From an uncultured Lachnospiraceae bacterium (GTDB taxonomy: Bacteria > Bacillota > Clostridia > Lachnospirales > Lachnospiraceae), in contig CAMVNR010000018.1 in NCBI GenBank assembly GCA_947168905.1, positions 1-35,139 of the forward strand: 35,139 nucleotides of DNA. Reading direction: 5' to 3'. The notes under the pieces are model-generated. The model searched no databases. It was not told where the DNA came from and worked only from the letters and a program-made list of their open reading frames with translations. Within the stretch, counting starts at the first letter, position 1. Each line of letters starts with the position of its first letter. Below are positions 1-35,139 of this stretch, one piece after another. The position numbers and the translations under genes were made by a program.

Positions 1-126
1 AAAAAAGGTACCGGGCTCGGTCTTTCCATTGTGCGCGAAATCATCCAGGCGCACAAGGAAAATATCGATGTCATCTCCACTCCCGGCGTCGGGACGGAAT
101 TCATTTTTTCTCTTTCCAGAGAGTAA
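1..126 (+). CDS. Sensor histidine kinase, C-terminal fragment (5' truncated)
   Basis: The first 126 bases read in frame 1 to a TAA stop and give 41 residues. They contain the G2-box pattern GTGLGLSIV, then EIIQAHKENIDVIS and GVGTEFIFSL. This is the end of a HATPase_c domain of an orthodox membrane sensor kinase, where the glycine-rich lid closes over ATP. The rest of the gene is outside the window, so sensor type and partner regulator cannot be told. It is the only convincing plus-strand gene here. Its stop lies 2 bases from the stop of the convergent ABC ATPase gene, with no terminator hairpin between them. Confidence 0.9.
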   Translation, partial: KKGTGLGLSIVREIIQAHKENIDVISTPGVGTEFIFSLSRE

Positions 127-128
127 AA

Positions 129-899
129 TCAAAGCACCTTGGAAAGAAACTCCTTCAGCCTTGGATCCTTCGGATGACTGAAAAATTCATCCGGAGGTGC
201 CATCTCGCGGATTTTTCCGCCGTCGATAAAAATCACCTTATTCGCAACTTCTCTCGCAAACCCCATCTCATGCGTCACAACTATCATCGTCATTCCCTCA
301 TGTGCGAGATCGCGCATCAGGTCCAGCACTTCCCCGACCATTTCCGGATCGAGCGCGGAGGTCGGCTCGTCAAAAAGAATCACCTCGGGATCCATCGCAA
401 GCGCACGGATAATCGCGACGCGCTGTTTCTGTCCGCCCGAAAGCGTCGAAGGATAAGCATCCGCGTAATCCTGAAGCCCGATTCTTGAAAGAAGCGCCAT
501 GGCTTTCTCGCGGGACACCGCTTTGATTTCCTTTGCTGTCGTTGTCCGGTCTTTCCTTCTCTGCCTCCTCAGATCCTTCGTCTTCAGAAGCACCGGTGCG
601 AGCATAATATTCTGGAGCACGGTTTTATTGTTGAACAGATTAAAATGCTGGAAAACCATGACCATTTTCCGGCGGTGAAGGTTGATATCGACATGCATAT
701 CCGCAATATCCGTTCCGTCAAAGATGATCTGTCCTCCGTCCGGATCCTCCATACAGTTTAAGCAGCGCAGAAACGTGGATTTTCCGGAACCCGACGGGCC
801 GATAATGCACATGATATCGCCCCTGTCGACATGCAGGTCGATCCCCGAAAGCACCGGGACCCCGCCAAAGCTTTTCTGCAGGTTAATTACGTCGATCAC
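129..899 (-). CDS. Polar amino-acid ABC transporter ATP-binding protein (GlnQ-like)
   Basis: This is the cytoplasmic ATPase that powers uptake for the polar amino-acid transporter formed with the next two genes. Walker A GPSGSGKS (34-41), the signature LSGGQKQ (153-159), Walker B VILFDEP (173-179) and the switch histidine in VTHEMGFA are all intact. At 256 aa it is slightly longer than the usual ~240 because of a basic insert around residues 107-125 ([13 protein letters not shown]) between Q-loop and signature. The start is a GTG preceded by a strong AAGGAGG about 10 bases upstream, inside the end of the permease gene; the two genes overlap by 17 bases, implying translational coupling. Substrate is probably a polar amino acid or cystine, but the sequence does not settle which. 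Confidence 0.95.
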
Positions 900-1590
900 T
901 TCTCTTGAACCTCCTTTCCATAGTGCGGATTCCGAGAGATATCAGCAAAACGAGCAGGATATAGATCAGCGCCATCACGGTATAGGGCACCATGAATTCA
1001 TAACTGTTCGAGCCGATCCGGTTGAAAGCGACATAAAGGTCAAGCGCGCCGACAAAGCTGATGACCGAGGTCTCTTTGATCAGCGCAATAAACTCGTTGC
1101 CCAGCGTCGGAAGAATATTCTTGACCGCCTGCGGGATCACGATCACACGCATCGTCGTGATAAAACTTAAGCCGAGCGACCGTCCGCCTTCCATCTGTCC
1201 CGGATCCACGGACTGAATGCCGGAGCGCATGATTTCCGAGACATAGGCGCCGCTGTTCAGGCCGAAAACAAGGATTGACACCTGAATACCGGTAATCCGG
1301 GCATTCAGCAGCGGGAAAAATACATAGTAAAACACCAGAAGCTGCACCACAATCGGCGTCCCGCGGAAAGCCGCGACATAAACATCGCAGATTTTATTCA
1401 GCACGCGGGGCAGCGCATGGTATTTCGGCGCAACGCGCACGGCTGCAATCAATGTCCCGATTACAACACCGATCAGAAGTCCCACAACCGCGATGATCAC
1501 CGTATTCTTCAGTCCGGTCAGAACCTCCCGGTACGCACCGGCATCGAGAAAATATTTTAGAAAGGTATCTATTTTCGTACCGAAACTCAT
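883..1590 (-). CDS. Polar amino-acid ABC transporter permease (HisM/GlnP-like)
   Basis: This 235-aa inner-membrane permease has about five hydrophobic segments, beginning with [19 protein letters not shown] near residue 30. It carries the family's [15 protein letters not shown] motif and a coupling-helix EAA-type loop, EGGRSLGLS, followed by VIVIPQA, which contacts the ATPase. The length is normal for the HisMQ family. The ATG at 1590 is preceded by AGAAAGG. It lies 82 bases downstream of the binding-protein gene with a terminator-like hairpin in between, and overlaps the ATPase gene by 17 bases. A permease of this family normally forms a homodimer or pairs with a paralogue; only one permease gene is present, so a homodimer is inferred. 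Confidence 0.95.
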
Positions 1591-1613
1591 AATACCAGCC
1601 TTTCTGAAAATTC

Positions 1614-1659
1614 AAAAACCGGCGGGGCAGGCGAATAGGAAGCGCTGCCTCACCGGTTT
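1614..1659 (-). terminator. Intercistronic terminator-like hairpin (attenuator) between binding protein and permease genes
   Basis: On the minus strand, AAACCGGTGAGGCAG (1659-1645) can pair with CTGCCCCGCCGGTTT (1630-1616). All positions pair except one A/C mismatch and one U-G wobble, and a TTTTTG tract follows. This is the form of an intrinsic terminator, but it lies inside an operon. The likely effect is partial termination, giving more binding protein than membrane components, a usual need of such transporters. Confidence 0.6.
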
Positions 1660-1672
1660 CATGCAAAGTCAG

Positions 1673-2527
1673 TTACCGAAGCGCGTTGATCGCCTTCGTA
1701 ATTGCCGCTGCGGGAGCGGAATCGATAATCACATAATCTATATTTCCGTTCAAAAGATCCTGAACGGCAAGAGATCCGTTCCGGTAGCCGACACACTCGC
1801 AGCCGAGGCCTTCAAAGCCCCAGTCCTCGTCACCCTGGACATAGAACATTCCTGTGGTTCCGTTCTGAACGCCGATCTTGATATCCTTCATTCCCTTCAG
1901 CTTCTCTTCGATCTCGGCAGCCGTCTTGCAGTCCTTGAAAGTATCGTCGCCGGACTTCACGATCAGCTTCTGGGAAGCATTGTAGTAGGAAGTCGTGAAC
2001 TCGACATATTCCTTGCGGTCCTCACGGACGGTAAGTCCCGCCATGGCGATGTCCGCTTTATGCTGTCCGACAGACAGACAGACCGCGTCGAAATCCATGT
2101 CCGAAATCACGAGCTCGAGACCGAGTTCATTCGCGATCACGCCGGCAATCTCCATGTCGATTCCGTAATAGGAATCGCCGTTTTTGTACTCAAAAGGCTC
2201 AAAAGCCGCGTTTGTCGCCACGACAAGCTGGTCCTTGGAGGTGTCTAGCTCAGCAGACTTGACCGCTTCCGGAGTACCGTCGCCGAAATATCTGTCGCAG
2301 ATTTCGTCGAATCGTCCGTCAGACATCATTTCTTCAATCAGTGCATTGACGCTTGCTAACAGCTCCGGCTGGTCCTTGTCGACACCAAAGGCGTATTCTT
2401 CCTCTGTAAGGTCGATGTCAATTACCGCGGCAGTGGTCTTCTTGGAATCACTGTTGCCGGAGGAGCACCCTACAAGCATCGTCAGCGCGAGCGCCATGGA
2501 AAGCGCAATTACAAGCAGTTTCTTCAT
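1673..2527 (-). CDS. Polar amino-acid ABC transporter substrate-binding lipoprotein, apparently circularly permuted
   Basis: The protein binds the transported amino acid outside the membrane and delivers it to the permease. It starts with a lipoprotein signal and lipobox LVGC (Cys21). Residues 99-284 read as the start and middle of the SBP_bac_3 family: LVVATNAAFEPFEY, then GIDMEIAGVIANELG, FDAVCLSVGQHKADI, MAGLTVREDR, and NGNIDYVIIDSAPAA near the C-terminus. The segment that normally ends this family, here IDLTEEEYAFGVDKDQPELL followed by FDEICDRYFGDG, is instead at residues 36-84, straight after the signal peptide. The natural ends are therefore joined by a short linker (TPEAVKSAELDTSKDQ) and new ends opened late in the fold. 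The reading frame is intact and the start has a clear GAGGAGG site, so this is not an assembly break within the gene. It is probably functional. Confidence 0.92.
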   Translation of the reverse strand: MKKLLVIALSMALALTMLVGCSSGNSDSKKTTAAVIDIDLTEEEYAFGVDKDQPELLASVNALIEEMMSDGRFDEICDRYFGDGTPEAVKSAELDTSKDQLVVATNAAFEPFEYKNGDSYYGIDMEIAGVIANELGLELVISDMDFDAVCLSVGQHKADIAMAGLTVREDRKEYVEFTTSYYNASQKLIVKSGDDTFKDCKTAAEIEEKLKGMKDIKIGVQNGTTGMFYVQGDEDWGFEGLGCECVGYRNGSLAVQDLLNGNIDYVIIDSAPAAAITKAINALR

Positions 2528-2644
2528 CTTGTTTCTCCTCCTCTTCTATTTTCTTTTCCGCCCGCGAAAAAAGGGGTTTATCTTAATTGCGGGTTTTCTG
2601 TCAGGGGCCTCCATTCGGAACCCTGCCTATGGAAAATTACTGTG

Positions 2645-2653
2645 ATTATAGCA
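2645..2653 (-). promoter_or_regulatory. Extended -10 promoter of the amino-acid transporter operon
   Basis: The minus strand reads TGCTATAAT, a consensus TATAAT with the TGN extension, about 117 bases before the binding-protein start codon. The -35 region is poor (TGGAAG at 17 bases), which fits an extended -10 promoter. The 5' leader of roughly 110 bases contains no riboswitch or T-box signature that I can recognise. Confidence 0.6.
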
Positions 2654-2654
2654 C

Positions 2655-2702
2655 GGCAGACTGAAGACTTCCATTATCGAAATGGAGGAAAATCAGCCTG
2701 CC
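2655..2702. promoter_or_regulatory. 48-bp imperfect palindrome abutting the transporter promoter
   Basis: Outer arms GGCAGACTGA (2655-2664) and TCAGCCTGCC (2693-2702) match at 9 of 10 positions. Inner arms CTTCCATT (2668-2675) and AATGGAGG (2681-2688) match at 7 of 8, around the loop ATCGA. It occupies the -35 and upstream region of the promoter next to it, so it could be an operator. It could also be a hairpin ending transcripts from the glycosyltransferase gene, although no T-tract follows on the minus strand. The rest of the intergenic stretch (2703-2741) holds only a small GTTTTA-TCG-TAAAAC repeat. Confidence 0.4.
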
Positions 2703-2741
2703 ATGTCAATGTTTTATCGTAAAACTGCCTAAAATATCCGT

Positions 2742-3431
2742 CTATTTCAGGTAGCTTCCGAAGGTCCGGATAATCTGTTTATAGATGATTACAGAGTCCC
2801 TTAAGGGCCTGAAATGAGAGCTCGCGTTTCCGTCGATGTAAATCGTCTCGATCTCCATCTCGCGGATCGGGACCCTGCGTCTGGCAAGCCACAGAAGCAC
2901 GTTCATCTCATACTCGTAGCGTTCGCCGGGAATTTTCTCCATCCCGGGCAAGAGACGCGAGGAAAAGGCACGCATTCCGGTCTGCACGTCGTACACCGGC
3001 TGGTGTGTGGCTTTCCTGAAAAGGAAGCGGTTCATGTCGTTTCCGAAGCGGCTCCTTAAAGGAGCGTCCGGCGGAAGATACCGGGATCCGAGCCACAGAG
3101 CATCCGGCTCCTCTTCGAGTTTCTGCAGGAGCCTTTCAGCGTCCTTCACGGTGTGCTGTCCGTCCGCGTCCAGAAGGATCACGTAATACTCGCCCATTTC
3201 ATGCTCCAGGAGCCACGAAAAGGCCCTTTTTAAGGCATGTCCTTTTCCGCGGTTCCTTGTATAGGAAATGACCGTAGCATGCTCCTTTGCCCGCAAAAAC
3301 AGCTCCTGGAAGGCTTCTTTACTGCCGTCGTTGACAAGAAGCACAGCGTACCCTGCCGCTGCTGCCTCTTCGACAAGCTTCACCATCCTCTCATCCGGTT
3401 CATAGGCGGGAATTACAGCGATTTTCTTCAT
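2742..3431 (-). CDS. GT2-family glycosyltransferase (dolichol-phosphate-mannosyltransferase-like)
   Basis: This 229-aa cytosolic GT-A glycosyltransferase should transfer a sugar from an NDP-sugar, in this subgroup often to a polyprenyl phosphate. The start IAVIPAYEPD and LLVNDGS form the nucleotide-binding strand, NRGKGHALKRAF is the usual follow-on, and LDADGQH holds the metal-binding DXD motif. GSRYLPPDAP, TGMRAFS and ERYEYEMNVLLWLARR fit the DPM1-like group. There is no C-terminal membrane anchor, so the acceptor lipid is uncertain. Its start overlaps the stop of the upstream gene by 4 bases (ATGA), so it is translationally coupled and is the last gene of the region-3 operon. Its link to the secretion locus is by position only. 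Confidence 0.9.
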   Translation of the reverse strand: MKKIAVIPAYEPDERMVKLVEEAAAAGYAVLLVNDGSKEAFQELFLRAKEHATVISYTRNRGKGHALKRAFSWLLEHEMGEYYVILLDADGQHTVKDAERLLQKLEEEPDALWLGSRYLPPDAPLRSRFGNDMNRFLFRKATHQPVYDVQTGMRAFSSRLLPGMEKIPGERYEYEMNVLLWLARRRVPIREMEIETIYIDGNASSHFRPLRDSVIIYKQIIRTFGSYLK

Positions 3432-4099
3432 GATTTCTTCGGTCCTATTCCGGCAGTGAACTCCTTGAAGGTCTTCGGAAGCTCGTCTGCGAACATATCA
3501 TCCAGATCCGCATGCTTTTTCTTCGGCTTCTTGTCCTCCAAAAAATCCCATACCTCAAATTCGCCGACATCCGTCTTGACGGTTTCATCCTTGATCTCGA
3601 TGCCCTGTTCCTTCGCAAACTCCTTAAAGCGGACAAAATGCTCCTCCATGGCCTCTTTCATATCTTCCAGATAGTCATGGTAAATACGCCGGAATTCGTC
3701 CTTGAAGACATCCTTGCCAGAAAAGCCCGTAATCTGTGACATCAGGTCGTTATCCGACAGTTCATGGAACATTTTGACCGTGGCAAGATGGTATCCGGCA
3801 GCAAGGCGGGCATCCTTTAAGGCCTTCTTTTCGCGCTTATCCTTTTCCGCCCTTTTTCTGGCCGCATCAATACACCGCTCCTTCAGGATCTTACAGGTCT
3901 TCAGCTCGCCGTCGATCGCGTCCCGTAAAAGGATATTCTTCTTGTCCATTTTCTGATTCAGCTCGAGCGATTTCCTCTCCAGCCGGTCGATCAGTCTGTC
4001 AAGCGCCTGGGCGGCTTTCCCCTCAGGCGTCCTGTAGGCTTCGATCAGCACATCCGTCCATGTATCGCTGGCCAGTGTCTGAGTAATGTTCTGCGGCAT
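3428..4099 (-). CDS. Uncharacterised charged helical protein, 223 aa
   Basis: I do not recognise a family. The protein has no signal peptide or membrane segment and is rich in Lys, Glu and Asp. A likely helical or coiled-coil middle part (QALDRLIDRLERKSLELNQK, then AARKRAEKDKREKKALKDAR) is followed by a region with aromatic residues (FRRIYHDYLEDMKEAMEEHF) and a lysine-rich tail. The ATG has an AAGGAG site nine bases upstream. It lies 28 bases after the second STAS gene and overlaps the glycosyltransferase start, so it belongs to the same operon. It may be a cytoplasmic adaptor, but nothing in the sequence proves this. Confidence 0.8.
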   Translation of the reverse strand: MPQNITQTLASDTWTDVLIEAYRTPEGKAAQALDRLIDRLERKSLELNQKMDKKNILLRDAIDGELKTCKILKERCIDAARKRAEKDKREKKALKDARLAAGYHLATVKMFHELSDNDLMSQITGFSGKDVFKDEFRRIYHDYLEDMKEAMEEHFVRFKEFAKEQGIEIKDETVKTDVGEFEVWDFLEDKKPKKKHADLDDMFADELPKTFKEFTAGIGPKKS

Positions 4100-4127
4100 G
4101 TTTTTATGTCTCCTTCCCCATGCATTT

Positions 4128-4424
4128 TTATTCGATCGTGAGTATCTCCGAAAAGCCGGTCACTTCAAGGATTTCGTAAATAACCTCGCTCACATTTACA
4201 AGCTTCATAGAGCCCTGTTTTCTCATGGTTTTCGCAGCAAATAGAAATACCCTTAAACCGGCTGACGATACATAGTCCAGCGATTCCAGATCAAAAATCA
4301 GCTCTTCCGTTCCGGGAAGGCTTTCCTGAAGCTCTTTCTCAAGTTCAGGCGCCGATGCGGTATCCAGCCGTCCTTCAAGTGCAATCATCAGCCGTTTTCC
4401 GTCTGCTTCCTTATGCAATTTCAT
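4128..4424 (-). CDS. STAS-domain protein, anti-sigma-factor-antagonist type (second copy)
   Basis: A 98-aa single STAS domain like SpoIIAA/RsbV. The signature DYVSSAGLRVF contains the serine that an RsbW-type kinase would phosphorylate and a SpoIIE-type phosphatase would release. It also has the usual start (ALEGRLDTASAPELEKEL) and end (IYEILEVTGFSEILTIE). It lies in the region-3 operon, 8 kb from the kinase and phosphatase of region 2, and is only loosely similar to the STAS protein there. I infer that the two STAS proteins could be alternative clients of one kinase/phosphatase pair, linking the two operons. The start follows a GGGGG site. Confidence 0.92.
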   Translation of the reverse strand: MKLHKEADGKRLMIALEGRLDTASAPELEKELQESLPGTEELIFDLESLDYVSSAGLRVFLFAAKTMRKQGSMKLVNVSEVIYEILEVTGFSEILTIE

Positions 4425-4436
4425 TCTTTTCCCCCG

Positions 4437-5246
4437 TCACACGACATTAATGTTAATGCATCCCTTACCTTCATCGACGCTCAGCCAGACCACTCCGAAA
4501 TCCGTGCGCCATGCGCAGTAAACCGTCCGGTCTTCATCCGAAAAGGTCTGTTCGCCCGAGGCGATTGTTTTCCCATACAGTTTCGACAGCTCCACCTTGC
4601 AGTCTTCAAATTCCAGCTCGTGGCAAATGACATAGAACGAAACCGCATAGGGCGGAGCTTCTGTCCCGTCATCGTACAGCTTTATGCCGCCGTACGCATT
4701 CTTCCCGAAAAGATGTCCCTCGGTCAGGATCTCCCCCCGTTCTTCCGAAATACAGGACGCAGGCACGCCGCACTCCTCAGCGGTCAGTCCCAACAGATTT
4801 TTGCTGTCCAGGATGTCCTCGAGGAAGTATGCCGCTTCGTCCTTGCCGCCTTCCTGCTCCTCCCTGCCTTCGAAAAGTTCTGTAAAAAGTGTTTCAAGTT
4901 CTGCGTCCCTGAGTGTTTCCTCCTCCGAAGCATTGTTCTCTTCCTCCGGAGCATCGCTTTTTTCCTCCGGAGCAAAGGGACTTCTCGCCGGTTTTTCTGT
5001 CTTGTCCGTATCCGGCAGGTCTTCCTCTTTCAGATCTTCCTCAGGGTTCCCGCCCTCCTCATCGGCACCTTCGCCGCTGTTTGCTGTATCTTCGTCTTCG
5101 TCCTCATCCCCGTCGTCGCCGAAATCAGCGTCCGTCAGGGGCCTTCCGAAGCGGTCCCTGAGAACGGCTACGAGAAAGATGAAAGCTCCGAAAAACAGAA
5201 CAAGCGATATGACGACAATCAGGGTCAGTCTGGATGAACTGCTCAT
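4437..5246 (-). CDS. Acidic single-pass membrane protein, 269 aa
   Basis: There is one hydrophobic segment near the N-terminus (LTLIVVISLVLFFGAFIFLVAVL, about residues 8-30), then a very acidic low-complexity stretch (about 37-135, with DDGDEDEDEDT and repeated APEEE/ASEEE units). A compact C-terminal part (about 140-269) includes FLEDILDSKNLLGLT and YAVSFYVICHELEFEDCKVELS. I do not recognise the C-terminal domain. With only a few charges before the helix, the orientation is uncertain; a cytoplasmic or an extracytoplasmic C-domain is possible. It lies 17 bases after the 1310-aa gene and 12 before the STAS gene, so it is co-transcribed. It may anchor or receive the 1310-aa protein at the membrane, by position only. 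Confidence 0.82.
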   Translation of the reverse strand: MSSSSRLTLIVVISLVLFFGAFIFLVAVLRDRFGRPLTDADFGDDGDEDEDEDTANSGEGADEEGGNPEEDLKEEDLPDTDKTEKPARSPFAPEEKSDAPEEENNASEEETLRDAELETLFTELFEGREEQEGGKDEAAYFLEDILDSKNLLGLTAEECGVPASCISEERGEILTEGHLFGKNAYGGIKLYDDGTEAPPYAVSFYVICHELEFEDCKVELSKLYGKTIASGEQTFSDEDRTVYCAWRTDFGVVWLSVDEGKGCININVV

Positions 5247-5263
5247 AATTTTGACCTCGGAAA

Positions 5264-8200
5264 TTAAAGTCTCGGCTGATTATTCTGAAGATTCGGCTGG
5301 TTCAGGCTGGCAGCAAAGTTTTTGCTGATATTCGCCACCATTGCGCCGCTGTCGACAAAGCCCTGCGAATTCTGCATCAGCGAAGCGCGGTACTGCGGAT
5401 TCTGCACAAAGCGCTCCGCCATCCGTTCCACCTCGGGATGCTGCATCAGCTGACCGTAAACTGTGTTGAACCTGTCGGTATCGAACACGCGCATCTCCTC
5501 GCCGTCAACGTTCTTGCGCGCGGCCGGTGTGACGCTGCATGCAAGCGCTCCAGCGATAATTCTCTTAACTTCCCGTTTATTCTGATAGACAGCCTGGTCC
5601 TGATAAATAAAGTTATTAATCGTATTGGTTACGGGATCCGCAAGGCTGAAGTCTCCGAAATCCGCATTCGGCAGATTTTCGATCGGTACATTCGAATGCA
5701 GAACCTTCGCGCCCGTATTCGGGTTCATTTCGGCAGGGTTGAATCCCGCCCACTGCCGGATCAGATTCCTGTCGTTGATTTCCTGATTCACCTGGTTCTG
5801 ACGGGCCTGCTCTTCTGCCCTATGACGCTGCTGCTGTTCCTGCTCCACCCGGTTCTGCGGCACCGGATGGGCGCCGGGCTGCGGCTGCCGGATCGGGTTC
5901 CGGTTGAAGCGCGCGCGTGCGTTCAGTCCGCTGTAGTCAAGCGCAAGCTCCATGCCTGTTGCCCTCGGCCCGGACAGAGACGCGTTGATCTTGTTCCGGT
6001 ATTCCGCATCGGTCATGTAATGCTGCAGCAGGCTCTTAAAGTGCGGACTGGTTTCGATTTCCTCGGCTTTCTCACGGAAGGCCCGGTTGGTAATGACCTG
6101 TCCCGGCGCAGCCTGCTGAGCCATCTGATAGGCGGCAATCGCGGCTGAAAGGCTCTTGGATGCAAAATAAGTATTTACCGGTCCGTTCGTCAGGGATCTC
6201 GCGGCTTTATTCAGCTGGCCCTGCGCCGAATGAACTGCATGGTTTGTCGAAATCACCGCAGCAGTATCTGCGAGATTCTTCATATTGCCGCTTGACGCCA
6301 TCTGCTGAAGGAGCTTCTTTGACTCCGGTTCCGCAAGCATCCTTTGATACGCCGAGCCCGGCTGAAGGAGCGCTTCCTTCATTTTTTCAACCTCGGAACG
6401 CTGGACAATTCCGGCAGTCCCTTTTTTCGCAACAAGCCATACGGCAAGCACATCCGCAAGCGTTTCAGCGGAGAATTTCTTCTGAACTTCCTTTTTTCTT
6501 TCCTTCAGAAGCTCATCTCCGGTAACGGCGAGTCCGTTCAGCCGTCCGGGAATGAAGGAGTCCGGATCGATTGCCTGGCTGTGGTGCGTTGTATTCAGAC
6601 TCTCGCAGTACGTCCTGAATTCGGCATCCGGCATGTAGCGCTTCAGAATACACAGCGCTTCCTTCAGTCCCGAGACCGGCTTCTCACCGATCGGGCCGCC
6701 CGGAATATCCGTCCCTTTATTAATATACTGTTTCGCGGATTCGATGAGCTCCTTTACCTGGGTGCCCGAGGCAGGTCTTGGCGGGTTTCCGGAATTCAGG
6801 CGGTGAATATGCTTCACCTTGCTCATCATTTCCTTATATTCGGGGTTCCGTTTATCCGCCGAAGAGGGTGCTTTCTTGCGGTGGGTTTTGGTATCCACGG
6901 AGCGCATGACTTCCTGCATGAAGCCGGCATCATTCTTTTCCTGGCCTGCGGGACGCATATAGCGTCTGTCGCGCTCGTTGATTTCCGTCTCCTTGGCGGC
7001 CATTTTCTGGACAATTCCCGCCGCATCGCCCTGAAGCAGCATCTGCTTTACTTCGGCGTTGTCTTCCCGGATCATTGCCTGGAAAGCTTCCGTACGCTGC
7101 AGCTCCCGCATCAGTATATTCATATTGTTCAGGTCGACGGGATCATTCGGTCTTCCGTTATTCTGCATGAAGGCCGCCATCATATTGAGGACGGTTCCCT
7201 CATCAATCGGATCGTTGGCGGGACGCCGCGCGGCATTGTTACGGACCGCGTCCATAAACTGCGCATACGTCATATTGCCCGCATTCAGGTGCCGGGGCTG
7301 ATTCTGTCCCTGCGGATTAGCTTCAGGCCGGGGCTGATTCTGTCCCTGCGGATTAGCTTCAGGCCGGGGCTGATTCTGTCCCTGCGGCTGAACTTCGGGC
7401 TGGGGCTGATCCTGCTGCCGGGGCTGCATCGGAGAGAGGCCCGCTTCTTCGTTTTCCAGACCTCTGTAGGAGCGGTAGCGCATGACTGTATTCGCGATCA
7501 TCGTGTCTACGGAAGGCGCGTCGCCTCCGAGGAGACGCTGCCGTCTTTCCTCATTGAAATTAAACTCCGTAGCCATCAGTCCGACGGCGGGATCATTTAC
7601 CAGCTGATTATACCGGCGGTTGAATTCCTGAGAATCGTATCCGACGACATATTGTCCGCCGATACGGCGGCAGTATGCCTGCATCTGCGACAGGGCAAGG
7701 ATCCGGGCAAAATTCTCCCTTGTCTGCTGCCGGTCCTGCCAGGCCGCCTGATTCTGGGCAAAATTCCGAATGGAACGGATATCCGCCGCAGCGTTTTGGA
7801 CATTCCCCGGATGATCATGCGGCGGCAGGATGAACGGGTTCTCGATCTCGTCCAGGACCCTCGGAGGATTGTGCGGATCTTCCGGATGATACGGCAGGAT
7901 CTCAGCCTGCTCCTGATTCACATTCTGCTGCTGATTCACATTCTGCTGCTGATTCTGCAGCTGCTCCTCGATATCCTGTCCCTCAAAATGGAACTCATCT
8001 TCCTCCTCGTCATCGTCCGGCGCCTGATTATTCGCAGCCGGCTGATTCTGCGGTACGTTCTCCTGAGGATGCAGGCGGTTCTGACGCTGGTTCTCCTGAT
8101 TCTGTACGCGCTGATTGATATCCGCGTCGTTCAGGTTTGCCTCAAAAGCGTCGACTTCATCACCGATGACCCAGTCAGCGCCGATATTGGCCGGATTTGG

Positions 8201-9196
8201 ATTGGCGGGAGCGTCCTGCGGATCTACAAAATTCTCCTGAAAGACAAACTGCTCTTCCTCATCGTCGTCATCCTCTTCCTGCTGCGCCTGAGGCTGAGGC
8301 TGCGCCTGTGCGGCCAGGACCTCCGCGTGACGGGCCGAAATATGAGCGATCATCGCATCTGCCGAAGGCTGGTTTCCGGGTCCGTTCAGAATCTCCGCCC
8401 GGCGTTCGGGCGAATTCAGGAATTCCTGCGTCATCGTGTTCACGGCAGGCGAGTTCACGAGTTCCTGATAGCGGCGGTTGAATTCCACCTCGTCATACAC
8501 AGGAACCATCTCGTGATTTGCGTTCTCCACCCGGTAAACCGGCATCTGGGACAGCACCAGCACACGGGTAATATTCGAGCGGACGACGTTCGGATTCGTA
8601 TGGCTGTCCTGATCCAGGGCAAAGGCGCGGATCTGATTCACTACTCTCGTCGCTTCGGCAAAATCATGCTCACTGTTGTACTGCGGCAGATTGTTGACGT
8701 TCAGAGGGTAGTCAAGAACCCTGGCCGGCTGCGGCTGATTCATCTGCCTGTAATCCGCGAGCGCATTGACAACGAGCAGCGCCGGATTCGGCTGGCCGTT
8801 CGGCCCTGTCATGATCTGCTGCCGGTACTGCGGATTCGTAACGAAGCTGTTTGCCATAATCTGTACGGCAGGATCGTTGCGGTACTGCTGATAGAGGGGA
8901 TCGAAATCATGATTATTGACGACCCGGAAGGTTTCTCCGCGAAGCGTAAACTGATATACCGGTATTTCCGAAAGCGTGAGGATCATCGCAAAAGCATCGG
9001 TCATGCTTCTTTCATCCCTCAGAAGATTTTCCCGGTTCGGCAGACCAGCGATAAAAGTTCTGTAATCACTCACACGGGTAAACGGCTCCCCCATCGGTAG
9101 CACCGGAAGATCCTCCGTCCGGTTGCCCTGATCAAAAACCCTGGGCGCCTGCGCCGGCCCGGGGTTGTTGTTGTTCCTGTTATACTGTCCGCCCAT
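5264..9196 (-). CDS. Giant Q/N-rich modular repeat protein, 1310 aa
   Basis: No known family is recognised. At least four copies of a ~110-140-aa helical module occur at about residues 20-150, 158-295, 447-580 and 1165-1305. Each opens with an [A/P]-[R/K]-V-[F/L]-[D/H] to LP boundary motif, followed by ALSxMPVY-like and FNRRYxxLxxxPAVxxM patterns and ending with a MIAN-like segment. The modules are joined by Gln/Asn/Pro-rich linkers and two acidic-aromatic stretches (DDDDEEEQFVF near 309, DDDEEEDEFHF near 394). Residues 640-1165 are a different, lysine-richer helical part. There is no signal peptide or membrane segment, so it begins life in the cytoplasm. Start ATG with AGGAG nine bases upstream. 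I infer a scaffold or a substrate of the type IV-like machine, because it shares the machine's operator. Confidence 0.85.
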   Translation of the reverse strand: MGGQYNRNNNNPGPAQAPRVFDQGNRTEDLPVLPMGEPFTRVSDYRTFIAGLPNRENLLRDERSMTDAFAMILTLSEIPVYQFTLRGETFRVVNNHDFDPLYQQYRNDPAVQIMANSFVTNPQYRQQIMTGPNGQPNPALLVVNALADYRQMNQPQPARVLDYPLNVNNLPQYNSEHDFAEATRVVNQIRAFALDQDSHTNPNVVRSNITRVLVLSQMPVYRVENANHEMVPVYDEVEFNRRYQELVNSPAVNTMTQEFLNSPERRAEILNGPGNQPSADAMIAHISARHAEVLAAQAQPQPQAQQEEDDDDEEEQFVFQENFVDPQDAPANPNPANIGADWVIGDEVDAFEANLNDADINQRVQNQENQRQNRLHPQENVPQNQPAANNQAPDDDEEEDEFHFEGQDIEEQLQNQQQNVNQQQNVNQEQAEILPYHPEDPHNPPRVLDEIENPFILPPHDHPGNVQNAAADIRSIRNFAQNQAAWQDRQQTRENFARILALSQMQAYCRRIGGQYVVGYDSQEFNRRYNQLVNDPAVGLMATEFNFNEERRQRLLGGDAPSVDTMIANTVMRYRSYRGLENEEAGLSPMQPRQQDQPQPEVQPQGQNQPRPEANPQGQNQPRPEANPQGQNQPRHLNAGNMTYAQFMDAVRNNAARRPANDPIDEGTVLNMMAAFMQNNGRPNDPVDLNNMNILMRELQRTEAFQAMIREDNAEVKQMLLQGDAAGIVQKMAAKETEINERDRRYMRPAGQEKNDAGFMQEVMRSVDTKTHRKKAPSSADKRNPEYKEMMSKVKHIHRLNSGNPPRPASGTQVKELIESAKQYINKGTDIPGGPIGEKPVSGLKEALCILKRYMPDAEFRTYCESLNTTHHSQAIDPDSFIPGRLNGLAVTGDELLKERKKEVQKKFSAETLADVLAVWLVAKKGTAGIVQRSEVEKMKEALLQPGSAYQRMLAEPESKKLLQQMASSGNMKNLADTAAVISTNHAVHSAQGQLNKAARSLTNGPVNTYFASKSLSAAIAAYQMAQQAAPGQVITNRAFREKAEEIETSPHFKSLLQHYMTDAEYRNKINASLSGPRATGMELALDYSGLNARARFNRNPIRQPQPGAHPVPQNRVEQEQQQRHRAEEQARQNQVNQEINDRNLIRQWAGFNPAEMNPNTGAKVLHSNVPIENLPNADFGDFSLADPVTNTINNFIYQDQAVYQNKREVKRIIAGALACSVTPAARKNVDGEEMRVFDTDRFNTVYGQLMQHPEVERMAERFVQNPQYRASLMQNSQGFVDSGAMVANISKNFAASLNQPNLQNNQPRL
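7294..7389 (-). repeat. 36-bp tandem repeats inside the 1310-aa gene
   Basis: Two perfect 36-bp units (7294-7329 and 7330-7365) and a third partial, diverging copy run in frame and encode a Gln/Asn/Pro-rich 12-residue unit with NPQGQNQPRPEA. The perfect identity of the units points to recent expansion. A second small array of 18-bp units (7915-7950) in the same gene encodes QQNVNQ repeats. Both lie in linkers between helical modules, so length changes would alter spacing and not folding. Confidence 0.9.
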
Positions 9197-9243
9197 ACGT
9201 TATTTCTCCTAAGCTTCCCGCTAAATATGATTTCTTTCCCGAT

Positions 9244-9747
9244 TTACAGAGACGGTCCGGCAGGCGCTGCGTCCTTCTTTTCCGGAAGCTTCATGCCGAA
9301 TTGTTCCTGCGCAGCTTTTACGGGTTCCGCAGTACTTCCGGCAAGGAGCTTTTCTCCCTGGTCAAATTCGATGTCTTTCCATTTCATGATAAAGCTTCTG
9401 CAGCTCTTCTCATATTCCTCCGGACTGTGTGTATGAATATCCATCATGATCTGTCCGATCTCCTGAACACGGTTCGCGGCGCGGTTCAGACTCTGATCGC
9501 TCTCCGCTTTCTTTCCGAGATCCGCGCTCATGCCGGCATCACGGCAGGACCCCTTCAGGTCCTTTACACAGTACAGGAGACTGGAGACATCCTGATAGCA
9601 CTGCCTGTCGCCGGAGCGGCGCAGAGTCGGCACCCTTGCCTCGAGTGTCCTGATAAAATCCTGAAGTACCTCGGGATCCTTCTGTTCGTCGATATAACCC
9701 TGTGAAAAATGTGCTGCAATCTGTTTGGATGTATACTGTTTAGCCAT
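9244..9747 (-). CDS. Uncharacterised small helical protein, 167 aa; first gene of the region-3 operon
   Basis: No family is recognised. The 167-aa product is soluble, predicted mostly helical, with three cysteines (QCYQDV, LLYCVKD, KGSCRDA) and an Ala/Pro-rich tail. It has no signal peptide or membrane segment. The ATG at 9747 follows GGGG about nine bases upstream, a modest ribosome site, and lies about 55 bases from the -10 box of the region-3 promoter. It ends 47 bases before the 1310-aa gene. Small soluble proteins directly before large secretion substrates are often chaperones, so a chaperone or adaptor for the 1310-aa protein is a possibility, not a finding. Confidence 0.78.
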   Translation of the reverse strand: MAKQYTSKQIAAHFSQGYIDEQKDPEVLQDFIRTLEARVPTLRRSGDRQCYQDVSSLLYCVKDLKGSCRDAGMSADLGKKAESDQSLNRAANRVQEIGQIMMDIHTHSPEEYEKSCRSFIMKWKDIEFDQGEKLLAGSTAEPVKAAQEQFGMKLPEKKDAAPAGPSL

Positions 9748-9800
9748 ATTATTATTCCCCGGTTAAGCTTTTCCTTTCAAAAAGTGTTTCCTTTTGCCCC

Positions 9801-9833
9801 ATCATAACAGGGTCTGTCCAACAAATGTCCAAC
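9801..9833 (-). promoter_or_regulatory. SARP-type promoter/operator B (drives the region-3 operon)
   Basis: The minus strand reads GTTGGACA (9833-9826), three bases, GTTGGACA (9822-9815), eight bases, then the -10 box TATGAT (9806-9801). The repeat period is 11 bp, one helical turn, and there is no good -35 box at 17 bases, as expected when an activator replaces it. The same operator with identical spacing lies at 31550-31582. It sits in the 101-bp gap just after the phosphatase stop codon, so the 167-aa gene starts a new transcript with a short leader of about 47 bases. Confidence 0.8.
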
Positions 9834-9848
9834 GAGAAACACTTTTTA

Positions 9849-11597
9849 TCAAGAAAGTTTATTTTTTCCCCGGTATTTCACGGCCAGCATGGTAATATCG
9901 TCAAACTGAGGCGCGCCCTGCACAAAGTCCTCGATCTTTCCGCGGATATAGGGCAGGAAAGCTTCCGGCTCGATACAGGGAGCTTCCGAAGCCGCCTTCA
10001 GCAGGCGGTCCATGCCGAACTGCTCGCGTTCGGCTGTCATTGCTTCCGTTACGCCGTCGGTATACTGGTAAATCATGTCGCCCGGCTTCAGGACAATCTC
10101 TTTATTGACAAAGACCGGCGGATCCTCATTTTCAAGAAGCTCCGGTTCAAAAGCCGCCAGCGCCACACCGCCTTTTCTGGGGAGGAAGGACCAGGTTCCG
10201 TTCTGGCACAGAAGCGTCTGCTCATGACCCGCATCCGCGTAGACCAGTCTTCCCGTGGTAATGTCCAGCACGCCCAGCCATACTGTGACAAACATATAGT
10301 AGCGATTGCTTTCAGACAGCTGCGCGTTCACCCGTACCATGACAGAAGCCGGATCAAGCCCGGACAGCGCCGCGTCCTTCAGCATGGTTCTGGAGGTCAT
10401 CATAAATAACGCCGCCGGAACGCCTTTGCCGGAAACGTCCGCGATCACCAGCGCGAGATGATTCTCGTCAATCATAAAGAAATCGTAGAAATCACCGCCC
10501 ACTTCCTTGGCAGGGTCCATGGTCGCATAAATTTCAAATTCGTCCCGGTCCGGAAATGCCGGAAAGGTGCTCGGAAGCACCGCTGCCTGGATTCTCGTTG
10601 CCAGCGTAAGCTCCGTACTGATCCGTTCTTTTTCGGCCGTCACCGACATCAGCTGATCAAAATACTCAACTGCCTCCCGTTCCATATCCGCCATCACCAG
10701 ACTCAGATTCTCGATCTGATCGCCGGTATGGATATCCAGACTGGAAAAATGGGCGTGGGACTCGATGTGATTCCTCCGGTCATCGATATACTGCTGCGCG
10801 GCGGATGCAATTTCGTCAATCGGACGTGCAATTCGCTTCTTGACATGGTATCCGAACAGGACGGCAAAGGCTGTGACACTGACGAGGATCATCAGCGCGT
10901 ACTGCCATAAAAAGGATCTGATGCCGTGGATAAATTCATTCAGTCGCACATCCGTCAGCACAAAGGATATGATCTCTCCGTCCCCGTACCGTACGGGAAC
11001 GCCGGCAGTACAGATCCAGCCGTACGTATCCGAGTTCTCGATCACATACAGTCTTCCCTCGCCGTTCCAGCGCAGGAACTTGCGTATTTCTTTCTGCGAC
11101 GAATGCTCCCAGTACCCCGGGGGGAACGGCTCGTCCGGATCCGGATCCGCTATATACACAATGGCCTCCGAAGCCGGATCATACATGGCCATATAAACGT
11201 CATAAACATCGCCCGCCAGGCGGAATTCATTCAGAATTCCTACCAGAAACGCATGTTCCTCTGTTGCCGCGATTTCACTGAAACGCGCCTGGTAAGCGCT
11301 GCTTTCCGGATCCTTACGCTCCGACTCGTCCAGCGAATAATAGATCCGCATGGTCTCTTCAGACAGAGGCACGGTGTCCATCGCACGGTTGATGACCGCC
11401 GCACAGCTTCTGGAAAGCCCGAACGCCTGCGTAATGTACTGGTCTGCAAGCGCCCGCGCATAGAGGCCGAATCCAACCAAAAAAGCCACAAGCCCCAGGA
11501 TCAGAGATCCTATGATTGTGGCATGGAAAACATGACTTTCGATGGAATAAAAGCGGCGTTCGCGCTCATTCATTTCCCGAACTGATTTTTCAGGCAT
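9849..11597 (-). CDS. Membrane-bound SpoIIE/RsbU-type PP2C phosphatase with extracytoplasmic sensor and HAMP
   Basis: This 582-aa partner-switch phosphatase should dephosphorylate a STAS protein in response to an external signal. A first membrane helix (about 25-48) precedes an extracytoplasmic sensor region (about 50-225, Cache-like in size and position). A second helix (about 228-251), a HAMP linker beginning RIARPIDEIASAA, and the PP2C catalytic domain (about 350-575) follow. Metal-binding motifs DPAKEVGGDFYDFF, IADVSGKGVPAAL, DAGHEQTLL, YTDGVTEA and FDDITMLAVK are intact, so it should be active. It follows the RsbW-like gene by 15 bases and is the last gene of the region-2 operon. No sigma factor is nearby, so its output may be something other than transcription. 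Confidence 0.93.
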   Translation of the reverse strand: MPEKSVREMNERERRFYSIESHVFHATIIGSLILGLVAFLVGFGLYARALADQYITQAFGLSRSCAAVINRAMDTVPLSEETMRIYYSLDESERKDPESSAYQARFSEIAATEEHAFLVGILNEFRLAGDVYDVYMAMYDPASEAIVYIADPDPDEPFPPGYWEHSSQKEIRKFLRWNGEGRLYVIENSDTYGWICTAGVPVRYGDGEIISFVLTDVRLNEFIHGIRSFLWQYALMILVSVTAFAVLFGYHVKKRIARPIDEIASAAQQYIDDRRNHIESHAHFSSLDIHTGDQIENLSLVMADMEREAVEYFDQLMSVTAEKERISTELTLATRIQAAVLPSTFPAFPDRDEFEIYATMDPAKEVGGDFYDFFMIDENHLALVIADVSGKGVPAALFMMTSRTMLKDAALSGLDPASVMVRVNAQLSESNRYYMFVTVWLGVLDITTGRLVYADAGHEQTLLCQNGTWSFLPRKGGVALAAFEPELLENEDPPVFVNKEIVLKPGDMIYQYTDGVTEAMTAEREQFGMDRLLKAASEAPCIEPEAFLPYIRGKIEDFVQGAPQFDDITMLAVKYRGKNKLS

Positions 11598-11612
11598 ATT
11601 ATGAAACTCCGA

Positions 11613-12014
11613 TTATATTCTCTTCTCAATGCTCAGCGTATTCTTTCCGTTCTCGTAGGCATAGCGGACACTGTCCATGTTTTTCTTTACGAGCAGTATG
11701 CCCAGGCCTCCCACACGCGACAGAAGCGCATCCTCTGAAGTGTCCGCATCTTCTTTTGCCGTCGGGTCGAACGGTTTTCCGCTGTCCCGGAAACGGATGC
11801 AGAAGCGGCGCGGATCTGTCAGATATCCGCATTCGATTTCAGCTTCTCCCTCGCCCGGAGTGTAGGCATAACTCGAAATATTAACAAAAACTTCCTCAAC
11901 AGCCAGCCGGATCTGCAGTTCGGTCTTCATCTCACAATCTCCGAGCACCCCGAAAACAAAATCCGTCACTTCATCGAGGTATTCCAGTTTCGCGGGAACC
12001 GACAGATTCTTCAT
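11613..12014 (-). CDS. RsbW/SpoIIAB-like serine kinase (anti-sigma-type ATP-binding protein)
   Basis: A 133-aa GHKL ATPase of the HATPase_c_2 family. The N-box is AVEEVFVNISSYAY, the G1 box FRDSGKPFDPT, and the G2 region VGGLGILLVKKNMDSVRY. Such proteins phosphorylate the serine of a STAS partner and hold a second partner, usually a sigma factor. The open frame extends upstream to 12179, but the extra 55 codons overlap the STAS gene and look unlike protein. The ATG at 12014 starts MKNLSVPAKLEYLDEV, typical of the family, and has GGGAGG about ten bases upstream. It sits between the STAS and phosphatase genes, a complete partner-switch set. Confidence 0.92.
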   Translation of the reverse strand: MKNLSVPAKLEYLDEVTDFVFGVLGDCEMKTELQIRLAVEEVFVNISSYAYTPGEGEAEIECGYLTDPRRFCIRFRDSGKPFDPTAKEDADTSEDALLSRVGGLGILLVKKNMDSVRYAYENGKNTLSIEKRI

Positions 12015-12030
12015 CCTGCGTATCCTCCCG

Positions 12031-12330
12031 TCAGATAAATTTAAACAGGCGGGTAAAGCCCGTAACCTCCAGTACTTCCATGACCATCTTACTGGCGTTT
12101 TTCGCCATGAGCGTCCCCCGTTTCTGGCGCATGTCCATATAGGCATGCTTAAACGCGCGCAGTCCAGCACTGGATACATACTCCAGCTTTTCCATGTCCA
12201 GAATCAGCGTATCAAACTGGGCAACGACATCGATAATAATTTTTTCCACTTCCGCGGCATTCGAAGCATCGATATATCCGATCAGCTGAAGTTCTCCTTC
12301 GTTCCCGCGTTTAATAAGATTCATATTCAT
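12031..12330 (-). CDS. STAS-domain anti-sigma-factor antagonist (RsbV/SpoIIAA-like)
   Basis: A 99-aa STAS domain with signature EYVSSAGLRAFKHAY, whose serine is the expected phosphorylation site, and a C-terminus EVLEVTGFTRLFKFI typical of the group. It is encoded 16 bases before the RsbW-like kinase and 12 bases after the 207-aa gene, with AAGGAGG well placed for the ATG at 12330. A second in-frame ATG two codons later is less well placed. As the substrate of the neighbouring kinase and phosphatase it is the switch element. The usual outcome is release of a sigma factor, but none is encoded in the window. Confidence 0.94.
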   Translation of the reverse strand: MNMNLIKRGNEGELQLIGYIDASNAAEVEKIIIDVVAQFDTLILDMEKLEYVSSAGLRAFKHAYMDMRQKRGTLMAKNASKMVMEVLEVTGFTRLFKFI

Positions 12331-12342
12331 TGGTTTTCCTCC

Positions 12343-12966
12343 TTAGTTCTCCCCGGATTCCTGTTCGTCATTCCTGCCGTCCTTTTTTTTCCGAAACTCT
12401 TCTTTTCCCCTTTTAAGCTGCCGCTCGTTCTTTTTTTCCGCGCGCTGCTGTTTCTTCATCTCACGCACTTCTCTGCGGAAATCCCGCCGTTTGATTTTTT
12501 CATCTTTCGGTACCGCTGCATCCTCTGCGAAGGTGACCGTGTCCGGAAGCTGTTTTCGGAAAGAAGCCATCGCCCGGAGATTGGAAATCCAGCCGGTCAG
12601 GCCTCTCCCGGCCCAGCTGGTCACAACCGGAATATCGTCAATGTAGCGAACGGTAACAACGGCAGGCCGGGTAAGCACATAGCGGATAAGGCAGGCCGGC
12701 GTTTCCGGCTGTCCAATAAGAAGGAGGCTCCGTCCGACCTTATGCATCGACTTTTTTACCGTCCTGTAAAGCTCCGCCTCGGAAAGCTCGGTGGAAAGTA
12801 CTTTGGAATGCTGGGTAAGCCCTAAAAAGCGTACCGCGTCGGCTCCGTCGCCGACTCCGATCGGAATGCGGTAGTCGTCTGCCCCCATGGTCCTTAACCG
12901 CCCTTTTTCCATCGGGATTGTCCGCCCCATCAAAGCTTCGCGGACTTCAAGTTCTGTTTCAGTCAT
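12343..12966 (-). CDS. Uncharacterised protein with a basic coiled-coil tail, 207 aa
   Basis: No family is recognised. The N-terminal ~145 residues look folded (ADDYRIPIGVGDGADAVRFL, then PACLIRYVLTRPAVVTVRYI). The last ~60 residues are strongly basic and probably helical (KRRDFRREVREMKKQQRAEK, KKNERQLKRGKEEFRKKKDG). There is no signal peptide or membrane helix. A lysine/arginine-rich tail could bind nucleic acid, acidic partner proteins or membrane lipid; the locus has several very acidic proteins. The ATG follows GGGAG. It lies between the VirD4-like gene and the partner-switch genes in the same operon, so it may connect the two, by position only. Confidence 0.8.
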   Translation of the reverse strand: MTETELEVREALMGRTIPMEKGRLRTMGADDYRIPIGVGDGADAVRFLGLTQHSKVLSTELSEAELYRTVKKSMHKVGRSLLLIGQPETPACLIRYVLTRPAVVTVRYIDDIPVVTSWAGRGLTGWISNLRAMASFRKQLPDTVTFAEDAAVPKDEKIKRRDFRREVREMKKQQRAEKKNERQLKRGKEEFRKKKDGRNDEQESGEN

Positions 12967-12991
12967 TTTTATCTCCCTGGGGAATTCTCAC

Positions 12992-15025
12992 TTACGCGCT
13001 CTGCGAGCCTAAAATCTTCTCATTCCGGTCGCGCAGATCATAGAATACTTCATCTGCGCGGAACATATTGCTGCGGATCTCGGTCAGATCCATCGGTCCG
13101 AATTTGTAATACGGGCACTTATAGGATGGAGTGTATTTCGTCTTCAGCGGGAACGAGTTAAAGGAAACGATAATGCTGTTTCCGGTGGACTCCTGGTTAT
13201 TCAGGCGCTGCAGCTCCGAAGGATAGATCAGAGGACGCACCTGTGTATTTGTAGAAACATTGATGTCTCCCTGTTTGGAGCCGATCGATGAGGAAGTACT
13301 GTTCGTCCGAACCGTCATATTGCCGCACATTTCGGAGAACATCTTGCAGGTATCGGTGTCGTTGGAGCCGATAAACATCTTGACGCCGCAGTTGCCGATA
13401 ACGATATCGGCGACTTCCTTTCCATACACATTCTGCAGCTGGATAAAAGACTGCACCACCATGGAGAACCAGATTTTACGGGAACGGCCGACCGTGATCA
13501 TCTGGCCGAACTTGTCAATCTTGGGCATATTACCAAATTCATCCATGATAAAATAGACGTTGTGGGGGAGCGTCTGTCCCGGCAGGTCCGTTGCGATCTT
13601 GATCAGGCCTTTATAGGTGCTGAGGATAAACAGCGACGCGAGCGCGTGTCTCGTATCTTTTTCATCCGGGATCTTCAGGAAGAGCGCCGTAGGCTCTTCG
13701 ACAAATTTTCTCACCTGGATATCTGTGGTACTGGTCAGAGCGCAGAGACCGCGGTCGTTGAAAAGATTCATCTTGTCGAAGGTAATGGACATATAGGAGC
13801 CAAGCGTTGTATCCGGCGCGGTCATCACCTGCCTGGACAGCTGATAGGCCTGCGACAGCTTGGAGCGTCCTTCGAAATAATCCTTCAGAATCTGGTAGTT
13901 GTTTTCAGAGTTTCCGAGCGCCTTATTGACATTGAAAAGATTAAACTTTTCCTTCGTCATGCCAAGCTCCGGATTGGCGCTGTCCTCAAGCATCGCGAGG
14001 CACACAGCCATGACGATCGAGCGGGCGCCCTTTTCCCATAAGGGATCCTTTTCGTTCTGCACCGGGATCAGACCGCCGATCAGATCGGAAAGGTCTTCAT
14101 ACATTTCATCGTAAATTTTCTGCTGCTCGACCTGAATATCGTCGCGGCAGTGCGATACATCCGTATATGCGCGGCCGTTCCATTCCACCCAGACCTCTCC
14201 GTCTTCTCCTTCCCCGTTCATCCGGCGCAGGTCCGGGTAATTGGACATCGGGTCAATATGGGCAAGAATTCCTTTCCCCATCTGCAGGAACTGCTGGTAG
14301 GCATCCCAGATCGGTTCGAGCGGATTCCAGCGGCTCGAAGAATAGGTATCACGCAGGTCAAGCACCATTACATTGTAGCCGCGGCTCTTGAGAAACTGGG
14401 AATGCAGGTCGAAAAGCTCGCCCTTTGGGTCGGTCATGATCATGCTGGAACCGCAGTTTGTCGCGCCGATCAGCTGAATCATCGGATTGATAAACGTCGT
14501 TGTTTTACCGGAACCGGTAGCGCCGATGACAAGCGCATGCACTCCGGGCTTGAAGTTTCCGACGAGTTTCCCGTTCTTATCCAGGACAGCCCGCACCGGC
14601 ACACCGTCGTTTTTGCAGTCCTTCAGCGTTTCGTATGTGAACGGCGGGAAATACTTGTCGCGTTCCTTATCCGTCAGGAAACGGCTGTTTTCCAGAGATC
14701 CCTCGACCATGTTGTCTTCGGCGCTGCCCTTCAGCATCCGGGTGCTTGCCCGGCTCGTGCGAAGTCCTCCGTTGATGGCGTAGACAATGCCGCCGATGAC
14801 CGCGGCTCCCAGACCGATTCCCCAGGTTTTGCCTTCAATAAAATACTGCCAGCGGAAGCGCCAGCTTTCTCCGGCAATGCTGTTGCCGATGTTGTCCACA
14901 ATAAAGCGGAAAACCACGCCGAAAAACAGTACAATACCGATCAGAATGAAAATATTCAGTATAATCGATTTTTTATCGGCATTTTTGATTTTTTCAGAGA
15001 TGAAGTCCTTTATCTTCCCGAACAT
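12992..15025 (-). CDS. VirD4/TraG-family type IV coupling ATPase
   Basis: This 677-aa membrane ATPase should select substrates and pass them to the type IV channel. Two N-terminal membrane helices (about 22-48 and 69-86) precede the RecA-like motor. Walker A is GATGSGKTT near residue 170 and Walker B is FIMDEFGNMPK near 490, the exact form seen in Gram-positive TraG/VirD4 proteins. MTDPKGELFD and VRKFVEEPTALFLKIPDEKD also match the family. AAGACAGGAGG precedes the ATG. Normally this protein docks a relaxase-DNA complex, but no relaxase, accessory DNA-binding protein or transfer origin was seen here. A protein-only substrate, as known for some effector-exporting type IV systems, is therefore plausible. 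Confidence 0.93.
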   Translation of the reverse strand: MFGKIKDFISEKIKNADKKSIILNIFILIGIVLFFGVVFRFIVDNIGNSIAGESWRFRWQYFIEGKTWGIGLGAAVIGGIVYAINGGLRTSRASTRMLKGSAEDNMVEGSLENSRFLTDKERDKYFPPFTYETLKDCKNDGVPVRAVLDKNGKLVGNFKPGVHALVIGATGSGKTTTFINPMIQLIGATNCGSSMIMTDPKGELFDLHSQFLKSRGYNVMVLDLRDTYSSSRWNPLEPIWDAYQQFLQMGKGILAHIDPMSNYPDLRRMNGEGEDGEVWVEWNGRAYTDVSHCRDDIQVEQQKIYDEMYEDLSDLIGGLIPVQNEKDPLWEKGARSIVMAVCLAMLEDSANPELGMTKEKFNLFNVNKALGNSENNYQILKDYFEGRSKLSQAYQLSRQVMTAPDTTLGSYMSITFDKMNLFNDRGLCALTSTTDIQVRKFVEEPTALFLKIPDEKDTRHALASLFILSTYKGLIKIATDLPGQTLPHNVYFIMDEFGNMPKIDKFGQMITVGRSRKIWFSMVVQSFIQLQNVYGKEVADIVIGNCGVKMFIGSNDTDTCKMFSEMCGNMTVRTNSTSSSIGSKQGDINVSTNTQVRPLIYPSELQRLNNQESTGNSIIVSFNSFPLKTKYTPSYKCPYYKFGPMDLTEIRSNMFRADEVFYDLRDRNEKILGSQSA

Positions 15026-15042
15026 TTTCGATTCCTCCTGTC

Positions 15043-16101
15043 TTATTCGTTAAGATCCGGGGATTCCTCCTCAGCAGTTGTTTCCTCCGGCTCGAAGCTC
15101 TCCATGGAATGCGCCGTCACACGGAAGGAACTGTCCGAAGAAGCTTCCACCGTCAGAACGAGCTCTCTTCCTGCCTCGCCCGAGCGAATCCGGATGACCG
15201 CAGTCCCGGTTTTTCCCATCGGCACAAGGCTCACGCTGATGCCCGCATTTTCATCTGACTGCAGCTGTTCTTCGCTGTCTGTCATCGGGCCGTAGAAATC
15301 CGCGACTTCCGGATCGGACGACTGAACCATCCAGTCGCTGTGCGCCCCGTACAGCGACTCTTCGCTGCCCATATCCTGAATTTCGATCGTCTCGCCCGCT
15401 TCTGCGGCCGAAGACTCCAGATAATCTTTCCAGTCCTGACGGTATTCCCCCGTCTCGGGATCGTAATAGGTCCAGTCATCGGACATTTTCCCGGACTCCA
15501 GCCGGATCCGGTCCGTAATATGGACTTCGATCCCTTCCCCGTCTTCTGCATCGGAAATGCTGTAGGGATGGTCCGTTCCTTCCCCGCCGGTCATGGCCGA
15601 CTGAATGTAGCGCATTGAGACGGATGAAATCTCCGGAATCAGTTTTTTGAAATCCTCATCCGGATAGGCTTCAAAGTCGAAAGCATATTCATAAATTCTG
15701 TCCGAAGGATCGTCTTTTTTCTGCAGACACATTTCGATCCTTTCCACACAGGCTTCCGTCGGCGTCAGGATAAATTTGCTGCTTCCCGAAGGCTGCGTGG
15801 CCGGCGCCTCGATCCGGACGAACTGGGGTGAAGAAATCAGCACCCAGTCGTATTCCGGGGAAGCGCTGCGGTCAATCGACAGCTCCACGGTTTCGCCCTT
15901 CAGCTTCCAGGTGTATGTGTACGGAAGCTCCTCCTCGGGGGTATGCGTATTTTTCCGGTCGCGTACAGCCAGAAGAATAATGACCAGCGCAATCGCTGCC
16001 GCCGCCAGAACGCCGGCCCCGATCAGAATGTATTTCCGGATGCTTCTCTTCTTCAGAATTACTTCGCTCTCAAATGTAAACTCTTTTTCTTTGTCGTCCA
16101 T
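15043..16101 (-). CDS. Single-pass membrane protein with Ig-like extracytoplasmic part, 352 aa
   Basis: A basic patch (KKRSIRKY) precedes one membrane helix (about 24-46, ILIGAGVLAAAAIALVIILL). The outer part appears to hold two related beta-sandwich-like segments: one has YDWVLISSPQFVRIEAP near residue 88, and the other has SDWMVQSSDPEVADFYGP near 260. An acidic middle and an acidic tail (ETTAEEESPDLNE) complete it. No exact family is recognised. Position and topology (short cytoplasmic N-terminus, one helix, outer domain) are those of a VirB8-like channel component, but I see no NTF2-like fold signature, so this is only an option. The ATG has AAGGAG nine bases upstream, and the gene lies 17 bases before VirD4. 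Confidence 0.82.
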   Translation of the reverse strand: MDDKEKEFTFESEVILKKRSIRKYILIGAGVLAAAAIALVIILLAVRDRKNTHTPEEELPYTYTWKLKGETVELSIDRSASPEYDWVLISSPQFVRIEAPATQPSGSSKFILTPTEACVERIEMCLQKKDDPSDRIYEYAFDFEAYPDEDFKKLIPEISSVSMRYIQSAMTGGEGTDHPYSISDAEDGEGIEVHITDRIRLESGKMSDDWTYYDPETGEYRQDWKDYLESSAAEAGETIEIQDMGSEESLYGAHSDWMVQSSDPEVADFYGPMTDSEEQLQSDENAGISVSLVPMGKTGTAVIRIRSGEAGRELVLTVEASSDSSFRVTAHSMESFEPEETTAEEESPDLNE

Positions 16102-16127
16102 AGAGGATTTCTCCTTGATACAGGCTT

Positions 16128-16166
16128 AAGGGAAACACCTTTTCAGTAAGAAAAGACGTTTCCCTT
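16128..16166. other. Strong intercistronic hairpin between the 1924-aa and 352-aa genes
   Basis: Perfect 9-bp outer arms AAGGGAAAC (16128-16136) and GTTTCCCTT (16158-16166) enclose inner arms CTTTTC (16139-16144) and GAAAAG (16150-16155) around a 5-base loop. No T-tract follows on the minus strand, so it is not a standard terminator. In the 91-bp gap after the giant secreted protein gene it may protect the upstream mRNA end, or mark a processing site, so that gene doses in the operon differ. Confidence 0.5.
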
Positions 16167-16192
16167 GGAATTATACTTTCGCCGGCAGCTCG

Positions 16193-19100
16193 TCAGGGAG
16201 TCTCGGCCGTAGTTTCTTCAGACGTACTTTCCAAAGTGTTTTGTTCAGCTTCTTTTGATGCCCTGCTGGCTTCCTCTTCTGCGGCTGTTTCTGCTTCCAG
16301 GAGCTGATTGTACGCCCCGGAAAGCGTATCGGTTTCAGGTTTCACCGTCACCACCAGGCTGAACAGCTCCGTTCCGTTCGTGCCCGAATTAAAGGTGATC
16401 AGATAGCTTAAGTTGGAGCCCGTGTAATTCTTCGGCGCGTTCAGAAGCACATCCGTGGTGCCCGTAGTGAAGGAACCGTTGCCCGCTCTCATGGTACCGA
16501 TAATGTTCAGTACATTCTGGGCGGCCGCGCGCTCTTCATCTGTGGAATCCTGAGCGCTGTAGAGCGTATTCGCCTTCGTCTCGTACGCAAGAATCGTATC
16601 CTCCGAATAGCTGTGCCGTACGCCTGTCTCCGCACGTCCTTTCGCCTGTGTGGCAGGATCATAGCTGTTCAGCTGGGCAGTGAAGCCTTCCGAAGCTCCG
16701 ACTCTGGGCGCCACCTTCACACTCTCGCCGGAATCCAGCAGCACGCCGCTGGTATCCGTCTTTAACAGGGTCCTGGTTTCTTCTGTCACGCCGTCGGTAT
16801 TGATAACACTCAGATCCGCAAGGCTGCGCACCTTCTCCCAGTCGCTGATCAGCTGCGGGAGCTTATCGGTTTCGTTTCCGATGAGCGTATCCAGGGTAAA
16901 TCCAACCTCTTCGTTCTCCACGGCTGTCACCACCAGACGGTAGCGCAGCTTGTGATCAGTGAAGTTTCTCGGGGTGACCAGCGTGAACCCGGTCGGCTTT
17001 TCCTCTGTGACTTCCACAGTAAAGCTTCCCTTCGAAGCCCGGATCGCGTTAATTTCCGCGATGACGGCCTTTCCTGCGTCAATTTCCGCCTGGTTCGTCA
17101 CATCCGGACCGACGGACTTGAGCGCCAGAGCATAGTACTCATCAAGCTCCTGCTCCGTATAGCTGTACGTACCCTTCGTAAAGTCCGCAGGACTCTCCAC
17201 CGTACCTGCGGGATCCATCGCCACAAAGCGATAGGTAATGCCCTGCGAAGTACCGGAGATGCGGATGTCGGTTTCAACCGTCGCGCCGGAGTCTACCGAC
17301 AGCGTTCCGATCTCGCCGCTCTTGATGGAGATTCCGTTCGCCTTCCTCTCCGTACCCGTTTCCGAGGTCTTGACCATCAGAACCGGCTCGTTGTCCGTGG
17401 GAACTTCCTTGCTCTTATAGACCAGGTTGTTTCCAACGAGAACGATGTCACCCAGGAATACCGTCTTCGGATCTTCCTCGACGATGGTCTTGTTCACTTC
17501 ACGGCCGATCGTGGAGCCTTCCAGACCGTTTACCGCGGTAATCGAATCCAGCGTCCAGGACGCAATGGAGCCGCTGTCTGCATTGTATGGTTCAAGCGTG
17601 ACATAACGCAGAGACTCAAATGCCGGAATAATGACTTTCAGCGTGTCGGTCTGTCCCGCCTGAAGCGGTTTGTCTTTCTCGTCATTCAGCTGTATGTACG
17701 GCCGGATATCGGGAATCAGCCAGCTCTGCTCCGCTCCATAGAGGTCGTAGTAGCCGATCGTCATGCGCACCGGGTCATCCGTACCGCCGGAGCTGGACGC
17801 CGTGGCCTGCCCGGTTTTGATCTTCAGGGTAAGGACTTCCGACCTGCCCCTCGGATTGAATCTGGCGGGGGTGCCTGTCGGTGTGAATCCGTCGTCGATA
17901 CTAAGTTCCCGGATCACGGTGCCGTCAATCTTCTGCGTCGCAATGTACACATTTTCAAAACCGAGGTCCAGTGTTCCGGTCTTGACAACATTGACTCCGT
18001 TGATGCTTGAAATATCTCCGAGGTCAAAATCAAGCTCCAGGATCTGACCAGGCCTGATCTGCGTGTATCCCGCGTCTGTCAGATAAATATATTTCGACCT
18101 GAGTTCCTGATCCGTCGCACCCGCCGGTGTAAAGTAGACTGCCAGAGCCATATCGCGATCCAGCGCAATCAGGTCCTGGGTCGGATTGTTCGCCTGCACC
18201 TGCATCATGATGCGCTGAACGCCGGCATCCGGCTTCGCGTTCACGGATACACTCATCGTACTCTTCTGGTCCGCATTCAGGACACCGGACAGATAGTAGG
18301 TCTCAATCAGAACGCCCGAACGCACCCTCTGCAGGATACCGTAGCTGATCGGTGCCGAAAGCGTCCCGGTCGATTTCGTCTTGACACTGACACCCATAAT
18401 GTCTTCGAGGTTCTTCGCTCCGATGCCGAGCTTATAGAAGTACGGCTGGCCGGAAAGATCATAAGCAAAGTCCAGCGTACCTGCGCCTGCCTGGCTGGTC
18501 TCAAGCGTCATCGCATCCTTGTACAGGATTCCTGCCGTCAGATAGTAGGTCGAAGGATCGGCTGCCTTTTCTCTGGTTGCAGGATAAATGAAGAGGTTCA
18601 GCGTATCATTCTTGGACTTCGGCTCTCTGGCAACCACCGGAGACCAGGTATTGGTATCCTTATTGGTCTGAATCGGCGCGTCGATAAAGGAAATATTGAT
18701 CGGCTGGACGCCCGAATAATTGTTGTGCGCGTTATCGTCCGATTTCCCGCCGAAGACCTGAAGCAGCGTTTCCATCGTATCGGCGTTCCATTCGGTAATC
18801 ATCGTCAGCTTCTCGCCGTCCCCGTAGCGGTAAGCGTACTCGCCTTCGGCATTCAGGTAGCGGCGTCCCGTTCCGTTGACAAGATGCACACTGACATTCG
18901 TAATGGTCCATGTGGTGGACCGGTCGGATCTGACGTACAGCGTCATATCGACAATCTTGGTAATATCGCTGACGGTGATAAAGAAGCTGTCGGTTCTGCC
19001 CGCGCGGAAATGATACTGCGGGTTGCTGACCGCGTAATTCACTTCGGTTTGTCTTAAGCCGTCGTCATAGGTTCTGTTGTAGGAGCTCGTGCGTCCTGCG

Positions 19101-21967
19101 TACTGGTCCATCAGATAGACGACATCCAGTCCGTCCGCGCGTCCGACGCTGCCCTTGGCGTCAACGTAGGAATAATCCCTTCTCAGGCCGCCGACAAACT
19201 GCTGGCATTCCTCATATCTCGGATTGCCGTCCGCGTCAAGTCCGACATTGCGCTGGTATGCGCCGGTCGTGATATTGATCTGCAGCTTGGCACTGTAGGT
19301 CGAAGAGGTCACATTGTAGGTTGTCGAAATTTCCGCAGCCGAATGACCCTCCGCGCCCTTGATCGTACCGACTTCCGCAGAATCATGGTATTCAATGCCG
19401 ACCCATCCGAGCCCGTCTTCATTGTCGCTTTCGAACTTCCAGGTCGGAACCAGCGCAGCGTCGGTATTCTGCATGACTTCGATGTAGCTGATCTTCATCT
19501 TGTCATAAATATTGCTGTTGGAATCCTGGTTGTCCGGGATAATCATAATCGACGACAGTTCACCGTAATCGATGACCGTCGGAATATCAAAGTACACATC
19601 GGCGGAGGTCCTGAACGCGTCACCGTCGATCTGCTGGTTGGCCAGCACGATACCCGAATTGCCGTGTTCGAAAATCAGCTGGAAGTAGAAGAGGTTCGCC
19701 GAACCGCAGTCATCGTTGATGGACGTAACCTTGTCGCTTCCGACCTTGACATGTACCGTGTAAATGCGGCGCTGCTTCGTAAATCCGAGATCCCGCTGCG
19801 CATCTTCATAAGTCATGCCGTTGATCAGCTTGGACCAGTCGACATCGTCCTTGGTAATGACCTCCGTTCCGTCCGCATTGGAGCCTTTCCACTCGCCGTC
19901 ATCCTGAATCAGGTCGCCGGGCACCCAGGTATCGCTGTTGGGATTCGCTTCCGGATCCTCAGTGATATCATAATCGGGGTTTTTGTCCAGGTCGCCCGAA
20001 ATAGCGCCGGCAGAGAAACAGATTTTATGCGCCGTCACATTTCGTGTATACAGAAGGTGGGAAAGGAACCGGGCCTGATTGGGGTCATCCAGATCACGGT
20101 CCTTACTCGCCGTTTCAACAAATTTGCCTTCGCGGATATCAAACGATTCCACATACTGGACCTGGCAGCCCTTGACCTGCCATTCATCACCGCCGGTCAG
20201 TTTGTAGGACACTCCCGTAAAGCTTGAGACTTCCGGAAGCGGAATCATGAAACGCACCTTGCCCGCCTGGCTGAAACCGTAATTATATGCGAAGTCCTCT
20301 ACATTTCCGGGCCACTCCCCGTAGAACTGGCGCACATAGTCGCGGACCATAAAGGGCTGGCTCGTTCTGGCTTTGCCGGTCAGGTCAATATAGCTGAACT
20401 CCATCTGAATATCGGATGTCGTACCGGCGTTTTCCACATTGTCGGTATAAAGCGTAATCAGGTAGCGGTCTCCCGTTGTTTTCGGCTTAAGCACCATGGT
20501 ATCGGAATACTGCTGCAGATAAAAATACGTTTCTGTCCCCGCACTGACCCTGAGTCCGTCTGCGGAGGTAGCTACAGACGCCGAAACAGGCGTTTCATTA
20601 TACCGGTAACGCACCGTCGCGCCGTCGAGCGCAATTTCAGCCTCGGAGGCATGCTCGTAGATCGAGAAATTCAGGTAGCGGATTTCTTCGGCATTGCTCC
20701 GGTCGAGTCTTTTTGCAAACACGGGATCCGTCGCCGTCCCCGTCATCTGAAGTCCCGTTTTCTGCTCCACACTCTCTTTTCCGATCGTCACCGATACATT
20801 GACGATCTGCTTAAATGCAGGAAGCATCAGCGGTACGGCGGTGGAGTCTCCCTGCTGCGCATAGCCCGCAATATGCGGACTGTTCAGTATTTCGTTCAGC
20901 TGCCCGACCGCATTGATTACAAAGGGCAGGGTGATTTCACGAACGTCGCCCCACAGATCGATATACCGGACAGTAAAGGCAGCGGTCTCAGAAAGCTTCA
21001 GCATGGCAATCGAAGGATTGCTTCCGCACTCATAGTAAGGCGCAAGGTTCTCAAATCCGGCGCCTGCCTGGTCCGCAAGGTCCATCGCCAGCACAATCCG
21101 GTTCGCGACCTGGGACGAATAGGCTTCCCCGGCCCTTGAATTTCCCTTATAGGAACCTTTCTGCGACTTATTGACAAGGACACAGTCCGAAAGTCCGCCC
21201 GTGTCTCCGTATTTTACGATGTTGAAGGATCCGCCGGAAGTCCGCCATTTGAAATTGCCGCCGGTCGTTCCCATATCCATATCACAGATGATTTCACCGT
21301 CAAAGTCGATATATCCGGTATCGGAATACCAGCCGTACATTTCCAGTCCGTACAGGCGGTCTACCCGGAAAACCCTCAGGCTCTGGCAGGACCAGGTCAC
21401 TTCGCTTAAGGTATGCTGTCCGAAAATCTGGATCTTATCGATCGAACTGATTTCATGCGGCGCTTCAAACAGGAACTGGTCCGTACTGACGGAGCGAAGC
21501 GTCTGCTTCGCATAAAGGGGTGCCGTCGAGTACGAAAAAAGTTCATTCACGGAATTTCTTCTCGCCTCGCGGTTTCCTGCTGACGCGGCGATTTCATAGC
21601 CGTTCGACAGGGCGTCCAGCTTCGGCATCAGAACTGTCGAATGTTTTTTCCGGTCCGTTGTCGTGTAATGCAGATTGAAATACACGACATTGTCGGCCGC
21701 GCCGCCGTTACGGATCGTACCGGTACTGACCTCAAGAATATAGTAGTTTTTCCCGGTTACGCCGGTCCCGGCTTTCTGTTCTGAGCCGCCGAGTTTTTTC
21801 CATGCAAGAGCCGTTTCCCCGGAGCCGTCATCCGCCGCAAAAGCTTCCGCCGGCAATGCGCTTAAAAGCATTACTGCTAAAAGCAGCATTGAGACCATGC
21901 GAAGAAGCCTCCTCCTGCTCTTGAAGGAAGCACTCTTATGCGGTTTTCCTGCTTCTGTCCTGATCAT
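16193..21967 (-). CDS. Giant secreted multidomain surface protein, 1924 aa
   Basis: A long basic N-region with a twice-arginine-rich start (SRRRLLRMVSMLLLAVMLLS) leads to a signal cleavage site around AEAFA/ADDG. The mature part looks like repeated beta-sandwich domains. Recurrent boundary motifs are YIDLWGDVREITLPF, YIDLTGKARTSQPFMV and YYDLYGAEQSWLIPDIRPYI. Two segments resemble PLAT-type sandwiches: near residue 75 (YYILEVSTGTI, then VVYFNLHYTT) and near 730 (RIYTVHVKVGSD, then LFYFQLIFEHG). The acidic tail (EAETAAEEEASRASKEAEQN) has no LPXTG motif or membrane anchor. It lies between the VirB4 and coupling-ATPase genes, so it is probably an exported, cell-surface part of the machine. Start ATG with GAGGAG nine bases upstream. 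Confidence 0.88.
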   Translation of the reverse strand: MIRTEAGKPHKSASFKSRRRLLRMVSMLLLAVMLLSALPAEAFAADDGSGETALAWKKLGGSEQKAGTGVTGKNYYILEVSTGTIRNGGAADNVVYFNLHYTTTDRKKHSTVLMPKLDALSNGYEIAASAGNREARRNSVNELFSYSTAPLYAKQTLRSVSTDQFLFEAPHEISSIDKIQIFGQHTLSEVTWSCQSLRVFRVDRLYGLEMYGWYSDTGYIDFDGEIICDMDMGTTGGNFKWRTSGGSFNIVKYGDTGGLSDCVLVNKSQKGSYKGNSRAGEAYSSQVANRIVLAMDLADQAGAGFENLAPYYECGSNPSIAMLKLSETAAFTVRYIDLWGDVREITLPFVINAVGQLNEILNSPHIAGYAQQGDSTAVPLMLPAFKQIVNVSVTIGKESVEQKTGLQMTGTATDPVFAKRLDRSNAEEIRYLNFSIYEHASEAEIALDGATVRYRYNETPVSASVATSADGLRVSAGTETYFYLQQYSDTMVLKPKTTGDRYLITLYTDNVENAGTTSDIQMEFSYIDLTGKARTSQPFMVRDYVRQFYGEWPGNVEDFAYNYGFSQAGKVRFMIPLPEVSSFTGVSYKLTGGDEWQVKGCQVQYVESFDIREGKFVETASKDRDLDDPNQARFLSHLLYTRNVTAHKICFSAGAISGDLDKNPDYDITEDPEANPNSDTWVPGDLIQDDGEWKGSNADGTEVITKDDVDWSKLINGMTYEDAQRDLGFTKQRRIYTVHVKVGSDKVTSINDDCGSANLFYFQLIFEHGNSGIVLANQQIDGDAFRTSADVYFDIPTVIDYGELSSIMIIPDNQDSNSNIYDKMKISYIEVMQNTDAALVPTWKFESDNEDGLGWVGIEYHDSAEVGTIKGAEGHSAAEISTTYNVTSSTYSAKLQINITTGAYQRNVGLDADGNPRYEECQQFVGGLRRDYSYVDAKGSVGRADGLDVVYLMDQYAGRTSSYNRTYDDGLRQTEVNYAVSNPQYHFRAGRTDSFFITVSDITKIVDMTLYVRSDRSTTWTITNVSVHLVNGTGRRYLNAEGEYAYRYGDGEKLTMITEWNADTMETLLQVFGGKSDDNAHNNYSGVQPINISFIDAPIQTNKDTNTWSPVVAREPKSKNDTLNLFIYPATREKAADPSTYYLTAGILYKDAMTLETSQAGAGTLDFAYDLSGQPYFYKLGIGAKNLEDIMGVSVKTKSTGTLSAPISYGILQRVRSGVLIETYYLSGVLNADQKSTMSVSVNAKPDAGVQRIMMQVQANNPTQDLIALDRDMALAVYFTPAGATDQELRSKYIYLTDAGYTQIRPGQILELDFDLGDISSINGVNVVKTGTLDLGFENVYIATQKIDGTVIRELSIDDGFTPTGTPARFNPRGRSEVLTLKIKTGQATASSSGGTDDPVRMTIGYYDLYGAEQSWLIPDIRPYIQLNDEKDKPLQAGQTDTLKVIIPAFESLRYVTLEPYNADSGSIASWTLDSITAVNGLEGSTIGREVNKTIVEEDPKTVFLGDIVLVGNNLVYKSKEVPTDNEPVLMVKTSETGTERKANGISIKSGEIGTLSVDSGATVETDIRISGTSQGITYRFVAMDPAGTVESPADFTKGTYSYTEQELDEYYALALKSVGPDVTNQAEIDAGKAVIAEINAIRASKGSFTVEVTEEKPTGFTLVTPRNFTDHKLRYRLVVTAVENEEVGFTLDTLIGNETDKLPQLISDWEKVRSLADLSVINTDGVTEETRTLLKTDTSGVLLDSGESVKVAPRVGASEGFTAQLNSYDPATQAKGRAETGVRHSYSEDTILAYETKANTLYSAQDSTDEERAAAQNVLNIIGTMRAGNGSFTTGTTDVLLNAPKNYTGSNLSYLITFNSGTNGTELFSLVVTVKPETDTLSGAYNQLLEAETAAEEEASRASKEAEQNTLESTSEETTAETP

Positions 21968-22003
21968 TTATGTCTGCTCCTCTATACTTTCGGACCCCCG
22001 GGT

Positions 22004-25000
22004 TCAGCCTGCCCTCTCCCGCCGGCGCCGCTCCTGCTGAGCCGCCGCTTCGGCAATCAGGTCGTCCAGTGTCATTTCTTCGATTTCTCTTCCGTTCGCC
22101 CTCATCTTCTCGAAAGGCGACATATTCATAAGGGTTGCGGCGAAGCTGCAGAAGGAAGACATGAAGTCATCGTCCTCGTCCGTGTCATCCTCATCTTCCT
22201 CGTCCTCGTCGTCGTAATCCTCATCATCATCAAACTCGTCTTCATCCTCGTCGAAGTCTTCGTCCTCGTCCTCGTCGTAATCCTCATCGTCCGCGAAGTC
22301 GTCGTCTTCGTCCGAGCTGTAGTCGTCTTCGGAAAGCCCGAAGAGTGCCGCAATCTCGCCGTCTTCTTCTTCCGGATAGTCGTCATCGTCAAGACCATCG
22401 AAGGGACTTGCAAGCTCTTCGTCCTCTTCATCCATAGAAAGCTCTGTAAGCTCTTCGTCTTCCTCGTCGTATTCGCTTTCCCCGGTTTCTCTGACAGGCT
22501 CCTCCTGCTTTTTCCTGAGACGTTCGTTTTCCTCCTGGAGAGAACGGATTCTTTCATCCATCTCCCGGCGCATGCGCTCCATCTCTTCGTCTTTTTCCCT
22601 AAGGGCCGCATCTTCTGCTTTCTGCGGCGCGGCATAGACAATATTCGCCGCCTTCTCCGGCGCAGCGTTCCCGGTATTTTTCACCGGACTGAGCGGATTC
22701 TCGCCGCTCTTTTCCGCAGCCGTGGCCATCCGGTCAAGCGCATTCGCGATCATGCTGAAAACGGTCATCGAAGCCGGATCAACCGAAGGCATGGCAGGCT
22801 CCGGCGTACTGGTTTCGATGGTCTGAAGCTGCACGGGTTCGGGTTTTCGTTCTTCCTTCTGAGGCTCGTCGTCTGCAATAGAAAAGGTCACAATGGAATC
22901 GACCGCAGGATCTTCTTCCGTAAGTGATGCCGCATTCACGCCTTCTCTTGCGAGAAGCTCTTCATATTCGTCCTGTTCAAAAATGTTCAGGGTTACCTGC
23001 CCGGACCTTGCGGAATCCGTACGCTTACCGGTAATGTTATTCCGGCGTTTCTCAGCCATCGCCTCTTCATGGGCCTCACGGCTCGGTCCGACAAAGTCCT
23101 CCCAGTTGTCCGCGCCTTCGTCTCCCGAGAAGTAATGGCTCCGGTAATCCTGAGCTTCAAACATTTCAATGATGCCCGGAGCGGTATTGATCTGGAAGCT
23201 GGAACGGCTGGTCGGACTCAGAATCGTAAAGGCCTGGCCTCTGGGCGCCTGGACGATTTCCTCCTGCTCCGACTCGTTGATTCCGCCGGCGTTGGCATAC
23301 AGATTCACCAAATCCTGCATGTCGTTCGGCGCAAGCGAGAAAATAAAGCTGTACTGGCAGGCATTGATGATCGCGGCGGATTTTCGCATCAGGTCATCGG
23401 TGCCGACAAAGTCCTTGATATTCTGCGTGATGACAATCTGCATACCGTTATACTTACGGATTCTTTTTGCCAGCTGGAACATGAAGTCCAGCGCGATCGG
23501 GAACTTTGCGTCGATGAAGACATGCGCCTCATCGATTACGACCACGATCTTGCGGTTGGCGCGGTATCTCAGATTGTAATCACGGTTCTTAATGATTTCG
23601 TTGTCAATGTATTTCAGCACCAGCAGCATCTGCGCGTTCGCAATGGTCTGGTTGCGGTTCGCAAGCATGGACTGGAAGTTGAAGACCGTAAAATTCTCGT
23701 CGGTGGTGATGGTCGAAGGACCGTTCCAGATGTTGGCATTTCTTCCGCCCGTAGAGAATTTTGCAATATAATTCATCAGTGTTCCGAGCATGTCCCGCGT
23801 AAAGGGGTTGTCGCTCTGCTGGAACTCTTCGAGCACCTCATCGTACAGGTCGTCGAAAATCGGATAATCCTCGGGCGAAAGCCGCGACAGATCCGTTTCT
23901 GGCGTAATATTGTGCGTCAGGTACATGTGGTCGACGAGCGTGTTCAGATACTCCATGGCATCCTTTTCGCAGTCGGGTATGATCTGACGGAAAAACTCCT
24001 CCAAAAACTGCAGATGGGTCGCATAGCTTCCGGATGTCGTTCCGCTCTCCCCTGCCTCATCGTCATCCAGCGAAGTGATGATATGGAAGGGATTCAGGCG
24101 GCCGTACTGGGCATTTCCGACGTTGATGACCTGGCCGTGCAGATTCCTGGCAAGCTCCGTGTACTCGTTCTCCGGGTCGAGGATGAAAATCTTCGCATCC
24201 TCCGACGAGAGATTTGCAAGAAGCGATTTGGTCGCATAGGATTTACCGGAACCGGATTTTCCGACAATGACCATATTGCTGTTGACGCGCTCCGAGTCCC
24301 TGCGGAAAAAGTCCACAAACACCGGAACCCCTTCGGATTCTCCGAGCTTGACGCCGCCCTCATCGGACACATGGGCAAAAACCCAGGGATAGCAGGCAGC
24401 GACCGTATTCGAAGGAATGCCGCGGCCTTCCTTTGAAACCGGATCAAGCGCGCTGACCTGAGAGCCGATAAATGCCTGCACCTGGTCAAATTCCATATTG
24501 TTCAGCCGGAATCCGCCCTCTGCCCAGGTCCGGCGGATGCTCTTCTTCATATCCGTCATGACCGGGATATCGGAGGGGCGGTCCCGCCAGGCTTCATGAA
24601 TTGTCCGGGTCGCAGCGATATCGTAGGCCGTCACGAAGATATTGGTTTCCAGAAGCGTCTCGTTATCTGCCTGCAGCGTCATGAGAAGCTCCTGAAGGGT
24701 ATCAATATGCGCTTCGATTTCCATCCGTTTGGAGTCCACGCCCGTCGCGGACCACTGCCCGCGCAGTTCCTGAAGGGAACGGTCGATGTTCCGGATGGCC
24801 TTCGTGCGGTCCATCGGCCTGAACTTGACGACGACCTTGGTCGCCGGGATGCTCATGACGCTTGCAAGCCACGAATCATCCACCATCGTCGGATAGGTCA
24901 CGACCCGGAAATTATGTGTGACAATCTGGTTGACCTCAACCTTCCGCACACGGATGTCCACAGAATCGGGCTGCGCCCAGCGGACCAGGTCTTCGTCGCG

Positions 25001-25924
25001 GACCTTCTCGACATCATGTTCATCGAAATCGATCTGGTTCGTATATTTCAGGAAGACCGCAAGTGCACGGTTGTCCAGTCTTCTTACGCTTAATTCTCCC
25101 GTGGAAAGCATCTGCATCGCTTCGCGAAGCTCGATTTCCAGCCTTCTTCTGTCGCTTTCGAAAAGCACCAGATAGTAGAAAGGCGTTACGATATGGTTGT
25201 CGTTCGCATAACTCAGAAGCTCGTTGATCCGGTCATATTTGATCTCGACACGCGCCTTCAGTTCTTCTTCGCTGTATACGCCGTTCTCATACGCCGCCGA
25301 AAGCTGGTCCAGCGTATCATATTCTTTTGAAATATAGCTGTCGTACATGATCGGACGTTCCAGCTTGACGATATTGGCGCAGTAATCCGCGGGAATATTC
25401 CTCAGAATCCTTCCGAAGCAGTTCTCGATCGAATTGCGTCTGCGGTGCTCGCTGAAGAAGCGGAATTCGACCGGATCGATCTCTATGACCGCCCCGTAAT
25501 ACGCCCCGTTCAGGTAGACAATCTGGTCGTCCTCGATTCCGGTGAAGGGAATGATTTTATCCATGCTTTCCCCGGAAAGACCGGCGGATGAAGCTTTTTT
25601 CCCGGTCTCTGCCGGTTCGTCCTGATTCCCGGAAAGCCTGTACAGATCCTGATCGGTGCAGGCCCGGACAAACCGGTGCTTATATCCCATATAGCTTAGG
25701 ATATGTCCGATATATACATAGTTCGGCTGCTCATCCATCCTGACGATCAGGAATACGAACACGGCGGCAAGCGCGATACAAATTGCCAGTTTATACGGAA
25801 GATTGGAAATCAGTACGAGGATCAGTAGCCCCATTCCGATGCCGCCCACGATAATGTCCCCGACAGTTACGCCGCGGAACAGCTCCACATGGACTTTCGT
25901 TTTTTCCGGAATCATTCTCTGCAT
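22004..25924 (-). CDS. PrgI-VirB4 fusion ATPase of a type IV secretion-like system, with long acidic tail
   Basis: Residues 1-93 are a PrgI-like membrane domain (IPEKTKVHVELFRGVTVGDI, two hydrophobic segments about 20-62, then MDEQPNYVYIGHILSY). The VirB4 ATPase follows: an N-domain, then Walker A GKSGSGKSYATKS near 555, Walker B VVVIDEAHVFID near 795 and RKYNGMQIVITQNIKDF. After residue ~960 a further ~350 residues hold a glutamate-rich coiled coil (MERMRREMDERIRSLQEENE) and a run of Asp/Glu blocks (about 1155-1258), ending in a short basic part. In Gram-positive conjugative elements PrgI is usually a separate small gene before VirB4, so the fusion and the tail are unusual. It should energise assembly and transport at the membrane. 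The ribosome site before the ATG is weak. Confidence 0.93.
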   Translation of the reverse strand: MQRMIPEKTKVHVELFRGVTVGDIIVGGIGMGLLILVLISNLPYKLAICIALAAVFVFLIVRMDEQPNYVYIGHILSYMGYKHRFVRACTDQDLYRLSGNQDEPAETGKKASSAGLSGESMDKIIPFTGIEDDQIVYLNGAYYGAVIEIDPVEFRFFSEHRRRNSIENCFGRILRNIPADYCANIVKLERPIMYDSYISKEYDTLDQLSAAYENGVYSEEELKARVEIKYDRINELLSYANDNHIVTPFYYLVLFESDRRRLEIELREAMQMLSTGELSVRRLDNRALAVFLKYTNQIDFDEHDVEKVRDEDLVRWAQPDSVDIRVRKVEVNQIVTHNFRVVTYPTMVDDSWLASVMSIPATKVVVKFRPMDRTKAIRNIDRSLQELRGQWSATGVDSKRMEIEAHIDTLQELLMTLQADNETLLETNIFVTAYDIAATRTIHEAWRDRPSDIPVMTDMKKSIRRTWAEGGFRLNNMEFDQVQAFIGSQVSALDPVSKEGRGIPSNTVAACYPWVFAHVSDEGGVKLGESEGVPVFVDFFRRDSERVNSNMVIVGKSGSGKSYATKSLLANLSSEDAKIFILDPENEYTELARNLHGQVINVGNAQYGRLNPFHIITSLDDDEAGESGTTSGSYATHLQFLEEFFRQIIPDCEKDAMEYLNTLVDHMYLTHNITPETDLSRLSPEDYPIFDDLYDEVLEEFQQSDNPFTRDMLGTLMNYIAKFSTGGRNANIWNGPSTITTDENFTVFNFQSMLANRNQTIANAQMLLVLKYIDNEIIKNRDYNLRYRANRKIVVVIDEAHVFIDAKFPIALDFMFQLAKRIRKYNGMQIVITQNIKDFVGTDDLMRKSAAIINACQYSFIFSLAPNDMQDLVNLYANAGGINESEQEEIVQAPRGQAFTILSPTSRSSFQINTAPGIIEMFEAQDYRSHYFSGDEGADNWEDFVGPSREAHEEAMAEKRRNNITGKRTDSARSGQVTLNIFEQDEYEELLAREGVNAASLTEEDPAVDSIVTFSIADDEPQKEERKPEPVQLQTIETSTPEPAMPSVDPASMTVFSMIANALDRMATAAEKSGENPLSPVKNTGNAAPEKAANIVYAAPQKAEDAALREKDEEMERMRREMDERIRSLQEENERLRKKQEEPVRETGESEYDEEDEELTELSMDEEDEELASPFDGLDDDDYPEEEDGEIAALFGLSEDDYSSDEDDDFADDEDYDEDEDEDFDEDEDEFDDDEDYDDEDEEDEDDTDEDDDFMSSFCSFAATLMNMSPFEKMRANGREIEEMTLDDLIAEAAAQQERRRRERAG

Positions 25925-25989
25925 GATCTTACCTACCCATTCCTTGGTTCATTCTCATCCGGGGATCCGCTCATGAAAGAGCCAGAGGA

Positions 25990-28068
25990 TCAGCGGAGCG
26001 AAGACGTTTTACTGAAAGAACCTGATCTTCTTCTCGGAGGCGGATTATCATCTCCCCCGCCGGGACCTTCATTGAAGCCGAAGCGCTGGCGCAGATTCGC
26101 GCTTCCAGAGCCCGGCGCACTGTGCGTAGCGGAATCATCCGCACTCCTTCTCTGCAGCGGCGGCGGAGTAAAGGTGTTGTTGTCACGGTTCTTATCGTTG
26201 TTCTTGTTGTCCGGTTTGTTCTTGTTGTCCGGTTCGTTCTTGTTGTTATTGATATTATTGGTCGGATTCGAGCCGCCGCCTCCGCCCAGATACTTTGCGT
26301 CATCGGGGTGCTCCTTGGCGTAGGCTTCTTCCGCCTTACCCTGTGCAACCTTATCCTTGATATTTTTCTCAATACGGTCCTGCTGGCCTTTGGTTCCGAG
26401 CTTGCTCCATTTATCCGCAGCCTGTTTGAAAGGGTGTGCGATCCGGTTCGTTAAGGGCCGCGCCGCGAAGCCCACGACACCAAGTGCCTTGCCGCCGACG
26501 GTCTTGCCGACGGAAAGAGCCGCGCCGCCGACAGACTTGCCGATTCCTACCGCGGTGCCGATCGCCTTGGATGCGCTTGACGACATATCGCCGGCGGAGA
26601 TCGACTGCCATCCTGCGCTGTCGGCCAGGATACCGGTCAGAAGTCCGGTTGCTTTCTTCGCGACTTCAAAGCCGCCGAGAACCAGCACAAACTTTCCGAA
26701 AATGTTCAGGTACTTGTTGTTCTCAAAAAGCACCAGCTGCGGATCCATGACCATCGGAAGATAGATCATCAGAAGACGCATCGCGATAATCGTGCCGAAA
26801 ACACTGAGCGCCTGAATCAGGAAAGCGATCGACCACTGCTTGAACTTGCCTCCCTGGTCGAGCGGGGACGCTGCGATGAAGGGCGGTGCGATAATATACA
26901 GGAAAATCATGTTGAAAATCCTGGCAACACAGTTCAGGATAATGACCACCAGGTCGAAGATACACGCGACAGCGGCGATCCAGACCAGGATATAGTCTGT
27001 CTTGAAGCCGATGTCAAAGTCGGAAGTCACCTGATCCGCGTTGTAAATGGTCTTGCCGTCCTCGTAATAATACTGGGCGCGCAGGGCGTCGTCGAACCTC
27101 GGCTGGACATTATACTCTTCGTTATAGGCCGCGCTCATGGTGCCCATCAGGAAAACCATCCGGTCCAGATGGAACTCCTCATCCGACGAATAGCGCTTTG
27201 AAACCGACGGAACCGGCGTCACGATCTTGTTCTTCTTCAGATAATCCATCGCGTAGTTCAGACTGTCGGCGACTTCTTCATGATACTGGTCGACCGTCAG
27301 GTCCTTCGACAGGTTCGCGGATCTGGCGATCCTGGAAAGCACCGACTGCCAGGATTCCTGTTCCACGCCGTCCTTGTCCGTCTCGTAATAGTAGTATTTG
27401 AATACCCCCTGCTGCTGCAGGAAATACATATCCGACCGGATGTCATTGAAGCACATATTCAGATTGTATCGGTTATTCGACGTGTTGACCATCGAATAGT
27501 TGCCGATCGTCAGGAGAACGCGCCCCATTGCGGAATACTCTTCGTCGGTGAACTCGTGGGTATCCGGTTCATCCAGATGGTCCGCATTGTTGAAGATGAA
27601 ATTCACCTGCTGCATCAGAATATTCGTGCCGTAAATGACGACGTTCATAATCAGCGTCAGCCCGACAATCAGAATGATGCTCCGGATCGATGCCGTGATA
27701 ATCTGTCCGAGGGAACGCTGCTCCTTGTCCGAGATGTCAAACATTTTCTTGATGACAGCCCAGATGGTGAAGCCAACCGTCAGTACGATACCGATGCCCG
27801 CCATGGCCATGTAGATATTGCTGATCGCATGATTATTGAAGAAAATATTGATCAGATAATCATAGTCTTCGCCGTATTTGACCTTCTCCACCCCGGAGAA
27901 GACGTTGAAGAGCTGCGACAGGATATTGATGATATAGCAGAGCGCCCGCTCCACATAATAGAATAATTTGAAAACGGTTGCATTCAGAACCATTTCGATG
28001 ATCGATTTTATACCGTCGCCGAAAAGATCTCCCGCACCTTCCAGTAAGCCTTCAAACAAATTCGCCAC
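25990..28068 (-). CDS. VirB6/TrbL-like polytopic membrane channel protein
   Basis: A 692-aa protein with an N-terminal membrane part, an outer loop of about 250 residues, and a cluster of helices from about 360 to 490 (YILVWIAAVACIFDLVVIIL, IFNMIFLYIIAPPFIAAS, FLIQALSVFGTIIAMRLLM). The motif PPFIAASPLDQGGKFKQWS is typical of the clostridial VirB6-like component encoded beside VirB4. The cytoplasmic C-terminus has Gly/Ala repeats (GKSVGGAALSVGKTVGGKAL) and a disordered Asn/Lys-rich region (NINNNKNEPDNKNKPDNKN). The start is a GTG at 28068 after AAGGCAGG; no better in-frame ATG precedes it. It lies 65 bases before the VirB4 gene and forms the inner-membrane channel with it. Confidence 0.9.
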   Translation of the reverse strand: MANLFEGLLEGAGDLFGDGIKSIIEMVLNATVFKLFYYVERALCYIINILSQLFNVFSGVEKVKYGEDYDYLINIFFNNHAISNIYMAMAGIGIVLTVGFTIWAVIKKMFDISDKEQRSLGQIITASIRSIILIVGLTLIMNVVIYGTNILMQQVNFIFNNADHLDEPDTHEFTDEEYSAMGRVLLTIGNYSMVNTSNNRYNLNMCFNDIRSDMYFLQQQGVFKYYYYETDKDGVEQESWQSVLSRIARSANLSKDLTVDQYHEEVADSLNYAMDYLKKNKIVTPVPSVSKRYSSDEEFHLDRMVFLMGTMSAAYNEEYNVQPRFDDALRAQYYYEDGKTIYNADQVTSDFDIGFKTDYILVWIAAVACIFDLVVIILNCVARIFNMIFLYIIAPPFIAASPLDQGGKFKQWSIAFLIQALSVFGTIIAMRLLMIYLPMVMDPQLVLFENNKYLNIFGKFVLVLGGFEVAKKATGLLTGILADSAGWQSISAGDMSSSASKAIGTAVGIGKSVGGAALSVGKTVGGKALGVVGFAARPLTNRIAHPFKQAADKWSKLGTKGQQDRIEKNIKDKVAQGKAEEAYAKEHPDDAKYLGGGGGSNPTNNINNNKNEPDNKNKPDNKNNDKNRDNNTFTPPPLQRRSADDSATHSAPGSGSANLRQRFGFNEGPGGGDDNPPPRRRSGSFSKTSSLR

Positions 28069-28099
28069 CTGCCTTTTTCATGTCGTGGTTGGGGTTTCT

Positions 28100-29122
28100 T
28101 TAACCGATCTTCAGGCTGTTTCTCCGGATCAGCACATAGACGCCGACACCGATGAGAAGCGCTGCTGCAAACAGCACGAAAAGAATGCTGCTGATATTGA
28201 AATACATCATGATCCGGTAATTATACTCGGTCATGTTTCCTGCCGCGTCATAGGCCCGGATCGTGTAAACGCCGGAATCGTCGAGCTTGTACTTTCCTTC
28301 CGAATCCGGATAGACGGTAATATGCGTTCCGTCCCGGATCACGGCGACCTGGCCGCCTTCCTCGACACCGGTGAATGTGAGCTCTGAGCGGACCTGGTTT
28401 TCGCTGTTGATTTTCCCGGAAAACTCCAGCGTCGGAGGCGTCCTGTCGATCATGGTTTCCAGCGTATAGATTTTTTCCGCAGCCGGAAGGCTGTATTCAA
28501 TCCGGTAAGCCCCCTCGGCATCCATCCGCACGCTGAACCGGTCGTAGCTGATCGGATTTTCGTCTCTTTTCGCCGAAATCATGTAAAAGCCGTCCGGTAC
28601 CGTGAAAACGGTAAGCTCATTCGTCCGTTCCCCTATGATAATAAAAGAAAACAGTCTCGAAAGATCGCCGCCGGAACGGGTGGAGACCACATACTCCCCC
28701 GGACGCGAAATCGTCTTCGCCTTGTCGGAATACAGTTCTCCGTTCTGGTAAATCACGATGTCCGAGTCGGATTTTGTCGTGATCGTCACCTTTTGAGAAG
28801 TGACCATCCCGTCTGCCGCGGAGCTGTGCACTTCACTGCCTGCTCCGGTCTGGATCGGATAGACAAAGTCATGCGATTTCAGATCGTAATACATCGTTCC
28901 CGAGAGCTTTACGCGGCTTTCGTCCGTTCCGTTTTCTTCGTCGGGGATCTCGTTCGTCACGGGATCCAGGGGCCCGCTGTAGTCAAACTCGTCGATGGTC
29001 GTCCCGTCCGCACCGTCTTCAGCCGCATGGGCGCTGATGCGAGATCCGCCCACCGCAAGAAACGCTGCCAAAAAAAGCACCGCTGCCGTTCTTATGATCC
29101 GGAGGTATCCTCTGTTACACAT
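28100..29122 (-). CDS. Exported Ig-like protein with C-terminal membrane anchor, 340 aa
   Basis: A signal peptide (IIRTAAVLFLAAFLAVGGSRISAHA, cleavage before AEDG) is followed by an outer part with several Ig-like beta segments. One is DRTPPTLEFSGKINSENQVR, a bacterial Ig pattern, and it ends YTIRAYDAAGNMTEYNYRI. Near the end is one membrane helix (ISSILFVLFAAALLIGVGVYVLI) and a short basic tail (RRNSLKIG). It is therefore a type I membrane protein facing outward. The ATG has a poor ribosome site (AAAGG directly abutting), and an in-frame stop lies two codons upstream, so translation may depend on upstream RNA. It sits between the 604-aa and VirB6-like genes and could form part of an envelope-spanning complex. 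Confidence 0.85.
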   Translation of the reverse strand: MCNRGYLRIIRTAAVLFLAAFLAVGGSRISAHAAEDGADGTTIDEFDYSGPLDPVTNEIPDEENGTDESRVKLSGTMYYDLKSHDFVYPIQTGAGSEVHSSAADGMVTSQKVTITTKSDSDIVIYQNGELYSDKAKTISRPGEYVVSTRSGGDLSRLFSFIIIGERTNELTVFTVPDGFYMISAKRDENPISYDRFSVRMDAEGAYRIEYSLPAAEKIYTLETMIDRTPPTLEFSGKINSENQVRSELTFTGVEEGGQVAVIRDGTHITVYPDSEGKYKLDDSGVYTIRAYDAAGNMTEYNYRIMMYFNISSILFVLFAAALLIGVGVYVLIRRNSLKIG

Positions 29123-29154
29123 CCTTTATCAACATTCCTTTTGTCTCATTTATG

Positions 29155-29181
29155 CCGGCCTGCGCTTTTCAGTGCGGCCGG
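29155..29181. other. Intercistronic GC-rich hairpin between the 604-aa and 340-aa genes
   Basis: CCGGCC (29155-29160) pairs with GGCCGG (29176-29181), extended inward by GCGC with GTGC after a one-base bulge, around the loop TTTTCA. On the minus strand no T-tract follows, so it is unlikely to terminate the operon. On the plus strand a T6 run lies a few bases further on, but there is no plus-strand gene to end. It occupies most of the 72-bp gap and lies before a gene with a poor ribosome site. Confidence 0.45.
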
Positions 29182-29194
29182 AATCCGTTTTTTC

Positions 29195-31009
29195 TCACTT
29201 GTCGTCAGGGATCTTCACCGTCGTGACGTACTGTGTGGTCTCTTCGCTGTCCGGGCGGACCTGACTAATCACTTTCCGCATTCCGCCTGACCCGGAGGCT
29301 GAAGCAACATATACATTGGAAGCATATTTTCCATAGATGGAGCTGGTATAACGGCTGATTGCAGCTGTGGACTGGATGGTTCCCTGACCCGGGTAGGCGA
29401 CGGAACTCCCCGATACGGTCGGATTCGCTGCCGTCAGTGTGAAGCCGCCGTCAATGACGTCGTATCCGAGATACACACCGCTGGACTGAGCCCGGTTCTC
29501 GATCTGGTAGGTTCCCTGGAATTTCGCGGAATCGGTAATGATCGAGCCGTAGTTCACGACCTGGGCGCCGGTTCCGAGCTGAAGGCCGTATATGCCGCCG
29601 CAGCAGAGCTCGCAGTTCGGCATAATGATGATCGTTCCGTCACAGGAAACGGCTCCGCCGTATTTCCCGGCCTTGCTCTGGTAGGTGCAGATCACGCCGT
29701 CCGTACCGATCTCATCCTCATTGATGATGAGCGTCCCGCCCGGCTTTACAACGATGCGTCCGTTGTTGACCACCCAGCCCGTGCAGGATAAGACGCCGCC
29801 GTCCTCGACGGTGATTGTCACATTTTCATTGATCGACACCGGGCCGTTCAGGTTCGTTGTCTGGCCGTTTTTTACGGTATAGTTGCTTTTGATGAAACTC
29901 ATCGGCATCGGATCGCAGTAGTAGATTTCAAAAAGATCATTGGCGGAAGCGTAGCTGTGCACGCCTGTCACCGGATCATCAGTAATTCTGAAGGAGCCGA
30001 AGGATTTATCCACATCCCCCTGCCCTTTTGGGGTCCAGCCGCAGGAATACAGCAGTCCGTTGTTTGCATGGTAAAAGCTCATGTAGCATTTCCAGTATTT
30101 CAGCGCGTCTTCAAAGGTGTCGTTATCACGCAGAAGAAAGCCTGAAGAGCGCCGCCATACACGGTCCAGCGTCTGTCCGAGGGTTGAAATGGAATACTGA
30201 TCCGCAGTTTCCTTGTAGACCCGCCATGTCCGCTGGCTCAGACTCATACTGCTCGAATACTCCTTGCTGGTGTTTCCCTTGTCACGGTAAACGGTATAAT
30301 AGTACCCGATCGATTTGTCCGCCGTCCAATCCGCCTGCGTATAGCTTCTCGTGTCCAGCAGCCAGTCATAGGAGCCGTAGAGCTGTACGTCGTTCCCGTA
30401 GACGTTTTCGCCGATATAGGTCCATACCGACAGGATGCCGCGCAGCCAGCTTTCGTTCTGATCCTTGCCGTTATTCGTCAGACCGATGGCGTAATAGGAC
30501 TCGGTATCGTTTCCGGCGCCGCCTTTTGTCGCGACCATAAACGGAAGATTGGAAGGAAGCGACAGGCTGCAGGCGGTTCCGTACGTTTTAAGCGTGGAAA
30601 AGTTCAGCGGCAGGTTGCTCACTGCGCCGTAGCCGTATGACCGCCAGTACGATCCCCAATGGTGATCCGAGATTTCTCCGTCATCATCGGAATACATGGC
30701 GTTGTACTTTGCATGATAAGCCCAGCCGTAATTCACCTGGCTTGCATTCAGCATGTAGTATTTCCCGTCCCAGGAAATAATCACGGGATAGCGGTTCCCG
30801 CTGACTGCAGCCGGCGGTTTTCCCTTATGCCAGATATAGACGGTCGTCTGCTCCATGGAGGAGGCAATATCCTGAAATTCGGAATCATCAATGGAATAAT
30901 CCCCGGCAAGGACATTGGTCACGGGGAATGCAGTGAATATTATGGCTAACAGCGCCGCAGCTGCCAGAATCCGGCGAAGCGGGCGGCGCCTCATCATTTT
31001 CTTGTTCAT
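29195..31009 (-). CDS. Secreted surface protein with a predicted right-handed beta-helix-like region, 604 aa
   Basis: A basic start (MNKKMMRRRPLRRILAAAAL) and hydrophobic core end in a likely cleavage site at NVLA/GDYS. The first ~370 mature residues are rich in Tyr, Trp and Ser and match nothing I know. Residues ~375-500 show short recurring beta-strand units (NENVTITVEDGGVLSCTGW, NNGRIVVKPGGTLIINEDE, CDGTIIIMPNCELCCGGIYG), the pattern of right-handed parallel beta-helices and adhesin stalks. No LPXTG or C-terminal helix is present. It follows the pilin gene, so it may be a surface or tip component of a VirB2-based structure. The ribosome site is weak (no clear AGGAGG before the ATG). Confidence 0.85.
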   Translation of the reverse strand: MNKKMMRRRPLRRILAAAALLAIIFTAFPVTNVLAGDYSIDDSEFQDIASSMEQTTVYIWHKGKPPAAVSGNRYPVIISWDGKYYMLNASQVNYGWAYHAKYNAMYSDDDGEISDHHWGSYWRSYGYGAVSNLPLNFSTLKTYGTACSLSLPSNLPFMVATKGGAGNDTESYYAIGLTNNGKDQNESWLRGILSVWTYIGENVYGNDVQLYGSYDWLLDTRSYTQADWTADKSIGYYYTVYRDKGNTSKEYSSSMSLSQRTWRVYKETADQYSISTLGQTLDRVWRRSSGFLLRDNDTFEDALKYWKCYMSFYHANNGLLYSCGWTPKGQGDVDKSFGSFRITDDPVTGVHSYASANDLFEIYYCDPMPMSFIKSNYTVKNGQTTNLNGPVSINENVTITVEDGGVLSCTGWVVNNGRIVVKPGGTLIINEDEIGTDGVICTYQSKAGKYGGAVSCDGTIIIMPNCELCCGGIYGLQLGTGAQVVNYGSIITDSAKFQGTYQIENRAQSSGVYLGYDVIDGGFTLTAANPTVSGSSVAYPGQGTIQSTAAISRYTSSIYGKYASNVYVASASGSGGMRKVISQVRPDSEETTQYVTTVKIPDDK

Positions 31010-31056
31010 AATTTTACCGATTAAAAGTAAAGCAAGTATCGTTCAGTATGGGCGTC

Positions 31057-31083
31057 ATGCTGCCGCCTGAAGCAGCATTTTTT
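31057..31083 (+). terminator. Hairpin with T-tract, plus-strand orientation
   Basis: ATGCTGC (31057-31063) and GCAGCAT (31072-31078) form a perfect 7-bp stem with an 8-base loop, followed on the plus strand by TTTTT. It has the form of a short intrinsic terminator for plus-strand transcription, yet no plus-strand gene precedes it. It might block antisense transcription into the pilin region, or simply be a second stem in the minus-strand intercistronic RNA. Confidence 0.35.
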
Positions 31084-31085
31084 CT

Positions 31086-31123
31086 GTCCGTTTCCGCCGC
31101 GAAAAAACGGGGCGGAAACAGAC
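31086..31123. other. 13-bp-stem hairpin directly downstream of the pilin gene
   Basis: GTCCGTTTCCGCC (31086-31098) and GGCGGAAACAGAC (31111-31123) pair at 12 of 13 positions around a 12-base loop. It lies in the 169-bp gap after the VirB2-like gene and before the weakly initiated 604-aa gene. No T-tract follows on the minus strand. Stable hairpins after pilin genes are a known way to keep pilin mRNA more abundant than the rest of an operon; that role is inferred here. Confidence 0.55.
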
Positions 31124-31178
31124 GAAATTCAAAATTCGGGCCTTTTCTTTTAAAACCGGCCCCGGTCTTTTCCGGCGG

Positions 31179-31463
31179 TTATTCCGGAATAATGGTTTCC
31201 TGCGCGTGTTCGTTCGTCCACTCGATCAGTCTGGGAGTCAGAATATTCAGCGCAAGAATCAGTACGAAAATCAACACGAAGCCGATGATCGCATTCTTCA
31301 GATGCTGCTTGGCCTTTTCACGATCCTGCGGTTCTTCCGCCTTCGCGAATTTAACACCGAGGACAACGCAGAACACAGTTCCCGCCGCGCCTACAATACC
31401 CAGTACTGCAGGAAGAAGATTGTTGATCAGTTCGATTACCGGATTGGCTACATCTACAAACAT
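31179..31463 (-). CDS. VirB2/TrbC-like pilin subunit, 94 aa
   Basis: The first gene after promoter A encodes a small protein with two membrane helices (LINNLLPAVLGIVGAAGTVFCVVLGVKF, then AIIGFVLIFVLILALNILTP). They are joined by a short charged loop (AKAEEPQDREKAKQHLKN) and followed by a short polar tail. This is the layout of Gram-positive VirB2-like components. The frame extends to an upstream ATG at 31502, but the ATG at 31463 has TAAGGAGGG eight bases upstream and starts MFVDVANPVIELI, so it is preferred. No long cleavable signal peptide is seen. It is probably the most abundant subunit, in line with the strong hairpin after it and its position next to the promoter. Confidence 0.87.
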   Translation of the reverse strand: MFVDVANPVIELINNLLPAVLGIVGAAGTVFCVVLGVKFAKAEEPQDREKAKQHLKNAIIGFVLIFVLILALNILTPRLIEWTNEHAQETIIPE

Positions 31464-31549
31464 AACCCATTCCCTCCTTATAAATATTTCTGTATATGGC
31501 ATACGGCCGAAAACCGTTTATTTTCTGTTCTGCAGCCGCTTATGCGTGT

Positions 31550-31582
31550 ATTATATATGGTCCTGTCCAACAGATGTCCAAC
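31550..31582 (-). promoter_or_regulatory. SARP-type promoter/operator A (drives the type IV-like operon)
   Basis: On the minus strand: GTTGGACA (31582-31575), three bases, GTTGGACA (31571-31564), eight bases, then a perfect TATAAT (31555-31550). The repeats have an 11-bp period, and the distance to -10 matches the architecture established for Streptomyces SARP activators (direct repeats 11 bp apart, the last 8 bp from -10). There is no consensus -35 at 17 bases; TGGACA occurs only at 19. The leader to the pilin start is about 80 bases. The identical motif occurs at 9801-9833. The adjacent upstream gene encodes a SARP-like response regulator, the obvious candidate activator. Confidence 0.85.
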
Positions 31583-31606
31583 AAAAGCCGACAGGATTCC
31601 TTTTTT

Positions 31607-32413
31607 TTATTCAAGGCGTTTTCTCTGGATACGGTCAATGTAGGCCTCCGTGAGGCTTGCCCACGAGTATGCGCTCATGTACTCGCCGCGGTAAGAGTTG
31701 ACGGCATTGATATCTCCCTCGAAGAAACGGTAAAGGTCGCATTCGATCTTCTCCGGCCGGACACGCATCGTTCCGCTCTGGATCTCGAAAATATCGCTGA
31801 TTCCGTTTTCTTTCAGCGCCTGCTTCAGCGAACGCACGATGACATCCATCTGCTTCTGCATCGCCCGGTCGTAAAATTCATCCTCCCAGAGAACCGCAAA
31901 GGCTTCGGCGCGCGTGACAGACGAGCCCTGGCGGTCGATCAGGTAGGCCATCAGTTCCTTTGCCTTGGAGCGGCTGAAGACAACCGCGTTCCCGTCTACG
32001 AAGAGGTCGAAGGATCCGAAGGTCTGGCAGGTAATATGCGCAGCCGGCTGCGTTTTCTTTCCGGAAAGAGCATACTCGATTTCGGCAGCAAGCTGCTCCT
32101 TTGTCGTCGGCTTCATCAGGTATCCCGATGCGTGAAGCTTAAACGCGTCGACCGCGTACTGGGCATACCCGGTCAGGAAAATGATGGCGGTGTCCGGCCT
32201 TCGTTCCTTGATTTTCGCAGCAAGGGTCAGACCGTCCATCTCCGGCATGTCAATGTCGAGAATTGCAATATCCGCGGAGTTTTCATTCAGGTACTCCAGC
32301 ACAGCCCCCGCGGACGGGAAGCCGATCACCTCTTCCACCCCGGGAACCTCCCTGCACATCGACACGGTCATATCGAGAATCAGGCCCTCGTCATCCACAC
32401 AAATCATTCTCAT
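31607..32413 (-). CDS. Response regulator with receiver and SARP-like winged-helix output (SAPR family)
   Basis: A 268-aa two-component transcription factor. The receiver (1-120) has acidic VDDEG, phosphoacceptor Asp53 in ILDIDMPEMDG, a TGYAQYA switch region and the lysine in YLMKPTTKE. The output (about 130-225) has the OmpR/SARP form: FGSFDLFVDGNAVVFSRSKAKELMAYL, then VTRAEAFAVLWED, MDVIVRSLKQALKE and SGTMRVRPE. A short remnant of the BTAD helical region follows (CDLYRFFEGDI, then YRGEYMSAYSWASLTEAYID). It starts 1 base after the kinase stop with AAGGAG in place. Proteins of this type bind direct repeats with 11-bp spacing, matching the two operators in this window. Confidence 0.92.
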   Translation of the reverse strand: MRMICVDDEGLILDMTVSMCREVPGVEEVIGFPSAGAVLEYLNENSADIAILDIDMPEMDGLTLAAKIKERRPDTAIIFLTGYAQYAVDAFKLHASGYLMKPTTKEQLAAEIEYALSGKKTQPAAHITCQTFGSFDLFVDGNAVVFSRSKAKELMAYLIDRQGSSVTRAEAFAVLWEDEFYDRAMQKQMDVIVRSLKQALKENGISDIFEIQSGTMRVRPEKIECDLYRFFEGDINAVNSYRGEYMSAYSWASLTEAYIDRIQRKRLE

Positions 32414-32414
32414 C

Positions 32415-33668
32415 TTATGCTTCTCCTTCCAGCGGGATTCTGATCGAAATTATCGTTCCTTCGTCCGGATGGCTCTCTATTTTAAATGAGCCTTTGCACA
32501 TCGTTTCGATTCTTTCCTTGACATTCCGAAGCCCGATATGCGTCGAATCCGCGTTCATCGCCTTTTCGACGTCAAACCCCGTGCCGTTGTCACCGATCAC
32601 CAGCAGATGACAGTCCGCCTCCCGTCTGGTCTTCACGTAGACATGTCCTTCTTTCCGGATGCGTACGCCATGCCGGATCGCATTTTCCACAAGCGGCTGA
32701 ACCGTCAGGGCCGGAACGGAGAACTCGGTGTCGTCGATATCGTACTCCACCCGGATGGAAGGGAAACGGATCATCTCGATGTCCGAATAGACTTTCGTAT
32801 GCTCCAGTTCCTTCGTGAGCGGTATCAGGCTCGGTTCCGACAGCGAATTGATATTCTGGCGCAGATACAGCGCAAACTTGCCGACGGTTTCCGAAGCCTT
32901 CTCGGGGTCCGTACGGCACAAAGCCTGAATCGTCGCCAGCGTATTGTACATAAAGTGCGGCTGGATCTGCGAGATCATGATCTGAATCCGCTGCTCCGCC
33001 CGAAGCGCCTGCTCATGCTCCCGGACAAACTGCAGATGCAGCCAGATGTAGAAGGATACGCAGGTTGAAATCACAGCAGAGGTCAGGAAACTGACGGCGA
33101 ATTCATTCGCGAAATACAAATCCAGTACCACCGAGGCAATGATTACGGCCGCGTTGAAAACCGGGATCATCGCCTCGATCCTGCGGATTTTCCGGTATTC
33201 CCAGAGGGAAAGAAGGACCAGCCAGAAAAGGAACAGGAAGCTGATAAAAAAGCAGGTGTATCCGAGCGGTCCCCGGACAAAGTTGTTGCTTTCGGTAAAC
33301 GTAAAACACACCCCGGAAAAGAGGGCTGTCAGATGTACGGCGAAATTCACGCCGGCAAGCACCCAGAACGGCCACTGCATCTTGTCCGGACGGATGAGCC
33401 GTATCAAAAGGAGCAGAATTACCGGACGGATCGAATACCCGTAAATCGAGTTCATGATCCTGAGCATCCGGTGCCCTTCGATCTGCGAAAGCAAATAATT
33501 GAAGTAGTTCTGCATGACCAGACTCAGTACGACGGTAATGATAATCATCAGGATTCCCCTGCGCCGGTGCTGAAGATAAGGATCAAGGAGCACGGCAAAT
33601 GCCAGCCCGACGATCTGAATGGCAAGCGGGAAGAGAATCAGAAGCACCATCTGGATGTCGCTAAGCAC
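32415..33668 (-). CDS. LytS-type membrane sensor histidine kinase (His_kinase/HATPase_c)
   Basis: The predicted 417-aa kinase has about six to seven membrane helices (residues ~5-220). A His_kinase domain follows with the phosphoacceptor in QPHFMYNTLATIQAL, then a HATPase_c domain with NAIRHGV (N-box) and GDNGTGFD (G1). A GLRNVKERIETMC lid and a DEGTIISIRIPL end complete it. An open frame continues to 33761, but the preferred start is the GTG at 33668: AAAAGGAG lies eight bases before it and the upstream codons overlap the deacetylase gene. It lies 14 bases after the deacetylase stop and directly before the response regulator, which it should phosphorylate. The signal is unknown; the multi-helix sensor suggests a membrane-borne or small-molecule cue. 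Confidence 0.93.
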   Translation of the reverse strand: MLSDIQMVLLILFPLAIQIVGLAFAVLLDPYLQHRRRGILMIIITVVLSLVMQNYFNYLLSQIEGHRMLRIMNSIYGYSIRPVILLLLIRLIRPDKMQWPFWVLAGVNFAVHLTALFSGVCFTFTESNNFVRGPLGYTCFFISFLFLFWLVLLSLWEYRKIRRIEAMIPVFNAAVIIASVVLDLYFANEFAVSFLTSAVISTCVSFYIWLHLQFVREHEQALRAEQRIQIMISQIQPHFMYNTLATIQALCRTDPEKASETVGKFALYLRQNINSLSEPSLIPLTKELEHTKVYSDIEMIRFPSIRVEYDIDDTEFSVPALTVQPLVENAIRHGVRIRKEGHVYVKTRREADCHLLVIGDNGTGFDVEKAMNADSTHIGLRNVKERIETMCKGSFKIESHPDEGTIISIRIPLEGEA

Positions 33669-33682
33669 TGTTTTTTCTCCTT

Positions 33683-35139
33683 TTAATTCAGAATTGTCTG
33701 GTGTACCATCGGCGTAGACGCGCTCATCGGCAGGAAAGTATAGCCGTTTGCAAGTCCCCATGTGATAATTTCCGGAACCGCCTCTACAGAATAGCTCCAG
33801 ATATCATGCTGCAGAACGATGGACACGTCATGTCCCTGAATGCTGTTGATCACCTGCTGCGCCACTTCCGGTGCACTGGTGAGCCCTCCCGCGTCCAGCG
33901 AGGACACATTCCAGTCGCAGTAGCGAAGCCCCATCGCATCCGCGGATGCTGCAAGCCGTGTTATAATTCCGGGGCAGTACTTTTGGCTGACGGTATTTGA
34001 CAGCCCGCCCGGGAAGCGGAAAAGATCCGACCGCTGCCCGGTCTGGGCGGCAATGATATCATTCATCGCGTTGAAATCATTCCAGTAGGCTTCTTCGGAG
34101 GAATAGATGATTTCATAACGGTGGCTGAAGGTGTGCACGGCAACCGTGTGGCCTCTTCGGGCTTCTTCGCCGATCAGATGCTGATAGTCCGGCATCTGGT
34201 TGGTCACGAAGAAGGTCGCTTTGACATTATACTGGTCGAGGATCGCCAGAAGCCGGTCCGTATACGGTCCAGGCCCGTCATCAAAGGTGAGATACACGAC
34301 CTTGCTGCCCGGGTTCACGGTTTCAGCCTGCTGCTGCGGCCGGAAAACATAGACCTGGCGCGTCACCGAGGCCGCATTTCCCTCCGTATCCGCCGCGCTG
34401 TAGGTGATATTATAGACGCCCTCCGCGTCGGAATTCACACTTCCTTCGACCGTGACCCTGCCTGTAATGTCCCCGTCGACATCGTCAACAGCGCTGTAGC
34501 CCGGCTCGGAATAAGGGGTTCCGACCGCAAGATAACAGGTCATCTCTCCGGCAAGTGTAATCACCGGAGGAACCGCATCCTTGTAAATAATCTCTCTTAC
34601 CGTCTCGGCGCTGTTTCCGCTCGAGTCGCTGACCCGGTAAATAATCTTGTCCTCATGCTCTTCGCGCTCGACAGACGCGGTAAGGTCTCCGTCATAGTTG
34701 TCGAAAGCCCCGTAGCCTTCCTCCTCATAATGAGTGCCCGGCCGCGTATACGGAGAATTCACGACCAGCTGGATCTCCGGCGGCGTCATATCCCTGACAT
34801 GGACTGTTCTTTTGGCTTCTCCTGTCTGAGACTGGGAGTCGGTGACGGTGTAGGTGATCATATAATCTCCGATGACGGCAGTATCCGGCGTTCCGCTCAC
34901 CGATACCGCCGGCGTCAGATCCCCGTCCTCTTCATCTTCGGCCGTGAATCCCGGCTCCTCATACGGCGTATGGACTTCCAGCGTGATTTCTTCCCCTCCC
35001 GCCAGCGTGATCACCGGCACGAGGTCGCTGTATACGATTTCACGGACAGCTTCCGTCGCGTTTCCCGAGGAATCGCTGACCGTATAAACTACTTTTCCGT
35101 CCGCTTCCTTCCGGACGACCTTCTCCGTCAGATCCCCGT
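33683..35139 (-). CDS. Secreted polysaccharide deacetylase with tandem Ig-like (DUF5011-type) repeats, 5' end outside window
   Basis: The frame is open to the right edge, so the N-terminus, including any signal peptide, is missing. The visible part begins with at least three complete ~80-aa Ig-like repeats (PPVITLAG, YSEPGYSAVDDVDGDIT, GVYNITYSAADTEGNAAS type) and part of another. The C-terminal carbohydrate-esterase family 4 domain has all five motifs: TFDDGPGPYT, HTFSH, RFPGG, DWNVSS and IVLQHD. Metal-binding Asp and His pair and catalytic residues are therefore present, and it should remove acetyl groups from peptidoglycan or another N-acetylated glycan. It lies 14 bases before the kinase start, so it may be part of the same transcript and of cell-wall work needed for an envelope-spanning machine. 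Confidence 0.93.
   Translation of the reverse strand, partial: GDLTEKVVRKEADGKVVYTVSDSSGNATEAVREIVYSDLVPVITLAGGEEITLEVHTPYEEPGFTAEDEEDGDLTPAVSVSGTPDTAVIGDYMITYTVTDSQSQTGEAKRTVHVRDMTPPEIQLVVNSPYTRPGTHYEEEGYGAFDNYDGDLTASVEREEHEDKIIYRVSDSSGNSAETVREIIYKDAVPPVITLAGEMTCYLAVGTPYSEPGYSAVDDVDGDITGRVTVEGSVNSDAEGVYNITYSAADTEGNAASVTRQVYVFRPQQQAETVNPGSKVVYLTFDDGPGPYTDRLLAILDQYNVKATFFVTNQMPDYQHLIGEEARRGHTVAVHTFSHRYEIIYSSEEAYWNDFNAMNDIIAAQTGQRSDLFRFPGGLSNTVSQKYCPGIITRLAASADAMGLRYCDWNVSSLDAGGLTSAPEVAQQVINSIQGHDVSIVLQHDIWSYSVEAVPEIITWGLANGYTFLPMSASTPMVHQTILN

Follow-up and report, generated by a model that had tools for sequence, protein, structure and literature searches.

In canonical SBPs, the binding proteins of ABC importers, lobe 2 is inserted into lobe 1, which carries both termini. 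Circular permutation tends to be deduced from comparisons of remote relatives, and there is debate about how and how often it happens. Natural permutants among SBPs have been described, e.g., Bacillus subtilis OpuAC (2b4l), which was reported to be circularly permuted relative to other glycine-betaine-binding proteins (CPSARST, PMC2395249), and TpMglB-2 of Treponema pallidum ("Type Ic / Cluster Bc"), a naturally permuted lipoprotein SBP whose authors, as we do below, propose a link to membrane anchoring (PMC4990184). GlnPQ of Lactococcus illustrates another variation, in which a tandem of two binding domains (SBD1-SBD2; 6h30), each of them canonical, is fused to the permease.

The window analyzed here, i.e., the whole 35,139-nucleotide stretch of contig CAMVNR010000018.1 of an uncultured Lachnospiraceae bacterium, carries a gene at 1673..2527 (minus strand, 284 aa) for a circularly permuted SBP_bac_3 lipoprotein. 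We read it, with a probability of about 0.88, as the circularly permuted gene of a functional amino-acid-binding lipoprotein that serves a GlnQ/GlnP-type ABC importer, one of many such permutants that have arisen recurrently in Clostridia at two sites, likely through duplication and deletion. Segment orders were classified with separate profiles for the three family segments, so that C-N-M denotes type A (the order of the window protein), M-C-N denotes type B, and N-M-C is canonical.

All features of this gene lie on the minus strand. A ribosome binding site in the sequence (GAGGAGGAG, 2535..2543) stands ca. 8 nt upstream of the ATG, and the protein (MKKLL...) opens with a signal peptide and LVGC lipobox (residues 1-21, 2465..2527, read from the sequence) that end at Cys21, the predicted lipidation site, which is at least 90% conserved in the A1 alignment. 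The segment that follows (residues 33-84, 2276..2431) corresponds to the canonical C-terminus by alignment, profile, and model, and comprises the last strand of lobe 2, the second hinge strand TEEEY, the final strand of lobe 1, and two helices. A linker (residues 85-98, 2234..2275, GTPEAVKSAELDTS) leads from the old C-terminus to the old N-terminus, behind which come the canonical N-terminal part with lobe 1 and the first hinge strand (residues 99-191, 1955..2233) and finally lobe 2 (residues 192-284, 1676..1954), which runs to the new C-terminus at DSAPAAAITKAINALR, 15 residues past ligand Asp269. No second C-terminal segment was found after lobe 2, and the permease gene starts 82 bp downstream.

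Membership in PF00497 is supported by 104.7 bits against a cut-off of 26.4, and the match falls into two pieces that each exceed this cut-off. Profile positions 1-98 match window 1868-2227 (E 1.3e-22) and positions 97-131 match window 2282-2518 (E 5.2e-6), i.e., the front of the protein, so that the pieces stand in reversed order and break at complementary points (profile 97/98), as is characteristic of a circular permutation. Phmmer alignments to AncQR (4zv1) split in the same manner (residues 100-278 to 11-176 and residues 39-83 to 189-233), as did those to the solved structures of ArgBP, GlnH, and AncCDT-1. Instead of the collinear family order (lobe-1 N part, lobe 2, lobe-1 C part), the protein has every family segment once, rotated to C-N-M and with a linker joining the old ends, and it is therefore a permuted member of PF00497. 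A preliminary description made from the sequence alone had already put the normal SBP_bac_3 end ahead of the normal start, let the chain stop where the missing end would attach, and considered frame, signal peptide, and ribosome site intact, and all of this agrees with our results. It had also delimited the moved segment to residues 36-84, which do align to the C-terminus of the family, but the segment begins earlier, at about residue 33 with the strand AVID.

The ligand residues are distributed over both remaining parts of the chain, with N106, F109, T166, and R171 in the canonical N-terminal part and Q221, T224, T225, and D269 in lobe 2. The residues expected for an amino-acid ligand (Arg and Asp for its alpha groups, an aromatic residue, and Thr) are conserved as R171, D269, F109, T166, and T224, and R171, D269, Q221, and T224 are retained in permuted and canonical proteins alike.

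The gene is adjoined by those of its partner proteins, a permease of the HisM/GlnP family (883..1590, minus strand) and a GlnQ-like ABC ATPase (129..899, minus strand), which together with the lipobox are features expected of the SBP lipoprotein of an ABC importer. A survey of Clostridia for the same order, which the preliminary description had proposed, uncovered by genome scan at least 80 other type-A loci with 42-69% identity over nearly the full length in records of Lachnospiraceae, Clostridiaceae, Oscillospiraceae, and other Clostridia, and permease and ATPase genes lie downstream in 75 of 80. The window protein thus belongs to a conserved clade, and the order, kept at so many loci, is due neither to chance nor to an assembly error. 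The order is the same throughout a 45-row alignment, in which N106, F109, R171, T224, T225, and D269 are invariant. At four loci (L001, L002, L018, L072) an in-frame fusion joins the new C-terminus of the SBP to the permease, which marks this terminus as a true protein end. A truncated gene is ruled out by these fusions together with the conservation at 80 loci, and an assembly artifact by the many independent genomes, including 22 species of one genus.

Pfam alone would give a partial SBP_bac_3 match, as if the N-terminal segment were an extra domain on a truncated SBP. Such an added domain is hardly credible, because the canonical C-terminus aligns with residues 39-83 and with no other part of the protein, and a second copy is missing from every relative; the conservation at 80 loci and the permease fusions likewise contradict it. 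The predicted structure is one compact two-lobed protein.

Some observations on operon context and surroundings stand apart from this argument. Five type-A genes (L009, L012, L032, L033, L036) have no permease or ATPase gene within 3 kb and are possibly orphan SBPs for a distant importer. Between the SBP stop and the permease start, an inverted repeat in the CCGGCGGGGCAGGCGAATAGGAAGCGCTGCCTCACCGG region (window 1618-1665) is perhaps an attenuator that favors SBP over permease output; Rfam found no RNA element in the window. Further on, window 5264-9196 encodes an acidic Q/N-rich protein of 1310 aa with several similar repeated blocks. By eye, window 9849-31009 resembles a portion of an integrated conjugative element, with genes for a VirD4/TraG-like coupling ATPase (12992-15025), a secreted surface-like protein of 1924 aa (16193-21967), a VirB4-like ATPase (22004-25924), and a VirB6-like protein with many membrane segments (25990-28068). 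A two-component pair of a LytTR/SARP-like response regulator and a sensor histidine kinase (31607-33761) adjoins a gene for a polysaccharide-deacetylase-like protein with repeated Ig-like domains (33683-35020).

The structure prediction that the preliminary description had called for gave an AF2 model (from the 45-row alignment) with pLDDT 91.3 and pTM 0.81, rising to a pLDDT of ca. 97 over residues 31-70 and hence through the moved segment. The elements predicted there (E33-36, E43-45, E48-50, H54-70, H72-81) are those of the canonical SBP C-terminus. In structure searches, which are bound to chain order and aligned only model residues ~94-284, the model matched ligand-bound closed SBPs (Z 16-17, 1.9-2.5 Å), best of all cluster F SBPs. 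Model confidence, secondary structure, and homology together suggest that residues 33-84 occupy the place of the canonical C-terminus.

This arrangement has consequences for how the protein is tethered. Residues 181-185 of GlnBP form the second hinge strand, and alignment to GlnH puts window residues 41-45 at this position, so that residues 33-40 should lie on lobe 2. The type-A cut would then separate the last helix of lobe 2 from its last strand, and the window protein would be "inside out" with a continuous lobe 1 inserted into a lobe 2 that bears both termini, i.e., the lipid anchor in front and the free end or permease fusion behind. The earlier suggestion that the permutation moves the lipid anchor to another face of the fold is in line with this alignment. 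Since hinge strands and ligand pocket are both retained, binding and closure are predicted to proceed as usual, and the importer would dock an SBP that is tethered through its other lobe. The window protein most likely works as an ordinary amino-acid SBP.

Searching 100 genomes of the family revealed a second cut site, type B, in which lobe-2 sequence (DDLxGKxIGVQxGTTGD) comes first, followed by the C segment, a linker, and the N part, so that the protein ends with the first hinge strand (QVIIVRK). A type-B AF2 model (pLDDT 91.7) found its best structure match, aligned in order, in B. subtilis OpuAC (Z 13.4, 212 residues, 4.5 Å). Both cut types would shift the termini, and hence the anchor, from lobe 1 to lobe 2. 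Type-B proteins are fused to the permease at five loci (L099, L109, L123-L125), and tandem chains at two others (L210, L211) combine two SBDs with a permease. We also noted a minus-strand ORF of 1151 aa (L212) that joins two type-B SBDs, permease, and ATPase, a whole importer half, with an additional C-terminal stretch in one chain. Diverged proteins of type-B order are encoded at L205, L206, L207, L208, and L209, some of them fused to a permease and the last with an N-terminal sugar-SBP-like domain fused on. The type-B protein L038b (the ORF of L038 from 5515) is the nearest relative of the type-A pair L289/L290, which suggests a switch between the two permuted orders.

To follow the history of these orders, trees were built on the three segments restored to canonical order. 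On an 80-row tree, type A needs four changes, each of them forced by supported branches, and the best tree that keeps type A in a single clade falls short by 169 log units (p-AU 7.5e-6), which rules out a single type-A origin. On a 74-row tree, with genes added from a Pfam sample that favors neither cut, type A needs seven changes (bootstrap 7-7), seven of them forced by well supported branches, and type B seven changes of which five are forced; these counts do not separate gains from reversions and give no direction. Separate type-A origins are represented by the window clade, L136/L139 next to canonical L174, L143/L144 next to L184, L098 next to L189/L191, L284 next to L264, L289/L290, and L203, the last of these next to L082, a canonical paralogue in the window's own genome. 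The type-A cut point is constant, the chain ending 12-16 residues past the ligand Asp at the five origins read by script, and L203, L284, and L289/L290 end in the same region as read by eye. From these trees and orders, the permutation has recurred about a dozen times at two points in the family.

The frequency of permutants was estimated in samples that were drawn with Pfam. Of the roughly 75-80 SBP_bac_3 genes in 31 Clostridia genomes, eight, spread over five genomes, were permuted (G000:C18, G105:C18, G109:C21, G116:C12, G116:C23, G116:C30, G128:C2, G128:C39). G105:C18 and G116:C23 were assigned from the order of their matches and from type-A and type-B matches over the full length. The sample favors neither cut, and all permutants read in it belonged to type A or type B. 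Across the phylum, a Pfam sample of 46 genomes had few permutants, with one or two further reversed pairs (G497:C14, G528:C14; match order only), and in 398 sampled genomes type A was found at E<=1e-55 in two only, both of the window's family.

One such change is recent enough for the genus g162 (family f45) to contain both orders at one chromosomal locus, with permuted and canonical orthologues that are 83-87% identical after rotation (87% for permuted L143 and canonical L184). In four species the same genes flank the SBP-permease-ATPase operon, with the SBP permuted in two (G157, G299) and canonical in two (G184, G257). In a blastn comparison of G157 and G184, a block of ca. 149 bp (81%) has left the 3' end and now directly follows the lipobox, with collinear upstream region and signal peptide (70%), core (83%), and downstream hairpin (83%). 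The gene is present in 79 of 85 g162 genomes; 22 match the permuted query over its full length, and the other 57 match the N-M part only, like canonical ones, a reading that was checked for L247-L254, L184, L190, and L197. Close copies of both forms were not seen together in any of the 79 genomes, and three-frame inspection past the stop in G157 and G299 showed no remnants of the lost 3' segment. The proteins of the 22 permuted species group as a single clade (99/95) that is nested within canonical ones, and their ligand residues are intact.

Such nesting weighs against one ancient permutation whose scattered pattern would stem from later reversions and gene exchange, as do the rejection of a single type-A clade and the differences of sister pairs in linkers and nearest canonical relatives. 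Though the change counts are blind to gain versus loss, we consider this scenario very unlikely.

In the linkers of the g162 permutants, the old end YIP(V/A)EG is joined to the old post-lipobox sequence FTT(I/V)ESGK (YIPVEG to FTTIESGK in L236), as expected from an in-frame tandem fusion. Phmmer alignments to the GlnPQ tandem (6h30) further map window residues 45-238 to 187-367 and L103 residues 38-272 to 104-326, across the SBD1-SBD2 junction. On the basis of this linker homology and of permutants that read like a stretch across a tandem junction, we infer an origin by duplication and deletion. Most likely, an in-frame tandem duplication of the SBP gene would come first, followed by loss of the mature N-terminal part of the first copy and of the C-terminal segment of the second, with the signal peptide retained throughout. 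We found no tandem precursor within the exact subfamily.

Why the same two points recur can be explained with or without a benefit of the new order. Duplication and deletion might often make permutants of which only those cut in two tolerant loops survive, with no gain from a lobe-2 anchor. Homodimeric GlnP-type permeases can accept an SBP in either orientation, permuted and canonical orthologues occupy the same operon with no other change seen, and 22 species have retained the permuted form with intact ligand residues; we give such neutral recurrence not quite an even chance. It has to contend with the fact that all permutants found have their termini on lobe 2 although lobe 1 is rich in loops, and that type A arose at least seven times within few residues of one point. 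Alternatively, selection could favor the order for the shift of the SBP's anchor to lobe 2 or for the chance to fuse its end to the permease. Permease fusions occur in both types and, among tandem type-B proteins, extend to a single SBD-SBD-permease-ATPase chain, which speaks for this explanation, yet most permutants are separate lipoproteins and canonical SBPs can be fused to permeases as well, as in GlnPQ; we regard it as plausible at somewhat under even odds, and the two explanations as about level. In a stronger and more tentative form, which we would rather doubt than assert, selection acts at two fixed points to re-root amino-acid SBPs onto lobe 2 instead of lobe 1, permutation serves as a repeated evolutionary switch, and its duplication-deletion route can be caught between species of one genus.

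With orthologues that are 83-87% identical at the same locus yet differ by a permutation, and with a family in which this has happened about a dozen times at two points, it becomes directly testable by which route permutants arise, what they cost in fitness, and what role lobe tethering has. The permuted SBPs are also ready-made biosensor scaffolds. Order-bound searches miss the moved segment, and annotation lists such proteins as partial SBPs.

In open-licence texts, we found no report of permuted amino-acid SBPs, two cut sites, repeated origins, or an orthologous in-situ case beyond OpuAC and TpMglB-2. Natural permuted SBPs are already known, while their recurrence and the in-situ event appear to be new, as is, within this literature, a second cut site in the same family. 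With canonical cluster F / type II SBPs (GlnH/GlnBP, ArgBP, ArtJ, AncQR 4zv1; PF00497), the window protein shares sequence family, ligand residues, transporter partners, and, by model, probably the fold, but its segments are rotated and its termini would lie on lobe 2 rather than lobe 1. OpuAC is likewise a natural type II SBP permutant, to which the type-B model aligns in order; it belongs to another ligand family, is an old and diverged case (<24% identity among members), and differs from the window protein in its cut, and neither recurrence nor an in-situ event was reported for it. TpMglB-2 has the sugar-binding fold of cluster B, permuted within the N lobe and with a fourth crossover added, whereas the window protein retains both hinge strands with none added and falls outside Cluster Bc / type Ic by its SBP_bac_3 sequence and best structure matches in cluster F. 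The giant Clostridia proteins L210-L212, finally, resemble GlnPQ in fusing an SBD tandem to the permease, but build it from type-B SBDs instead of canonical ones.
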